From Cyanobium sp. CH-040 (GTDB lineage Bacteria > Cyanobacteriota > Cyanobacteriia > PCC-6307 > Cyanobiaceae), in contig NZ_JAGQCJ010000001.1 in NCBI RefSeq assembly GCF_024346135.1, forward strand, positions 434,001-498,000: 64,000 bases of DNA, in the 5' to 3' direction. A program made the translations under genes and the position numbers. This document shows positions 1-64,000 of this stretch, piece after piece; the first letter of the stretch is position 1, and each line of letters opens with the position of its first letter. The notes beneath the pieces are model-generated. The model had not been told where the DNA came from and did not search any database. It worked only from the letters and a program-made list of their open reading frames with translations.

Positions 1-855
1 TGCCCCCACCTCCGCCTGGCGCCGCCAGAGCAGCAGCGCCGCCGCCCCCAGGAGCAGCAGCAGGAACATGCCCAGCATCACCGTGGCGCTGTAACCGAAA
101 TCGAGGAAGCGCATGGCGTTGAGGTAGGCGTACACGGCCAGGCTCTCGGTGCTGCTGGCCGGGCCGCCGCCGGTGAGCACGGCGATCAGGTCGAACACCC
201 CCAGCGCCTGGGCCAGGCGGAACAGCGCCGCGATGAAGATGTAGGGACGCAGCAGGGGCAGGGTGATGCGCCGCAGGCCCTGCCAGGGCGTGCCGCCCTC
301 CAGGGCGAAGGCCTCGTAGAGGTCGGCCGGGATCATCTGCAGGCCGGCCAGGAGCAGCAGCGCCACGAACGGGGTGGTCTTCCAGACGTCGGCCACCACC
401 GTGGCCACCCAGGCGAGATCGGGCGACGCCAGGAACGGCACCGTGGCCAGTCCCAGGCTCTGCACCACCCCGTTCAGCGGGCCGTGGGGATCGTTGAAGA
501 TCCAGCGCCAGCCCAGGGCCATCACGGTGGTGGGCAGGGCCCAGGGCAGCAGCGCCAGGCTGCGCACCGTGCCGCGGCCGCGCCAGCGCTGGTGCAGCAG
601 CAGGGCGATCGCCAGGCCCGCCACCAGCTCCAGCGCCACCGACACCAGCGCGAAGCGCAGGGTCTGCCCGGCGTCCTGCCAGAAGCGCCCGTCGGCCAGC
701 AGCCGCTGCCAGTTGGCCGCCCCCACCGGCACGGTCTCCAGGCCCGTGAACACCGACTGGGCCTGCAGGCTCAGCCAGGCGTAGTCGAGCAGGGGCCACA
801 CGAACACCGCCAGCAGCAGCAGCAGGGCCGGGGCCATCAGCAGCAGGCTGCTCAT
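1..855 (-). CDS. ggtC: Sugar ABC transporter permease, GgtC-like (3' end outside window)
   Basis: This is a membrane permease of the MalF/UgpA type that moves an osmolyte sugar across the inner membrane. The ATG at 855 overlaps the ggtB stop codon (ATGA). The translation begins MSSLLLMAPALLLLLAVFVW and continues through several hydrophobic helices. The cytoplasmic loop reads EAFALEGGTPWQGLRRITLPLL, which is the EAA loop that contacts the ABC ATPase. The reading frame is open to the window edge, so the C-terminus is missing. Directly upstream on the same strand are a substrate-binding protein and a glucosylglycerol-phosphate synthase, the order known for the glucosylglycerol uptake system (Ggt). 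The GgtC name is inferred from that context; a general sugar permease is the fallback. Confidence 0.8.
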   Translation of the reverse strand, partial: MSSLLLMAPALLLLLAVFVWPLLDYAWLSLQAQSVFTGLETVPVGAANWQRLLADGRFWQDAGQTLRFALVSVALELVAGLAIALLLHQRWRGRGTVRSLALLPWALPTTVMALGWRWIFNDPHGPLNGVVQSLGLATVPFLASPDLAWVATVVADVWKTTPFVALLLLAGLQMIPADLYEAFALEGGTPWQGLRRITLPLLRPYIFIAALFRLAQALGVFDLIAVLTGGGPASSTESLAVYAYLNAMRFLDFGYSATVMLGMFLLLLLGAAALLLWRRQAEVGA

Positions 856-2117
856 CGGCCCACCTCCTGGCCGCTGGCGCGCAGCAGCAGATCGCTCTCG
901 CGGCCCGCCCGCGCCATGGCCGTGGCCGCCTCACCGCGCCCGCTGATCAGGGCGCTGAGCTGACGCTGGAGGATGTCGCTGAGCTGGGCGTAGCCGGGGT
1001 TCAGCGGGCGCAGCACCGCCTGATCCAGGGCCTGGCGCAGCTGGGGAAGCTGCGGGCGCTCGGCCACCAGCTCCGGGTCGTCGAACAGGTGCTGCAGGGT
1101 GGGGGTGTAGCCGTAACGGCTCACCAGCCGGCGCTGGCTGGCCTCTCCGGTGAGGGCCCGCAGCACCGTCACCGCCGTCTCCGGATGGGGGCTGCCGCTG
1201 AGCAGCGAGAACCCCCAGCTGCCCTGGGTGGCGGCAGGGGCGGCGCCCGGCTCGGCCACCATCGTGGTGATGCCCACCCGGCCGGCCACGGCGCTGCCCG
1301 GGCGTTGCAGCTCCTGCCAGGCATAGGGCCAGTTGCGCATGAAGGCCGCCTCCCCCGCCTCGAAGCTCTGCAGGGCCTCCGGCTCGGCGAAGTTGGCCAC
1401 CGCCCGGGGGCTGATGCCCTCGTTCACCAGCTGCTGCAGCCAGCCCGCGGCCCGGGCCGCGGCCGGCGAGGCCAGCCCGACGCCGGCTTCGCCGGGGCCC
1501 CACTGGCCGCCGAAGCCGCTGATCAGTTCCACGAACACGCAGCTCAGTCCCTCGTACTGGCGGCCCTGCCACACGTAGCCCCAGCGCACCTTGCCCTGCT
1601 GCTGAAGAGCGCGGGCGATCGCCACCAGCTCATCGGGGGTGCGCGGCGGGGCCGCCATCAGGTCGGTGCGCCAGTAGAGCAGGCCCATGTCGGCCACCAG
1701 CGGCAGGCGGTAGAGGCGGCCGTCGATGCGGTTGCCGGCCCGGGCGCCGGTCACCAGCGGTTCGAGGGCCTCGGGCCCGAGCCAGGGATCGAGCGGTTCC
1801 AGCCACCCGGCCGCGGCGTACTTGGCCGTCCAGGTCACGTCCATCAGCAGCAGGTCGTAGGGGCTGTCGCCCAGCAGCAGGCTGCTGATCGCCAGGTCGG
1901 ACACGGCGTCGGTCTCGAACGGGCCGCGGGTCACGGCGATGCGCACGTCCCGGTGGGCGCGGTTGAAGGTGGCCACCAGATCGGCGGTGGCATCGGCGAA
2001 GGGGGCGGGCATCAGCACCCGCACCACGGTGGCCGGCCGGGCCCAGACCCAGCTCAGCAGGCCCATGGCCAGGGCCAGCAGCAGCCCGAGGGCGATCGCC
2101 GTCAGCCGCCGGCTCAA
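852..2117 (-). CDS. ggtB: Extracellular solute-binding protein, GgtB-like
   Basis: This is the periplasmic substrate-binding protein of a family 1 sugar ABC transporter, about 421 residues. I chose the TTG at 2117, which overlaps the ggpS stop (TTGA). Upstream of it the same frame only mirrors ggpS in a shifted frame. The N-terminus has a long hydrophobic segment (about residues 5-26) that serves as a signal peptide or anchor. It is followed by typical binding-protein blocks such as DLLLMDVTWTAKYAAAGWLEPLD and LPLVADMGLLYWRTDL. It ends with a 4-bp overlap onto ggtC. In cyanobacteria the Ggt system takes up glucosylglycerol, sucrose and trehalose. Specificity here is inferred from the neighbouring synthase. 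Confidence 0.8.
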   Translation of the reverse strand: MSRRLTAIALGLLLALAMGLLSWVWARPATVVRVLMPAPFADATADLVATFNRAHRDVRIAVTRGPFETDAVSDLAISSLLLGDSPYDLLLMDVTWTAKYAAAGWLEPLDPWLGPEALEPLVTGARAGNRIDGRLYRLPLVADMGLLYWRTDLMAAPPRTPDELVAIARALQQQGKVRWGYVWQGRQYEGLSCVFVELISGFGGQWGPGEAGVGLASPAAARAAGWLQQLVNEGISPRAVANFAEPEALQSFEAGEAAFMRNWPYAWQELQRPGSAVAGRVGITTMVAEPGAAPAATQGSWGFSLLSGSPHPETAVTVLRALTGEASQRRLVSRYGYTPTLQHLFDDPELVAERPQLPQLRQALDQAVLRPLNPGYAQLSDILQRQLSALISGRGEAATAMARAGRESDLLLRASGQEVGR

Positions 2118-3664
2118 AGCGCCCGCAGGGCCCCCAGCTGTTCCTCGGCCCAATGCTGCACCGTGAACGTCTCCACGGTGGCGCCCATCGCCGCCATGCG
2201 CTCGCGTTGCTCCGCCTCCGGCATCTCCAGGGCCGCCAGGATCGCCGCGTCCATGCTGCTGTGGGAGTAGGGGTTGGTGAGCAGGGCCTGCTCCAGCTCC
2301 ACCGACACGCCGGTGAATTCCGAGAGCACCAGGGCGCCGCCGCGCCCCTGGCGCACGGCGATGTACTCCTTGGCCACCAGGTTGAGGCCGTCGCGCAGGG
2401 GGGTGATCCAGCACACGTCGGCCTCGCTGAACCAGGCCAGCAGCTCCTCGTAGGGCACCCGCCGGGTGGAGAGGCGGATGGGGGTCCAGTCGATGCGGCC
2501 GAAGCGGCCGTTGATGCGGCCCACGATCTCCTCCACCGAGCGCTGGATGTCCTCGTAGATGCGCATGCCGCTGGCGGCGGCCACGCAGGCCAGGAACAGT
2601 TCCACGCGGCCGTGCCAGTCGGGCCGCTGCTCCAGCAGCCGCTCGTAGGCCAGCAGCATCTCCTCGTTGCCCTTGGTGTAGTCCACCCGGGAAGCCGAGA
2701 GGATCAGCTTGCGGCCGCTGTGCTGCGCGGCGATCTGGGCGGCCATGGCCCGCACCTCCTCGCCGGCGGCGATGTCGCGCAGGGCCTGGGGCGAGGTGCC
2801 CACTGGCGAGGCCAGCAGGTGCACCCTGCGGCCCTCGTGGTCCAGCCAGGGCACCGCCGTGGGTTCGGCCAGGGCGCAGCCCACGCGGCGGAACCGGCCA
2901 TCCACCGGGATCGGATCGCCCCCCTGCACCCCGCGCAGGTTCATGGCGTTGCGGGCGAAGTTGTTGGCGTAGCGGGGGATGTGGAACCCCACCAGATCGC
3001 AGCTCAGCAGGCTGTCGAGAATCGCGTCGCGCCAGGGCAGGATGCTGAACACGTCGTTGGAGGGGAACGGCGTGTGGTGGAAGAAGGCGATGCGCACATC
3101 CGGCCGCTGCGCGCGGATGTAACCGGGCGTCAGCCAGAGGTTGTAGTCATGCACCCAGATGGTGGCCCCCGGCGCGGCCTCCTCGCAGGCGGCGCGGGCG
3201 AAGGAGCGGTTCACCGCCTCGAAGGTCGCCCAGTCAGAGTTGTCGACGCTGAACAGCCCCGGAAAGCTGTGCAGGATCGGCCAGAATGACTCCTTGGAGG
3301 TGACGTGATAAAAGCTGGAGATCTGCTCCGGCGTCAGCGGCAGACGGCGCAGGTGGAAGCGCTGACCGTCCTTGTCGATGCTGAGCCGCTCGTCGGGGCT
3401 GCTGGCGGCCTCGGCATCCTCACGCCAGGAGATCCAGGTGCCACCGCGCTCCTCCTGGAAGAGATTGCGCAGGGTGGGGATGATGCCGTTGGGGCTCTTC
3501 TGATCGACCCACTGGCGCTGTCCGTCGCTGCTGACCCTCTCGTCGTAGGGAGAGCGGTGATAGACGAGCACGAACCGACTGGTGCCCGCGGTGCTGGCCG
3601 AGGTGGCTGCAGGGGCGGTGATGGTGTTTGTTGCGCTGCTGCGCTCCTGCAGTTCGCTGACCAT
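2114..3664 (-). CDS. ggpS: Glucosylglycerol-phosphate synthase
   Basis: The product is a retaining glycosyltransferase of family GT20, about 516 residues. It joins glucose from ADP-glucose to glycerol 3-phosphate, giving the precursor of the salt-stress osmolyte glucosylglycerol. Visible family blocks are VLVYHRSPYDE near the N-terminus, IWVHDYNLWLTPGYIR, FFHHTPFPSNDVF, LSASRVDYTKGN and TPLRDGLNLVAKEY. I chose the ATG at 3664 because the frame upstream of it lacks family character. The N-terminal 35 residues are Ser/Thr/Ala-rich. The gene is followed without a gap by transporter genes ggtB and ggtC. A trehalose-phosphate synthase is the main alternative, but the N-terminal motif and operon favour GgpS. 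Confidence 0.88.
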   Translation of the reverse strand: MVSELQERSSATNTITAPAATSASTAGTSRFVLVYHRSPYDERVSSDGQRQWVDQKSPNGIIPTLRNLFQEERGGTWISWREDAEAASSPDERLSIDKDGQRFHLRRLPLTPEQISSFYHVTSKESFWPILHSFPGLFSVDNSDWATFEAVNRSFARAACEEAAPGATIWVHDYNLWLTPGYIRAQRPDVRIAFFHHTPFPSNDVFSILPWRDAILDSLLSCDLVGFHIPRYANNFARNAMNLRGVQGGDPIPVDGRFRRVGCALAEPTAVPWLDHEGRRVHLLASPVGTSPQALRDIAAGEEVRAMAAQIAAQHSGRKLILSASRVDYTKGNEEMLLAYERLLEQRPDWHGRVELFLACVAAASGMRIYEDIQRSVEEIVGRINGRFGRIDWTPIRLSTRRVPYEELLAWFSEADVCWITPLRDGLNLVAKEYIAVRQGRGGALVLSEFTGVSVELEQALLTNPYSHSSMDAAILAALEMPEAEQRERMAAMGATVETFTVQHWAEEQLGALRAL

Positions 3665-4124
3665 GTTCTGCCTGCTCTTTTGGGTGATGGATTGGATGCT
3701 GGTTGATGCCTTCAGTGTCGTGATCGTCGCCCCGGCAATGCACAGCTCAGGAGGCTCCGGCCTCGGTTTCCAGATGTAGCGGAAGCTGCGCCGCAGGGTG
3801 TAATGCGAAGATCCGCTGAATTCTGTACGCTCACTCCACCCCACCACAGCTGATCAACAATGTCAACCCGTCCGGGCTCCGCTGATCGGCGAGATCCCAG
3901 TCGGGAGAGGCGGTTCCGGCGATCGGTCGAGTTTCCCCGGCGGCGGCCGGCCCACCCAATCGCTCCCCGGCAGGACGCGCCCCGGATCCCCTGCCTGGCC
4001 AGAGGGAAGCTGCTCGCCGGGAGGGGCAGGGGCATCGGAGCGAAGAGCGATCACCTGAGATGACCGTGGGTGCAAGACATCCGGAACGGCGTAGGGTGCA
4101 GACGATCCCGATCCAGGCACCCGC
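3665..4124. other. Divergent intergenic region between ggpS and a secreted-protein gene
   Basis: These 460 bases hold no convincing gene. Several open frames exist on both strands but have the character of high-GC shadows. Because the flanking genes point away from each other, promoters for both should lie here. The ggpS promoter would be expected to respond to salt, but I see no operator I can name. Confidence 0.4.
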
Positions 4125-4484
4125 ATGCTGAAGTCATGGCTTCGCGGCACCACGCTGGCTTGTGCCATGGCCGTTTGCGGCACGGTCGTGCCCGCCCTCG
4201 CCGATACGGTTCAGGCCCGCTGCGATGTGTATCCGAAGGGTGAAGACCGGGCGAAATCGTCAGGTCTTTGCAGCTTCTCCCAGCGGCAGGGTTTCGTCGG
4301 CATCGAACTCAAGAACGGCAAGCGCTACGACCTGTCGCCGAACGCGCAGCAGCCTGATGGCTACACCGACCGGAACGGCCGGGCGGTGACCCGTGAACTC
4401 CTCGAAGGCAACCGCGGCCAGGTGTACCGCTTCAAGGAGAAGTCGATCTTCGTGTACTGGGACACCGCTCCCTACACCCCCTGA
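4125..4484 (+). CDS. Small secreted protein of unknown function
   Basis: This 119-residue protein starts with a clear signal peptide: a basic start (MLKSWLRG), a hydrophobic core, and an ALA-D cleavage site near residue 26. The mature part is polar and has two cysteines (in RCDVYPKGE and SGLCSFSQRQ), which could form one disulfide in the periplasm. It ends with a small beta-rich section (FKEKSIFVYWDTAPY). I do not recognise an enzyme motif. It stands alone between divergent ggpS and downstream argS, with 74 bases to argS. Confidence 0.72.
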   Translation: MLKSWLRGTTLACAMAVCGTVVPALADTVQARCDVYPKGEDRAKSSGLCSFSQRQGFVGIELKNGKRYDLSPNAQQPDGYTDRNGRAVTRELLEGNRGQVYRFKEKSIFVYWDTAPYTP

Positions 4485-4558
4485 GCCGCGTCCGGGGCAG
4501 GGACAGCGCCGGGGGATGATCCTGGGCTGAGTCCAGCGCCACTCCGGCCCGCCCCGCC

Positions 4559-6418
4559 ATGCTCTCGGTTCTCGATGCCCTGAACGGCCAGCTGCTGGCT
4601 GCGATGGAGCGGGCGTTTCCCGAGGCGAGCGCCAGGGCCCGCGAATCAGGCAGCAGCCCCGATCCCCAGCTGGCGCCGGCCAGCAAGCCCGAGTTCGGCG
4701 ACTTCCAGGCCAACGGCGCCCTGCCCCTGGCCAAGCCTCTCGGCCAGCCGCCCCGCCAGATCGCGGCGGCCATCGTGGAGCAGCTCGCCGCCGATCCCGC
4801 CTTCAGCGCGCTTTGCCTGGAGCCGCAGATCGCAGGCCCCGGCTTCATCAACCTCACCCTGCGGCCCGAGCGGCTCACGGCCGAGGTGGCGGCTCGCCTC
4901 GGCGACCCCCGCCTGGGGGTGTCCACGGCCTCCGAGGAGGCGGGGGGGCAGGCGCCGGCTCCGGTGGTGGTGGATTTCTCCAGCCCCAACATCGCCAAGG
5001 AGATGCACGTGGGGCACTTGCGCTCCACGATCATCGGCGACTGCCTGGCGCGGGTGCTGGAGTTCCGCGGCCATCCGGTGCTGCGGCTCAACCATGTGGG
5101 CGACTGGGGCACCCAGTTCGGCATGCTGATCACCCACCTCAAGCAGGTGGCGCCCGAGGCCCTGGACACCGCTGATGCCGTCGACCTGGGCGATCTGGTG
5201 GCTTTCTACCGCCAGGCCAAGGCCCGCTTCGACGACGACGAAACCTTCCAGACCACCGCCCGTGAGGAGGTGGTGAAGCTGCAGGCCGGTGATCCCCTGT
5301 CGCTGAAGGCCTGGGGTCTGCTCTGCGACCAGAGCCGGCGCGAGTTCCAGAAGATCTACGACCGGCTCGACATCCGTCTGAGCGAGCGCGGCGAATCCTT
5401 TTACAACCCCTTCCTGCAGGCCGTGGTCGACGACCTCACGGCCGCCGGCCTGCTGGTGGTGGACGCCGGCGCAGGTTGCGTGTTCCTTGAGGGGGTGAGC
5501 GGCAAGGACGGCCAGCCCCTGCCGCTGATCGTGCAGAAGAGCGACGGCGGCTTCAACTACGCCACCACCGACCTGGCGGCGATCCGCTACCGCTTCGCTC
5601 CCAAGCCCGAGGGTGACGGCGCCGGCCGGGTCATCTACGTCACCGATGCGGGCCAGGCCAGCCACTTCGCCGGCGTGTTCCAGGTGGCCCGCCGCGCCGG
5701 CTGGATCCCGGAAGGCGCCAGCGTGGAGCACGTTCCCTTCGGCCTGGTGCAGGGCGAGGACGGCAAGAAGCTCAAGACCCGCGCCGGCGACACGGTGCGG
5801 CTGAAGGACCTGCTCGATGAGGCAGTGGAGCGGGCCGAGGCCGACCTGCGCCGCCGCCTGGCCGAGGAGGAGCGCCAGGAAGACGACACCTTCATCGAGC
5901 ACGTGGCCACCACCGTGGGTCTGGCGGCGGTGAAGTATGCCGATCTGGCCACCAACCGGATCACCAACTACCAGTTCAGCTTCGATCGCATGCTGGCGCT
6001 CACGGGCAACACCGCCCCCTATCTGCTGTATGCGGTGGTGCGCATCGCCGGCATCGCCCGCAGGGGAGGGGATCTGGAGGGTGCTGGTGAATCGGTGGCT
6101 GGATCGGCTGCTGTTGCCGGTGGGGCTGCTCCTTGCGGGGACCTGAGCTTCAGCGAACCCCAGGAGTGGGCGCTGATCCGCGAACTGCTCAAGCTTGATG
6201 GCGTGATCGCCGAGGTGGAAACGGAACTGCTGCCCAACCGCCTGTGCAGTTACCTGTTCGAACTGAGCCAGGTGTTCAACCGCTTCTACGACCAGGTGCC
6301 GGTGCTCAAGGCCGACGAGCCCGCCCGCAGCTCCCGCCTGGCCCTCTGCCGCCTCACCGCCGACACGCTCAAGCTCGGCCTGGGGCTGCTGGGGATTCCC
6401 ACCCTGGAGCGGATGTGA
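4559..6418 (+). CDS. argS: Arginyl-tRNA synthetase
   Basis: This 619-residue class I aminoacyl-tRNA synthetase charges tRNA-Arg in the cytoplasm. The N-terminal additional domain contains [14 protein letters not shown]. The HIGH motif is present as HVGHLRST after [11 protein letters not shown] (about residue 155). The [11 protein letters not shown] segment replaces a standard KMSK, as is normal for ArgRS. The C-terminal DALR anticodon-binding domain contains [17 protein letters not shown] small Gly/Ala-rich insert (about residues 502-525) sits between helices of that domain and is unlikely to affect catalysis. The gene has its own start 74 bases after the preceding small gene. Confidence 0.96.
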
Positions 6419-6480
6419 GGTGTCGGGGCCTCTCCGCGATGCAGGGGGAGGCCATCGGTGTCGACCCTTAAGACCTCAAC

Positions 6481-6530
6481 GGCGCCATGGTCATCCTCAG
6501 GGACCGAGATCGTCCTCCCCCTGAGGCGCC
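6481..6530. terminator. Hairpin downstream of argS
   Basis: An 8-bp perfect inverted repeat (CCTCAGGG at 6495-6502 with CCCTGAGG at 6519-6526, 16-base loop) lies 76 bases after the argS stop. It is flanked by GGCGCC on both sides, which could lengthen the stem. There is no clear T-run after it. It may be a factor-assisted terminator of argS or a leader structure for the next gene. Confidence 0.35.
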
Positions 6531-6716
6531 AAAGGCCCCGCTGGTGGGTTTCGCTCCCCCTGTCGTTATCCGCCCACGCCGAGTCCCATGGATTCACGGA
6601 CTCGGCTACCCAGATCGTTCGATGGACAAGGCCGATGGGTGTACAGACCTCCACTATCCTGATCCATGGGTAGGGATGCCCCGTGATGTCTCCAGCAACG
6701 GCATGACTCCGCTCCC

Positions 6717-7826
6717 GTGACCGATCCCCCCTTCCCCCTGGCCCGCCCCGAGGTGGAGCACCTGCAGGCCTACAGCGCCCCGCTGGAGGGGCGGCGGGGC
6801 CTGCTGCGGCTCGACTTCAACGAGAACACCATCGGACCGAGCCCCAGCGTGGTGGAAGCGCTGCGGGCGATTCCGGCCGATCAGATCGCCATCTATCCCG
6901 AATACGACGGTCTGCGCGAGGCGGTCGTGGCCAATCTCAGCCTGGCGGGGTTAGCCCATCCCCTCGGTCCCGACCAGATCGGCCTGTTCAACGGCGTTGA
7001 CGCCGCCATCCACGCCATCTTCCACGCCTACGGCGACAGCTGGGAGACGCTGCTCACCACCAGCCCCACCTTCGGCTACTACACCCCCTGCGCCCGCATG
7101 CAGGGCATGGTGATCGAAGCGATTCCCTACGAGGGGCACCAGTTCGCCTTTCCCCTGGAGGCCATCCGCAAGGTGCTGCTGGATGAGCCCCACCCCCGGT
7201 TGCTGCTGATCTGCAATCCCAACAACCCCACCGGCACCCGGCTGGCGCCGGAGGTGATCCTGGAGCTGGCGGCCGCCGCCCCGCTCACCCTGGTGGTGGT
7301 GGACGAGCTGTATGAGGCCTTCACCGGCGACAGCGTGCTGCCCCTGGCCGACTTCAACGCCACGCCCAATCTGGTGGTGCTGCGCTCCCTGGCCAAGACT
7401 GCGGGACTGGCGGGCCTGCGCATCGGCTTCGCCATCGGCGCCGCGCCGGTGATCGAGCGCATCAGCCGCGTCACGGGCCCCTACGACATCAACAGCTTCG
7501 CCGTCACCGCCGCCTTCGCGGCCCTGGCCGACCAGCCCTACACCGATGCCTACGTGGCCGAGGTGCTGCGGGCGCGCGACTGGCTGCTGGAGCGCCTGCG
7601 CGAGGCCGGCGTGCGCCACCACGCCGCGGGCGGCAATTACCTGCTGATCTGGCCCGAGGGCCCGGCGGCGGAGGTGGAGCGGCGCCTGCGCAAGGCCGGC
7701 ATCCTCGTGCGCTCCATGGCCGGCAAACCCCTGATCGATGGCTCCCTGCGGGTGAGCATCGGCACCGGCGCGCAGATGCAGCGGTTCTGGGAGGCCTATA
7801 CCGCCATTATCTCCAACGACTCTTAG
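6717..7826 (+). CDS. hisC: Histidinol-phosphate aminotransferase family protein
   Basis: This 369-residue PLP-dependent fold-type I aminotransferase starts with GTG at 6717. The family signature at the N-terminus is LDFNENTIGPSPSVVEAL. NPNNPTGTRL and VVVDELYEAF bind the cofactor, and the PLP lysine lies in SLAKTAGLAGLRIGFA. The C-terminal arginine block is SLRVSIGTGAQM. HisC makes histidinol phosphate from imidazole-acetol phosphate in histidine synthesis. Many cyanobacteria carry more than one HisC-like protein, and some act on aromatic amino acids or cobalamin precursors, so the substrate is not certain. It stands alone between argS and a lower-GC patch. Confidence 0.78.
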   Translation: MTDPPFPLARPEVEHLQAYSAPLEGRRGLLRLDFNENTIGPSPSVVEALRAIPADQIAIYPEYDGLREAVVANLSLAGLAHPLGPDQIGLFNGVDAAIHAIFHAYGDSWETLLTTSPTFGYYTPCARMQGMVIEAIPYEGHQFAFPLEAIRKVLLDEPHPRLLLICNPNNPTGTRLAPEVILELAAAAPLTLVVVDELYEAFTGDSVLPLADFNATPNLVVLRSLAKTAGLAGLRIGFAIGAAPVIERISRVTGPYDINSFAVTAAFAALADQPYTDAYVAEVLRARDWLLERLREAGVRHHAAGGNYLLIWPEGPAAEVERRLRKAGILVRSMAGKPLIDGSLRVSIGTGAQMQRFWEAYTAIISNDS

Positions 7827-8231
7827 GGTTGAACAAGATGCGCTTGCTCACGATCAGACAATCCATGATCGGGGGATGACGGACGAAGGCTGATGGATGC
7901 ATGCAATTGCATAGCATTGCGCCAAAAATCTGGGTGCCTGAGATTCCCATGTGGTCATTGATTGGCTGTGTAGCGCTGATTGCAGCAGGAGAGGAGCTTT
8001 ATCCATTGCATGTTGCATGCCTGATTGTTGCCGCTGAATTAGAAATTGTTAGCTGGATTCTTGACTTACTCCGGAAGTGTTTCAAGCGCTAAGTCTGTAT
8101 TGCCAGGAATGATTGCGGCCTTGCAATTGGATTCGCGGTGGTTGCTTCTCGGTGCGGCATGTATTTGATGGAGTGAGGGCCTGGCAGCCTCAACCACACC
8201 GTTGAAATGTTCATCGGCGGATATTCTTCGT
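7827..8231. other. Intergenic, lower GC, with one weak small reading frame
   Basis: GC content falls sharply here compared with hisC. A 63-codon frame at 7901-8092 on the plus strand would encode a peptide with a hydrophobic middle (about residues 17-52) and a basic end (LLRKCFKR). I see no ribosome-binding site or family match, so I leave it as a possible membrane peptide only. No terminator or RNA gene is evident. Confidence 0.3.
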
Positions 8232-9251
8232 TTAGAAGCTAGCTCCTATGCCGAAGTTAAACACATGCTTGTTGGACTCCTTGTCTGTATTCAGGATAAA
8301 GTCCGTAGTTGTTGGGCCGAGGTTAATGTAGGTATATCCCAGGGTGGCGAATGCGCTGAATGTCTCGTTGGAAAGCGCCTTGATGGGAATTGTCAATTGT
8401 GGACCAACGGAGAAAAATCCATAGGTTGAACCATCGTAAAACTTATTTCCCAGTCCAACCCTGAGCGGCAGTGAAAGCGTTACAGGTAGAGAAGATTCTG
8501 GTTGAAAAATGTAAGTAGGGGTGAGTCCAGGCTCAAATAGGACTGAATCAGATTGCAGGCCGAGTGTTGAGTCCCATGGGATCGTGTACAATAATGTGAT
8601 TCGAGGCATCAAGCCAAAATTCTTCGCAGTCTGGCCTAGATCGTTATAGGCTATATCTGCTTTAATATAAGCTCCTTGGCCAAAAGCGTCAGCGGGAGAT
8701 GTATATGTTGTGGCAGAGGCAGTAAAGTTGAGCCTGTCTGCCATGGTTATAGATAAGCCTGCGATCAGGTCAAGTTCTGTAAAGTTTTTGAACGATGAAG
8801 TTGGACTTGAAAGATTGTCGCTTGTGCTGAAGTCGTTCCACTGGGAAATAAATCCGGTAACGTTATTGACGAAGCTTTCGGGCCTGTTGTCGATGGCTTT
8901 GTCGAAAAAGCTGTAACGCAGGGAAACGAGGGTTTGAATTGTGGCGCCTTCTTCCTGAATCGTGACGCCATATGAAATATAATCTGACAAAAGATCGACT
9001 TTTATTAGGCCGGAGAATCTCTGGTCGCTCGATTCATCTGTAGCAGTGTTCTTGGCATTATCGCTTTCAGGCTTGGGTGCTGCACCTGGCTGGGACTGTT
9101 GTTGTCGGGCCTGTTGGCGTTCTCGCTTCCACTTCTCGGCAAGGTCATATTCAATTTGATCCATGTAGATGTCATTTGCTTCTGCCGGCAAGGCAGTAGC
9201 TAGAATCACTGCTGATATTCCTTTCAGGGCGGCTTTCTGAAGTGAATTCAT
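8232..9251 (-). CDS. Outer-membrane beta-barrel protein, TorF-like putative porin
   Basis: This 339-residue protein has a signal peptide (SAVILATALPAEAND, cleavage near residue 26) and then a Gln/Arg-rich helical stretch (residues 38-75). The rest alternates polar and hydrophobic residues as in a beta-barrel, with DLLSDYISYGVTIQEEGATI near residue 85 recalling TorF-type porins. It ends in FNFGIGASF, with the C-terminal Phe that marks barrels for the BAM complex. It lies 5 bases after another barrel gene on the same strand, so the two are probably co-transcribed. Base composition is well below the flanking core genes, suggesting transfer or relaxed selection. Confidence 0.68.
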   Translation of the reverse strand: MNSLQKAALKGISAVILATALPAEANDIYMDQIEYDLAEKWKRERQQARQQQSQPGAAPKPESDNAKNTATDESSDQRFSGLIKVDLLSDYISYGVTIQEEGATIQTLVSLRYSFFDKAIDNRPESFVNNVTGFISQWNDFSTSDNLSSPTSSFKNFTELDLIAGLSITMADRLNFTASATTYTSPADAFGQGAYIKADIAYNDLGQTAKNFGLMPRITLLYTIPWDSTLGLQSDSVLFEPGLTPTYIFQPESSLPVTLSLPLRVGLGNKFYDGSTYGFFSVGPQLTIPIKALSNETFSAFATLGYTYINLGPTTTDFILNTDKESNKHVFNFGIGASF

Positions 9252-9256
9252 GGCGC

Positions 9257-10195
9257 TTAGAACGTGTAGCGAGCACCGGTCTTGATCGTCCAGTTGCGGG
9301 CGCCATTAGGCATCAACGTGCCAAATGATGTGTCCTCGAACAGGAAAGTTGAGGTGTAAGTATATCTCCCGCCAAGGTAGAATTCCATCTGGTCTCCGAG
9401 CAAATAAGAAATGCCGGCCTCAAAGTTCAGAACTGGTTGGGTGTCGCTGGCATCCAGTTTGCGATCCACGCCGATTGAAGGAAAGAATGCTGGCTGGAGC
9501 CCGGAGATTTTGCTTGTCATCAGGCCTACGCCAGCGCCGATGTAAGGGCGAAAGCGGCGTTCATAGCCAAAGCCATTAAGGTCGTAATAGACGTTTACGG
9601 TATAGCTGTCAAGCTTCACGTCGCCATTTGCGGGAAATCGGGCGCCGTTATTGCCCACGGGGCCAACGACGGGATCTTCAACGGGAATAGGAATGCCTGG
9701 TCGGATCTTGGACACGGCATTTTGCATTGTGGAGTATTCAAAGCTAAATCTGAAGTTTCTGTCATACCGGTAGCCTATGCCCACGCCACCGTAAAGGCCC
9801 GGTTCGAATGTCAGATTCGTAATCCCGTTCTCCCCTGCGAACTCGCGCTGCTGCAGTCCGATATCGCCCTGCACATAAATGCCATTCTTGGGAAGTGCAA
9901 TCTTTTTCCCCTCAGGAGTCACGCCTGCGGCGCGCTTGAGGATCATAAGCTGAACTTCAAGTTGCTTGATCTGTTCAATGATCTCGTCCTTGGAGAGTTG
10001 AGGTTCAGGCCCTACTTTCTCGTTGATTTCAGGTTGTGGCTGAGACTCTTCTCCTGAGGCCAGCGTATGAACTGAGTCGCTGACCGTTTTCTGCAGGTCG
10101 CTTCCCGTCAGGGAAGGCGAGGGTGCGACTAGAGGTTCAGCCGCCAGGGCTGGAGGCGCCATGAAAATGATGAGGAGAGGAGCAGCGCCTCGCAT
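9257..10195 (-). CDS. Outer-membrane beta-barrel protein (OmpA/OmpW-like barrel)
   Basis: I chose the ATG at 10195 because it gives a signal peptide (LLIIFMAPPALA-AEP); the frame stays open upstream to 10354 but is not export-like there. The mature protein, about 290 residues, starts with a Pro/Ser-rich linker. A short coiled coil follows (SKDEIIEQIKQLEVQLMILK). Then comes an eight-strand-type barrel with GLYGGVGIGYRYDRNFRFSFEYS, RPYIGAGVGLMTS and LGGRYTYTSTF. The last residue is Phe (TGARYTF), as expected for an outer-membrane barrel. It is the first gene of a pair with the downstream TorF-like gene. The ligand or role is unknown. Confidence 0.7.
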   Translation of the reverse strand: MRGAAPLLIIFMAPPALAAEPLVAPSPSLTGSDLQKTVSDSVHTLASGEESQPQPEINEKVGPEPQLSKDEIIEQIKQLEVQLMILKRAAGVTPEGKKIALPKNGIYVQGDIGLQQREFAGENGITNLTFEPGLYGGVGIGYRYDRNFRFSFEYSTMQNAVSKIRPGIPIPVEDPVVGPVGNNGARFPANGDVKLDSYTVNVYYDLNGFGYERRFRPYIGAGVGLMTSKISGLQPAFFPSIGVDRKLDASDTQPVLNFEAGISYLLGDQMEFYLGGRYTYTSTFLFEDTSFGTLMPNGARNWTIKTGARYTF

Positions 10196-10531
10196 GGACC
10201 ATGCCTCATGAATGTGGGCGATGTCTACGCGATGTCCCAGGGAAGCCGTGTTCGCCAGTGCCGCTTCAGTTACTGCACACTGATCCCGCCACTCCTGAAG
10301 AATTTCTAATGCTGATGCCTTCGTTGTGAGTTTCGCCTCGATGGAGAAGCGCACACCTGTCGAAGCCGCCTGTTGGTGCCGGGTGGATCTGCCGTTGCTC
10401 GCGATCCGCCGGGCATAGGCTTCGATGCCAGGCCCTTGCCCATGAGCTGTTCGTGATCTGGCAGTTCGGTTGGACAGGTTTGTTGAGGTTGGGCGGTGTG
10501 TGCGCGATTGGTGACCTCAGCACCAGGGATC
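10196..10531. other. Intergenic upstream of the barrel gene pair
   Basis: These 336 bases lie between two minus-strand units. The frame of the downstream barrel gene stays open through part of it, but the peptide there has no signal-peptide or barrel character. I see no gene; the promoter for the barrel pair is expected here. Confidence 0.35.
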
Positions 10532-11278
10532 TCACCGCAGCACCTTGATCACCGGGCCCTCCCCCAGCCCGGTGGAGAGGTTGACGGTGCGGCCGGGGCG
10601 CTGCACCGGGGTGCCGCCCATGGCCTGCAGGAACGGCTCCACGCTGCCCTGATCGCAACCGGCGGGCACCGCGCCGCTCACGTACTGCACCGGGATCACC
10701 ACCCGCGGCCGCAGTTCGCGCACCACCTCGGCCGCTTCGCCGCCATTGAACACCTTGGCGCCGCCGCCCACCCCGAGGATCAGCACGTCCGGACGGCTGA
10801 GCATCACCTTGTCGGCGGGGCTGAGGGGGCCGGCGGTGCCGCCCATGTGGACGAAGCTCAGGCCCCCCTGCTGCCAGCGCCAGAGGGTGGCCCGCCCGAA
10901 GCGGCGGCCGCCCACGCGATCCCGCGGGGTGCTGAGGCCCTCGATGCGCAGCCCGCCCACCTGGAAGCTGCCCGGATCGGCCAGGAACCGCCCCGAGGCC
11001 ACCGGCGCCCCCTCATCCAGCAGCCGGCTGCTGGCGAGGATCACGCTGGCGCTCACCCGTGGCTCCGCCAGACCCGCTGCGCAACCCACCGCCTTGAAGG
11101 GATTGAGCAGCACCCGGGCGCCACCGCCCTGGATCAGCAGGGCGCCGTGGCCGTAGCTGGTGATCGACACGCCGCTGGCGGCGGCTGCCGGTGGCAGGGC
11201 CACGCCCTGCAGCACGACGGCAGGCAGCGCCGTGGCGGTGGCGGCGAGGGTGGACAGCAGTCGCATCGGCGCAGCCAA
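10532..11278 (-). CDS. Metallo-beta-lactamase-fold protein with degenerate metal site
   Basis: This 248-residue protein begins with a hydrophobic export-type segment (residues 5-35, ending AAAASG). It follows the UlaG/L-ascorbate-lactonase-like fold: ITSYGHGALLIQGGG, VLLNPFKAVG, LSFVHMGG, DVLILGVGG and VVIPVQYVSG. The HxHxDH zinc motif that should follow the second strand is absent; that position reads ILASSRLLDEG. The late histidine of the family (IPxHY) is Gln here. It is therefore probably not a normal metallohydrolase and may be a structural or binding protein of the periplasm. It is the last gene of the prfB-to-trpG run. Confidence 0.72.
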   Translation of the reverse strand: MAAPMRLLSTLAATATALPAVVLQGVALPPAAAASGVSITSYGHGALLIQGGGARVLLNPFKAVGCAAGLAEPRVSASVILASSRLLDEGAPVASGRFLADPGSFQVGGLRIEGLSTPRDRVGGRRFGRATLWRWQQGGLSFVHMGGTAGPLSPADKVMLSRPDVLILGVGGGAKVFNGGEAAEVVRELRPRVVIPVQYVSGAVPAGCDQGSVEPFLQAMGGTPVQRPGRTVNLSTGLGEGPVIKVLR

Positions 11279-11364
11279 TCAGGGCAGCCAGCAAGGGCGC
11301 GACGCTACTGCAGGCGGCGGGGCGCCAGAACCTTTGGGGGGACGCTCGGCCGGCTGCCTGCGCT

Positions 11365-11970
11365 TCAACCGGTCGCCGGCCGCTCGGCCTGGCGCAGGAA
11401 ATTGGCCAGCAGCTGGTGCCCCGCCTCGGTGAGCACACTCTCGGGGTGGAACTGCACCCCCTCGATGTGGGGCAACTGCCGGTGGCGCAGCCCCATGATC
11501 GTGCCGTCCTCCAGCCAGGCGGTGATCTCCAGGCAGTCGGGCAGGCTCTCGCGCTCGGCGATCAGGCTGTGGTAGCGGGTGGCGGTGAGCGGATCGGGCA
11601 GCCCCGCGAACACCCCCTGGCCGCTGTGATGCACCGGTGAGGTCTTGCCGTGCATCAGCTCGGCGGCCCGCACCACCCGGCCGCCGTACACCTGGGCGAT
11701 CGACTGGTGCCCCAGGCACACCCCCAGGGTGGGCACCGTGGGGCTCAGCTCCCGCAGCACCTCCAGGCACACCCCCGACTGGTCGGGATCGCCGGGTCCC
11801 GGCGAAATCACGATCGCCGCCGGTTTCAGGGCGCGGATCTGCTCCAGGCTGAGGGCGTCGTTGCGCTCCACCCGCAGCTCGGCGGCCAGGGGGTGCTCAG
11901 AGGCCAGCTCGCCCAGGTACTGCACCAGGTTGAAGGTGAAGCTGTCGTAGTTGTCGAGCACCAGCAGCAT
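11365..11970 (-). CDS. trpG: Anthranilate / aminodeoxychorismate synthase glutamine amidotransferase subunit
   Basis: This 201-residue class I glutamine amidotransferase supplies ammonia to chorismate-using enzymes. The start [20 protein letters not shown] is the family hallmark. The catalytic Cys is in [16 protein letters not shown], and the His-Glu pair is in [11 protein letters not shown] near the C-terminus. The length is normal. The same subunit often serves both tryptophan (TrpG) and folate (PabA) synthesis; sequence alone does not separate these here. It follows dgkA on the same strand with a 51-base gap. Confidence 0.92.
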
Positions 11971-12021
11971 CGGCCTCGTTTCTCAACGCCGGATCGGCGC
12001 TGGGCAGGTGGGAGCCTCCAT

Positions 12022-12519
12022 TCAAAGGCCGAGCCGCGCCAGCAGGGGCGGGGCCAGCAGCAGCAGGGCGATCAGCAGCGAGGCCAGGGCCCCCACCAGC
12101 ACGGCGGCGGCGGCGCAGTCCTTGGCGATGCGGGCCAGGGGGTGGAACTGGCGGCCGATGGCCAGATCCACCACCGCCTCGGTGGCGGTGTTGATCAGCT
12201 CCAGCACCAGCACCGCCGCCACGGTGAGCACCAGCACGGCCAGCTGGGCCGCGGGCAGCCCCAGCCACAGGCCCAGGCCGAACACCACCGCACCGGTGAC
12301 CACGTGGATGCGGAAGTTGCGCTGGCTGCGGAAGCCATAGGCCAGCCCCTGGGCGGCGTAGCGGAAGCTGGCCGGCAGGTCGTTGGCCACCGCCCAGGCG
12401 CCCAGCCGGGCCGTGCGCCCGCGGCGTCGTTGCATCGGGGCCACGGTCTGGTGCTCCGCTGGACGGTCGGCTGGAGGAAGGGGCAGGGGCAGCACGTTCC
12501 TCGGAGGCTCCGGCTGCAC
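12022..12519 (-). CDS. dgkA: Diacylglycerol kinase (DgkA family)
   Basis: This 165-residue membrane protein phosphorylates diacylglycerol or undecaprenol. After a Pro-rich N-terminus come FRYAAQGLAYGFRSQRNFRIH, three hydrophobic helices, and the signature LELINTATEAVVDLAIGRQFHPLARIAKDCAAAAV, which holds the catalytic Glu and the metal-binding residues. An internal ATG at 12435 would give a shorter form closer to the usual family length. It starts 10 bases after ybeY ends, so translation is likely linked. Confidence 0.9.
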   Translation of the reverse strand: MQPEPPRNVLPLPLPPADRPAEHQTVAPMQRRRGRTARLGAWAVANDLPASFRYAAQGLAYGFRSQRNFRIHVVTGAVVFGLGLWLGLPAAQLAVLVLTVAAVLVLELINTATEAVVDLAIGRQFHPLARIAKDCAAAAVLVGALASLLIALLLLAPPLLARLGL

Positions 12520-12529
12520 CCTACCGCCG

Positions 12530-13117
12530 TCATTCGGGCTGACCAGGGGTGGTGAGCAGACGCTCCTGGCGCGCCAGCATCGCCGTCAGGCTGGCCTCGT
12601 CGGGATGGTCCCAGCCCAGCAGGTGCAGCAGGCCGTGGCTGGCGAGAAACCGCAGCTCCCGCTCCAGGCCGTGGCCATGCCCGGGGGCCTGCCGGCTGGC
12701 GGTCTCCACCGAGATCACGATGTCGCCCAGCTCCAGGGGCTCGGCGGGGCCGCGGCTCCCCGCTGGGTCGTCTTCTGGGTCGGCCCAGCTGGGCATGGGC
12801 AGCGGCGGCGTGTCATCGAGCCCCTCGTCCCGGGCGGCGAAGGCGAGCACGTCGGTGGGTCCGTCCTGGGCACGCCAGTCGGCGTTGAGGGCGGCGATCT
12901 CGGCGTCGCCCACCAGGCTCAGCCCCAGGCTGTAGGCGGGGGCACGCAGCTGCGGCGGCAGCTCGGAGGCCAGCTGCCCCAGCCAGCCGCTCAGGAGGGA
13001 GTGCCAGAGATCCGCCCCCTCCAGGGGATCGAGCCAGGCACCGGCGGCCCGGCGCAGCTCCGGCCCCAGCTCCGGATCGGCTGCGAAGGCCAGGTCAAGG
13101 TCGACCGGGGCGGCCAT
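12530..13117 (-). CDS. ybeY: Endoribonuclease YbeY (rRNA maturation)
   Basis: This is a zinc-dependent RNase acting in 16S rRNA 3'-end processing and ribosome quality control, 195 residues. The zinc site is in HGLLHLLGWDHPDE near the C-terminus (three His). The strand ALNADWRAQDGPTDVLAF precedes it, and LGDIVISVETA follows as in the family. A short acidic, Pro-rich insert (about residues 105-125) lengthens it relative to bacterial relatives. It is followed by dgkA, a common order in cyanobacteria. Confidence 0.94.
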   Translation of the reverse strand: MAAPVDLDLAFAADPELGPELRRAAGAWLDPLEGADLWHSLLSGWLGQLASELPPQLRAPAYSLGLSLVGDAEIAALNADWRAQDGPTDVLAFAARDEGLDDTPPLPMPSWADPEDDPAGSRGPAEPLELGDIVISVETASRQAPGHGHGLERELRFLASHGLLHLLGWDHPDEASLTAMLARQERLLTTPGQPE

Positions 13118-13118
13118 C

Positions 13119-13304
13119 TCAGCCCCCGGGCAGCTGGGGCCGGCCCAGCCAGGCGATCAGGGTGATGAAGGCCAGGAAGCCAGCCGCCGTGAGGCCGAAG
13201 TGCAGCAGGCTCTGACGGCCCTTGCGCACCATGTTGCGCATCGCCAGCTTCACGAAGCTGGGGTTCTCGCCCTGGGGCTCAGGGGCGTTGCCGGGCTCAG
13301 TCAT
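13119..13304 (-). CDS. DUF3285 family small membrane protein
   Basis: This 61-residue protein has a polar N-terminus with the conserved segment [15 protein letters not shown] and one transmembrane helix ([21 protein letters not shown]). The composition matches the cyanobacterial DUF3285 family, whose function is not known. Its start overlaps the last bases of prfB by 8 bp and it ends 1 base before ybeY, so it is part of the same transcript. Confidence 0.85.
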
Positions 13305-14479
13305 CGCCGCCGCCGCCTGAGCCCACCTCCACGCCCGCGTGCAGCAGGCTCTGGATGAAGGGATCGAGGTCGCCGTCCATCACGCCCTGCACGTCGGTGG
13401 TCTCGTGCTGGGTGCGCAGGTCCTTGACCATCTGGTACGGGTGGAACACGTAGTTGCGGATCTGGTTGCCCCAGGCCGCTTCCACGATGTCGCCGCGGAT
13501 GTCGGCGATCTCGGCGGCGCGCTGCTCCTGGGCGATCACCAGCAGCTTGGCCATCAGCAGGGCCATCGCCTTCTCCTTGTTCTGGAGCTGGGAGCGCTCC
13601 TGGGTGCAGCGCACGAACAGGCCGGTGGGGATGTGCAGGATGCGCACGGCTGTTTCCACCTTGTTCACGTTCTGGCCGCCGGCGCCGCCCGAACGGGAGG
13701 TGGTGATTTCGAGGTCTTTCTCGGGGATGTCGAGCTTCACCTCCTCCTCGATCTTGGGCATCACCTCCACGCCGGCGAAGCTCGTCTGACGCTTGTCGTT
13801 GGCGTTGAACGGACTGATGCGCACCAGGCGGTGGGTGCCCTTCTCGTTGCGCAGGTAGCCGTAGGCGTAGCGGCCCTCGATCTCGATCGTGCAGCTCTTG
13901 ATGCCCGCTTCCTCCCCCTCGCTGAGCTCGTCAACGGTCACCTTCATGCCGTGGTCCTCGGCCCAGCGGGTGTACATGCGCATCAGCATCAGCGCCCAGT
14001 CCTGGGCATCGGTGCCGCCGGCACCGGCGTTGATGCTGATCACGGCGCCCTCCTTGTCGTAGGGGCCGCTGAGCAGGCGCTCCAGCTCCCAGCGGTCGAG
14101 GTCGGCCTTGAGGCTCTGCAGGCCCCTGTGGGCTTCCTCCAGCAGGTCGGCGTCGGGCTCCAGCTCGTAGAGCTCCAGGGTGGCCTCGGCGTCGGCCACG
14201 GCGCCGCGCCAGCGGGCGAGCTGCTCCAGCTGGCCCTTCACCTCATCGAGCTGGCGCATCTTGGCCTGGGCCTGCTTCTGGTCGTCCCAGAAGTCGGGCT
14301 GGGAGGCCAGTTGCTCCAGATCCTGCTGGCGGGCTTTCAGGGCAGCTTCGTCAAAGACAGTCCTGGGCTTGGCCCAGGCGGTCGGTGAGCTCGGAGAGGT
14401 CGCGCTTGAAGTCGGTGAGGTCGAGCGGCGCGGTGGCGGCTGGGGAGCCGGCGAGGCCGCTGGTGGTGGTGGCGGTCAC
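13297..14479 (-). CDS. prfB: Peptide chain release factor 2, with programmed +1 frameshift
   Basis: RF2 ends translation at UGA and UAA. The gene is in two frames. The first, from a likely GTG at 14479, runs [23 protein letters not shown] to an in-frame TGA at 14353-14351. The site reads CTT TGA C; skipping one base puts the ribosome on GAC and into the 352-codon main frame, which continues [24 protein letters not shown]. The main frame has the peptidyl-transferase GGQ ([19 protein letters not shown]) and the SPF-type codon-recognition loop ([15 protein letters not shown]). This is the well-known autoregulatory RF2 frameshift, not a mutation. Total length is about 393 residues. It diverges from grxC. 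Confidence 0.95.
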
Positions 14480-14561
14480 GGCGGGGCGACGGACAGGGCT
14501 GGCTCGACCGTACTCAATGGCGGCCACTTCTAGGATCCGCCCACCTGCTTCGAGGCCCCGC

Positions 14562-14822
14562 ATGGCGGCGAAGGTTGAGATCTACACCTGGCGCTTCTGT
14601 CCCTTCTGCATCCGTGCCAAGGCCCTGCTCGACCGCAAGGGGGTGGACTACACCGAGTACGCCATCGATGGCGATGAGGCCTCCCGTGCCGTGATGGCCG
14701 AGCGCGCCGACGGTCGCCGCTCCCTGCCCCAGATCTTCATCGACGATGCCGGCATCGGCGGCTGTGACGAGCTGCACGCCCTCGAGCGCGCCGGCCGGCT
14801 CGATCCCCTGCTGGCGGCCTGA
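14562..14822 (+). CDS. grxC: Glutaredoxin 3
   Basis: This 86-residue dithiol glutaredoxin reduces disulfides with glutathione in the cytoplasm. It starts at the ATG at 14562 (MAAKVEIYTWRFCPFCIRAK). The redox motif is CPFC. SLPQIFIDDAGIGGCDELHALE carries the cis-Pro (in LPQ) and the GG-C-D glutathione-binding turn. It is directly followed by gshB with a 3-base gap, so the redox protein and glutathione synthesis are made together. It diverges from prfB, with about 80 bases of shared promoter region. Confidence 0.94.
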   Translation: MAAKVEIYTWRFCPFCIRAKALLDRKGVDYTEYAIDGDEASRAVMAERADGRRSLPQIFIDDAGIGGCDELHALERAGRLDPLLAA

Positions 14823-14825
14823 GGC

Positions 14826-15815
14826 ATGGCCAGCGCCGGAGCGGACAGTCCCGCGGGCGGCGGTGCCCAGCTGTTCGTGATCGATCCGATCGAGCGGCTC
14901 AATCCCGCCAAGGATTCCAGCGTCGCCCTGATGCAGGCCGCCGAGCGCGCCGGCCGGCCGGTGTGGGTCTGCACCACCGCCGCGCTGATGGCCCGCCAGC
15001 CCTCCGCCGGGGCCGCGCCTGGTGCCGGGGGGCACGGCGCCTGGGTACGGGCCCGGCCGGTGCGCACCCAGCCCTGGCATGCGCTCGGAGCGGCCGAGCT
15101 GCTGCCGCTGGAGGCCTTCGCCCACGTGTGGATGCGCAAGGACCCGCCGGTGGACGAGGCCTACCTCTACGCCACCCATCTGCTGGAGCTGGCCGAGCGC
15201 CGGGGCGTGCGGGTGATCAACCGCCCCGCCGCCCTGCGGGCCTGGAACGAGAAGCTCAGCTCCCTGCGCTGGAGCCACCTGATGGCCCCCACCCTGGTGG
15301 CCAGCCGCGTCGAGGAGCTGGCGGCCTTCGCCGCCGAACACGGCGAGGTGGTGCTCAAGCCCCTGGGCGGGCGCGCCGGCCAGGGGGTGGTGTTCGCCGC
15401 CGCCGGCACCCCCGGCCTGGGGGCCCTGCTGGAGCTGGTCACCGCCCAGCAGAGCCTGCCGGTGATGGTGCAGGCCTTCCTGCCAGGCGTGAGCGCCGGC
15501 GACAAGCGCATTCTGCTGGTGGACGGCGAGCCCCTGGGGGCGGTGAACCGGGTGCCCAGCGGCGATGAGTTCCGGAGCAACCTGGCGGTGGGCGGCCAGC
15601 CCCAGGCCACCGGGCTCAGCGAGGCCGAGCGGGCGATCTGCGCCGAGCTGGCGCCGGCCCTGCGGGCCGAGGGCCTGTTCTTCGTGGGTATTGACGTGAT
15701 CGACGGCCGCCTCAGCGAGATCAACGTCACCAGCCCCACCGGCATCCGCGAGGTGGAGCGACTCGGCGGCATCCCCCTGGCGGATCAGGCCATCGCCCGG
15801 CTGCCGGTGGCCTGA
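14826..15815 (+). CDS. gshB: Glutathione synthetase
   Basis: This 329-residue ATP-grasp enzyme joins gamma-glutamylcysteine and glycine. The N-terminal block [27 protein letters not shown] is diagnostic. The ATP-grasp parts include [43 protein letters not shown] and [17 protein letters not shown]. It lies in an operon with grxC. The last 31 bases overlap the end of the convergent K+ channel gene. Confidence 0.96.
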
Positions 15816-16756
15816 TCCCCTGGCTGATCCCCCGGCGGATCCAGCAGCGCCGCCCCGCAGCGGTGGCAGTAGCTGGCCCCGCTCAGGTGCTGCCGTTCGC
15901 CGCAGGCCCGGCAGCGCTGGGCCACGGCGCGGGAGGCCTCGCTGGGTGGGTTGCCGGATGGAATGCCGGATGGGTTGCCGGTTCGCCCCAGCTCGGCGGT
16001 GACGATGCCGGTGGGCACGGCGATGATGCTGTAGCCCATCAGCATCACGGCCGAGGCTGCCACCCGGCCCAGGGGCGTGACCGGTGCCACATCGCCGTAG
16101 CCCACGGTGGTGATCGTGACGATCGCCCAGTAGATGCCCGTGGGAATGCTCACGAAGCCACCGGGCTCGCCCTCGATCACATACATCAGGGCGCCGATGA
16201 TCACCACCAGGTTGATCATCATCAGCAGAAAGATGAGGATCTTGCGGCGGCTGGCCAGCAGCGCCTGTTTCAGCCGCTCGGCCTCGCGGATGTAGAGCCC
16301 CAGCTTGAGAATCCGGAACACCCGCATCAGTCGCAGGATCCGGATCACGGTGAAATACTTCCCGCCGATGGCCCCAAGCCCCAGCAGCGGCGGGATGCTG
16401 GACAGCAGGTCGATGATCCCGAAGTAGCTGCGTGCGTAGCGCCAGGGGTGCTCGCTGCAGAGCAGCCGCAGCAGGTATTCCAGGCTGAACAGCCCGGAGA
16501 AGCCATATTCCAGCGGCGTGAACACCGCCTGGTGGCGGCTCTGCAGGCTGGGCTCGCTCTCCAGCGCCACCGCCACCACGCTGAGCACAATCACCACCAG
16601 CAGCAGCAGGTCGAACTGCTTGCCTGCCGGCGTGTCCGACTCGAAGATGATCCGCTCCAGCCGCCTGCGCCCCACCGTCCGGCGCATCAGCAGGGCCACC
16701 GCCAGCAGGGCCAGCAGCAGGACCAGCTGGGGGGCCAGGGTGATCAGGGCCGCCAC
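15785..16756 (-). CDS. Voltage-gated K+ channel-like ion transporter with C-terminal zinc ribbon
   Basis: This 323-residue six-helix channel subunit has an S4-type segment [16 protein letters not shown] with regularly spaced arginines. The pore loop has the K+ selectivity filter TVGYGD (in [20 protein letters not shown]). After the last helix comes a low-complexity Gly/Asn/Pro/Ser linker and then a zinc ribbon with two CxxC pairs (CRACGERQ and CHRCGAAL). It acts in the inner or thylakoid membrane. The 3' end overlaps gshB by 31 bases in opposite orientation. What the zinc ribbon binds is unknown. Confidence 0.88.
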
Positions 16757-16774
16757 CGGGCGCTCACCGGACCC

Positions 16775-18226
16775 TCACCAGCGGCCGGGCACGGGCAGGT
16801 TGAGCTGCTGCTGCAGCACCCCCAGCTTCAGGGCCACCTCCTGCAGCTCCCGTTCCACCGCCGAGCCGGGCACGAGACCGGCGCCGGCGGTGAGTTCCAG
16901 CTCGCGGCCGCGCAGGATGCCGCTGCGGATCGCCACCCGCAGGTCGGCGTCGCCGGCGCTGTCGATCCAGCCGATCGGCGCCGCGTAGTGGCCGCGCTCG
17001 AAGGGCTCCAGGCTGCGCAGCCAGCCCATCGCCTCGCGCCGCGGCAGTCCCGCCACGGCCGGCGTGGGATGGAGGGCGGCCGCGATCGCCAGGGGGTGGC
17101 GGTCGCCCAGGGCGGCGCTGATCGGCGTGTGCAGGTGCACCAGCTGGCCATGGCGGGCCAGGCGCGGGTGGCGGCGGCGCCTGGGCTGCAGCCCGGCCCG
17201 GCCGAGCACGGCCATGATCGTGTCCACCACCAGCTCGTGCTCGAGCCGGTCCTTGGCCGACCCCAGCAGCTCGTCCCCCTGCTGGCAGGGCGCGGTGCCG
17301 GCCAGGGCATCGCTGCGCAGCTGCCCCTGACGCACGGTGAGCAGCCGTTCCGGCGAGGCCCCCAGCAGGGCGGAGTCGTGGCCGCGCTGCCAGAGGAAGC
17401 GGCAGCTGCCGCTCTGGTGCCGCCGCAGCGGCGCCAGCAGGGCCAGGGGGTCCGGGGCGCGGTCGAGCCGCAGGCGCTGCCGCACCGCCAGCACCAGCTT
17501 CTCCAGCCGGCCGTCCTCCACCAGCGCCAGGGCCTCGGCGGCGGCCTGGCGGTAGCGCTCCTGCCAGCGGGAGCGCCGGATCACGGCAGCCAGGCTGGCG
17601 GATGCGGGGAGGCCGATGCCGGCCGCCGCGGAGTCCGCGGCGGCGATCCGCTCCAGATCCCTTGCCTTCTCCCACAGCTCCTCGGCCAGGCTGCGGGCGC
17701 TTGTGCCGCCGCCCAGGGGCCGCTGCAGGCGCAGCCAGCACTGCCGGCCGTGGCGGCTGAGCTGCCAGCGCGGCAGCACGGCCTGCACGCCGGGAACACT
17801 CCTGTCCTCCGTCTCCAGGGGCGCGTCGAAGAAGCTGAAGGCCAGCAGCAGCCGGGGCCGGGCGTGGCGCGGACAGGGGTGGGCCGCGTCCGCGCCGTCG
17901 CCGGTGAGCCGGGCCAGGGCGGCGGTGGCGAAGCGCTGGGCCAGCTCGAAGCGGCGCGGTCCGCTCAGCTCCAGGCTGTTGGTGCGGCCGCTGGCGGCGA
18001 TGCACAGGCCAGGGGCGCCGTCCCAGAGGAAGCGGAAGCCGCCGCGATCGCCCGAGGGTTCGCCGTCCAGGTGGGGCAGCAGGCTGAAGGGGTCGCCGCC
18101 GGCCAGGGGGACCGCAAGGCTGAGCACGCCCTCGTCGTCGAGCCGGCGGGCCTGGGCGCAGGCCTGCTCCAGCAGCACCGAGAAGCTGCTGCCGAAGCCG
18201 CCGCCGAAGCCGCCGCCTGCCTGCAT
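16775..18226 (-). CDS. menF: Isochorismate synthase
   Basis: The enzyme converts chorismate to isochorismate, the first step of phylloquinone (vitamin K1) synthesis. The translation has the chorismate-binding fold: LLGASPERLLTVRQGQLRSDALAGTAP, LEHELVVDTI, HPTPAVAGLPR, RGHYAAPIGWID and ELTAGAGLVPGSAVERE. I chose the ATG at 18226 (about 483 residues) because the frame upstream of it overlaps the divergent menA start; the frame stays open to 18340. The N-terminal half is long and variable, as usual in cyanobacterial MenF. Confidence 0.92.
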   Translation of the reverse strand: MQAGGGFGGGFGSSFSVLLEQACAQARRLDDEGVLSLAVPLAGGDPFSLLPHLDGEPSGDRGGFRFLWDGAPGLCIAASGRTNSLELSGPRRFELAQRFATAALARLTGDGADAAHPCPRHARPRLLLAFSFFDAPLETEDRSVPGVQAVLPRWQLSRHGRQCWLRLQRPLGGGTSARSLAEELWEKARDLERIAAADSAAAGIGLPASASLAAVIRRSRWQERYRQAAAEALALVEDGRLEKLVLAVRQRLRLDRAPDPLALLAPLRRHQSGSCRFLWQRGHDSALLGASPERLLTVRQGQLRSDALAGTAPCQQGDELLGSAKDRLEHELVVDTIMAVLGRAGLQPRRRRHPRLARHGQLVHLHTPISAALGDRHPLAIAAALHPTPAVAGLPRREAMGWLRSLEPFERGHYAAPIGWIDSAGDADLRVAIRSGILRGRELELTAGAGLVPGSAVERELQEVALKLGVLQQQLNLPVPGRW

Positions 18227-18315
18227 CAGTTCGGCCCCGGAGGTCGCCACGCCACGCGGCTTGGTTGAGCTGCTCAAATGTATGGGCACCGCCCCGGCCG
18301 CCGCCGCCGGCCCCC

Positions 18316-19287
18316 ATGCCAGAGCCCGAGGTCGTCGCAAGCCGTTACGCCCGCCGGCAGCTCTGGAAGGCGGCGATCAAGTGGCCGATGTACGCCGTGG
18401 CGGTGATGCCGGTGCTGCTGGCGGCCGGCTGGCGCTTCGGCCGCGGCGAGCCCGTCCGCGTGGACCAGCTGCTGCTGTTCCTGCTGGCGGCGGTGCTGCT
18501 GCTGGCCTGGGAGAACCTGGCCAACGACGTGTTCGATGCCGACACGGGCGTGGACACCCACGGCAAGCCCCATTCGGTGGTGAACCTCACCGGCCGGCGC
18601 GACCGGGTGGCGCTGCTGGCCAACGGCTGCCTGGCCCTGGGGCTGGGGCTGATGGCCCTGGTGGCCTGGCGCAGCAGCCCAGCCGTGCTGGCTCTGGTGC
18701 TGGCCTGCTGCGGCCTCGGCTACCTCTACCAGGGCCCGCCGTTCCGGCTGGGCTACCGGGGTCTGGGCGAGCCGCTGTGCTGGCTGGCCTTCGGGCCGCT
18801 GGCCACCGCCGCCGGCCTGCTGGCGCTGGCGCCGACGGCCCCGGCCGACGCCGCCTCTTCGCTGACCTGGTCCGTGCCCTGGGCGCAGGCGCTGGAGCTC
18901 GGCAGCGGCGCCGCCCTGGCCACCACCCTGGTGCTGTTCTGCTCCCACTTCCACCAGGTGGAGGAGGACGCCGCCAACGGCAAGCGCTCGCCGGTGGTGC
19001 ACCTGGGGCCGTCGGTGGCGGCGGCCCTGGTGCCCTGGTTCGTGGCCGGCACCCTGGCGTTCCAGTGGGCGCCGGTGCTGGTGGCGCCCGATGCCCAGCG
19101 CTGGCCGCTCACCGCCCTGCTGGGGGCGATCGGCCTGCCGCCCGCCCGCCGGCTGATCCGGCTGCTCGGTCAGCACCACCACGAGCCGGAGCGGATCAGC
19201 GGCAGCAAGTTCCTGGCCCTGCGCTTCCAGGCCCTCAACGGCCTGGGGCTGGCGGCGGGCCTGGCCCTGGGCCGCTGGCTGGGCTGA
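18316..19287 (+). CDS. menA: 1,4-dihydroxy-2-naphthoate phytyltransferase
   Basis: This 323-residue UbiA-type prenyltransferase attaches the phytyl chain to DHNA in phylloquinone synthesis. The first catalytic motif is NDVFDADTGVDTHGK, and the second is the region HFHQVEEDAANGKRSPVVHLG. Between them are about eight hydrophobic helices. I chose the ATG at 18316, which leaves about 90 bases between it and the divergent menF. The gene is followed after 4 bases by menC. Confidence 0.93.
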   Translation: MPEPEVVASRYARRQLWKAAIKWPMYAVAVMPVLLAAGWRFGRGEPVRVDQLLLFLLAAVLLLAWENLANDVFDADTGVDTHGKPHSVVNLTGRRDRVALLANGCLALGLGLMALVAWRSSPAVLALVLACCGLGYLYQGPPFRLGYRGLGEPLCWLAFGPLATAAGLLALAPTAPADAASSLTWSVPWAQALELGSGAALATTLVLFCSHFHQVEEDAANGKRSPVVHLGPSVAAALVPWFVAGTLAFQWAPVLVAPDAQRWPLTALLGAIGLPPARRLIRLLGQHHHEPERISGSKFLALRFQALNGLGLAAGLALGRWLG

Positions 19288-19291
19288 GCCG

Positions 19292-20350
19292 GTGGCGGCG
19301 GTGCCTGGCAGCGAGCCCGCCACCCCCGGGGGTGCACCTGGCCTGCAGCTCTGCTGGCGTCCCTTCCACCTGCCCCTCCCCAGGCCCCTGCGCACGGCCC
19401 GGGGGCTGATCCGCGAAAAGCGCGGCTGGCTGCTGCGCCTGGAGGATCAGGGCGGCGCCCTCGGCTGGGGTGAGGCGGCACCGCTGGAGGGGGAGGTCGG
19501 AGTCCTGGCCGCGGCGATCGACGCCCTGGGGGCACTGCACCAGCGGCCGCGGCTGGAGCGGAGCCTGCCGGCCCTGCCGCCGTCCCTCGGCTTCGCCCTG
19601 GGGGCGGCGCTGGCGGAGCTGGACGGGCTGCCGCGCCGCCGCTGGCTGCCGGCACCGTCCCCGGCGGTGTTGCTGCCGGCCGGCGCGGCGGCGCCAGCCG
19701 CTCTGGCGGCGGCCCTGGCCGCCAGTCCGCCGCCCCCCGCCGCAGGCCCGCTGCCGTTCACCTGCAAGTGGAAGGTGGCCACCGGCGACGACGGGGGCGA
19801 GCGGGAGGTGCTGGAGGAGCTGCTGGCGCTGCTGCCACCCGCCGCCCGGCTGCGGCTGGATGCCAATGGCGGCTGGGACCGCTCCACCGCCGCCGCCTGG
19901 GCCGCCCGGCTGGAGGATGAGCCGCGGCTGGCGTGGATCGAGCAGCCCCTCGATCCGGCCGATGCCGAGGGGCTGGCGGAGCTGCGGCGGCGGTTCCCGC
20001 GCCTGCCCCTGGCCCTGGACGAATCCCTGAGGCGCAACCCCGGGTTGGGCGAGCACTGGAGCGGCTGGCAGGTGCGCCGCCCCAGCCAGGAGGGCGACCC
20101 GCGGCCGCTGCTGGCGGCCCTGGAGCGGGGCGCGCCGCACCTGGTGCTCAGCACCGCCTTCGAGACGGGCATCGGCCGGCGCTGGCTGCACCACCTGGCG
20201 GCGCTGCAGGCCGAGGGGCCCACCCCGGCTGCCCCCGGTCTGGCGCCGGGCTGGCAGGCCGGGGGCGAGCTGGGCAGTGCCGATCCCGAGCGGGTGTGGC
20301 GGGCGGCCGGCCAGGAGAGCGGGCTCGCGAGCGGACCGCTGGGGCCATGA
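19292..20350 (+). CDS. menC: o-Succinylbenzoate synthase
   Basis: This 352-residue enolase-superfamily enzyme dehydrates SHCHC to o-succinylbenzoate. It begins with GTG at 19292. Active-site pieces are TCKWKV (general-base Lys), LRLDANGGWD (metal-ligand Asp), IEQPLDP (Glu), and LALDESLR (Asp-Glu). The C-terminal lysine of the family is not obvious; SGWQVRRPSQEG occupies that region. The stop codon overlaps the menE start (ATGA), so translation is coupled. Confidence 0.9.
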   Translation: MAAVPGSEPATPGGAPGLQLCWRPFHLPLPRPLRTARGLIREKRGWLLRLEDQGGALGWGEAAPLEGEVGVLAAAIDALGALHQRPRLERSLPALPPSLGFALGAALAELDGLPRRRWLPAPSPAVLLPAGAAAPAALAAALAASPPPPAAGPLPFTCKWKVATGDDGGEREVLEELLALLPPAARLRLDANGGWDRSTAAAWAARLEDEPRLAWIEQPLDPADAEGLAELRRRFPRLPLALDESLRRNPGLGEHWSGWQVRRPSQEGDPRPLLAALERGAPHLVLSTAFETGIGRRWLHHLAALQAEGPTPAAPGLAPGWQAGGELGSADPERVWRAAGQESGLASGPLGP

Positions 20351-21615
20351 ATCCGGAGCTGCTGCACACGGCCCAGCTGGCCCAGGCCTGGCGCCGGGGG
20401 CGGATCGTCGGCCTGGCTGGGCCGGAGCCCCGGGAGCAGGCGGCCCTGGCGGCGGCGCTCGGTCCCGGGGGCACGGCGGCGCTGGAGCGCCAGTGGGGAC
20501 CGGGCGTGGTGCTGGGCAGCGGCGGCAGCCGCGGCGGCGGGGGCGCCGGCCGGCGCTGGTGCCTGCTGCCCCTCGGCCATCTGCGGGCCTCGGCCGCGTC
20601 CACCGGTCGCTGGCTGGAGGGGCTGGGGCTGGACCCGGCCGCCTGTGTGCATCTCAACCCCCTGCCGACGCATCACGTGAGCGGCCTGCTGCCCTGGCTG
20701 CGGGCCCGCCAGTGGGGGGCGCGGCACCGGCGGCTGGATCCGGCCTGGATGCGGCAGCCGGCGATGCTGGCCCAGGCCGCTCCCCTGCCGGCCGGGCGGC
20801 CGGTGCTGCTGTCGCTGGTGCCCACCCAGCTGCAGCGCCTGATGGCGGAGCCAGCCGGCGAGCAGTGGTTGCGGCGGCTGAGCGTGATCTGGGTGGGCGG
20901 GGCGCCGCTGCCGCCGGAGCTGGCTTCCCGGGCCCGGGCCGCCGGCCTGCCGCTCGCCCCCTGCTACGGCGCCACCGAGACCGTCGCCATGGTCACGGCT
21001 TTGTCGCCGGCGCGGTTTCTGGATGGTGTGGCCAGCTGCGGGCCGCCCCTGAGCGGGGTGGAACTGCGCTGCTCCGGGCCCGAGGCAGCCGTGGAGCTGC
21101 GCTGCGGCCGGCTCGTCCCCGGCTGGCTGGAGGCTGGGCAGCTGAGGCCGCTGCCACGGGATGGCGAGGGCTGGTGGCGCAGCGGCGACGCCGGCCGGCT
21201 GGGGCCGCAGGGGCTGGACCTGCTGGGCCGGCTCGATGGCGCCATCCACAGCGGCGGCGAAACCGTGTTCCCGGAACAGCTGGAGCAGCGCCTCACCGAG
21301 GCAGCGGCGGCAGCGGACCTGCCCCTGCGGGCTGTGCTGCTGCTGGGGGTGGACGATCGCGAGTGGGGGCAGCGGCTGGTGGCGCTGGTGCGCGCGGAGG
21401 CGGGTGCCGACGGCGCGGCGTTGCAGGCCCGGCTGGAGCGGATCTGCGCCGGCTGGGCCCCGGCGGAACGGCCGCGGCGCTGGCTGCTGTGTCCGGAGCT
21501 GGCGCCCTCGCCGCTGGGCAAATGGCAACGGGGCCGTTGGCAGCGCTGGCTGATGTCGCTAGAAGCGGGGCACGCCGATGTCCGCCACCGCGCCGATGAG
21601 CACCTTCAGCGATAG
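20347..21615 (+). CDS. menE: o-Succinylbenzoate-CoA ligase
   Basis: This 422-residue acyl-adenylate-forming ligase activates OSB with CoA. It is short for the family: the N-terminal part is reduced, with no clear P-loop TSGTTG motif. The core motifs remain: HHVSGLLPWLRARQWG, YGATETVAMV, WWRSGDAGRLGPQGLDLLGRLDG and SGGETVFPEQLEQ. The terminal catalytic lysine is in SPLGKWQRGRW. It is coupled to menC by the 4-bp overlap. The last 38 bases overlap the next gene in another frame. Confidence 0.88.
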   Translation: MNPELLHTAQLAQAWRRGRIVGLAGPEPREQAALAAALGPGGTAALERQWGPGVVLGSGGSRGGGGAGRRWCLLPLGHLRASAASTGRWLEGLGLDPAACVHLNPLPTHHVSGLLPWLRARQWGARHRRLDPAWMRQPAMLAQAAPLPAGRPVLLSLVPTQLQRLMAEPAGEQWLRRLSVIWVGGAPLPPELASRARAAGLPLAPCYGATETVAMVTALSPARFLDGVASCGPPLSGVELRCSGPEAAVELRCGRLVPGWLEAGQLRPLPRDGEGWWRSGDAGRLGPQGLDLLGRLDGAIHSGGETVFPEQLEQRLTEAAAAADLPLRAVLLLGVDDREWGQRLVALVRAEAGADGAALQARLERICAGWAPAERPRRWLLCPELAPSPLGKWQRGRWQRWLMSLEAGHADVRHRADEHLQR

Positions 21616-21874
21616 CGAAATCAGCAACAAGAAGCTGGCGGCGGGTCTCACCGGCATCTTCCTGGGCGCCTTCGGCGTGCACAAGTTCATCCTCGGCTAC
21701 ACCAAGCCGGCGATCATCATGCTGGTGGTGTCCCTCGCCGGCGGCCTGGTCACCTGCGGGGTCGCCAGTTTCGTGATGGGCGTGATCGGCCTGATCGAGG
21801 GGATCATCTATCTCACCAAGACCAACGCCGAGTTCGAGACCACCTATCTCGATGCCGAGAAGTCCTGGTTCTGA
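21578..21874 (+). CDS. TM2 domain protein
   Basis: This 98-residue membrane protein has the TM2 layout: a short polar start, then KKLAAGLTGIFLGAFGVHKFILGYTKPAIIMLVVSLAGG, a turn, and a second hydrophobic helix (VMGVIGLIEGIIYLT). The GAFGVHKFYLG-like segment is typical. TM2 proteins are small membrane proteins of poorly known function. A second ATG at 21596 would avoid most of the overlap with menE. Confidence 0.85.
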   Translation: MSATAPMSTFSDSEISNKKLAAGLTGIFLGAFGVHKFILGYTKPAIIMLVVSLAGGLVTCGVASFVMGVIGLIEGIIYLTKTNAEFETTYLDAEKSWF

Positions 21875-22094
21875 GCCGGGTGCTCCCGCGCTGACTGTCG
21901 CGCTGGCGCGGCGGCCTTCGCTGCGCCGTGGGGTCCGTGCGTCCCAGCTGGTGCTGCTGGCAGCGGCGGTCCTGAGCGCCGGGCTGATGGGGGCCGCTCC
22001 TGCACAGGGCTTCCAGCTGCCCCTGGCGGCTGTGATGGCAGCCTTGCTGCCCTTGCAGCTGGCGGCACTGTTCTATGTCTTCCGGCGCCCGTAG
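21852..22094 (+). CDS. Possible small membrane protein
   Basis: This 80-codon frame overlaps the TM2 gene end by 23 bases. After a Pro/Arg-rich start it has two hydrophobic helices (ASQLVLLAAAVLSAGLMG and LAAVMAALLPLQLAALFYVF) and a basic end. The pattern is plausible for a real two-helix protein, but it lacks a recognised family and no strong ribosome-binding site decides the start. Confidence 0.42.
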   Translation: MPRSPGSEPGAPALTVALARRPSLRRGVRASQLVLLAAAVLSAGLMGAAPAQGFQLPLAAVMAALLPLQLAALFYVFRRP

Positions 22095-22122
22095 GGGCCT
22101 GACCACTGGGGCCCGGTGTGCC

Positions 22123-22587
22123 TCAGAGCGGCTGAACCCCCCGCCCCAGGGCTGAGGCCTCCAGCCAGCGGTTTATCGGCTCGGGCAGCGGGCAGCGCCG
22201 GCGGCTGGCGGCCTCGATGGCCAGATGGCGGCTGAGGGCGCGGGCCGCTTCCCGCTCGCCGCAGTGAAAGGTGACGTGCAGCTCGAAGCTGCCGGGATCG
22301 AGGCGCCGGGGTTCCAGCTGCACCAGCAGGGCATCGCCGCACACCAGCGGGGCGCGGTAGTCGGCCTGGCAGTGCACCACCGGCAGGGCCACGGCGGGCA
22401 CCGGCGCGGAGGAGCCGGCCGCGGCGGTGGGAAACACCTCGGCGGCGGCGATGCCGAAGCGCTCCAGGCTCTGCTCGTAGGCCTCGTGGCACCAGTGCAG
22501 CACCCGGGGAAAGTGCACCACCCCGGCGGCGTCCGTGTCGCCGAAGCGCACCGTGCGCTTGAGCTGCAGCCAGCTGGAGGGGTCCAT
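22123..22587 (-). CDS. Hotdog-fold thioesterase, probable 1,4-dihydroxy-2-naphthoyl-CoA hydrolase (MenI-like)
   Basis: This 154-residue hotdog thioesterase has the signature RTVRFGDTDAAGVVHFPRVLHWCHEAYE at the N-terminus. The Asp of FGDTDAAG is the usual catalytic residue in the 4-hydroxybenzoyl-CoA thioesterase family. In cyanobacteria a member of this family releases DHNA from DHNA-CoA, the step before MenA; closeness to menA, menC and menE supports that role. I chose the second ATG (22587) to reduce overlap with the divergent gene; 22596 is the alternative. Confidence 0.8.
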   Translation of the reverse strand: MDPSSWLQLKRTVRFGDTDAAGVVHFPRVLHWCHEAYEQSLERFGIAAAEVFPTAAAGSSAPVPAVALPVVHCQADYRAPLVCGDALLVQLEPRRLDPGSFELHVTFHCGEREAARALSRHLAIEAASRRRCPLPEPINRWLEASALGRGVQPL

Positions 22588-22639
22588 GGGCGCCATGCTC
22601 CCACCTCTGGCACCATGCGCGGAAACCGCCCTCTCCTCC

Positions 22640-23326
22640 TTGGCCGCCCCAGCCGCCTACGAATCTCCCAGCGTCAGCCGCAGCTGGGAGGCCTTTCTGG
22701 CCCACGTGCCCACGATCCTGCTGGTGTGGGTGGCCACGGCCGTGATCAGTGTCCTGGGCGCGGCGGCGTACCTCCTGATCGCCTTCGGCGCGCTGGGCTT
22801 CTCCGGCTGGGAGTCCGCCAGTGAGGAGGCCACCGCCGCCGCCTCCCTGTTCGGCCAGCTGGGACAGCTTCCCTTCTCCCTGCTCTCCAGCCTGGTGGGG
22901 GTGCTGCTCACGGCCGTGCCGGCGCTGCACTACGCCACCGGCGCCGTGATCACCGTGCGCGAGGCCTTCGCGGTGCTGCTGGCCCGCCCCTGGCGCTATC
23001 TGCTCGCCGGGCTGCTGTTCACCCTCGCCACCGCGGCCGGGATCCTCCTCTGCGTGCTGCCCGGCATCGCCGTCGCCCTGGTGACCCCGGTGTACGTGAA
23101 CCTGATCTTCACCGGCGAGCGGCCGATCCAGGACTGCTTCACCGCCGCCTTCGCCGCCTGCTACGGCACACCGAACGGGCGCACCTTTGTGGGCATCGAA
23201 TTGCTCACCTGGCTGGTGGTGCTGGTGGTGTCGGTGTGCACCTGCGGCGCCGGGGCCCTGCTGGCGGTGCCGGTGAGCGGCTTCTTCCTGCAGAACGCCG
23301 CCTACCACTACGGCCTGCTGCGCTAG
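22640..23326 (+). CDS. Multi-pass membrane protein of unknown function
   Basis: This roughly 228-residue protein has about five hydrophobic segments: HVPTILLVWVATAVISVLGAA, LFGQLGQLPFSLLSSLVGVLL, the helix after RPWRYLLAG, AAGILLCVLPGIAVALVTPVYVN, and LVVLVVSVCTCGAGALLAVPVSG. The order resembles glycerophosphodiesterase-type or DUF975-like membrane domains, but I cannot place it firmly. The start is uncertain: TTG at 22640 or ATG at 22595, the latter overlapping the divergent thioesterase. The gene ends 4 bases into the convergent DUF2752 gene. Confidence 0.7.
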   Translation: MAAPAAYESPSVSRSWEAFLAHVPTILLVWVATAVISVLGAAAYLLIAFGALGFSGWESASEEATAAASLFGQLGQLPFSLLSSLVGVLLTAVPALHYATGAVITVREAFAVLLARPWRYLLAGLLFTLATAAGILLCVLPGIAVALVTPVYVNLIFTGERPIQDCFTAAFAACYGTPNGRTFVGIELLTWLVVLVVSVCTCGAGALLAVPVSGFFLQNAAYHYGLLR

Positions 23327-23724
23327 GGCTCGGGAAAGGTGGCCCAGCCCAGGCTCTGGCGCAGCACCACCCGCAGGCCCCAGTAGCCCACCAGACCCAC
23401 GGCCGCCGCCGCCAGCGGCCAGGCCGGCAGCTCCCGGGGCATCAGGCGCCGCTGCCGCACCGCCAGCACCGACCAGCCCACCAGAGTCGCCGCCGCCAGC
23501 GGCCCGAAGCCATGCCACTGCAGCGAACCGGTCAGGTCGCCGCGCAGGGCCAGGCTCGTGGCCCGGGTGAGGAAGCAGGTGGGGCAGGGCATTCCCGTGA
23601 GAGCCCGCAGCGGACAGGGCCAACCGGGCAGGGCCGGGTGGGCCCCCTTGAGCCAGAGGTAGCCGGTGAGGGCGGCGGGCAGCAGGAAGCCCGCGTGCTG
23701 GAGGCGACGCAGGAACCGGCTCAG
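23323..23724 (-). CDS. DUF2752 family membrane protein
   Basis: This roughly 133-residue protein carries the DUF2752 signature ([27 protein letters not shown]), with three cysteines that could bind a metal or form a disulfide, and three hydrophobic helices. It directly follows ndhH. No ATG, GTG or TTG lies between the ndhH stop region and the first helix; a CTG at 23724 that overlaps the ndhH stop by 4 bases is the best candidate start. Function is unknown. Confidence 0.75.
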
Positions 23725-24905
23725 CGGTCCACGGAGCCCATGATCACGTCGATCGAGCCGAGGATCGCCATGATGTCGGCCACCTTGTGCCCCTTGAGGA
23801 TGTGGGGCAGGATCTGCAGGTTGTTCTGATCGGCGGCGCGGATCTTGAAGCGCCAGGGGGTGACGTCGTTGTTGCCCTGGATGAACACGCCGATCTCGCC
23901 CTTGCCCGATTCCAGGCGGGTGTAGAGCTCGCCTTCGGGGATCTTGAAGGTGGGGGCCACTTTCTTGGCCACGTACTGATAGTCGAAGCCGGCGAATTCG
24001 CTGCCCTTGCCCTCGGCCAGGCGGCGGGCTTCCAGATTCTCGGTGGGCCCGCCGGGGATCATCTGGCAGGCCTGCTTGAGGATCTTCAGCGACTCCCGCA
24101 TCTCCTGAATGCGCACCCGGTAGCGGGCGTAGCAGTCGCCCTCCTGGTCCCAGGCCACATCCCAGTCGAAGTCGTCGTAGCACTCGTAGTGATCAACCTT
24201 GCGCAGGTCCCAAGGCACGCCGGAGGCGCGCAGCATCGGGCCCGACAGGCTCCAGTTGATCGCCTGCTCGCGGGTGATCGTGCCCAGCCCCTCGATCCGC
24301 TTGCGGAAGATCGGGTTGTTGGTGATCAGCTTCTCGTATTCGTCGATCTTGGGCCCGAACCAGTCGCAGAAGTCGAGGCACTTCTCCAGCCAGCCGTAGG
24401 GCAGGTCGGCCGCCACCCCGCCGATGCGGAAGTAGTTGTTGTTGATCAGCCGCTGACCGGTGGCTGCCTCCCACAGGTCGTAGATCATCTCCCGCTCGCG
24501 GAAGATGTAGAAGAACGGTGTCTGGGCGCCCACGTCCGCCAGGAAGGGGCCGAGCCAGAGCAGGTGGTTGGCGATGCGGTTGAGCTCCAGCATCAGCACG
24601 CGGATGTAGCTGGCGCGCTTCGGCACCGGTACATCGGCCAGCCGCTCGGGGGCATTCACCACGATCGCCTCGTAGAACATGCCGGCCGCGTAGTCCATGC
24701 GGCTCACGTAGGGCACGAACATCACGTTCGTGCGGTTCTCGGCGATCTTCTCCATGCCGCGGTGCAGGTAGCCGATCACCGGCTCGCAGTCCACCACGTC
24801 CTCGCCGTCGAGGGTCACCACCAGCCGCAGCACCCCGTGCATCGAGGGGTGATGGGGGCCGAAGTTGACCACCATCGGCTCCGTGCGCGTCTCCAGCTGC
24901 GTCAT
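23721..24905 (-). CDS. ndhH: NAD(P)H-quinone oxidoreductase subunit H
   Basis: This 394-residue subunit belongs to the peripheral arm of the photosynthetic NDH-1 complex, homologous to NuoD (49 kDa). It acts in respiration and cyclic electron flow at the thylakoid. Visible blocks are [73 protein letters not shown] and the terminal [18 protein letters not shown]. The length is standard. It is followed by a DUF2752 gene with probable translational coupling. Confidence 0.97.
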
Positions 24906-24940
24906 GGGGGGGCCGAGGGCTTCAGGCGTTGGTGCCGATC

Positions 24941-25336
24941 TTAGGTAGGCAGGGCCGGCGCAACGTCCGTGGCGGCGAAGTCGCCGCCCTTGAACAAGAG
25001 AGGGGCGTTGAGGGCCTTGGCCAGGCCATAGCTGAAGCAGTCGCCCAGGTTGAGCCCCGCAGGGTGGCGCCCCTTGCCGTAGCGCCGCCAGCCGGCAAGG
25101 GCCCAGTGCACGTGCAGTTCCTCCAGCGCCATGGGGGTGATGTCAGCCCGGCTCAGCAACAGATCCAGCTCGCCCTGGCCCGCCTCGCCCAGTTGCCGCT
25201 CCACCACGATCCGGGTCTCCAGCAGGGTGGCTGTTGAGATCCGCTTGGCGACTGGTTGCCTGAGACAGTCCACGAATGGGAGGGCCTCAGGTTCCACCTT
25301 GAGAATCGCCAGCAGGGCCGAGCTGTCGATCACCAT
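24941..25336 (-). CDS. vapC: PIN-domain toxin (VapC)
   Basis: This 131-residue ribonuclease toxin starts at ATG 25336 ([18 protein letters not shown]). The acidic PIN residues are Asp4, the Glu in [10 protein letters not shown], and Asp residues in [31 protein letters not shown]. All expected acids are visible, so the toxin looks intact. It is preceded after 5 bases by a matching antitoxin on the same strand. Family members cleave tRNA or rRNA; the target is not predictable here. Confidence 0.9.
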
Positions 25337-25341
25337 CGCCG

Positions 25342-25605
25342 TCACACCGGCAGGCCGTCGTCGTCGTAGAGCTCGGCCTGGAGCTCGGCGCTGCTGCGCT
25401 GGTCGGGCCACCGCAGCCGCTTGTAACGCTGGAGCAGCTCCAGCAGCGCCGCTTTCCTGGCGCTGACCTCCTGTTCAGCGGGGTCTGGGCCAGAGCGCTC
25501 CAGCTCGGCCCGCAGGGCCTGGCGCACTGCGTCGGTCACCGTGGTGGAGCGACGAGCCGCCAGCTCCCGGGCCATGGCGTGGACCTCGGGGTCCTTGATG
25601 TTCAT
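25342..25605 (-). CDS. vapB: VapB-type antitoxin (Rv0623 family)
   Basis: This 87-residue antitoxin has the N-terminal DNA-binding segment [35 protein letters not shown], typical of Rv0623-like antitoxins, and an acidic C-terminal tail ([14 protein letters not shown]) that would block the toxin site. I use the ATG at 25605; another lies two codons upstream at 25611. The gene pair is probably self-regulated. It diverges from rsmH with about 65 bases between. Confidence 0.88.
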
Positions 25606-25671
25606 GCCCATGGACCCCAGGGTAGAAAAGCAAACCGATTCTACCGTGCGGTGCGGGTTGAGGATGGCTCC

Positions 25672-26622
25672 ATGGCCGATGCCACCACCCAAGCCGCCAC
25701 CCCTGCAGAGGTCTTCGACCATGTGCCCGTGCTGGCCGATGCCGTGCTGGCCGGCCTGGCGCCGTTGGCCGAGCTGCTGGCGGCGCGGCCCGGTGGCGGC
25801 GGCACGCTGATCGACTGCACCCTCGGCGGCGGCGGCCACAGCGGGCTGCTGCTGCAGGCCCATCCGGGCCTGCGCGTGGTGGGGCTGGATCAGGACCCGA
25901 GCGCCCGTGCCGCCGCCGCCGAGCGCCTCGCCCCCTTCGGCGATCGCGCCGCGATCGTGCCCACCAACTTCGCCGCCTACACGCCGGCCGAGCCGGCCGT
26001 GGCGGTGCTGGCCGACCTGGGGGTGAGCAGTCCGCAACTGGATGTGGCGGAGCGGGGGTTCAGCTTCCGGCTGCCCGGCCCGCTCGACATGCGCATGAAC
26101 CCCGAGCGGGGCGAGACCGCCGGCGCGCTGATCGACCGGCTGGAGGAAACCGAGCTGGCCGATCTGATCTACGCCTATGGCGAGGAGCGGCTGTCGCGGC
26201 GCATCGCCCGCCGGATCAAGGAGCAGGGACCCTGGGGGGATCCGGGTCCCGTGGGATCCCCAGCCCGCCGCGACACCGCCGAGCTGGCCTATGTGGTGGC
26301 CGGCTGCTACCCGCCGGCGGCGCGCCGGGGCCGCATCCACCCGGCCACCCGGACCTTCCAGGCCCTGCGCATCGCCGTCAACGACGAGCTGGGGGCCCTC
26401 GATCGCCTGCTGGCGGAGGCCCCAGACTGGCTGCTGCCGGGCGGTCTGCTGGCGATCATCAGCTTCCATTCCCTCGAGGACCGGCGCGTGAAGACGGCCT
26501 TTCTGAGCGACCCGCGGCTGGAGCGCATCACCCGCAAGGCGATCCAGGCCACGCCCGCGGAGGCCGGGGCCAACCCCCGCAGCCGCAGCGCCCGCCTGCG
26601 CATCGCCCGGCGGCGGCCATGA
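25672..26622 (+). CDS. rsmH: 16S rRNA (cytosine-1402-N4)-methyltransferase
   Basis: This 316-residue SAM-dependent enzyme modifies the ribosomal P site. Motifs are [32 protein letters not shown] (SAM binding), [45 protein letters not shown], and [17 protein letters not shown] chose the ATG at 25672 as the family start; the frame extends upstream without conserved sequence. The next gene starts 13 bases downstream. Confidence 0.96.
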
Positions 26623-26635
26623 CGGAGGGGGCGCG

Positions 26636-27187
26636 ATGGGCGGACTGATGGGGCTGGATCTGATCTGGTGGATCGCGCTGCTGATCCAGCTGCTGGCGAT
26701 CCCCGGTTCCCTGCTGCCGCTGCTGCCCGGCCTGGCCCTGCTGCCGGTGGGGGCGGGGCTGTGGCTGTGGGCCGTGGGCTGGAGCGCCGGCTGGCCCGCC
26801 TTCGCCCTGGCCTGCGTGCTGCTGGCCCTGGGCTGGGGCGCCGACGCGCTGGGGCTGGTGCTCGGTCCGGCGCGGCTGCAGGCCACCCGCTGGGCCTACA
26901 TCGGCGCCGGCCTCGGCCTGCTGGTGGGGTTGCTGGGCCTGCTGCCGGCCCTGCCCTTCGGCGGACCGCTGCTGGGGGCGGTGGCGGGCCCGCTGCTGGG
27001 TGCCAGCGTCGGCGAGCTGCTCACCGCCCCCTCCGCCCTGGGGCCCCTGGGCCTGCTGCGGCTGCGCCGTTCGCTGGTGGTGGGGCTGGCGGTGGTGGCC
27101 GGGATGCTGGTGAGCAAGGTGGCCCAGGCCCTGCTGGCCCTGGTGGGAGCCGTTGGTTTCGTGCTGCTCACCACCCTGGGGGGCTGA
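26636..27187 (+). CDS. DUF456 family membrane protein
   Basis: This 183-residue protein is almost wholly hydrophobic, with the DUF456 pattern: PGSLLPLLPGLALLPVGAGLWLWA, then LGWGADALGLVLGPARLQATRWAYIGAGLGLLVGLLG, LPFGGPLLGAVAGPLLGASVGELL, and a last helix GLAVVAGMLVSKVAQALLALVG. The Gly-rich helices are typical. Function is unknown. It follows rsmH closely and meets the cysteine desulfurase gene end to end. Confidence 0.85.
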   Translation: MGGLMGLDLIWWIALLIQLLAIPGSLLPLLPGLALLPVGAGLWLWAVGWSAGWPAFALACVLLALGWGADALGLVLGPARLQATRWAYIGAGLGLLVGLLGLLPALPFGGPLLGAVAGPLLGASVGELLTAPSALGPLGLLRLRRSLVVGLAVVAGMLVSKVAQALLALVGAVGFVLLTTLGG

Positions 27188-27198
27188 CCTGGCTGCAG

Positions 27199-27222
27199 AC
27201 CGGCCGCCTCACGGGCCGGGGT
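27199..27222. terminator. Possible bidirectional terminator hairpin
   Basis: A GC-rich stem (CCGGCC at 27200-27205 with GGCCGG at 27214-27219, 8-base loop) lies in the 37-base gap between two convergent genes. A short T-containing stretch follows on the plus strand only. The position supports a terminator, but the stem is short. Confidence 0.35.
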
Positions 27223-27224
27223 CT

Positions 27225-28361
27225 TCAGCCCCGCAGCTCGCGCACCGCCGCCGCCACTGCCGCGATCGCCCGCTCGATGTCGGCGCCGGTGGTGCCGCGC
27301 CCCAGCCCGAAGCGGATCGAGGCGGCGGCCTCGGCGCGGCTGCGCCCCAGGGCCGCCAGCACGTGGGAGGGCGAGCCCTGGCTGCAGGCCGAGCCGCTGC
27401 TCACGGCGATCGAGCGGCGCAGCAGTCGGTGCAGGGCGGCGCCATCCACGCCGGCCACCGTCACGTTGAGGTTGTGGGCCAGCCGTGGCGCCATGGCGCC
27501 GGTCACGCTGATGCCGCCGATCGCCTCCAGCCCCCCCCGGAGCTGATCGCGCAGGGCGCCGAGCCGGGCCGCGCGCGCCTCCCGGTCGGCCACGGCCCGC
27601 TCCAGGGCCTCGCCCAGCCCCACCACCAGCGGCACCGCCACGGTGCCGGCCCGCCGCCCCTCCTCCTGGCCGCCGCCGTGGATCTGGGCGGCCACTGCCA
27701 CGCCCGGCCGCACCAGCAGCGCCCCCACCCCCTTGGGCCCGTAGAGCTTGTGGCCGCTGAGGCTGAGCAGATCCACCCCCAGCTCGGCCATCGCCAGGGG
27801 GATGTGGCCGGCGGCCTGGGCGGCGTCCACGTGCAGCGGCACGCCGCGGCTGCGGCAGAGGCGGGCGATCGCCGCCAGCGGCTGCAGCACGCCGATCTCG
27901 TTGTTGGCCGCCATCACGCTCACCAGCAGCACATCCGGCGTGAGGGCGGCCTCCAGCGCGGCTGGATCCAGCAGGCCGCCGCCGTCCACCGGCAGCAGGC
28001 GCAGCGGGAAGCCGTGGCGCTCCAGGTAGCGCAGCGGATCCAGCAGCGCCCGGTGTTCCGTGGTCACGCTCACCAGGGTCCGGCGCGGCTGCCCGCGCTC
28101 CAGCGCCGCCTCGGCCACCCCCTTGAGGGCCAGGTTGTTGGCCTCGGTGGCGCCGCTGGTGAACACCACCCAGCCCGGCTCGGCACCCAGGGCCGCCGCC
28201 ACCTGGCCGCGGGCCCGCTCCACGGCGGCGGCGGCGGTGAGGCCGGGGCGGTGGCCGCGGCTGGAGGGGTTGGCGCAGTGCTCGCTCCACCAGGGCGCCA
28301 TCGCCGCCAGCACCGCCGGATCGCAGGGGGTGCTGGCCTGGTGGTCGAGGTAGGCGAGCAT
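27225..28361 (-). CDS. Cysteine desulfurase (NifS/IscS-like)
   Basis: This 378-residue PLP enzyme takes sulfur from cysteine for Fe-S clusters and thio-cofactors. It starts MLAYLDHQASTPCDPAVL. Motifs are FTSGATEANNLALKG, NNEIGVLQPLAAI, PLHVDAAQAAGHIPL, the PLP lysine in LLSLSGHKLYGPKGVG, and the active-site Cys in VSSGSACSQGSPSHVL, which indicates a group I loop. No Fe-S scaffold gene lies next to it. It is divergent from a small secreted protein gene with about 20 bases between starts. Confidence 0.93.
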   Translation of the reverse strand: MLAYLDHQASTPCDPAVLAAMAPWWSEHCANPSSRGHRPGLTAAAAVERARGQVAAALGAEPGWVVFTSGATEANNLALKGVAEAALERGQPRRTLVSVTTEHRALLDPLRYLERHGFPLRLLPVDGGGLLDPAALEAALTPDVLLVSVMAANNEIGVLQPLAAIARLCRSRGVPLHVDAAQAAGHIPLAMAELGVDLLSLSGHKLYGPKGVGALLVRPGVAVAAQIHGGGQEEGRRAGTVAVPLVVGLGEALERAVADREARAARLGALRDQLRGGLEAIGGISVTGAMAPRLAHNLNVTVAGVDGAALHRLLRRSIAVSSGSACSQGSPSHVLAALGRSRAEAAASIRFGLGRGTTGADIERAIAAVAAAVRELRG

Positions 28362-28382
28362 GGCGGTGGATGCCTGCGGCCC

Positions 28383-28910
28383 ATGCTGACAAGCCCCCCG
28401 CTGCCCTGGCGCCGGCTGCTGCCGGTGCTGCTCGCTCCGTCCGCCGTGGCTCTGGCGCCGCTGGCCGCTCCGGCAGCGCTGCTGGCGCGCACGGCGCCGC
28501 CGGAGCGGCCGCCGGGGCTGGTGGTGCTCGACGAGCGGCCCACCCCCAAGGGTCCGCAGGTGCTGGGGGTGTATGGGGTGCAGCCAGACCCGGCGAACCC
28601 CGACCTGCGCCGCGCCCAGCTCTGGCGCCAGCTCGTGCACGAGGTGCTGCTCACCACCGACACCGTGGGCTGCTCGCCGCGGGCGCCGATGCGCATGACC
28701 CGGGTGGGCGACCGCTGGGTGGTGCGCGAGCTCAACCCCGGCGGAGCGGTCACCCCAGCCAACCGCATCGACCACCTGGTGTGGTGGGCCGTGTGCCACC
28801 CCGAGCAGGCCGGCAGGGATCCCGCCACCCTCGCCGCCCTGGCGCGCCAGCTGGGCTACAGCGGCGAGCTGCGTGAATCCGAGCAGGTGCTGCCTGGACG
28901 GGCCCGCTGA
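28383..28910 (+). CDS. Exported protein of unknown function
   Basis: This 175-residue protein has a signal-type N-terminus (RRLLPVLLAPSAVALAPLAAPAALLA). The mature part is polar: GLVVLDERPTPKGPQVLGVYGVQPD, a Cys in TDTVGCSPRAPMRMTR, RWVVRELNPGGAVTPANRIDHLVWWAVCHPE, and LARQLGYSGELRES. I recognise no enzyme motif; it resembles small cyanobacteria-specific lumen or periplasmic proteins. Two cysteines could form a disulfide. A response regulator gene follows after 20 bases. Confidence 0.7.
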   Translation: MLTSPPLPWRRLLPVLLAPSAVALAPLAAPAALLARTAPPERPPGLVVLDERPTPKGPQVLGVYGVQPDPANPDLRRAQLWRQLVHEVLLTTDTVGCSPRAPMRMTRVGDRWVVRELNPGGAVTPANRIDHLVWWAVCHPEQAGRDPATLAALARQLGYSGELRESEQVLPGRAR

Positions 28911-28930
28911 GGCTCTGCAGACTGAAGCCC

Positions 28931-29734
28931 ATGAGCACCGACCCCATCGCCGCCCGGTCCGCCGAGCCCGCCACCCCCGAGACCGGCGGGGACCAGGCCG
29001 CCATCGAGCAGGCAGCGGCCTCCGACGCGGCCGCCGCACCCGCCCCGGTCCGCCTGCTGCTGGTGGACGACGAACCCGGTCTGCGCGCCGCCGTCACCGC
29101 CTATCTGGAGGACGAGGGTTTCGCCGTGACCACGGCCGCCGACGGCGAGGAGGGCTGGCAGAAGGCCCAGGAGCTGCTGCCCGACGTGGTGATCAGCGAC
29201 GTGATGATGCCCCGTCTCGACGGCTACGGGCTGCTCGGCAAGCTGCGCGCCGATGAGCGCCTGGGCGGCACGCCGGTGATCTTCCTCACCGCCAAGGGCA
29301 TGACCGCCGACCGCATCGCCGGCTTCCAGGCCGGCTGCGACGACTACATCCCCAAGCCCTTCGACCCCGACGAGCTGGTGGCCCGGGTGCGCAACGCCGT
29401 GCGCCGCCAGGAGCGGCTGCTGGCCGAGGCCGCCCGCTTCGCCGACGCCGACATCGGCCAGATGGCCCGCCAGATCACCGAGATCCGCTCGCTGCTGGCC
29501 ACCGGCGGCAGCGCCAAAAAGCCCGTCGAGGACACGGGGATCAGCTTCACGCCGCGGGAGGCGTCGGTGCTGCAGCTGGTGGCCGAGGGGCTGATGAACA
29601 AGGAGATCGCACGCCGCCTGGAGACCTCGATCCGCAACGTGGAGAAGTACGTGAGCCGCCTGTTCATCAAGACCGGCACCTCCAGCCGCACCGAACTGGT
29701 GCGCTACGCCCTCGAGCACGGACTTGTCGACTGA
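28931..29734 (+). CDS. Response regulator with LuxR-type DNA-binding domain (Ycf29-like)
   Basis: This 267-residue transcription factor has an Ala/Pro-rich N-terminal tail (residues 1-38), then a receiver domain starting VRLLLVDDEPGLRAAV. The phosphorylated Asp is in VVISDVMMPRLDGYG, the Thr in VIFLTAKG, and the Lys in DYIPKPFDPDEL. The C-terminal HTH is LuxR/NarL type: FTPREASVLQLVAEGLMNKEIARRLETSIRNVEKYVSRLF. No histidine kinase is adjacent. The match to Ycf29-type regulators is from memory of the family and the target genes are unknown. Its end overlaps the next gene by 11 bases. Confidence 0.88.
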   Translation: MSTDPIAARSAEPATPETGGDQAAIEQAAASDAAAAPAPVRLLLVDDEPGLRAAVTAYLEDEGFAVTTAADGEEGWQKAQELLPDVVISDVMMPRLDGYGLLGKLRADERLGGTPVIFLTAKGMTADRIAGFQAGCDDYIPKPFDPDELVARVRNAVRRQERLLAEAARFADADIGQMARQITEIRSLLATGGSAKKPVEDTGISFTPREASVLQLVAEGLMNKEIARRLETSIRNVEKYVSRLFIKTGTSSRTELVRYALEHGLVD

Positions 29735-30800
29735 GCCAGCGGCCGGCTGGCTGCCGGCCGGTCTCAATGGCGGCCACACCTACCGCGACCGGGTGGGTCC
29801 CGAGGCGGCCGGTGAGGCCGTGACCACCCTCCTGGCTGCCCGCTACCGCCATTCGGACGCGGCGGTGTGGCGGCAGCGGCTCGCCGCCGGCGAGATCCGC
29901 AGGAACGGCCAGCAGCTCCGGGCCGATGTGGTGCTCGCCGCCGGCGACCGGCTGAGCTGGCATCGGCCCCCCTGGCACGAACCCGCCGTGCCGGCGCTGC
30001 CCGGCCCCCTGTTCGACGACGGCGACCTGGTGGCGTTCGACAAGCCCAGCGGCCTGCCGGTGCTGCCGGCCGGCGGCTTTCTCGAACACACCCTGCTGCG
30101 TCAGATCGAGCGCCACGTTGCCGCCGGTGATCTCGACGGCTCCGCCGGTCTGCCCCGCCCCGTGCACCGGCTGGGCCGCTTCACCTCCGGCCTGCTGCTC
30201 TGCGCCCGCCGTCCGGCCACGCGCGCCTGGCTGAGCGCCCTGCTGCGGGAGAGCACCGCCACAGCGGGCGCCACAGCGGATTGCGACCCCACCAGCCCAT
30301 GCAGTCCCTCTGGCACCAGCAGCGCCGGCTGCCGCAAGACCTACCGCGCCCTGCTGCAGCCCCCAGCCCCCGGCTCCCCCCTGCTGGCCCTGGCGCCCGG
30401 CGCCGGCCTGGAGCTCACCACACCGATCGGCCGCTGCCCCCATGCCCGCCTCGGCACGATCTGGGCCGCCGCCCCTCCGGCGACCAGCGATCGCGATCCC
30501 AGAGACGGGCCGGCCCTGCCCGCCCGCAGCGCCCTGACCCTGCTGGAGCGGCGGCCGCAGGGCTGGCTGGTGGAGGTGACCATCGCCACGGGCCGCCCCC
30601 ACCAGATCCGCATCCACACCGCCGCCGCCGGGGCGCCGTTGCTGGGCGATCCGCTCTATGGCCCGGATGGCGGCGCACGCGCGCAGGCGCTGCCGGGCGA
30701 CGGCGGCTACCGGCTGCATGCCCATCGACTCCGGCTGCCGCGGCCTGCAGGGGATGGGCTGGAGCTGGAGGCGCCCCTGCCCGATGAGCTCCGCCACTGA
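29724..30800 (+). CDS. RluA-family RNA pseudouridine synthase
   Basis: This 358-residue protein has an S4-like N-terminal part (WRQRLAAGEIRRNGQQLRADVVLAAGDRLSWH) and then the synthase core (LVAFDKPSGLPVLPAGGFLEHTLL, HRLGRFTSGLLLCAR, VEVTIATGRPHQIRIHTAAAGAPLLGDPLYG). The catalytic Asp of RluA enzymes normally sits in HRLDxxTSG; here that position is Gly. It starts with TTG at 29724 inside the preceding gene. A Thr/Ser-rich insert lies after LLRESTATAG. The RNA target is unknown, and activity needs proof because of the Gly. Confidence 0.85.
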   Translation: MSTEPAAGWLPAGLNGGHTYRDRVGPEAAGEAVTTLLAARYRHSDAAVWRQRLAAGEIRRNGQQLRADVVLAAGDRLSWHRPPWHEPAVPALPGPLFDDGDLVAFDKPSGLPVLPAGGFLEHTLLRQIERHVAAGDLDGSAGLPRPVHRLGRFTSGLLLCARRPATRAWLSALLRESTATAGATADCDPTSPCSPSGTSSAGCRKTYRALLQPPAPGSPLLALAPGAGLELTTPIGRCPHARLGTIWAAAPPATSDRDPRDGPALPARSALTLLERRPQGWLVEVTIATGRPHQIRIHTAAAGAPLLGDPLYGPDGGARAQALPGDGGYRLHAHRLRLPRPAGDGLELEAPLPDELRH

Positions 30801-31503
30801 ACGCCTGATCGAACGGCCGGGTCTGCGGCTGATCCACTGGCCTGCCTGGATCCCCCCGGACGAGGCCGAGGCCCTGGAGCGGCAGCTGGGCGCCGAGGTG
30901 CCCTGGAAGCAGGAGGCGATCACCCTCTTCGGCCGGTGTCACCCGTTGCCGCGGCTCACCTGCTGGATGGGCGACCCGGGTTGCGGTTACCGCTACAGCG
31001 GCCTGGAGAACGTGCTCGAGCCCTGGTCGCCCGCTGCTGAGCAGCTGCGCCGCCAGCTGCAGGCGCTCACCGGCTGGCGCTTCAACTCCCTGCTGCTCAA
31101 CCGCTACCGCGACGGCTGCGACGCCATGGGCTGGCACGCCGACGACGAGCCCGAGCTGGATCCGGCCGCGCCGATCGCCTCCCTCAGCCTGGGGGCGTCC
31201 CGGGATTTCCGCCTGCGGCCGAGGCCCAGCCCGCGCCGGCCGCCTGGCCTGCGGGAGCCCGAGGGCTACAGCATCAACCCCGGCACCAAATCCGGCCCCA
31301 ACCCCGGCACCGGAGCCACCTGCACCAGCACCGGCTCCTGTTGCGCCCCCTTCAACCTCAAGCTGGCCCACGGCGACCTGCTGCTGATGGAGCCGCCCAG
31401 CCAGTGGTGGTGGCAGCACGCCGTGCCCCGCCGGCAGCGGGTGCAGCAGGAGCGGCTGAACCTCACCTTCCGGGTGGTGCGGCCCTCGCCGCCGGCAGGC
31501 TGA
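30784..31503 (+). CDS. AlkB-like 2-oxoglutarate/Fe(II) dioxygenase
   Basis: This 239-residue protein resembles alkylation-repair AlkB homologues that remove methyl groups from DNA or RNA bases by oxidation. The iron ligands are in MGWHADDEPEL (HxD) and WWQHAVPRRQ (His), and the 2-oxoglutarate arginines are in RLNLTFRVVRP. Substrate-side blocks are TCWMGDPGCGYRYSG and FNSLLLNRYRDG. Between FRLRPR and FNLKLAHGDLLLM lies a roughly 45-residue insertion rich in Pro, Gly, Thr and Cys, where relatives have a short turn. It starts within the end of the pseudouridine synthase gene and meets chlM end to end with 4 bases between. Confidence 0.9.
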   Translation: MSSATERLIERPGLRLIHWPAWIPPDEAEALERQLGAEVPWKQEAITLFGRCHPLPRLTCWMGDPGCGYRYSGLENVLEPWSPAAEQLRRQLQALTGWRFNSLLLNRYRDGCDAMGWHADDEPELDPAAPIASLSLGASRDFRLRPRPSPRRPPGLREPEGYSINPGTKSGPNPGTGATCTSTGSCCAPFNLKLAHGDLLLMEPPSQWWWQHAVPRRQRVQQERLNLTFRVVRPSPPAG

Positions 31504-31507
31504 GCCC

Positions 31508-32281
31508 TCAGCCCCGCTCGAAGGCGATCAGGCGGGAGAAGTAGAAGGGGGCCTGGTTGAGGCTGCGGCGTACGGGCTGAAAGCCGGCCTCGGCGGCGGC
31601 GGCCACGATGCCGGCTTCCCTGAGGGTGTAGGCGCGGGTGGTCTTGCTGGGGCCGGGGAACAGCTGGCCGATGCACTTGAGCAATGCCAGCACCGGCGTG
31701 TAGGGGGCGAAGCTCACGATCAGGTGCTTCTCGGCCATGCCGGCCAGGTGGCGCACCATCTCCTCGGCGGCGGCCTGGGGGTAGTGGATGAACACATCCA
31801 GGCAGATCACCGTGTCGTAGCGGCCGTCGAGGCTCTCCAGGTCGGAGGCGGTGAACTGGAGCTTCTCAGCGCTGATGCCCGCCTCCTCCGCCCGACGCCG
31901 GGCTTCGCTCACCATCGCCTCGGAGAGATCGCTGGCGGCGATGGATCCGGCCCCCAGCTGGGCCAGGGGAATCGCCAGGCTGCCCACCCCGCAGCCGGCG
32001 TCGCAGAAGCTGCGCTCGCCCAGATTGCCCTGCTCCTGCAGCCAGGCCAGCACGTTATCCACGGTCTTCTGGTGCCCGATGCGGATGTTCCGCTGCACCT
32101 TGTTCACCTCGTCGGACTCGCTGTAGATGCGGTTCCAGCGCTCGAAGCCGGTGTTCTCGAAGTAGCTCTTGACTTCGTCTTTCTCAGAACTCTTTTGAGG
32201 GCAGGAAGAGTCAGAAGTGCTTTTATCGATCTGGTTTTGCTGTTGCAATGTCTCTATATCCCGAGATGGCTGGCTCGTCAC
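31508..32281 (-). CDS. chlM: Magnesium protoporphyrin IX methyltransferase
   Basis: This 257-residue SAM-dependent enzyme methylates Mg-protoporphyrin IX in chlorophyll synthesis. The family core begins about residue 35: YFENTGFERWNRIYSESDEVNKVQRNIRIGHQKTVDNVLAW, then the SAM site CDAGCGVGSLAIPLAQLGA, ICLDVFIHYP and the C-terminal FYFSRLIAFER. The first 34 residues (MTSQPSRDIETLQQQNQIDK and on) are Gln/Ser/Lys-rich, are encoded by much lower-GC DNA than the rest, and look like added sequence at the island edge. The start at 32281 or a later codon is uncertain for that reason. Confidence 0.93.
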   Translation of the reverse strand: MTSQPSRDIETLQQQNQIDKSTSDSSCPQKSSEKDEVKSYFENTGFERWNRIYSESDEVNKVQRNIRIGHQKTVDNVLAWLQEQGNLGERSFCDAGCGVGSLAIPLAQLGAGSIAASDLSEAMVSEARRRAEEAGISAEKLQFTASDLESLDGRYDTVICLDVFIHYPQAAAEEMVRHLAGMAEKHLIVSFAPYTPVLALLKCIGQLFPGPSKTTRAYTLREAGIVAAAAEAGFQPVRRSLNQAPFYFSRLIAFERG

Positions 32282-32541
32282 GTGAGGTTACTGAAGGAGA
32301 ACAATGTTCGCTCCCGAAATGCTAGCACTTTCCGCGCGCCGCAGCGCAGGGGCTCGGCCTGCAACATGAGGAGTGGCAGTCGGATGGTGCTGAGTGGCAT
32401 GAAGCATTCATGGGAGTGACATAGTTTGTGCAGAATATACGCACGTCTCATTGTCATCCGAACTATCCTCTAGGCGCGCCGACGAAGGACAGTGCTGGAG
32501 CGCATTGCGTTAGTTGCCCCAGCTCCCTATGCTTCTCATGG

Positions 32542-33687
32542 CTATGCTGGAAGCGAAAGGGAGTCTAAAAAGGTCATGAAATGTTCGATGGAAATCACGT
32601 GGGACTTTCCCTCTGCTGGGCTGGATGGGAAGCGCATGAAGTTGCCGAGTTCTACTTCATTGGCCATTGCGAGATAAGTCCTTCTATTCATCGAGGGATT
32701 GTAAATTTCAACAATTATGCATTCGTCAGCGCAGGCAATCATGTTGCAAAGCCCAGCTCCATGCGGAGAGACAATTACTTTGGCAGAGGCGAAGATTTCT
32801 AGCTGCCTGCTAGGTTCGTAATCCTCAAGAAACACAATGGTAAAGCCATTGGCCATAAGTCGTCTCTCAAGTTCTAATTCATTTAGGAGTGGCCTTCCGG
32901 CTCGTCGCCTTGAGACGTAGATCTTGTTGTATAGATGACTTTTGGGGGTGGGGAAGTCTTCGATACGTGCCCGAACTGTCAACCTAACTTGCCGAAGGCT
33001 TGAGTAGCGTGTGATTGCAGAATTAGATTGTGAGTAATCAGCGCTGATCCTATCGAATGACTCATGGTGAGAGTCTGTTCTTAGATCTGTCTCGCACGGA
33101 ACAAGCAGATTCTCGACGGTATAAAGTGTGTATGGATCGATTGGTGCGACACGAAGGTCAAGCAATGACAATAAGAAACGCGACCATTCCCAGGCCGTGC
33201 TGTAAGTCAGTATCTTGGGATTGCGTCTGAATAGCCATTGTCGCTCGGATGAATTGTTGCGGTTAATCTGGGCGAGGTTCCTCAGTACCACTATGCATGT
33301 ATGCCACATATTTGAGTGATGGCCATCGCCGAGAAATATATAGTTACCTTTGAGTCTTTTTTTTCTTGGAATCGTCTGGAGGGGATTGTTGAACCTTGGC
33401 TCAAAATGAGAGACGCCTTCTATGTATCCACCAGTGGAGCTTAGGATGCAGTATCCTTTGACCCCTCGCTGATAAAAAAACTGGGCGTTCTCGCAGTGCT
33501 GCGATCTATATGAATCCTGGCCACTCGGTCTGAGCATTAAATTAAATTCAAGCGATCTTAAATGCCGCATGGCCATTGTCACATGATTGCTCGCATGTTC
33601 TTGATAAGCCAAATCAAGTCGTGTCTTCGCTGAGCTGATTCTTTCCAGGAGTAGAGAGACTTCTTCTTCACGCAACAACTCGCTCAT
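32542..33687 (-). CDS. Glycosyltransferase family 61 (DUF563) protein
   Basis: This 381-residue protein has the GT61 C-terminal pattern: NKIYVSRRRAGRPLLNELELERRLMANGF, LEDYEPSRQLEIFASAKVIVSPHGAGLCNMI, and EIYNPS. GT61 enzymes add pentose or other sugars to polysaccharides. There is no signal peptide. The gene opens the first island, on the strand opposite to most of its neighbours, and has clearly lower GC than chlM. A second GT61 gene lies in island 2. Substrate unknown. Confidence 0.85.
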   Translation of the reverse strand: MSELLREEEVSLLLERISSAKTRLDLAYQEHASNHVTMAMRHLRSLEFNLMLRPSGQDSYRSQHCENAQFFYQRGVKGYCILSSTGGYIEGVSHFEPRFNNPLQTIPRKKRLKGNYIFLGDGHHSNMWHTCIVVLRNLAQINRNNSSERQWLFRRNPKILTYSTAWEWSRFLLSLLDLRVAPIDPYTLYTVENLLVPCETDLRTDSHHESFDRISADYSQSNSAITRYSSLRQVRLTVRARIEDFPTPKSHLYNKIYVSRRRAGRPLLNELELERRLMANGFTIVFLEDYEPSRQLEIFASAKVIVSPHGAGLCNMIACADECIIVEIYNPSMNRRTYLAMANEVELGNFMRFPSSPAEGKSHVISIEHFMTFLDSLSLPA

Positions 33688-33904
33688 TCCCGGGACAATT
33701 AAAATCTATCTCCGATGTTAAACGATTTCAGGGATGCAGGCCATATCAAGCATTTCTGAAATGCCTCTGGAAAGATGGATTGCGGCTGAAATAGCACACT
33801 CCTATGCCGTTGTAATCGTGGCCAACGAAGCCCCGAAAAGCCCAGCCCAATCACGTGACAATGATCCTGCGATCACGACAGGCTGGGACTGGGCTGATGG
33901 CAGC

Positions 33905-34335
33905 AGCCGGCTTGGGTTTGGGGATTACGAGCAGACCATCCCCAAGAGGCGCATCAAGCTAAAGGAGTTCATGGCTAACATGGATCTGGTGGTGCCCTGG
34001 CATGCCGTGATTGTATTGATCGAGCCCCGCTGACCCACCCAAGAGCGGCAGCAAGGGCAGTTGGCCGCCCTACCCACTGGCCAAGATGTTGCAGCTCCAC
34101 CTGATGCAGCTGTGGTATGCGGGCAGCGCTCCGGCAATGGAAGCTGCGCTGATTGATGGGCTGGCGATCTGGCCGTTCGTGAGAATCGATATCATCAGCC
34201 GTCAGATTTCGGGTGAGATCACGTTTCTGGCTTTCCGGCGCCTGCAAGAATCACAACCTGGGCGAACAGATTCTCAAAACCGTCATGGCCCATCTCATGG
34301 AACGGTGCATCTCCATGAAGCAAGGGTCGAGAATC
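33905..34335 (+). pseudogene. Decayed IS5-family transposase
   Basis: Pieces of an IS5-type transposase can be read in three frames: LGFGDYEQTIPKRRIKLKEF and MDLVVPWHAVIVLIEPR in the first; PPYPLAKMLQLHLMQLWYAG followed by DIISRQISGEITFLAFRRLQ in the second; and NLGEQILKTVMAHLMERC in the third. At least two frameshifts break it and the catalytic C-terminal part is missing. It is a remnant and cannot move. I did not identify terminal repeats. Confidence 0.8.
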
Positions 34336-34446
34336 GACTGCATGCTTCATCGCTCGACTTGTTGCCTTTTTCTAAGTTGTTTTCATTGCTAGGATCTTGC
34401 CATGTCTACGCTGGCTCGAGCCACACTGATAGCTTTGGAAGAGAAA

Positions 34447-35082
34447 ATGATAAACCTCGTTCAGTTTTGGCACTCCCCACAGGCTCCGCAGGATGTTAGG
34501 GCTCTCCTTGCATCTTGGGAGCGGGATCCATATTTTAAGTACTCAAGATACGATCAGAAATCTGCAGATGCTTTTATTGGTGCAAACTTTAACCTGCGTG
34601 TCCTTGAGGCGTATCGCAAGTGCGCAATACCTGCTATGCAAGCAGATTTCTTCCGATACTGCTTCCTGTATGTCAATGGCGGTGCCTATGTGGATGCCGA
34701 TACCGAAAACTCTGGTCGATTAAATGAGCTACTAGAAGGCAGATCCAGAGGCCTTTTAATGAATAGAGAGCGCCGTGTCGCCAATGACTTTCTTTATGTG
34801 TGTAGCGCCAACGATCCACTATTTGCCAGGGTCATAGAATGTGCAACTAATAATATTGAAGGTAGAATCTCGAATAACGTGTGGAAAGTCACTGGCCCAG
34901 GAATTATGACAAGTCTCTATATCGACCCCAATACGCAGTCAATCTTTGAGGGATTTGACTTTCTTCCGGCTCGGATAGTCCGTGACTATGTGCTTTTTAG
35001 ACATGATCTGCCATATAAATCAAGTGAAGAAGACTGGCGGAATGCACGGGACTCGGACAAAATCTCTATTTTTTCAGAGTAG
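34447..35082 (+). CDS. Glycosyltransferase family 32 (OCH1-like)
   Basis: This 211-residue enzyme has the GT32 start (MINLVQFWHSPQAPQDVRALLASW) and the sugar-nucleotide DXD motif in ADFFRYCFLYVNGGAYVDADTE. I chose ATG 34447, which follows a GGAAGAG ribosome-binding sequence; an upstream ATG at 34402 is possible. GT32 enzymes transfer mannose, galactose or glucosamine to glycans. It is followed after 9 bases by a sulfotransferase gene on the same strand, so the two may act on the same glycan. Confidence 0.85.
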   Translation: MINLVQFWHSPQAPQDVRALLASWERDPYFKYSRYDQKSADAFIGANFNLRVLEAYRKCAIPAMQADFFRYCFLYVNGGAYVDADTENSGRLNELLEGRSRGLLMNRERRVANDFLYVCSANDPLFARVIECATNNIEGRISNNVWKVTGPGIMTSLYIDPNTQSIFEGFDFLPARIVRDYVLFRHDLPYKSSEEDWRNARDSDKISIFSE

Positions 35083-35091
35083 GATATCTAG

Positions 35092-36048
35092 ATGAGTAAG
35101 CGCCTACTCCTTCATACAGGGATGCCAAAAACAGGGACAAGTGCCTTTCAGAATATAATGGCAATGCATAAGTACGCCCAAATTGATTATCCTTTGCTTT
35201 TTAGAAGCGGCAAGATTGCCCACCACGAGCTTGCATATAAGTTGCTCCATCAGGGTGAGCTGAGTCAAGACAATGCTCTTAAATCTTTAAAATGTTATCT
35301 AGACGACCACGCCGCACTTGAGACAATCTTGTTTTCAAGCGAAAGCCTGATTGGCCTTTTCGGTACAAAGACATGGCCTGTTACTGAGGCGATTTCTGAT
35401 CTTGCGGCCGAGCATGGCTACCAATTAGAGATACATCTGATTCTGCGTAGAATGGCAGACTTTCTTGAGGCAATGTACTTGCAAAGTCATCGATTCGGCA
35501 GACTCAAGATGGCCTTTAGGGACTATATCAAATCGCGCTGCCCTTGGATTGACTCGCTATTCCAGTCTGTCAAGCGACTTGCATGTGTGAAGGATCTGCA
35601 ACTCTTTACTGTATTTTACCATTCAGGATTTGATACCAATCAGTATTTTGAAGATGTGTTAGGCCTTCCTTCAGGCAGTCTCACGGGCGCGTCATCTAAG
35701 TTGCGACCATCTTCCCGATTTGGCATGAATGGAGAGATTCTTCTTGCTAACATAGATATATTCAATGAGGAGTATTCCTGCCAACTCCGCAGACCGCAAG
35801 TGATTCATGCTCTGGAAACTCGCCAGCTTTTTTCTGCTGACGTGTTTCCCTATACCCTGTATGACGAAAATACATGGCGCAATATCACTTCTTTTTCAAT
35901 CCAGTCCGCATTGCAAGCGAAGTTCTTTGAGTATGCAGCTGCCTTTCAAGGATCCGAATACAACGCATATAGGCTAACCTCTCTCGGATATGATGAGCTT
36001 AGCCGCGATGCCAAGAACGAGGTGATTCGGACATTCAATCTGGCTTGA
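35092..36048 (+). CDS. Sulfotransferase-like protein
   Basis: This 318-residue protein begins MSKRLLLHTGMPKTGTSAFQ, the PAPS 5'-phosphosulfate loop of carbohydrate sulfotransferases. The second PAPS contact may be the region LEIHLILRRMADFLEAMYLQ. It transfers sulfate from PAPS to a hydroxyl, most likely on a sugar given the GT32 gene just upstream. There is no signal peptide, so it would act in the cytoplasm before export. The rest of the sequence diverges from well-known families. Confidence 0.75.
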   Translation: MSKRLLLHTGMPKTGTSAFQNIMAMHKYAQIDYPLLFRSGKIAHHELAYKLLHQGELSQDNALKSLKCYLDDHAALETILFSSESLIGLFGTKTWPVTEAISDLAAEHGYQLEIHLILRRMADFLEAMYLQSHRFGRLKMAFRDYIKSRCPWIDSLFQSVKRLACVKDLQLFTVFYHSGFDTNQYFEDVLGLPSGSLTGASSKLRPSSRFGMNGEILLANIDIFNEEYSCQLRRPQVIHALETRQLFSADVFPYTLYDENTWRNITSFSIQSALQAKFFEYAAAFQGSEYNAYRLTSLGYDELSRDAKNEVIRTFNLA

Positions 36049-36152
36049 GATAGTACGGTATGAGCTCTCGTTCTCTTAATGTTCTCCATGAGTACTGGGG
36101 CATTTGAGAAAGGTGCTCGCAACTTATCTGTAAACTGCATGTGCTTGTGTTC

Positions 36153-36965
36153 TTAATCTTTGGTACTAGCTTTGAACAGCTCGAGAGCTCTTGTGCAGTA
36201 ATTGTAGGCGATAGTCTGAATCGCTGGATTGTCTACAAGATCACTTCGTAAGCAAAGCACATTGTACTGAAACCACTTCTGGCAATCTCGCGCGATCGGG
36301 ATGAACCCATGGTTTTGCAGCATGTCCAGAATTGAACCTGCCAACGTCTGCTCTTTCCAGACAGGAGAGCTCTCAATCTCACAGTAGATAACTCCTGTCT
36401 TCTTGAGGCTCTCTTTTGCCCCTATGAGCACTCTGTCGACCGCCCCCTCTGCATCAATCCATAGACATGCTTTTGTGGAGTTGAGTTCTCGAGTGATGTC
36501 ATCAAGTTTGACCGCCTTGACATCCAGCATGGTCACTTGACTATCTCGGAGCCCAACTTCGTGCAATGACCCCATACGGCCAATGGCTGGCATCTTGTTG
36601 CCTGCGATGACCTCAGGAACGTAGAAGCTGACAGTGCCAGCCTCAGTATCTGCTGCTGCATTTATATAGCGGACACCGGTCTTCGAAATCGTCTCCGCAA
36701 AATGGCTGTAAACCCTTGGATTCGCTTCTAATGCAACTACCTCTATTCCAGGAAATCTTTTGATCATCTTTTGAGAGAAATCCGCCTCAAAGGCGCCGAC
36801 TTCAATAACAAGGTCTGGTTTTACTATGTCGAGAATGTCTTGAAGGGCAATCTCAAGTGCTGCGGTCACTTTCGCCCGCTCCTGCAATGGCTTCCCTCGT
36901 GTTTCGGGAGCGTCAAACTCATCTGAAAGCCTACTCATCAGGCTTGAGAAGAAATCACTATTCAT
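36153..36965 (-). CDS. FkbM-family methyltransferase
   Basis: This roughly 270-residue SAM-dependent O-methyltransferase carries DLVIEVGAFEADFSQKMIKRFPGIEVVALEANPRVYSHF (SAM motif I and adenine-side acid) and a later KACLWIDAEGAVDRVLIGAKESL, which matches the FkbM pattern DVEGAE. Such enzymes methylate sugar hydroxyls. I chose the ATG at 36965; one at 36998 adds 11 residues. It lies convergent to the sulfotransferase gene. Lower GC than core genes. Confidence 0.85.
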   Translation of the reverse strand: MNSDFFSSLMSRLSDEFDAPETRGKPLQERAKVTAALEIALQDILDIVKPDLVIEVGAFEADFSQKMIKRFPGIEVVALEANPRVYSHFAETISKTGVRYINAAADTEAGTVSFYVPEVIAGNKMPAIGRMGSLHEVGLRDSQVTMLDVKAVKLDDITRELNSTKACLWIDAEGAVDRVLIGAKESLKKTGVIYCEIESSPVWKEQTLAGSILDMLQNHGFIPIARDCQKWFQYNVLCLRSDLVDNPAIQTIAYNYCTRALELFKASTKD

Positions 36966-37040
36966 CGCAAGCTGCCCTGACAGTGCTCCACATTGCAATT
37001 ATGGCAGTAGGAATGTCCACTTCTCATGTTGTCTTGACGG

Positions 37041-37998
37041 CTAAAGAAACAGGTCGGGGTCAATCTTTCGCCGGACTCTTGGGAGGCCATGGATTTCAAC
37101 GCGATCTTTGAGTTGGGGTGCGTACTCGATCTCAAAGCCACTGCGCCTCACCAAATGATCAATTGGCAATTGATTGGGATTGTGATGTTGTAAGTGGTCG
37201 CGGATGTACAGAGCGCCAGACTTGTGAGTCACCCTTGCGAACTCAGGAATTATATGGCAGATAAGCTCGCCGGGAAGCTCCCTTAGGACCTGTATGCAGT
37301 TGACGATGTCAATACATCCATCTGGTATCAGATCACTACGACACGTGGGTACGTGTACCACGTCATGATTCTTTAATGCATTCGTTCTCGTGTTCGGAGT
37401 TAAGGGTTCATCATGGTGCTCAAGGTAGTCCCATGCTGTGTGGCCAAGCTCAGCCCAGGAACAATGCTGGTAAAATAGGTCGAAGCTATGCCCTCAATTG
37501 CAATATAGCCTTGCAGGCGGTCTCTCGGGTCGGGTGCGCTGTACGAAAGGTTGGCAATCCTCCCGTGACCAGCGCCGAAGTCAAGCAATACCCTGATCCG
37601 ATTGCGATCTGGAACTTGATAGGCGCGTTGGCAAAGAAAATCTTGGATGTTGTAACGCGCGATATTCTCAATTGCGTCTGCGGGTATTCGTAGTTCATAG
37701 TTGTTGGCAAGCCTCTCGTCTGCGGGCCGCGAGGCTTCTATCAGTTTTCCTGTGAGTTCTGGGTGGAAGGTGTCAATCAGATTGGCTTTGCGTAGCCAGG
37801 AAAAAACTTCGGGATGTGTGTCACCCCTTGAAACGCTTCAAAACTGATCTCACTCCCTACGCCGCGGGCCTCGAGTCGTTCTGTGAATAGCCACCGCGAT
37901 AAATATCCAGGGAGTCCAAGAATCTTGAGATCTCGACTTAAGACTGCCTGAAATGGCTCGTTCAGCTCTTCCGGCGATTGGTTGATCAGCTTTTGCAT
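37041..37998 (-). pseudogene. Frameshifted putative sugar O-methyltransferase
   Basis: Three consecutive pieces in two shifts form one protein: MQKLINQSPEELNEPFQAVL to GVTHIP; then PEVFSWLRKANLID through ADERLANNYELRIPADAIEN and the SAM motif VLLDFGAGHGRIANLSY; then WDYLEHHDEPLTPNTR to the end at 37041. The joins are near 37815 and 37450. Intact relatives are SAM-dependent O-methyltransferases found in surface-glycan clusters. Either the gene is dead or these are sequencing errors; raw reads would tell. Confidence 0.78.
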
Positions 37999-38322
37999 GG
38001 GTGCAAGTTCACTTGGGCTTTGGATGGCTGCTTGGTTGGGTCTTGCGGATCAAGAGTCCCTCCCGCAACCCTTTCGTTGACAGGAGTAATTCAGTACTCC
38101 TTCAAAGCTTATGCACCTTGATTGCATGGGCCCAAATTCCTGGCGATCTCCTCTCCTCTCTGTCAATTTCGCAAGCTTTGGACCTCCCGGAAACGTTGGT
38201 GGTCCTTACAGGCTTAGGCAGGGCTCTCTCCTTACCCATGACCTTGTTGATCCTGGGTTGTCTGATTGCACCCAGGTAGGGATACCGCGTCACCCTCCAT
38301 GGGTCAGAGCATTTCTGATTGA
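37999..38322. other. Gap at the right edge of island 1
   Basis: No convincing gene is seen in these 324 bases. Open frames here are short and show no family features. The sharp change from lower to high GC occurs within the start of the neighbouring nagA sequence (near 38360), marking the island edge. No tRNA or obvious attachment repeat was found. Confidence 0.35.
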
Positions 38323-39489
38323 CTACGAACATGTTGCAGGTCGCCTCCAGATGCAGCGGTCTTTCTGATGATTGCTCCACCGGATCGTCTCCCCCAGCTC
38401 CATCCCCCTCAGCATCCCCGCCCCATCCCGCCGATCCCCCAGCACCCGTCGCGGCGTCACGGTCGCGGCCGCGATGGCCTGCTCTGGCGGTACGCCCCAG
38501 ACCACCAGCCGGCGCACGCCTTCCAGCAACGGCAGGGTGACACCGGCCAGGGTGCCGTCCTCGAGCCGGCAGCTGCCGTCTGTCACCAGCAGCAGCCGCT
38601 CATCCCAGCGGTGGCGGCCCTCACCCAGGCCGTAGGGGCCGAGGGCGTCGCTCACCAGCACCACCTGGTCGGGGGCCAGCCGCTGCAGCAGCAGGGCCAT
38701 CGATGGCGCCACGTGCACGCCGTCGGCGATCAGGCCAAGGGCCACATCCCCGCGCAGCACCGCGGCGGCCACCGGTCCCGGGTCGCGGTGCAGCAGCCCG
38801 CCCATGGCGTTGAAGGTGTGGGTGAGCATGCCCACGCCGGCTTCGAAGGCGGCGGCGGCCTGCTGTTCGCTGGCGGCGCTGTGGCCCAGGCTCACCACGA
38901 TGCCCCGGCGCCGCAGCTCAGCGATCACCTCCGCGGCTCCCTCCAGCTCTGGCGCCAGGGTCACCAGGGCGATCTGGTCCTCGAAGCCGGCGATGCGCTC
39001 CTCCAGGGCCGCCAGGCTCGGCTCAGCCAGGTGCTGCTCCGGGTGGGCGCCGCGCCGTGCAGGATTCAGGAACGGTCCCTCCAGATGGGCGCCCAGCAGC
39101 TGGCAGCGGCCAGGCCGGTGCTGCCGGCGGGCCTGCTCCAGCACGGCCAGGGCCTGGCGCAGCGGCTCCACCCCACAGGTCACCAGGGTGGGGCAGATCG
39201 CCTCCACGCCGTCGCGCCAGAGCAGCTCCAGCAACTCGCCCAGCTTCGACAGGTCGGCGGGGGTGAGTTCGGGGAAGGCCAGCCCCAGGCCGCCGTTGAT
39301 CTGCAGGTCCACCCCCGCCGGACTGAGCCAGTCGCCGTCCCAGTCCTCGCCAGACGCGGCGCTGCCGGCCGGGATCGGTTCCAGTATCTGGATCACCCCG
39401 TCGGTGTCCACCCCCACCCGCCAGCGCTGATCGGCGCCGTGGCGGCAGCGGGAGCTGCGGGGCAGGCGCACGTTGCGGATCCAGCGCAT
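38323..39489 (-). CDS. nagA: N-acetylglucosamine-6-phosphate deacetylase
   Basis: This 388-residue amidohydrolase removes acetate from GlcNAc-6-phosphate in amino-sugar recycling. It has [19 protein letters not shown] (in place of the usual HxH-type strand), [65 protein letters not shown] and [10 protein letters not shown]. The start is ATG 39489. The last 15 residues ([18 protein letters not shown] region) run into lower-GC island DNA and look unlike the family end, suggesting that insertion of the island replaced the original terminus. Confidence 0.92.
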
Positions 39490-39534
39490 CGCGGCGGTAG
39501 GCACGACAATGCCCCCATCCTCCGCCCTCGGCTC

Positions 39535-40080
<546 letters not shown>

Positions 40081-40503
40081 TTCACAATCAACTAGTTTGG
40101 TGAAGGTACTGACTGAAGTGCTTCATGGATCTTTTGGTCCATGTTTAGCCGATCGGAATCTGCATTCCACAGCGCATCGAGCTGCATTTGCTTATTTTCT
40201 AGGTGCAAGAGATGCCAGAGTTTGAGAGCGACGTTAACGCTTGAGGGCTGCCATGAAATCTACGCTGGGCCATGTAACTGCTTTCCTTGCCTCTGCCAAC
40301 ATTAACAAGTTTACTGCCGTTGGCGACTTGTCGCATCAAGATGCCACACTATCAATGGAGAAAAATTGGAGTAAGGTCACTGTATTCTCCTCCCCGTAAG
40401 CCAGCTTTGTTGCTCGGAGAAGGCTCCTTGAGGGGATGCTTGTTGTCAGTTCTCTGCAAGGGAAACGGCTAAGTGCATATCTTTATGAGCTGCCAGAGTC
40501 TAA
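40081..40503. other. Left edge of island 2
   Basis: GC content drops just after the purE stop. No gene with family support is seen in these 423 bases; a 61-codon plus-strand frame at 40287-40472 lacks any recognisable feature. No tRNA-like fold or clear direct repeat was found by eye. Confidence 0.35.
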
Positions 40504-41523
40504 TCAATGCGAAGAAAGTGAATTGCACAATCTGTCCAGAAGCAAGCTGCAAGCTGTCGTAATATCGCTAGAATCGTCAAACTCGTTTTGAAGTCCAAGT
40601 ACATTCTCTCCCAAATCTATGAGTCCATGTGCAAACTCTCTTAATGGCTTGACGTGATGCTCATCGCTGCTAAGCTGAAAAGCAGAACCACTATTGCATG
40701 CATCTTGCGTGGTAAAGAAATTAATGATCTGGCTGTGCACTCGCTCAATCAGCTTTGAAAGAGTTAGGCCTTCTTGTGACATGCGTGAATGAGGGATCTG
40801 ATTAATTAAATTGCGCATGTCTTGAATAGAATTAAACCCAATATCTGCCCATCGATCTTTTGAGAATGCGTGCTGATGGGATAGATGGAGGACGTGAATC
40901 GGCTTTAATGGTCTAATCTGAATACCTGAGGCTATCAGATTTGTGAGTAAGTCATAATCCCACCAAGGGTCGCCAAAATATAAATTATTGCTGTGCCTCA
41001 AGAGTTTATCGATGTCAGATGAGTGAATGATGAACAGGTCAAAGCCAAGCCTGTAAATTGATGCACGCTTTTCCTGCAAGCTATGAATGTTAGTTCGTCG
41101 ACCTACAATTGCTTCTCCGGGTTGCAAGAGAGATATGAGTTCACGGACAGAGTCCGGCATATTCATATAAATATCTGCGTTGGCTATTGCTATAATCGGG
41201 CTCTCGGACATCTTCGCTGACAACAGAATATCCCGAAGGCAAACAAGAGGCTTGGAGCAGTGGAGTAGGCTATTCCTGTAGACGAAATCGACATTATAAT
41301 TCAAGCTTCTTGATTCAAGGTATTGTTTCTCTTGAAGGCTGTTTACAGATCTAACTCTGCCACAAACTCTTCTCCATGAGTCAGTGCAAACTGCTTGATA
41401 ATTTATAAAGGTCTGATTGTCTATAGTTCTCTTTATTGGTGCTGGCGGGATGGAGCTAATGAAAGTGCATGACAACATTGGCTTCAGGCAAGATAGTAAA
41501 ATGCGTTGTCTAGGGTTTGCCAA
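40504..41523 (-). CDS. Unrecognised protein, possibly glycosyltransferase-like
   Basis: This 339-residue protein has no firm family match. Some features suggest a nucleotide-sugar fold: SPIIAIANADIYM may serve as a DxD-like site, and LYFGDPWWDYDLLTNLIASG resembles late segments of GT-A enzymes. The N-terminal CTFISSIPPAPIKRTI could be the first strand; if so, the start at 41478 is better than 41523. It sits among glycosyltransferase genes, which supports a glycan role by context only. Confidence 0.6.
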   Translation of the reverse strand: MANPRQRILLSCLKPMLSCTFISSIPPAPIKRTIDNQTFINYQAVCTDSWRRVCGRVRSVNSLQEKQYLESRSLNYNVDFVYRNSLLHCSKPLVCLRDILLSAKMSESPIIAIANADIYMNMPDSVRELISLLQPGEAIVGRRTNIHSLQEKRASIYRLGFDLFIIHSSDIDKLLRHSNNLYFGDPWWDYDLLTNLIASGIQIRPLKPIHVLHLSHQHAFSKDRWADIGFNSIQDMRNLINQIPHSRMSQEGLTLSKLIERVHSQIINFFTTQDACNSGSAFQLSSDEHHVKPLREFAHGLIDLGENVLGLQNEFDDSSDITTACSLLLDRLCNSLSSH

Positions 41524-41560
41524 TCGATTTGGTTAACCCCTGTATTGAATACTCTCAATG

Positions 41561-42712
41561 TCATTTCCATGCATTTCTCCACGAGATAAAATCATCTAGT
41601 GATCTCTCCATGATCTTCACATAGTCTTCGGGTTTTCGACTATCTGCCAATATCCTGCCATTCCTAACCAGCTTTCTCCTCAACCTCGGCTGACTCATGA
41701 TGTGAAAGATGGATCTTGCGATGTCATCAGGCTGAGCAGGGTCAAAGTATCGGGCTGCATGTCTTCCCAATTGATCCAGTGCACCGTCAACGCGTGCTGT
41801 AATGACTGGGCAGCCAAGTGAGAATGCCTCTAGCGGGGGAAGATTGTCGGGGCCAAAAAAAGAAGGATAGATCAAGCAAAGTGCATGTGAATATAGAGCG
41901 GGTAAGTGATCTCTTGGAATAAAATCAAGAAAATGAACACGTCCTGAAAGCCCCAAATCCGACACTAGAGATTCGATGTAATTCCGATTGCCATGGTCTG
42001 CCCCAGTAAAGACAATATCTGGCGTGAGCGAATATGAAGACTCTAAGATCCTTACTGCTCTTAATAGCCCAGCATGGTTCTTATGGGGCCAGAACTGAGC
42101 CGGATAAAAAAGAAATCCTGGCGATAGCCCGTACCTTTTAAGAATGCACTCTTGTGTTGATTCTTCGGTTGACCCAGGTGGAAAGGTAGGCACAGGAAAT
42201 GGATTAACAAGAATATTTGCTTCATTGATCCCGTAGAATGTGACAATCTGGTCTTTGCCTGTCTTTGTTCCGGTGAAGATTCTTGCCGCCCGTGGAAGAA
42301 CCTTTCTATAATGGTTTTCTCTTGCATCCCAAAGCCAGCCTCGAGTGCTCACTTCCGGGAAAAAGGGATGCATCCGATGAGCCAAGTCAAAAACAGTAAC
42401 AAATACCGGCACGGAATGCACACCGGCCAGTGGGTCTAGATACCAAACCAGCTCCAAGGAGTGCTTCTTTACTGCTGTGTCAATTGATGAGGCGTGCTCA
42501 AGAATGCGGTTGGAATTGGGATGATCTTCCCCAACGCGAATAACCTCTAAACTCTTGTATGTTGAGATGGGTAATGGCTCCTTGCTCAAGTCAAGGACAG
42601 CAAACTCATGCGTAAATGCATAAATGTCTACGGCGTGCAAGATTGTCTCCTGAAAGCTGTAGCCGCCGCCAACTTCTGGCTTCTGCCTTTGGCCAATAAT
42701 TCCTATGCGCAT
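41561..42712 (-). CDS. Glycosyltransferase family 4 (GT-B fold)
   Basis: This 383-residue enzyme begins MRIGIIGQRQKPEVGGGYSF and has the GT4 C-terminal half: GLSPGFLFYPAQFWPHKNHAGLLRA, DIVFTGADHGNRN, YSHALCLIYPSFFGPDNLPPLEAFSLGCPVITA. The E-x7-E type motif is in GPDNLPPLEAFSLG. It transfers a sugar with retention from a nucleotide sugar. Upstream, about 95 bases away, is the DegT aminotransferase gene on the same strand. Confidence 0.9.
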   Translation of the reverse strand: MRIGIIGQRQKPEVGGGYSFQETILHAVDIYAFTHEFAVLDLSKEPLPISTYKSLEVIRVGEDHPNSNRILEHASSIDTAVKKHSLELVWYLDPLAGVHSVPVFVTVFDLAHRMHPFFPEVSTRGWLWDARENHYRKVLPRAARIFTGTKTGKDQIVTFYGINEANILVNPFPVPTFPPGSTEESTQECILKRYGLSPGFLFYPAQFWPHKNHAGLLRAVRILESSYSLTPDIVFTGADHGNRNYIESLVSDLGLSGRVHFLDFIPRDHLPALYSHALCLIYPSFFGPDNLPPLEAFSLGCPVITARVDGALDQLGRHAARYFDPAQPDDIARSIFHIMSQPRLRRKLVRNGRILADSRKPEDYVKIMERSLDDFISWRNAWK

Positions 42713-42808
42713 TTACGACTCCAAATGGTCTAGTTCGAAGTGAGCGGTATGACGCATGCCCTTAGCCGATGTCATCCTTAAGGCCCAAGTCTTGCTGCAT
42801 GGCAGGCC

Positions 42809-43945
42809 TTACGTAGTAGACTCTGCAAAATGCTGGGTGATTGATGCGACTTTGGCGGCGACTATTTTCTGCTTGTCTGCAGTGAGCGCCAATCCAGAAG
42901 GGATATAAAATCCTTGTCGACTGAGCCTTTCTGCCACGGGACAATGAGCAGACTGGAAAAACTTCTTGGCTCTGAACACCGGCTGGAGGTGTAGTGGGTA
43001 GAAAAAGGGCCTTGTGCCAATGCCTGCCTTGGCGAGTTCGTCAATGAGATCGCATGCGAATAGGTTTTCTTGTTTTAAGAGCAATCCAAACACCCAGTAT
43101 ATATTTAAGGCAAAGTCGGTGCTGTCGACCTGCGAATGAATGTGCTGATTGGCTGCGAAGAGGTGCTTGTATAGCAATCCTATTTCTCGCTTCTTCATGA
43201 CTGTATGATCTAAGCGCTCGAGCTGACCGAGGCCAAGGGCTGCTTGAAGATTTGTCATGCGATAGTTCCAGCCTAATTCGTGATGCAGAAATCGCTGCTT
43301 TGGCTGGAAGCATAGATTGCGAAGGCTTTTACAACGTTCGGAAAGCGATGCGTCGTTTGTTGCTATCATTCCGCCTTCGCCCGTTGTGATGTGTTTATTT
43401 GGGTAGAAGCTAAATGTGCTGATGGTGCCAAAAGATCCACAGGGCTTGTCTTTATAGGTTCCTCCGATTAGTTCAGCGGCGTCTTCAATAACTGCAAGGC
43501 CTTGCCGGGCTGCCAGTTCAAGTATTGGGTCCATATCTACTGGCAGGCCGTAGATGTGCACTACCATGATCGCGGCGGTGCGGGGACTGATCGCGGCGGC
43601 AACCTGCTCGGGCACCATGTTCCAGGTGTTGGGGTCGGCATCGACAACCACGGGGGTAGCACCGGCTCGCACGATCGCAGCAGCGCAGGAGATGATCGTG
43701 AAGGTGGGCAGAATCACTTCATCGCCAGGGCCAAGGCCCAGAGCGGCCACAGCCAGATCGAGAGCTGCAGTGCCATTGGCGCAGGCAACGCCGTGCTTGC
43801 GCCCCACGCGGCGGCTGAAGGCTTCCTCAAACTGGCTTATAAACGGGCCTTCAGAGGAGATCCAGCCGGTGTTCAGGCATTCCATCACGAGCGCTTTCTC
43901 CCGTTCGCCTATCACCGGCTCGTTGACGGGTATGAAGTCGCTCAT
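42809..43945 (-). CDS. DegT/DnrJ/EryC1/StrS-family sugar aminotransferase
   Basis: This roughly 378-residue PLP enzyme makes an amino sugar on a nucleotide carrier. It starts at ATG 43945 (MSDFIPVNEPVIGEREKALV), overlapping the previous gene's stop (ATGA). Motifs are GVACANGTAALDLAVAALG, GDEVILPTFTIISCAAAI, VIEDAAELIGGTYKDKPCG, the PLP lysine in FYPNKHITTGEGGMI, and NYRMTNLQAALGLGQLERLD. The 5' half is high-GC and the 3' half low-GC, suggesting a recombined gene. With the methyltransferase and cupin it forms a three-gene unit. Confidence 0.92.
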   Translation of the reverse strand: MSDFIPVNEPVIGEREKALVMECLNTGWISSEGPFISQFEEAFSRRVGRKHGVACANGTAALDLAVAALGLGPGDEVILPTFTIISCAAAIVRAGATPVVVDADPNTWNMVPEQVAAAISPRTAAIMVVHIYGLPVDMDPILELAARQGLAVIEDAAELIGGTYKDKPCGSFGTISTFSFYPNKHITTGEGGMIATNDASLSERCKSLRNLCFQPKQRFLHHELGWNYRMTNLQAALGLGQLERLDHTVMKKREIGLLYKHLFAANQHIHSQVDSTDFALNIYWVFGLLLKQENLFACDLIDELAKAGIGTRPFFYPLHLQPVFRAKKFFQSAHCPVAERLSRQGFYIPSGLALTADKQKIVAAKVASITQHFAESTT

Positions 43946-44688
43946 CGCCTTTGCAGCACCAGACATATTCCCCAGGTGGCTTGCGACGGCGGTGCCCCGC
44001 TCAACCATTCTTCGGCGGTGAGGCGCTCGAAACCTGCGCTTTCGGCTAGTAGGTCGAGTTCAGGGAGTGAGAAGTGGCGCATCGGGTGGGTTTCTTCAAA
44101 GGTCTGTATGGTGCCTGTGCTGAGTTCCTGGGCCATCACGGTGTAGTGCACGTCAACCCGGTTTTCGTTGGGGTGGACTGTGGGCTCGGCAATTCGGATG
44201 ATGGAGAGATCCTCGCTTTGGAGGCGCTTGACGCGCAGTTCGGGGCGCTGGGCGGCGACGGCCGGGGAGTACCACACATCAAAAAGGAACAGGCCGCCAG
44301 GGTGGAGGTGGCGGGCCGCATTGGCGAACACGGCCTGAACGTCAGGGTTACTGGTTTGGTAGCTCACTACATGGAACAGAGCCAGGACGGCGTTGAAGCG
44401 GCGCTCCAACTGGGTGCTGTTGATGTCGCATTGTTGGCAACTGAAGCCTGGTGTCCGTTGGGCGTTGGCTACCATGGCTGCGCTGCGCTCCAAGCCGTGC
44501 ACGCGATAGCCGCGTTGGGCGAGCAGGCAGCCGTGGCGTCCGGTACCGGAGCCGAATTCCAGCAGATCACGACCAGCGATGCGGTGGCGCTGGAGCAAAG
44601 CTTCAACGTAGGCGACTTCCGCAGAAGTATTTTTATCACGGTAGAGCAGGTCGTAGTAGCGGCTGCTGGCTTCAAAGGGATCGTTCAC
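43942..44688 (-). CDS. Class I SAM-dependent methyltransferase
   Basis: This 248-residue protein has a GTG start at 44688. The SAM site is LLEFGSGTGRHGCLLAQRGYRVHGLE, followed by FNAVLALFHVVSYQ and HLHPGGLFLFDVWY. It lies between a cupin gene and the DegT aminotransferase, with an 11-bp triplicated repeat just before its start and a 4-bp overlap at its end. It may N- or O-methylate the sugar made by the DegT protein. Its GC is higher than most of the island. Confidence 0.88.
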   Translation of the reverse strand: MNDPFEASSRYYDLLYRDKNTSAEVAYVEALLQRHRIAGRDLLEFGSGTGRHGCLLAQRGYRVHGLERSAAMVANAQRTPGFSCQQCDINSTQLERRFNAVLALFHVVSYQTSNPDVQAVFANAARHLHPGGLFLFDVWYSPAVAAQRPELRVKRLQSEDLSIIRIAEPTVHPNENRVDVHYTVMAQELSTGTIQTFEETHPMRHFSLPELDLLAESAGFERLTAEEWLSGAPPSQATWGICLVLQRR

Positions 44689-44719
44689 GGCTTGATTACG
44701 GCTTGATTACGGCTTGATC
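44687..44719. repeat. Triplicated 11-bp repeat
   Basis: Three tandem copies of ACGGCTTGATY (44687-44697, 44698-44708, 44709-44719) cover the end of the cupin gene and the start of the methyltransferase gene. Because 11 is not a multiple of three, a change in copy number would alter the cupin C-terminus and the spacing to the methyltransferase start. Confidence 0.85.
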
Positions 44720-45139
44720 GGCACTGATGCCCTCGAAGCGGGTTTTGTCGCACTCGCCGGCATAGGGCCCCTGCTTTACTTCGATCATCTCGGTGGGTTC
44801 GAGCATCTCAAAGCCATGCCCGCCGTAAGCGAGTAGGATCACATCTCCTGTTTGGAGGATGCGGCTTTCAAGATAGGCGTGGTCGTCATCGTAGAAGTCC
44901 ACCCGAACACGGCCGGTCTTGATGAACAATACTTCCTTGGTGTAGTGAACCTCGCGTGGCACAGGGTTGTGGACATGGGGTGGAATGACATGGCCGGAGG
45001 GACGGTTCATGTAGCCTAGTTGCTGAGAAAACTCACTAGGGGTAAAGAATTTGATGCCTTCATTGTGAAAGCCAGCTCTTACAATTACCGCCAAGGTCCG
45101 ACCGCTATGACAGACTTGGTCTACCAGTTTAGTGGTCAT
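44696..45139 (-). CDS. Cupin-fold protein of sugar-modification type
   Basis: This 147-residue protein has cupin strand features: GHVIPPHVHNPVPREVHYTKEVLFIKTGRVRVDFYDDD (metal-binding His pattern) and GDVILLAYGGHGFEMLEPTEMIEVKQGPYAGECDK. Related small cupins sit beside DegT aminotransferases and methyltransferases in glycan clusters. Its ATG overlaps the stop codon of a truncated upstream frame (ATGA). Exact reaction unknown. Confidence 0.78.
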   Translation of the reverse strand: MTTKLVDQVCHSGRTLAVIVRAGFHNEGIKFFTPSEFSQQLGYMNRPSGHVIPPHVHNPVPREVHYTKEVLFIKTGRVRVDFYDDDHAYLESRILQTGDVILLAYGGHGFEMLEPTEMIEVKQGPYAGECDKTRFEGISADQAVIKP

Positions 45140-45297
45140 TGCTCAACAGTGGCTCTGTATGCATTCTCAATCTCAAACTTCTGGAGCGCGTTTGCAAACG
45201 ACCGATAATAGTTGTAACCTTTTGCATGCCAGACTTGAAGGGCCAGTTCCCTTGTCCTAGCGGAATACCCGACACAGAGGCTGGCTTGGCTCGTGGC
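45136..45297 (-). pseudogene. C-terminal fragment of a lost upstream gene
   Basis: The frame reads RTRELALQVWHAKGYNYYRS and continues ANALQKFEIENAYRATVEQ to a stop that overlaps the cupin ATG (ATGA). This overlap is typical of true operon neighbours, so it is probably the tail of a deleted gene rather than chance. The frame has no start codon and hits a stop upstream near 45340. I cannot name the parent family. Confidence 0.5.
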
Positions 45298-45698
45298 GTG
45301 ATTTGAGAAATAAGTGGTCTTCGTGAAGGTTTGTCATCCCCAGGGCGATGAACTCCCTTTCATCTACTCTGAATGTTTTGTGAACGAGATGTCAAGTGAT
45401 TTGTTCCTCGTAACTGCTTGCTGTTGCTCGTCGATCCTTGGAGTGCCGGCCTCGGACTCCCGACGGCACTGACCTGCACTGTGGGGCATGAGCTAAGCCG
45501 TTCGTTCACAAGGCTGGCCTGGAGCTAAGATCTGGATGTTTGATATCTACTCGACTGTTAGCAAGGAATCCGATTGTTCCGATCCATATGGTGGCCTAAC
45601 AGATTCAGGTGACCAAGTTTCCAGCCCAGGCAGACATTACCCTTGGCGGAGATCCTGCATGACAGGAGTAGAGTGGGAGATCTATTGCCATGAATCTC
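45298..45698. other. Gene-free stretch
   Basis: No reading frame above about 60 codons and no recognisable motif is seen in these 400 bases. GC varies along the stretch, which may reflect remains of older insertions. Confidence 0.35.
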
Positions 45699-46589
<891 letters not shown>

Positions 46590-46713
46590 GTCAGAAAGCT
46601 TCCAGTCTAATTTCTTTGTTGTGTTGCTTTATTGTGGGGTAGCAAGCGTGAATGTTACATGTCTTGGAAATATCAATGCAAAAGTAGGCTTGCAATCAAT
46701 AATGCTGGCCTTT

Positions 46714-47973
46714 CTAAGAATACCGTAAGGCGCCAGCTTGGATCGCCTTCAGCAAATGCTTCTTATGCCGTTCGATATTAATCTTCTTCTGATAGAGCCT
46801 GAGCGCATTCTTACTCATTATGGCAAGTTCGTGATCTGTAATCCTGTTAAGAATGCATGGGAGCAAAGACGGTCTAGGCGATATTATTCCGGCCTCATAC
46901 GTGCGAATCAGGCGAGAATACTGCCCCACCCTGTTCAGAATAACTGGCAGGCCTGCCCTGAGATATGAGGCTATCTTCCCAGAGGAAAGCCCAAGATGTT
47001 TCAAATTTCTGCCTTCCCATTGGTTTTGATATGTCGGCTGATAAAAGGCAAGGCCAACATCTGCTTCTAGAAGCATGGTTGAAACATCGTCAATATCAGA
47101 GAATGACTCTGTTGAGAAATAAATATTATGCCCGCCACGTGCTTTGAGCTTTTCAATCTCCTCAGCTCTTAAACCATAGCGATCGTGAATGAATAGGCAC
47201 CACTTGCTAGGCCAGTCTTTTGTGCTGGCAATTATTTTATTGGTCATTGACCAGCCATCTGTAGATCCTACCAAGATCGCAATCTTCTGATGCTTTATCT
47301 GGTATCGCTCTCGTATCCCTCCCTTGCTCTCACTAGTGCCGTGCCTCCTGTCGCGGAGGATAAGTCTTCCCCTAGGCGACACAGGAACTTCGATAATCTT
47401 ATCCCTTGAAATGTGATTTTCTCGTGACAGCAACTCTGATCGCTTCGGGTCCTGGCTAATCGCAAACTTAATCTTTCTGCACGCCTCAATCTCAGGCCGC
47501 TTAAAAATCTGACTGGTTTCGCATTCAAAGAAAATTTCATATGACAAGAGAGCGTAAGGGATGCCGGTAAGCGAAGAAAGCCTACTTGAAATGATTATGC
47601 CATCTCTGTCGACGCCAATAATTAAGCTTGGCCATATATGCTTCTCAAGAGTGTGGATGAGGCGAGATAGCAAAATCCACTTTGCGTGAAGAGTATTCAT
47701 CTCAGTGGCTTGCCTGAAGTATTTTCCTCTTAGGGTAAGAAGGTTGGCGCTGCAATGTCTTGAGAGTTCATCCTTGCATATGAATACTGGAGCAAGGACT
47801 GTGACTTGGTAGCCGGAATCAGACAATATTGAAACTATTCCAAGGAGGCTGGGATTATAGTGGATATTGCCCTCTGGGTGAACGATCAGCACACTCTGCT
47901 TGCTCCCATGGAAGCGGCCAGAAATCTTCGCCATGAAGTCATTTATAGTCATTGTCAACTTGGAATGGCTCAT
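46714..47973 (-). CDS. Glycosyltransferase, GT-B fold (GT4-like)
   Basis: This 419-residue protein has a Rossmann start (SVLIVHPEGNIHYNPSLLGI) and a C-terminal half with IAILVGSTDGWSMTNKI, ADVGLAFYQPTYQNQWEGRN and HLGLSSGKIASYLRAGLPVILN, in the order expected for a GT-B transferase. Family placement is approximate. An internal ATG at 47934 is an alternative start. It is separated by about 120 bases from the GT25 gene on the same strand. Confidence 0.8.
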   Translation of the reverse strand: MSHSKLTMTINDFMAKISGRFHGSKQSVLIVHPEGNIHYNPSLLGIVSILSDSGYQVTVLAPVFICKDELSRHCSANLLTLRGKYFRQATEMNTLHAKWILLSRLIHTLEKHIWPSLIIGVDRDGIIISSRLSSLTGIPYALLSYEIFFECETSQIFKRPEIEACRKIKFAISQDPKRSELLSRENHISRDKIIEVPVSPRGRLILRDRRHGTSESKGGIRERYQIKHQKIAILVGSTDGWSMTNKIIASTKDWPSKWCLFIHDRYGLRAEEIEKLKARGGHNIYFSTESFSDIDDVSTMLLEADVGLAFYQPTYQNQWEGRNLKHLGLSSGKIASYLRAGLPVILNRVGQYSRLIRTYEAGIISPRPSLLPCILNRITDHELAIMSKNALRLYQKKINIERHKKHLLKAIQAGALRYS

Positions 47974-48224
47974 TTGCGGGTATCAATCTTAACTTGAATG
48001 GCTTTGGCTGGTATCTTGATATTTGCCAGGATCGCAAGCACGGCGTTAAGAGTCATCATGAGATAGTCTAGCTTGACCACGGGGAATGGTGCAGCGATTT
48101 CATGCCCGGTCTGGGTTGGTGAGTTGGATGCAGCTGCGACTTGTCGATTACGACCAGACTGTTTAGTTGTCTCCCTTGATGTGCCCCATGAGATTTTGTC
48201 CAGGGTGAATGAGAGTCCTCAGCC

Positions 48225-49060
48225 GGCCAGACTGGGCCGTGGCCTCCACAATGAAACGCACCAGGAACAAGGTGGAGGAGATCATCCGCTAGCTAAAATT
48301 CGCCGAGCAGGTGATCGTACAGGGCATGGCCGTCGACGCCGTCTGAGGTGGCATCAAAGGGAGGCAGCTCACCTACCACCCCTGGCGGCAGCAGTAAGGC
48401 GGCATGCAGGACGAGTAGGCAAGGCACCTGACCAAGATGGAGAAGGAGAACGCTCGGCTCAAGAAGGTGCTGGCGGACGCAGAGCTGTAGAAGGCGATGC
48501 TCAAGGATCTTGTTGCGCCCAGAAGGGTACCTTGCGGTGAGATGGGTAACTTCTGAGCCCGGAACGTTGTTGCGATGCAAGGGTTCACCTCACTCTCCTG
48601 AAGGGTTTTCTCTATTTGGTGGCGAACATGATCTCATCTCCAGAGCTGTGCTGAGTAGGCAACTCTCCAACAGCCTTGACACGGAGTTCTGTCTGGATGC
48701 CCTAGAGATGTCGCCGGGAGATGGCCGCAAGCTAGAGGTCTTCCACTCCGATCAGTGTTGCCACCTCATGTCATCTGACTTCGTGGCGAGGCTGCAAGCA
48801 GAGGAGACCTAGGTCAGCTGGTCAGGTCGAAATGGCTGTTACGACATCATCCTCGTTGAACGGCTGTAGAGAACCGTCATGTGCGAGGAAGTCTATCTAC
48901 GTGCCTACAAGGATGGCTGGGAAGCTGAGATCAGCCATGCCCGCTTCTTGTGGTGGCATGCCATGGAAAATTCCACAGGTCTCTGGGAGGCAGAACTCCC
49001 AATGAGGTCTACACTGAAACCGAATTCATCTCCTCCCGTCCAGGGTTAACGACTTTAGGG
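48225..49060 (+). mobile_element. Decayed mosaic IS3-family element
   Basis: An OrfA-like part (48250-48510) reads KVEEIIR, then LKFAEQVIVQGMAVDAV and MEKENARLKKVLADAEL with several stops. It is followed by the C-terminal part of an IS3 OrfB integrase of a different subgroup (LEVFHSDQCCHLMSSDFVARLQAEE, then YDIILVERL, EEVYLRAYKDGWEAEISHARF and TPNEVYTETE). The middle of OrfB is missing. This looks like two IS3 copies joined by deletion. It is inactive. Confidence 0.82.
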
Positions 49061-49246
49061 GCCACTTCTGTCTAATAATAGGCCCACACCTCAAACCATC
49101 ATCAGGCCTGGACCGATTATGGGGTCACGTCACAGGTGCTGAATCACAAGCCGCAAGCTGCCCTTCTGGGCCAGGCGAGCATTGGGGCGGCTATGCATGA
49201 GTGTGAGGTCGGGGTTGGTGGGTCGCACCTCAACCCGTAGTGGCCT

Positions 49247-49256
49247 CCCCCCCCCC
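49247..49256. repeat. Poly-C tract of 10
   Basis: A run of ten C bases lies about 60 bases beyond the 3' end of the sulfotransferase gene and outside any supported coding frame. It is a slippage-prone site but has no obvious effect on a gene. Confidence 0.8.
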
Positions 49257-49313
49257 TGTCACTGAACGACCTGATGAGACAGAACATTTAGAGCGATCGG
49301 GCTACTTGGGGAC

Positions 49314-50099
49314 TCACCATGGAAGTCTGCGCTGAAGAAGGGTAGAAAGACGGTTAATCCCCTCAGAAAACTCCGCATGCAACTTCTTGCGTGCATAGCT
49401 GGATATGGCAGGGTAATGCGAAAAGGGTTTTGCTCCCTTTGGAGCCTGAGGAATGACCACTCTCTCAAAACCTGGAGTGAACTTAAGGCACAGAAACTCC
49501 GATAGATGTTCCGCAAATAAGTTGTCCCAGCGAATCATCTCCTCAAAAACTATTACCAGAAACTTCTCGCGACCCCCAAAAGCCCTAAACCATCTTTCTA
49601 GGTTTGAAGCATAATCAAATGTCACGGAGTCTGTTGTTGCCAGGTGTTCTTCATGCGTGGTCGTCGAAACAAATTCATCAAAGTCTTTTGCATCCGGGAA
49701 GAAGCCCTTGCGCTTTAAAAACCAGAAATTCGAATGTAAACGTGATACTGGATCGCGAACTAACACCAAGAACTTTGGATCGGGAACCATCTCTCGCACA
49801 AGGCTTTCGACCCCTGGGGTTCTAAGGTATGAAGGAGTTGAGTCTAATAGGTACCTGTATCGGTTATCTCCACAGCAATTGTCTTTGAGTTGCTGAAAGT
49901 ACTCGCACGATGAAGGACTAAAGGTCTTATCGTAGTTCCAGGAGGCCGGGCATGCTCTGTCGAAGTAGTGGAGCTCCTTCCTTTTTGTCGAGCAGATCAG
50001 AGGGTGGCCAGCTAGCTTCTCGTGAACCGTAGATGTGCCACACTTGGCTTCGCCAATAACCAGGATCACTGGTTTCCTAGGGTCTTCCATGCGTGTCAT
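49314..50099 (-). CDS. Sulfotransferase domain protein
   Basis: This 261-residue enzyme has both PAPS-binding motifs: VILVIGEAKCGTSTVHEKLAGHP (5'-phosphosulfate loop) and KFLVLVRDPVSRLHSNFWFL (3'-phosphate site), plus KRKELHYFD and the LLDSTPSYL segment seen in heparan-type N/O-sulfotransferases. It has no signal peptide. It lies between two direct copies of an IS3-type element, so it may have been carried in by them. It would sulfate a glycan using PAPS from CysC. Confidence 0.9.
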   Translation of the reverse strand: MTRMEDPRKPVILVIGEAKCGTSTVHEKLAGHPLICSTKRKELHYFDRACPASWNYDKTFSPSSCEYFQQLKDNCCGDNRYRYLLDSTPSYLRTPGVESLVREMVPDPKFLVLVRDPVSRLHSNFWFLKRKGFFPDAKDFDEFVSTTTHEEHLATTDSVTFDYASNLERWFRAFGGREKFLVIVFEEMIRWDNLFAEHLSEFLCLKFTPGFERVVIPQAPKGAKPFSHYPAISSYARKKLHAEFSEGINRLSTLLQRRLPW

Positions 50100-50454
50100 G
50101 ATGTAGGAATATGTAGGTGTCGCAAAATTGCGCTAGTCTAGACATTAAGCAATGGGTTCGGATGGGTATTCGCAAGAATGCCTGATGAATTAGTGAAATG
50201 ATGTCCTGCTCATAAGTAAATCATCAATCGTAGATGTCGAAAATGTCAGAATGCGCTCGTCGCGGTTTTGATGACAGGTCGCTAAGCGAATGCCTTTGCC
50301 ATAAGGCTGCCCATTGGCGTCATATGTTATAGGGCTACGACGCCATTTTGCAACGCTGACGTAGGGCACTCCTGCTCGGACAAGGTCTTATGAGAGTCGG
50401 TGATCATGCAGCTAAGGAAACTCTGGATGTGACTTTTCAGCAGGATATTCAGTC
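50100..50454. other. Gene-free stretch before IS remnants
   Basis: These 355 bases lie upstream of the sulfotransferase gene and should contain its promoter. I see no gene or remnant that I can name. Confidence 0.3.
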
Positions 50455-50890
50455 GTCAGGAGCTGTTAGAGAAGCTGATGGGGCGTAAGACCATCGAGGA
50501 CCAAGGAACACCTCCGTCGGTTATACATCTCGCGATAGAGTTGTGGCTACTGGTTGTGCTCGTCCGAGCACTGGAAGGCCCTGCCGTAGACCCATTCCTC
50601 CAGCAGGGTGTGGATGAAGCGTTCGGCGTTGCTATTGGTGCGAGGTGTGTAAGGCCTGGTGCACGCATTTCGCCACTCTCCGGATTGATGGGCAGTGCCG
50701 TTGTCACTGAGCTCCGCTGGCAGTTGATGCCCTGTTCGGAAAAGCAGCCAACTGCACGGGCCAGAGCGCAACCAGTGGTGGCATTCTTCTCATCGGGGAG
50801 AGCCTCGACCTACGCCAGCCGGCTGGGATGGTCCACGGCGAGCTGGAGCTTGTCGTAGCCTCCCCTTAGGAACGTTTCTGTTGTAGGCTC
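50455..50890 (-). mobile_element. IS481-family transposase fragment
   Basis: On the minus strand, in more than one frame, are GYDKLQLAVDHPSRLA, LSDNGTAHQSGEWRNAC and TRPYTPRTNSNAERFIHTLLEEWVYGRAFQ. These are the catalytic integrase-core blocks of IS481 transposases. The N-terminal part is cut off at the IS3 element next door. It is a dead fragment. Confidence 0.83.
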
Positions 50891-50924
50891 CGGAAACCTG
50901 CCCAAGATGATAATCTTCATCTGG

Positions 50925-51955
50925 CCAGACTCGGCCGGGGTCTCCACCGCAGCAGGCACACAGTGGAGTAGATCATCCGCAAGCTCAAAGCCGCCGAGCA
51001 GGTGATCGCACAGGGTAAGGCCGTCGAGGCCGTCTGCGGTGTCATCAAGGGGAGGCAGCTCACCTACCACCGCTGGCGGGAGCAGTAGGGCGGCATGTAG
51101 GCCGAGGAGGCATGGAGACTGTCTCAGCCGGAGAATGAGAACGTCCGGCTTAAGAAGCTGCTGGCAGAGGCCGAGTAGGAGAAGGATATGCTCATGGATT
51201 TCGCCGAGGGAAGCTCTTGAGCCCAGAACGTCGCCGGATGGCCGTTCTGGTCTTGCAGGAGCGTTGCCGTGCCTCAGAACGCTTCACCTGCCGGGTGGTG
51301 GGCCAGCATCGCAGCACCCGACGTCACCCCGGCAAGGTCGTCGACCTGGAGAAGGCCGAGCTGAGGGATCGTCTCCGCCAGATCGTTGTTGAGCACATTC
51401 GTTGGGGCCGCCGCATCACCTACCGCCTGCTCTTGCCGCAGGGCTGGAAGGTGAATTCCAAGCGGGTGCAATGGCTCTGGCGGGATGAGGGCCTGCAGCG
51501 GCTCACCCCCAGGAAGTGCAGGCGGGCCCGGCCAGCGGACGGCTCGGTGAGGCGTCACAGGGCCGTGCATCCCCACCAGGGTTGGGCCGGCGGTGCAAGG
51601 TCAGGATTGTGGTCTCGGTGTTGGACAAGCTCACCAGCCTCTACCCGGCACCAGCGTTCCTCTGATCGGACTGCGGACCGGAGTTCATTGCCCATGCTCT
51701 GCGGGACTGGTATGAGGCCAGCACCACCATCAGATCGGCTGCCATCGAGCCAGGAGCCAGGTGGGAGAACGGCTTCGCCGATTCGTTCAACGGACGGTTT
51801 AGGGATAAGTTACTCAACACCGAGCTATTCACCACTGCTCCCGAGGCTCAACTCATCGCTGATCGCTGGCGCTGCTAGTCCAACACGATCAGGCCACATT
51901 CGACCTTTGAAGGGCGTACCCCCCTCGAGGCAGCTCAACAAGATGCTGCAGCGTG
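50925..51955 (+). mobile_element. Decayed IS3-family element (IS407-like)
   Basis: OrfA: IIRKLKAAEQVIAQGKAVEAV, TYHRWREQ, NENVRLKKLLAEAE with stop codons. OrfB: an open frame from 51217 carries RRRMAVLVLQERCRASERFTCRVVGQHRSTRRHPGK and WRDEGLQRLTPRKCRR, then a frameshift after about 51570. The rest is CGPEFIAHALRDWYEASTT, ENGFADSFNGRFRDKLLNTELF, and RPHSTFEGRTPLEAAQQ. It is inactive through stops and shifts. The OrfA part is a close copy of the one at 48.25 kb. Confidence 0.85.
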
Positions 51956-52256
51956 ACCACGACCATCCACTCTCATCAGCTCTGGACCGATTGGGAGGCT
52001 TCAGAGCCGTTAACCCCTCTGGAGATGGAGAATGCCCGCTTCAGGATGCTTTTTGCCGAGCACGAACTGGAGAAGGCAGTGCATAGGGGAGTTGTCGAAG
52101 AGAAACTTCTCAGGCCGAAACTACGCCGCAGAGTCGTGGTGGCCTTGCGGCGTAGTTTCCGGTATCGAAGCGAATCGCCTCCAGAGTTGTGGGCTAACAG
52201 GACTCATTGGGCTACGTTAAGCCCGTTCCTCGCTGCTTCGCAGACCCTGGTTCATT
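51956..52256 (+). mobile_element. Second IS3-type remnant
   Basis: A short tail of OrfA (ENARFRMLFAEHELEKAVHR) is followed in shifted frames by the N-terminus of an OrfB (RRRVVVALRRSFR, then VVGQQDSLGYVKPVPR). It follows directly on the preceding element. Only about 300 bases remain. Confidence 0.68.
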
Positions 52257-52529
52257 GTGCAGACCTGGCGGCGGGCGATCATCGAATTTCGTACCCATCT
52301 CCTGACTACCTCTCCTGCAGATTTAGCTCCATGGGTTGATCCCTCTGCTGTGCGTTTCCCGCCTTATGCAGATGTTGGTTTTGGTCATCGATTGACGCAC
52401 TGGTATGCATCACTGCCTACTGCCGTATCCTGTCTTCGAAATGGGGGAGCGATTTACTCTTTTCTTAAAGCTATCTTCAGGCTATTCTTGTCCTGGCATG
52501 CTGATGGCCTTTTGAGGCCCAATCAATGA
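52257..52529 (+). CDS. Short protein or truncated glycan gene
   Basis: The 90-codon frame begins with GTG at the edge of an IS3 remnant and its stop overlaps the next gene's ATG (ATGA). The peptide has FPPYADVGFGHRLTHWYASLP and a hydrophobic end (FLKAIFRLFLSW). I recognise no family. The start-stop overlap suggests it is the tail of a real gene that lost its front when the IS entered. Confidence 0.45.
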   Translation: MQTWRRAIIEFRTHLLTTSPADLAPWVDPSAVRFPPYADVGFGHRLTHWYASLPTAVSCLRNGGAIYSFLKAIFRLFLSWHADGLLRPNQ

Positions 52530-53542
52530 CTAAAGCCTGCTTTCTGATGCTTGTTACTCCTCCTGATGCGCAAATTGCCAGGTATTCTATTCGGGCCGCC
52601 GTGAGTGCATTGAGCGATGATGTACACTTAATGCTATACTTTAATGGATGTCCCCCGTCCCTTCAGTGCAGCATTATTGCGCAATTGCCGGTATCGCCTT
52701 TTATCTTCAGTGCTTCAAACTGGGACGAGGTGATTCGAGTTCCAGGGGATGTCGCGGGCATGATTGGCAAGAAGATTAGATCAGATCTCTTTCAGGAAAC
52801 CCGTGAAAGATTCTAAGAAACCTGTGGAGAAGTCTGGAGCCGAGAGCTAATTCGGCTTGCAGGCTATGACTTCGTGGGATTACTTGACGCAGATTGCGAG
52901 ATCCTGGATAGAAGACTTCTTATTGATATGGACAACATTCTCGAGCCTAGGAAGACTGTCGCAGTCATATCAACTGACTACTCGAATACCGAATACTACT
53001 ATGACACTTACCAAGGCCAAGCTGGCTATCTAATGAAGCGGTATCACACTTGGTGCTGTCTATATCGACGTTCCGCGCTGCTTTCTTGTTCGGATTTCTG
53101 GTACTATGAAGATAAATCGGGAGGGCTTCTAAGGATCTACGACCATGCATCATATTTGCAGCATGAGCTTGAAAAAAGTGGATACCGAGGAATGACACTA
53201 GGCGGAAGGCATGGTTGGCGATTTATTCATTATGGGCAATTTGCAAAGAATAAATCTTTGAATGGTTGGGCCTTGGGGGTCTATCTTCTTATTCGTCAGC
53301 TAGGCCATAATGGACTTCTTCGCGTTCACGGTTCTGAGTATTATGCCAGACTGCTCGCCGAAGTAGGTAACATGCTTTTCAATGATCTTCGTCTTGAAAG
53401 ATTTGATAGAGAGCGGCTTAGGTTATTGACTTACGATGAAAGTGTCCGATTGGGATACTGCCCAAACAGCCGCAGCATTGAAGCTGAAGGCATGTTGTCG
53501 TGTGGAAGTTCTGGAAACTCTGCCTATTCAAGCGATAATTGA
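52526..53542 (+). pseudogene. Glycosyltransferase-like gene with an internal stop
   Basis: One continuous frame of 338 sense codons is broken only by a TAA at 52814 (codon 97). Before it: MTKACFLMLVTPPDAQIARYSIRAAV and HLMLYFNGCPPSLQ. After it: ELIRLAGYDFVGLLDADCEI with a DxD-type motif, and RRSALLSCSDFWYYEDKSGG. This looks like a GT2/GT-A type glycosyltransferase. The single stop could be a recent mutation or a read error. A start at 52874 (downstream of the stop) would make a 222-residue fragment. Confidence 0.72.
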
Positions 53543-53740
53543 CTTGAGAGCATGACTCATGGCAGAGTTGCTAAGTAGCCAAGAGCTTGGCACATCGGTT
53601 TAGGAGCAGACCACCACAGTTGTCCCACTTTTGTACGGGTCGGAGGGTCACTGAACTCCAAAGGTGTTTGTCAAAATACTACAACGCTGTGCTCTTCCTG
53701 CTGTTTTTAGGCTATTTAGAGGCTATACCTATGCACTCCT

Positions 53741-54895
53741 TTGATGCAGTGGCTATATGATTCATTCCTTGAAGCCAAGCGACCAACTGTGGCGCTCTCC
53801 AAGACCCTTCAGGATCTGATACTATATACACCAGGCCCTCGGCAGACTGGTTATGCAAAGACTATTGCGTTAGAGGCTGGCGGAGAATATCAAGTTGTCT
53901 ACCCTGCCTCTTCAACAACATTCACGCCGCCTAATCAAGATAACTCCCTTCTAGGTGAATTTCTCCTCCAGTGTGCCAAGAGTGATCACCCTGAGGTCTT
54001 TATTGCCTCATTCCCTAAAGGACGGTTTCATGCTGGTGGCGTAATCCTCTCGCCAGATGGGGCAACGGTTGCTCGGGACCTGTCTGAAGACTTTGGGAGG
54101 CCTTTTTCAGAGCACTTCTTGCTCAACAAGAGGATTAAGCGACCCCGTAGAGTTCCAGGCCCAGTTCTGTTTACAGGCGTCAAGGGGGCTTCAAGCTACT
54201 ACCACTGGTTAATGGATGAGTTGCCAAGAGTTCTAATAACGCCATCTGACTTTTTTCAGACTCTCGCATGTTCGCGGATTTCTGGTGTCCAGGCAGAGGC
54301 ACTCCAGCTCCTGCCTATGAAAGGTAAGAGGCTTATTTCGGTAGACAATGAAAACGGGAAGTCTAGCTTTGTCGCTGACAATCTCATTTCTCCATCTTAT
54401 TTGGCCGAAACGGGACACCCTAGTGATCGCCTTGTTCAGACATTGAAAGCCTTTGTTGAGCCACTTATCGACCGGACGACCCGATACCCAGAAAAACTAT
54501 ATATTTCTCGGAGAGGCTCTGGAAAGCGAGAGATCGTCGGCAATGGCGGCTTGGGCGAGGAATTGGGTCGACGAGGATTTACAGAGCTTTTTCTCGAGTC
54601 TATGTCTTGGCGTGAACAGGTCAATGCTTTCTCTCATGCCAGGGAGATCGTTGCAGCTCATGGGGCGGGGCTGGCAAATCTAGTCTTTTGCCGAAATACT
54701 CCACTTGTTGTGGAGCTTTTCAACTCCAAGTATGTGCACTGGTGCTTCTGGAAGTTGTCGAGTCTTGTGGGAGCAAACTATTTGCCCATTGCCACGCCAT
54801 ATGGCCCGGTGTCTCACCAGGCTGGCCGTAGCAATATTGAAGTTGCCCCCATAGACGTTCGAGGTCTTGTTCACTATATAGACAAGAATGGATAG
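53741..54895 (+). CDS. Glycosyltransferase family 61 (DUF563) protein
   Basis: This 384-residue protein has the full GT61 layout: GVKGASSYYHWLMDELPRVL in the middle, then EKLYISRRGSGKREIVGNGGLGEELGRRGF, EQVNAFSHAREIVAAHGAGLANLVFCRNTPLVVELFN. The YHWLxDxLPR and HGAGLxN blocks are the family signatures. No signal peptide. The gene starts about 200 bases after the interrupted glycosyltransferase gene. Confidence 0.92.
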   Translation: MMQWLYDSFLEAKRPTVALSKTLQDLILYTPGPRQTGYAKTIALEAGGEYQVVYPASSTTFTPPNQDNSLLGEFLLQCAKSDHPEVFIASFPKGRFHAGGVILSPDGATVARDLSEDFGRPFSEHFLLNKRIKRPRRVPGPVLFTGVKGASSYYHWLMDELPRVLITPSDFFQTLACSRISGVQAEALQLLPMKGKRLISVDNENGKSSFVADNLISPSYLAETGHPSDRLVQTLKAFVEPLIDRTTRYPEKLYISRRGSGKREIVGNGGLGEELGRRGFTELFLESMSWREQVNAFSHAREIVAAHGAGLANLVFCRNTPLVVELFNSKYVHWCFWKLSSLVGANYLPIATPYGPVSHQAGRSNIEVAPIDVRGLVHYIDKNG

Positions 54896-55628
54896 TCCTG
54901 TCTCTGTGTCTTGTCACTTCAATCGCCACAATCAGATGCCACTATCGCCCGTACGCCAGGCAGCAGTTTCTTTATGATAGCGATGCAGAGGAATCCGTGG
55001 GAGTCTGCTGTGTGCTTCTGCTCGTTGTGGGGATCATGCAACGTTCGGGCTGGCTCGAATTCCCGCAGGTGGAGGCTGCGCTACATATTCCAGCAGCTCC
55101 GATCTACCTGCAGGCCCCGGGTGCCTTTATCGACCAGAATTATCAGCCGCACGGTCTTGATAGTGTTGAGCTGCGACCACGTTGCCTTGAGGGTGTGCAT
55201 CTTGAAGTCGCCCGCACCCCGCATGATCTTGTGGTCGCTGAGCCCCAGACTCAAGGTTTGCCTCCTGGCTCCGGTGGGCTCGGGCTAGCCGGGAATTTTC
55301 CGGTCAGGGTAGAGATCCCGGATCGCGAGCGCCATCTCGCGGGTGTCTGGCTCCCCTAGCAACAGCTCCCGCGGGACCGCCAGCCGCTGGCGCTGCAGCC
55401 GGCCGGGGGGACTCACACGAGGAGCGAGCAATTGAAGTCTACGCCTAAGGTGAGTGCCTTTGCTGGTCAGATGAGGCCCCTGTAGTCGTTAACCATGGGC
55501 TTGAGAAGCAACTTCGTCCGCAGCATAGATCTCAAGGTCAGTTTCCCACCCAGTGCCCTGCCCCTCCCTCTGCTCAAGAAGGGCAACTTGACGTCTACCC
55601 ATCCCGATCCGTTCACCTTCCCATGACC
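54896..55628. other. Mixed-composition stretch with unassigned remains
   Basis: About 730 bases. GC rises toward the right. A plus-strand frame at 54997-55359 (120 codons) and minus-strand pieces such as LGLSDHKIMRGAGDF and TIKTVRLIILVDKGTR exist, but none forms a complete family domain. Given the decayed IS481 copy that follows, this is probably degraded mobile-element or gene debris. Confidence 0.35.
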
Positions 55629-56295
55629 CTAACGGAGTCGATCAAGACGTACCTCGAACGAAGCCTTTGTGGCTGATGTTCGCCTGCGAATGTGTCCCGC
55701 CTCAGCGCCATGAGGTCGGCTTCTCAGGTCCGTCAAGGACCTTAGGTAATCAAGGCGTGTGGTCTCATCCACGGCGACGTGGACCTTGTCGGAGCCGAGG
55801 CCGTAGGAGTGGCCGCTGGTTATCCGATTTCGCACCACACCAAGGTGTGCCATGCCATGCCTTGACTTCGATTTCGTGCATTAGGTGTCCGGGCCGCTCA
55901 GGCTGGTATCGCTGCACAGGTGGCCTCAGTTCCAGGTTGTGGAGGTGGCCGAAGCCGAGTCGGCTGAGGGTGCGCGCAACGAGGGAGAAGGGAGCCTGCA
56001 ACCGGAACTGGAGCTACCGCGCCCAGAGCGGCTACACATAACGCACGTCACCCGGCTGCTGCAGTGGTGGCAGAATGAGCGTTCGGCGGTGGAGGCGGAG
56101 AGCGTTGCTTCCATGCCATTCACTGCCGTCGAAACCCCTGCAAGTAGGCGGGCCAGCCACTCGTAGGTGCAGCGCAGGCTGATCCTTTCGTCACCAACGA
56201 GGTGCGCCGCTGGCCCGCCTTGATCAAGGAGAGGCAGTATGCTGGCCTCTAACGATGCACCATTCATCTGGGTTGTGCAGCATTCCGTGAATCGC
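55629..56295 (-). mobile_element. Decayed IS481-family transposase
   Basis: Minus-strand pieces in several frames match an IS481 transposase in order: a degraded N-terminal HTH region with LRVAGPPTCRGFD, RLGFGHLHNLELRPPVQRYQPERPGHLMHEIEVKAW, and GLGSDKVHVAVDETTRLDYL. Multiple frameshifts and stops break it, and the C-terminal catalytic end is absent or unrecognisable. It is a second IS481 remnant in the island. Confidence 0.78.
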
Positions 56296-56306
56296 ACTAC
56301 TTTTCA

Positions 56307-57080
56307 ATGAGAGGCCAGATGTACCAAGTCAGCGCGATTGGCCCCAGCCCTCTTATCAGTGTGATTACTCCTGTTTTTAATGGCATCCGCTTTATTGAGG
56401 CTTGTATTCACTCTGTCGCTAAAGAGGCTTGCAAGCTTGATCTTGAGCATATTGTTATCGATGGTAGATCGACTGATGGCACGGCGGAAATTCTGTCAGA
56501 TCTGGCATGTCACTATGCGCATCTGCGTTTTCTCTCTGAAAATGACCTGGGCCAGTCAGACGCCATGAATAAGGGAATTGGCTTGTCAAGAGGGCCAATC
56601 TTGGGCGTGCTTAATGTGGATGACTATTATGAGCAAGACGCCCTAGCCCGAGCATCTTCTTATCTCTTGGGGCTCCCTGAGCCTTCCATGGTAATAGGCA
56701 ATTGTCGGATGTGGGATGAGAACTCAAGACTTCTCGGTACAAATCGACCATCCCGGTTGACTCTTGACGATTTGCTGAGGCCAGGAAATGAACACCTCCT
56801 GCCCATTAATCCCACGCAATACCTATACCATTCTAGTGTTCATCAGGCGATTGGTCTTTTCCCAGTTGATGAGCACTACGTTATGGATCTTGATTTCTTT
56901 CTAAAGGCAGTTGCGGCGATTAACATTCAGTATTATCCTGAGTTGTGGGGCAACTTTCGCTTGATTCCTGGCTGTAAGACTAAACAGGACATAGACTCCG
57001 GTTCCGCCGAAGCGCGTCTTCAAAGACTGCTTCAGAGGCATCGCGCCCAGAATGGGATGTGTATGACTCATGGCGACTGA
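56307..57080 (+). CDS. Glycosyltransferase family 2
   Basis: This 257-residue GT-A enzyme has the GT2 start PLISVITPVFNGIRFIEACIHSV, then LEHIVIDGRSTDGTAEILSDL, SENDLGQSDAMNKGIGLSRG, and the DxD site in GVLNVDDYYEQDALARA. The C-terminal acceptor-side segment includes IHQAIGLFPVDEHYVMDLDFFLK-like sequence. It transfers a sugar with inversion. An ATG five codons in is an alternative start. It looks intact and follows the IS481 remnant. Confidence 0.92.
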   Translation: MRGQMYQVSAIGPSPLISVITPVFNGIRFIEACIHSVAKEACKLDLEHIVIDGRSTDGTAEILSDLACHYAHLRFLSENDLGQSDAMNKGIGLSRGPILGVLNVDDYYEQDALARASSYLLGLPEPSMVIGNCRMWDENSRLLGTNRPSRLTLDDLLRPGNEHLLPINPTQYLYHSSVHQAIGLFPVDEHYVMDLDFFLKAVAAINIQYYPELWGNFRLIPGCKTKQDIDSGSAEARLQRLLQRHRAQNGMCMTHGD

Positions 57081-57563
57081 AGCTTTTTTGTCAAGGCCAT
57101 AAGTATTCTGTCTCAGCAGTTTGTTTAGTGGTTAATGGGCTGTGAGGCCTCTACCGATTGAGGTGCGCCATAGCAATCCAGACCTCCTCCCGCCTCCATG
57201 CATTGCCAGCCGAATCCCAGCCTGAGCCCCACATGTCGCCTCCTACTCGTGATCGAGTGCTAGGAGCACGTCCGCAGCCTGCTCGAGTTGGCCACCGAAA
57301 GTGGGATCAGCCTGAGCAGCGCCTACTGGGGACTGGCTCGACCTCGGCAGCTTTGTCCAACTGCACTGATGGATCCGTCAGATGTCAATCAGGTTTGGGG
57401 GCGCCTGCATCACCACAACATTCACAGGACAAGGCCCCATGAGGAAGGCAGCCGTCTGAACCCTTGATAGCTCAGATTGCTGCAGCATGAACTGCGGGGC
57501 ATTGGCTCATTCAGGTTCAGCCTTTAGGAGATTTGGCATCAGGCTCTCCTTCCCAGGAGGCCC
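57081..57563. other. Gap with one unassigned open frame
   Basis: About 480 bases of rising GC. A frame without start codon at about 57268-57468 reads EHVRSLLELATESGISLSSA and on to RLHHHNIHRTRPHEE before a stop. It looks like a real protein piece but I cannot place it. The rest shows nothing recognisable. Confidence 0.35.
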
Positions 57564-58859
57564 TCAGTCACCTTTTAACACTGTTGTGGCAAATCCTGTG
57601 ATCAGTTTCTCCCACGCTAATGCTCCATTCTCATGGTTAAGCCAATTTTCTTGAACGCAGATCGCATTTCCCCTGAGTGATGAAATGCTGTCAAGAGCCT
57701 CTGTTATTGACTGGTGGATTCCATTGGGCGAAATATCTTGAATGGCCGGGGCTAGGCCGCCCAAATCCTCGTAAAGTCTTCTCATAGTCGACTCCATAGG
57801 AACAAGCGGAATCACGCCCGCACTTATGCATTCTAGAAATATACCAGACCCAATCGTCCTGTAGCGATCTGCATATGGCATAATCATGATGTCTAGACTT
57901 GTCATTATCTCGTCATAAGTAACGTCGTCCAGTCTCTGAGATATGTTCTGTACTCCATTGCTTTTGAGTCCGCAGAGTATCTCATCTTTGTTAAGACCGC
58001 TCTGAGTACACGCTAGATCTAGATTCAGTTTTGTGATCCACTGCACATTCGAAAATTGTTGATATTCTGTGAAATATCTTGCTAATATCCCAGGATTCTG
58101 AACTGAGCGCGATCCTCCAATGCACCCAATTCTCACTCTTTCGGTCGTTTGATGTGGCAAGTTGCGGCCTGAGAATCGCGAGCTTGCCGGATATGGATGT
58201 ACCGTTACTGAGCCATGATCAAATCCGCATTGAATAAGGAACTTGCGAATCTGAGGTGACTCAGCAAGAAAGATATAGCTCTTCGAGCTTTGGGCTACAA
58301 TTGACGCAGCATGGGAAAACTCACTCTTAACGATTTCAGGATTGTCGCAGTCCGGTGCCGGAAACGTCTCCATGACTCCAAATATGCCACCCTTGACGTC
58401 TCTAAGATCTTCAATCGCATGTAATGTTCCCGCAATCGTCAAATATCTAGAAGTGGGAAATAGTGCAAGTCTTGGAGTTTGCTCTGAGCATGCAAGGATA
58501 TAATCTGTGGTGCGCTTCCAATAGTTTCTGAATGCCAATGACTGTACTTCGCTCACTATCTTGCCGCTCGAAAGGCAGTGATCCGGGATAGGTATTGCGC
58601 TCTTCCAGTTGCTCGGTAGTGTGCTTCTTGCTTGATATGCACCAACTACTTCTACTGAGTAGCCATATTTCTCAAGAAGAGATGTGTAGCACACTGCCAA
58701 TCGCTCGAAATGCCCACTCCCTCCGGTCATTCTTGGCTCAACATAGATGATGTCCTTCTTTTCTCTGTCGTAAGCCAGCAGAAGAGCCTTCCGGCTCATC
58801 TCAAATGCTGTATTCTCATTCCCTTTCATCAATTCGTCAATAATAACTTTAGAGTTCAT
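57564..58859 (-). CDS. Glycosyltransferase, GT-B fold (GT4-like)
   Basis: This 431-residue protein has an N-terminal domain with DIIYVEPRMTGGSGHFERLAVCY and a C-terminal domain with VRIGCIGGSRSVQNPGILARYF, then SLDIMIMPYADRYRTIGSGIFLECISAGVIPLVP, the position of the EX7E motif in GT4 enzymes. Its ATG overlaps the stop of the upstream gene (ATGA), so the two are translated together. Substrate unknown. Confidence 0.82.
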   Translation of the reverse strand: MNSKVIIDELMKGNENTAFEMSRKALLLAYDREKKDIIYVEPRMTGGSGHFERLAVCYTSLLEKYGYSVEVVGAYQARSTLPSNWKSAIPIPDHCLSSGKIVSEVQSLAFRNYWKRTTDYILACSEQTPRLALFPTSRYLTIAGTLHAIEDLRDVKGGIFGVMETFPAPDCDNPEIVKSEFSHAASIVAQSSKSYIFLAESPQIRKFLIQCGFDHGSVTVHPYPASSRFSGRNLPHQTTERVRIGCIGGSRSVQNPGILARYFTEYQQFSNVQWITKLNLDLACTQSGLNKDEILCGLKSNGVQNISQRLDDVTYDEIMTSLDIMIMPYADRYRTIGSGIFLECISAGVIPLVPMESTMRRLYEDLGGLAPAIQDISPNGIHQSITEALDSISSLRGNAICVQENWLNHENGALAWEKLITGFATTVLKGD

Positions 58860-59902
58860 TGCTCATCCAGTTTGGTTAGACGTTCCAACTGATATGCCAG
58901 GGTCAGCTCCTTAGGGAGCATGTCTGCGCCAAATTTTGACTGCATTACTAGTGGCCTTGTGTTTAGCCCAAGCCATCCGTCGAGAACGGACCCTACGTCA
59001 AGTCCTATTCCTCCAAGTTCAGCAATTCTATTACAATAGGTCTTCCCGCAAATTCCTGCGCCAACAAGGAATAGCTGCCCATTGAAGCGAATTCTAAGAC
59101 TGTCTAGAATCTCGTTAAATCTTGCTGGATAATGTTGCTTCCAGCCTTCACCTCTTCGATTATATCTTGAGGGTACCTCATAGAAGTCTGTCTTAATGTC
59201 ATGGGCGCTCAATAGGTTGTGAAGCTCGGTGTGCCTGCTGATGATGCCAACCGATTTTTGAGAAACGATCATTCGAGCTAGAAACCCTGAGGCTGACATA
59301 TCGTAATGGCACCATGCTGATGCTAGTGGTGTGGTTGCAGGTATTAGATCTTTTCTCATCTCAAGGCCTAGTATTGCAAGTCTAAGCGCTGCTTCATATC
59401 CCAGTCTTTCTTTCTCTGCGGGCCGCAGCTGAAACACCTCTTTTACCTTGTTAATCAGATCATTCGGCTTGAGCTTCAGCCACCTTTCATGGAAATCTCC
59501 TCCAATAATATCGGGCCGTACTCCCACAATACTTGCATTTAGACAGCTTTGCTTTGTTAAAGTGGCTAGGCGATCAAGATCTTGCTGGCTGATCTGACCA
59601 AAATGAGAGGCTATGTAATCTCCCAATACTGATTCTGTCAAAAGCGGTTTTGCAATCGTTACGCCTTCGCCATCCCCAATCCTGATTAGAGAGAGGCCTT
59701 CTTGATTCGAAAGGCTTTTCTCGATCATTTCTTCTATCAGACTGCTTGGAAGGATCCGTAATGAGGGCGTAGGTTCAGGTTCTTCGTGGCTGTGTCTTGA
59801 GCGCGGTGGCATGGCTGGTTTTGTGGCGTGACGGTCGACTTGTTGAAGTAAGTCGTGTTCAACTGGATTAGCGCTTTTACCGCGGTGCAATTTGGGAGAC
59901 AT
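58856..59902 (-). CDS. GT-D-fold (DUF1792-like) glycosyltransferase candidate
   Basis: This 348-residue protein has EGLSLIRIGDGEGVTIAKPLL, which matches the IRxGDGE signature of GT-D enzymes, and LFLVGAGICGKTYCNRIAELGGIGLDVGSVLDGWLG near the C-terminus, matching their second signature (GaGxxgk and DiGsvxDxW). Residues 1-50 are polar, His/Pro-rich and probably disordered. GT-D enzymes add glucose to glycoproteins or glycans in Gram-positive bacteria; a cyanobacterial role is not established to my knowledge. It is coupled to the downstream GT4-like gene. Confidence 0.75.
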   Translation of the reverse strand: MSPKLHRGKSANPVEHDLLQQVDRHATKPAMPPRSRHSHEEPEPTPSLRILPSSLIEEMIEKSLSNQEGLSLIRIGDGEGVTIAKPLLTESVLGDYIASHFGQISQQDLDRLATLTKQSCLNASIVGVRPDIIGGDFHERWLKLKPNDLINKVKEVFQLRPAEKERLGYEAALRLAILGLEMRKDLIPATTPLASAWCHYDMSASGFLARMIVSQKSVGIISRHTELHNLLSAHDIKTDFYEVPSRYNRRGEGWKQHYPARFNEILDSLRIRFNGQLFLVGAGICGKTYCNRIAELGGIGLDVGSVLDGWLGLNTRPLVMQSKFGADMLPKELTLAYQLERLTKLDEQ

Positions 59903-60410
59903 GTATGCTAGCCATGGCCTAACATGAGCTTTGATTCAAGTGCACCGCGGTCTATGCAGTAGCTCTATGTTGTATGACCTCATTATCATTCGAGCTGCTC
60001 GCAATGCAGTGAATGAGATGAGTCGCCAAACGCTTTTTCCCCTCTGAATATCGGCTTGGCGCCTGCGGGGCTGGGCTTGGCTGGCCCTTTCTCGTTCCTT
60101 CGTCTTCATGATGTCTCTGGGTATGGTGTCAATGGCTTTGGCTCCGGCTATTTTTCCCGATTTGGCTCAGCTCTTTGAATCGGTTTACTGGCGAGGTACT
60201 CGCAGGGTTTTGCTTATTGCTACACTTAAATCCATTCTTAATACGCCATCTTGATCGAATTGCAGCATGTTGCGTCCGCGTCTAGGCGTTAAGCGTAGCA
60301 ATCTGCTGTCTTCATGGGCATCATGAACCTTGATATGGGGCTTTGTCACTTGTGCCACTGGCGTGGTGGCATGCATCCCCGTCATTGATTTGGTCCCTAG
60401 ATTTTCAGTC
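59903..60410. other. Right edge of island 2
   Basis: GC changes back to core level near 60400. No gene is supported in these 508 bases. Promoters for the divergent glycosyltransferase pair and the permease gene should lie here. No tRNA or attachment site is evident. Confidence 0.35.
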
Positions 60411-61481
60411 ATGCTCGACCGCCTGGAACTGCCCCCCTGGCTGAAGGCTGGCCTGGCCCTGCCGCTGCTGGTGCTGAACCTGTGGGTGCTGCGCCAGCTG
60501 CTGCTGCCGCTGGCGCCTTTCCCGGCCCTGTTCGTCACCGCGGCGCTGATCGCCTTCCTGCTCGACATCCCCAGCCTCTGGCTGCGGCGCCTGGGGCTGC
60601 CCCGGCCGCTGGCCACGGCGCTGGTGCTGGGGGTGGCCCTGGGTCTGCTGCTGCTGGTGCTGCTCGGCCTGGGGCCGCGCCTGGTGGAGCAGCTCGGTGA
60701 TCTGATCGCGGTGCTGCCGCGCTGGATCTCCCACGGACAGGTGTGGCTCGACAACCTCGAGGCCTGGGCGACCCGGCAGGGCATGCCGTCCGACTTCGGC
60801 ACCCTCAGCAGCGACCTGCTCGGCCGCCTCAGCAAGCTCGCCACCCAGTTGAGCCAGCGGCTGCTGAGCCTGCTGGGGGCCACCGTGGGGCTCACCATCA
60901 ACACGGTCATCGTGCTGGTGCTGACGGTGTTCCTGCTGCTGGGCGGCGAGAACATCACCGGCGGGTTGGCGCTCTGGCTGCCGCCCGGCGTGCGCCCCCT
61001 GGTGATGGACACCCTGGGCCGCACCTTCCGCGGCTACTTCGCCGGCCAGGTGCTGCTGGCCCTGATCCTCAGCAGCCTGCAGATCCTGGTGTTCGCGGCC
61101 CTGGCGATTCCCTACGGCGTGCTGTTCGCGGTGCTGATCGGCTTCACCACTCTGATCCCCTTCGCCAGCTCGCTGACGATCGTGCTCGTGAGCGGTCTGC
61201 TGGCCCTCAACGACCCCCGCACCGGCCTGGAGGTGCTGCTGGCGGCGATCGTGGTGGGCCAGGTGGTGGATCAGGTGATCCAGCCGCGCCTGATGGGCCG
61301 GATCGTGGGCCTGCAGCCCGCCTGGCTGCTGATCAGCCTGCCGCTGGGGGCGCGCCTGGGAGCGCTGCTGGGGTTCGGGGATCTGCTGGGTCTGCTGCTG
61401 GCGGTGCCGGTGGCAAGCTGCGGGAAGACTTTTCTGGATGCCTGGCGTGGACGGCCGGGGCTCAACCTGCCTGGGGAATGA
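60411..61481 (+). CDS. AI-2E-family (PerM-like) membrane transporter
   Basis: This 356-residue protein has about eight hydrophobic helices, with the family pattern: an N-terminal helix pair, ALVLGVALGLLLLVLLGLGPRLVEQ, a soluble middle region (residues about 105-175), then YFAGQVLLALILSSLQILVFAAL, LIPFASSLTIVLVSGLLAL, VGQVVDQVIQPRLMGRIVGLQPAWLLISLPLG, and LGFGDLLGLLLAVP. I chose the ATG at 60411 because the longer frame reads island DNA. Substrates of this family are diverse. Its end overlaps cysC by 20 bases, convergent. Confidence 0.92.
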   Translation: MLDRLELPPWLKAGLALPLLVLNLWVLRQLLLPLAPFPALFVTAALIAFLLDIPSLWLRRLGLPRPLATALVLGVALGLLLLVLLGLGPRLVEQLGDLIAVLPRWISHGQVWLDNLEAWATRQGMPSDFGTLSSDLLGRLSKLATQLSQRLLSLLGATVGLTINTVIVLVLTVFLLLGGENITGGLALWLPPGVRPLVMDTLGRTFRGYFAGQVLLALILSSLQILVFAALAIPYGVLFAVLIGFTTLIPFASSLTIVLVSGLLALNDPRTGLEVLLAAIVVGQVVDQVIQPRLMGRIVGLQPAWLLISLPLGARLGALLGFGDLLGLLLAVPVASCGKTFLDAWRGRPGLNLPGE

Positions 61482-62121
61482 TCCCCCGGGCCTCAAGCAA
61501 TCCCAGCACCGCGCTCACGCAGTCCTCCAGGCTGCCCGTGCCCGTCTCCACCCGCAGCTCCGGTGACTCCGGGACTTCATAGGGGCTGGAGATGCCCGTG
61601 AAGTCCTTGATCTCGCCGGCGCGGGCCCTGGCGTAGAGGCCCTTGGTGTCGCGCTGCTCGCACACCTCCAGGCCGGCGTCGCAGAAGATCTCGATGAAGT
61701 CGCCCTCCGGCACCAGCGCGCGCACCTTGTCCCGGTCCGAGCGGAACGGCGACACGAAGGCGGTGAGCACCACCACGCCGGCATCCACGAACAGCTTGGC
61801 CACCTCGCCGATGCGGCGGATGTTCTCCTCCCGGTCGGCATCGGAGAAGCCCAGGTCGTTGCAGAGGCCGTGGCGGATGTTGTCGCCGTCGAGCACATAG
61901 CAGGCCATCCCCTGCTCGAACAGGGCCGAGTTCACGGCGTTGGCCAGGGTGCTCTTGCCGGCGCCGCTCAGCCCCGTGAACCAGAGAATCGCGCTGCGGT
62001 GCCCGTGCTGATGGGCCCTGGCCTCGCGGGTCACCGTGCTGTGGTGCCACACGATGTTGGTGCTGTTGCCATGGCTGGTGAGCGCCCCGTAGGTGGGGTT
62101 GCTGGCGGGGCTGGCGGTCAT
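61462..62121 (-). CDS. cysC: Adenylylsulfate kinase
   Basis: This 219-residue enzyme phosphorylates APS to PAPS. Walker A is GLSGAGKSTLANAVN; other motifs are VLDGDNIRHGLCNDLGFSDADREENIRRIGEV, TAFVSPFRSDRDKVR, GDFIEIFCDAGLEVCEQRD, KGLYARARAGEIKDFTGISSPYE. The length is normal. In assimilation PAPS is the substrate for sulfite production, and it is also the donor for the two sulfotransferases in the islands, so this gene may serve both. Core-like high GC. Confidence 0.96.
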   Translation of the reverse strand: MTASPASNPTYGALTSHGNSTNIVWHHSTVTREARAHQHGHRSAILWFTGLSGAGKSTLANAVNSALFEQGMACYVLDGDNIRHGLCNDLGFSDADREENIRRIGEVAKLFVDAGVVVLTAFVSPFRSDRDKVRALVPEGDFIEIFCDAGLEVCEQRDTKGLYARARAGEIKDFTGISSPYEVPESPELRVETGTGSLEDCVSAVLGLLEARGIIPQAG

Positions 62122-62182
62122 GCGGGCGTTGGTGATGGGGCTGGTGGGGCCATTCTCCCCTGCGGCCCGTGGCTTCCAGGGA

Positions 62183-62620
62183 TCAGCCCGCGCTGTTCAG
62201 GGGATTGCACCAGCGCAGGCCGGGGAAGCGGCAGAAGTCGGTGTCGTTGGAGTGCACCGTTGCCTGGTTTTCGATCGCCAGTGCCGCGATGTGCCCGTCG
62301 GTCATCAGCGCGGCGGTGAGCACACCGGCTTCGCTGAAGCCCTCCAGGATCGCGAGATGGCGGGGGCCTGGCTGGAGGATCCGCACCGACGGCTGTTCCA
62401 GCCAGCAGCGCAGATGCTGGAGCACGGTGGCCATCGCCATGGGCCTGGGCAGCACCGTCCGGCTGGTCATGATCCGCAGGTAGCCGAGGGCCACAACCCA
62501 GGGGATCGCCACGGGCTGGGAACCGCCAACTGACGTCTCCCACCAGGCCTTGGCCCGCTGGTGGTGCGGGGCGTCGGAGTTGTAGGCGTAGACCAGCAGA
62601 TTCACATCGGGGATGATCAC
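62183..62620 (-). CDS. vapC: PIN-domain toxin (VapC)
   Basis: This 145-residue PIN ribonuclease begins MIIPDVNLLVYAYNSDAPHH with the first catalytic Asp. The last part, LTAALMTDGHIAALAIENQATVHSNDTDFCRFPGLRWCNPL, carries the remaining acids. It looks complete. Its ATG overlaps the stop codon of the upstream antitoxin (ATGA). A member of a different subgroup from the toxin at 25 kb. Confidence 0.9.
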   Translation of the reverse strand: MIIPDVNLLVYAYNSDAPHHQRAKAWWETSVGGSQPVAIPWVVALGYLRIMTSRTVLPRPMAMATVLQHLRCWLEQPSVRILQPGPRHLAILEGFSEAGVLTAALMTDGHIAALAIENQATVHSNDTDFCRFPGLRWCNPLNSAG

Positions 62621-62898
62621 CGTTCCGGCCCCGCCGGCATCTGGGCAGCCATGAACTGCTCTGCCTCCAGCTGGTCCACCAGCTGGTTGAGCCGCAGGGG
62701 ATCGATGCCGGGCATCAGGCCACAGGCCTGGGGCTGCACCACGAAGGGCTCCCTGCCCCCATCGGCGGGATGCTCACCGGCGGCCAATCCCCTGCGGATC
62801 GCGGCATTCACCACATCCTTGAAGCTCCGTCCGGACAGACGCGCGGAGCGGCTGAGCGCTTCGGCAAGGTCATCGTCCAGCGTCAGCGTGGTGCGCAT
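62617..62898 (-). CDS. vapB: Ribbon-helix-helix antitoxin (VapB)
   Basis: This 93-residue protein starts with an RHH DNA-binding domain: MRTTLTLDDDLAEALSRSARLSGRSFKDVVNAAIRRGL. The C-terminal half (GIDPLRLNQLVDQLEAEQFMA) would wrap the toxin. The 4-bp overlap with vapC supports a genuine pair. The operon is likely self-repressed. Confidence 0.88.
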   Translation of the reverse strand: MRTTLTLDDDLAEALSRSARLSGRSFKDVVNAAIRRGLAAGEHPADGGREPFVVQPQACGLMPGIDPLRLNQLVDQLEAEQFMAAQMPAGPER

Positions 62899-63020
62899 GG
62901 GTCTTTGGCGCCGCCATCGACATCATGATGCTCCACCTACAACGCGTCAAGATGCTTCACGAGTGGACTGGCGCGTGGCGTCGGGCGTTCTGCGGGCGGA
63001 TGAATGTCAGCCCTTGCCCT

Positions 63021-63356
63021 TCAACCACCGGCCTGCTTCGGCCGGTAGCCAGCGGCCTCCAGCGCCGCCAGCGCAGCGGCCATCTGGTCACCCTGCAGTT
63101 CGATCACGCCGTCCTTGAGGGTGCCGCCGGTGCCGGCGGCGGCCTTGAGCTGCTTGAGCAGGGCCTTCAGGTCGGACTCGGGCGCCTCCAGGCCGGTGAT
63201 CGCGGTCACGAGCTTGCCGCCCTTGCCGGTCCGGGTGCGCTGCACCCGCACCCGCTGCTGAGCCTTCGCCACCCCAGGGGTTGCTGCGGCAGGGCGTTGC
63301 TGGGCGGCGGGGAGGCCCGGGCTGCTGAATTCATGCCAGCCACCTTTTCTGGCCAT
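63021..63356 (-). CDS. SUI1/YciH-family translation initiation factor
   Basis: This 111-residue protein has a Gly/Pro/Ala-rich N-terminus and the SUI1 fold: QRVRVQRTRTGKGGKLVTAITGLE, LKALLKQLKAAAGTGGTLKDGVIELQGDQMAAALAALEAAGY. The RTxKGGK and CGxGGT-like (here GTGGT) positions match the family. It acts in start-codon selection; its bacterial role is minor. A broken PIN-domain gene lies upstream and its frame runs into this gene. Confidence 0.92.
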   Translation of the reverse strand: MARKGGWHEFSSPGLPAAQQRPAAATPGVAKAQQRVRVQRTRTGKGGKLVTAITGLEAPESDLKALLKQLKAAAGTGGTLKDGVIELQGDQMAAALAALEAAGYRPKQAGG

Positions 63357-63393
63357 GGGTTCGCGTCCGTCAACCGCTCTCCATCGTCACGCG

Positions 63394-63798
63394 TCAGCCG
63401 CCGCATCCACTGCGCAGGGCGCAGCGCCAGGGCCAGATAGCTGGCGTCGTAGACGCTGAGGCCAAGTTGCTGGCTGAGTCGCAGAGCTGCCAGGCAGAGA
63501 TCGGCCGTGGCTGCGGTGCGCAGCGGCAGCTGGAGGAGCTCGTCAAGGAGGTCTTCGGCTTCCCCGGGGCTGAGCAGCCCCGCACCACCTGCTTGCCCAC
63601 CACCGAGGTCATCTCGAGCCAGCAGAGATCCGGCACCAGCAGAAGGCCCTCGCCGCGGCAGCCCCGTTCCATGACGGCCTCCAGGTTCGCGGGCAGTGGG
63701 CCATCGGTCAGATAGAGGCGCAGCAGGGCCGAGGCATCGAGAACGTGACACGCCTCGCGGGGACGGGCTTCAGCGGTCGCGGTCGGCGCGCAGGTCAT
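63394..63798 (-). pseudogene. vapC: PIN-domain toxin gene with a frameshift
   Basis: The N-terminal half in one frame reads CHVLDASALLRLYLTDGPLP and LLLVPDLCWLEMTSVVGKQV. The C-terminal half, in the next frame, reads LLSPGEAEDLLDELLQLPLR, CLAALRLSQQLGLSVYDASYLALALR. The join is near 63595. Together they make a normal VapC; separately neither carries all catalytic acids. The second frame runs on into the SUI1 gene without its own stop until 63206. It is probably inactive, unless this is a sequence error. It overlaps the antitoxin end by 29 bases. Confidence 0.72.
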
Positions 63799-64000
63799 CC
63801 AGCAGCCCGGGTATCGGACGGTCCCGCATCCGTTCTCGCCACTGGCGGGCCCGTTCCATCACGCTTGGCTGGCTGAGTCGCACCTCCCGCTCGATCAGCA
63901 GCCGCGCGTGCTCCTGCATGCTGCGGTGATTGCGGGCAGCAAGGGCCTTGAACCCGTCGTAGATGTCCTGGGGGATTCCCCGCAAGCTCAGTGATGGCAT
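63770..64000 (-). CDS. FitA/Arc-type antitoxin
   Basis: This 76-residue protein begins MPSLSLRGIPQDIYDGFKAL, continues ARNHRSMQEHARLLIE, and ends with an acidic-basic tail (IPGLLDDLRADRDR). The start is the RHH domain typical of FitA and related plasmid-stability antitoxins. The ATG is at the last base of the window. The partner toxin downstream is frameshifted, so this antitoxin may now stand alone. Confidence 0.85.
   Translation of the reverse strand: MPSLSLRGIPQDIYDGFKALAARNHRSMQEHARLLIEREVRLSQPSVMERARQWRERMRDRPIPGLLDDLRADRDR

Follow-up and report, generated by a model that had tools for sequence, protein, structure and literature searches.

The open reading frame P0001 of Cyanobium sp. 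CH-040, located at 58856..59902 on the minus strand of the 64,000-nucleotide stretch analysed here (the window), probably encodes a metal-dependent GT-D-like glycosyltransferase that forms one linkage of a surface glycan, the latter being built by a laterally acquired insert. The reading frame, for which the original prediction had given positions without a strand, is real; it starts with ATG, comprises 348 amino acids, is recognized by its PF22882 match and by a structure model, and overlaps the next ORF, P0002, by the predicted 4 bp (58856-58859). As a GT-D-like glycosyltransferase prediction the assignment is most likely sound, and mostly expected. It draws on the family, the predicted fold, the motif conservation and the island location of P0001, all of which are shown by the analysis.

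In a profile search, P0001 passes the cut-off of the Pfam family PF22882, 'GT-D-like', with 43.1 bits against 27 (E 3.9e-11). This is its sole Pfam match and it falls into two stretches, the better of which spans 76 of 210 positions, the second being weaker. The NCBIfam model NF040628 (GT-D_rel) scores 31.5 bits, which is below its cut-off of 75, and would therefore not name the protein. There is no match to PF08759 (DUF1792) at E ≤ 1 in P0001, nor any in the whole genome, with a model that scores 214 bits on the positive control L145; a PHROG search with P0001 likewise returned no match. The proposed GT-D relationship thus holds with respect to fold and D-x-E motif, but not with respect to PF08759/DUF1792 membership, and P0001 is assigned to the separate GT-D-like family PF22882. 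Similarly, the wider branch of the family that had been anticipated does exist, but has already been curated as PF22882 and NF040628; the family is in the databases, and P0001 passes one of these two models. No demonstrated function for the PF22882/GT-D_rel family was found in the accessible portions of PMC5063993, PMC6493773, PMC9961541, PMC11231755 and PMC8205485.

Both predicted sequence signatures are found in P0001, i.e., IRIGDGEG (residues 73-80), which contains the proposed metal-binding D-x-E motif D77-G78-E79 (59666..59674, minus strand), and the C-terminal motif VGAGICGKTYCNRIAELGGIGLDVGSVLD (residues 280-308; approximately 58979..59065, minus strand). Relatives belonging to several phyla show the two motifs in an identical order and, since this order recurs and the PF22882 match (E 3.9e-11) lies above the curated cut-off, the family assignment and the motif pair would appear to be more than chance. 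According to our reading of the alignment, the PF22882 family may be defined by an N-terminal R-x-G-D-G-E followed by a C-terminal G-x-G..GK....GG.A.D.GS..D, both of which are present in P0001.

Conservation was evaluated in an alignment of 87 domains (A2; P0001 and 86 relatives), which leaves out the near-copies L086, L103 and L124 as well as matches covering fewer than 200 model positions or starting after position 20 (from L065, L069, L100, L109, L113, L122 and L128, plus minor second matches). All 87 domains match PF22882 and one matches PF08759; 82, including P0001, touch NF040628 at E ≤ 0.001, and two match the SP_1767 glycosyltransferase model. Asp77 is present in 87/87 rows and Glu79 in 86/87, the one exception reading D-A-D. 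Arg74, Gly283, Asp302 and Gly304 are invariant (87/87), and Asp308 and Arg316 are each conserved in 86 rows. Since D-G-E was itself part of one of the two search patterns, the 32 rows out of reach of that pattern were considered separately; they retain the aspartate in 32/32 and the glutamate in 31/32 cases. D-x-E, the loss of which had been named as evidence against a GT-D enzyme, is thus conserved, also in rows selected without the motif.

The AlphaFold2 model of P0001 based on A2 has a pLDDT of 86.5 and a pTM of 0.84; its quality is poor over the first ~45 residues. Foldseek searches against the PDB returned three matches at E ≤ 0.001, i.e., 5v4a, 4pfx and 4phr, all of which are DUF1792 structures, at modest TM-scores on the query of 0.43-0.48. 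VIA-align, which offers a second look at Foldseek's own match list, gave Z-scores of 14.5 for 4pfx (214 residues, rmsd 4.1), 14.3 for 5v4a (211 residues, rmsd 3.6) and 14.1 for 4phr (215 residues, rmsd 4.2). Hence, as the original prediction would have it, the top solved matches of the predicted structure are DUF1792/GT-D enzymes. The fourth match is the GT-E enzyme TagA (7mpk; Z 10.9, 170 residues, rmsd 4.2), and all further rows score 6.4 or less. This partial similarity could be taken to mean that P0001 is a relative of the GT-E (TagA/WecB/CpsF) enzymes instead of GT-D; however, the three GT-D chains lie at least 3 Z units above TagA over 211-215 residues, and the D-x-E motif conserved in the P0001 family is absent from TagA, which is described in the accessible part of PMC6493773 as ion-independent, making a GT-E assignment highly improbable.

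Sequence comparison points in the same direction as the predicted fold. P0001 alone had no match among PDB sequences. The profile of 87 sequences ranked GalT1 (4pfx/4phr) first, at a weak E of 0.11, with both motif blocks in register. When A2 was aligned by hhalign with four PF08759 proteins (L145, and L153-L155 from Lacticaseibacillus and Lactiplantibacillus plasmids; all above 165 bits), the probability was 92.9 and E 3.7e-7, D-G-E was aligned on D-G-E, and the glycine-rich motif VGAGICGKTYCNRIAELGGIGLDVGSVLD on GPTATVLAYDL..GYQAVDIGH of GT-D. In the DUF1792 enzymes, the Asp-X-Glu motif coordinates Mn2+, as reported in the accessible part of PMC6493773.

The P0001 gene sits inside a ~20-kb, low-GC insert at 40081..60329 (ends approximate), flanked by purE on one side and by an AI-2E-type transporter gene on the other. 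The GC content per 2 kb is 0.45-0.58 in the blocks at ~32-38 and 40-60 kb and 0.66-0.77 in most other parts of the window, a further low-GC block (0.49) lying at 8-10 kb. Seven congener stretches were fetched, and in the 4/4 congeners that show both flanking genes the purE-transporter gap measures 304-330 bp, versus ~20 kb in the window. In the same four congeners the distance from a methyltransferase gene to purE is 1.1-2.5 kb, versus ~7 kb in the window, which identifies the ~32-38 kb block as a second, smaller insert. The names purE, nagA, alkB, rluD and AI-2E transporter were read off translations and do not come from family searches. Lateral acquisition of the ~20-kb insert finds its best support in the lowered GC content and in the site being empty in congeners. 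One congener (L147, G078:C1:2905001-2925000) carries a different ~9-kb block of lower GC at 10100-19000, which separates cysC from the transporter gene and contains ORFs that we read as GT2-like, deacetylase-like and galE-like. Judging by these gene contents, the purE/cysC/transporter neighbourhood appears to be a hot spot for glycan cargo.

Sugar-handling enzymes surround P0001 within the insert. A group 1 (GT4-type) glycosyltransferase is encoded at 41561..42712 (minus; PF00534, 75.7 bits), a DegT/DnrJ/EryC1 sugar aminotransferase at 42809..44008 (minus; PF01041, 381 bits), a glycosyltransferase 25-type protein at 45699..46589 (minus; PF01755, 30.2 bits), a sulfotransferase at 49314..50099 (minus; PF13469, 39.2 bits), a glycosyltransferase 61 protein at 53741..54895 (plus; PF04577, 70.3 bits) and a family 2 glycosyltransferase at 56307..57080 (plus; PF00535, 72.5 bits). 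Among the ORFs of the insert that were scanned, which are part of the total, no polysaccharide polymerase, flippase or exporter was identified, for which reason the glycan product is an inferred one.

Fragments that read like transposase remnants are found inside the insert at 50478-52086 (plus). At 52526-53542 (plus), two short ORFs of 96 and 222 amino acids, which share a frame and are divided by a stop, look like one broken glycosyltransferase-type gene. Apparent gene fragments of this kind, together with the lack of a close relative of P0001 in any of the other genomes among the 299 searched in the order, would agree with an intact-looking but non-functional passenger of a decaying island. 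We regard this as very unlikely, however, in view of a P0001 frame that is open over 348 codons and keeps every residue invariant in A2, and of the preserved 4-bp overlap with an ORF that is itself open over 431 codons.

That overlapping ORF, P0002 (57564..58859, minus strand, 431 amino acids), is located by its coordinates downstream of P0001. Its description as GT4-like could not be established: at E ≤ 1, neither Pfam nor NCBIfam models match P0002, which likewise has no PHROG family match and shows no convincing alignment with the GT4 ORF of the island. Its single-sequence structure model reaches a pLDDT of 36.4. A distant relative, L131, alone touches GT4 models (Glyco_trans_1_4, 22.6 bits, below the cut-off of 27), and P0002 is possibly a GT-B-type glycosyltransferase. 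Besides its own genome, relatives of P0002 occur in only 2/299 genomes of the order; there are none in viral contigs and none adjoining the GT-D-like loci fetched from other genomes. A scan for promoters and terminators around the P0001/P0002 pair found sites no more frequently than in shuffled sequence.

Based on these observations, P0001 would be a Leloir glycosyltransferase of the PF22882 family, located in the cytoplasm and dependent on a metal. Asp77 and Glu79 are proposed to coordinate the divalent metal by which the nucleotide-sugar diphosphate is held, and the Rossmann-like C-terminal part (residues ~275-310) may help to hold the nucleotide. The genes of the ~20-kb insert would assemble a surface polysaccharide or a lipid-linked oligosaccharide, to which the enzyme would contribute one sugar; P0001 may be translated together with P0002. 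We infer the activity itself, the metal binding, the donor and acceptor, the polysaccharide product and the co-translation with P0002.

The domain architecture of the relatives bears on the choice of acceptor. TPR_19 is present in 23/66 long relatives, Glycos_transf_2 in seven, Gly_transf_sug in five and Glycos_transf_1 in four, counted over 66 of the 69 proteins of at least 380 amino acids (L068, L102 and L107:8714 were left out), and single relatives carry methyltransferase, polysaccharide deacetylase or sulfotransferase domains. These fusion partners, as recognized in the sequences, fit a role in glycan assembly. TPR repeats often bind peptides. The TPR fusions might suggest that P0001 glycosylates a protein instead of building a polysaccharide, by analogy with the characterised GT-D enzyme dGT1, which acts on Glc-GlcNAc-Fap1, i.e., on the adhesin Fap1, according to the accessible part of PMC5063993. 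The reaction that characterises GT-D proper moves glucose from UDP-glucose onto a Fap1-linked glycan. P0001, however, has no TPR match, although the prediction is poor for its ~45 N-terminal residues; general inspection of the insert revealed neither a repeat adhesin nor genes for accessory secretion, and the neighbours are sugar-handling enzymes. A protein target is therefore unlikely, and the synthesis of a surface glycan is retained as the preferred function.

With P0001 as query, matches come from 6/299 genomes of the order, one of these being its own, and a genome-contig search with P0001 alone gave no match. In the named genome collection the wider query A1, an alignment of P0001 with five picocyanobacterial domains, retrieved 85 relatives, of which 80 were kept; viral contigs yielded 12 loci, and matches were obtained in 3/386 genomes of the phylum, counting that of P0001. 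Relatives occur in four plasmid records, all distant, and in none of the phage records. Weak PF22882 matches in 25/299 genomes of the order, three of them over the cut-off, were excluded as family members because several are other proteins by sequence, such as the 220-residue ORFs of L019-L027 in our reading. Separately, a picocyanobacterial ORF of 334 amino acids (L029, G131) contains IIRFADGE and VGAGIGSLEVC..AIDAGH and may represent a further divergent branch of the GT-D-like fold, to judge from these motifs. Three tandem GT-D-like ORFs are found in the Deltaproteobacteria MAG HKST-UBA01 (L107, 5440-10447), two GT-D-like genes each in the IMG/VR viral contigs L122 and L123/L124, and giant-virus proteins with similar predicted folds in BFVD (Moumouvirus, Homavirus, Hyperionvirus).

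Most relatives belong to the Pseudomonadota (57/73 tree rows with a phylum label), and cyanobacterial members are also present. The nearest sequence, at 36% identity, is L034 from a Bacteroidia MAG. A tree built from 89 domains places P0001 together with L034, L035 (Acidimicrobiia MAG) and L036 (Pseudohoeflea) at an SH-aLRT support of 97, while six picocyanobacterial rows form a separate group (support 100) with P0001 outside. The tree suggests a separate transfer of the GT-D-like gene into the Cyanobium sp. CH-040 genome, which falls short of proof since a joint picocyanobacterial clade, at a cost of 14.7 log-likelihood units, is not rejected (AU p 0.25).

The sulfotransferase located in the same insert as P0001 (49314-50099) raises a special case of the glycan explanation, namely that P0001 works specifically on a sulfated glycan, as in sulfotransferase-bearing exopolysaccharide clusters of cyanobacteria. 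L036, which belongs to the same clade as P0001, ends in a fused domain that has no Pfam match and begins with what we read as a sulfotransferase-like sequence; we also read cysD, cysNC and cysQ-like genes near L036 and a sulfatase-like ORF at L034. In the same clade, cysN and cysC pieces are present at L035. Genes for PAPS synthesis are present at 5/92 GT-D-like loci, a count that leaves out two weak CysN matches (L048 and L105, E about 1e-7). At 46 loci, three such cases were seen versus 0.18 expected from a background of 49 CysN/C matches in 198 Mb; the resulting P of 8e-4 is rough because the hypothesis was prompted by the data themselves and because these 46 loci, out of 80 named ones, were hand-picked, albeit before the sulfation question arose. 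Most GT-D-like loci show no PAPS-synthesis gene, however, and a specific role in a sulfated glycan is in our estimation possible but not probable; a tie of the GT-D-like family to sulfated glycans is likewise possible on the strength of gene content. The cysC/APS-kinase gene of the window (61462-62121) was considered as support and rejected: no second copy was found in the genome, and all 13/13 genomes of the genus, its own included, contain a match, so that the gene is taken to be a housekeeping one. Outside the ~20-kb insert, a 318-residue ORF at 35092-36048 (plus) without a Pfam match begins with LLLHTGMPKTGTSAFQN, which looks like a sulfotransferase P-loop and resembles in kind the C-terminal part of the L036 fusion.

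A broader and more tentative proposal is that PF22882 constitutes a large second GT-D branch, exchanged between phyla and in many cases fused (to TPR, GT2, GT4, methyltransferase or sulfotransferase parts), which would share the D-x-E metal site and build sulfated surface glycans among others, not streptococcal adhesin glycans, with P0001 in a sulfated-glycan sub-branch together with L034, L035 and L036. The accessible parts of PMC5063993, PMC6493773 and PMC9961541 describe the GT-D fold via one streptococcal system, and the DUF1792/GT-D literature that was found consists of the streptococcal dGT1 work and reviews. No paper was found on DUF1792 in cyanobacteria or on 'GT-D fold domain-containing' proteins in mostly open-access literature, where such an absence weighs little. 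Our analysis ties a broad, little-studied family to the GT-D fold and the same D-x-E site, and offers in P0001 a small stand-alone member suited to assay. If true, the link to sulfated glycans would add an enzyme type to a cyanobacterial pathway of ecological and biotechnological interest.

Compared with the models of its own family, P0001 has both end motifs and passes PF22882, but falls below the NF040628 cut-off. The Synechococcus GT-D-like proteins (SynAce01, WH7803 and MAGs; L097, L105, L079, L099 and L106) share the Pfam family, the motifs and the cyanobacterial family with P0001, but most of their GT-D-like domains are located at the end of longer frames (464 amino acids in L097, 645 in L079, 728 in L106 and 1599 in L099; 305 in L105), and P0001 groups instead with L034, L035 and L036. 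The synechan cluster of Synechocystis contains two sulfotransferases, as stated in the accessible part of PMC8205485, and the insert has in common with clusters of this type a sulfotransferase within a glycan cluster. TagA (GT-E) resembles the predicted P0001 structure in part, at a lower score than GT-D. With the DUF1792/GT-D enzymes dGT1 (GalT1) of Streptococcus parasanguinis (4pfx/4phr) and 5v4a of S. sanguinis, P0001 shares the predicted fold and the place of D-G-E, whereas it is only ~14-15% identical to them, lacks the PF08759 match and has 'DVGS..D' in the region corresponding to 'DIGH'; in contrast to dGT1, it carries no second glycosyltransferase domain on the chain and shows no sign of an adhesin substrate.
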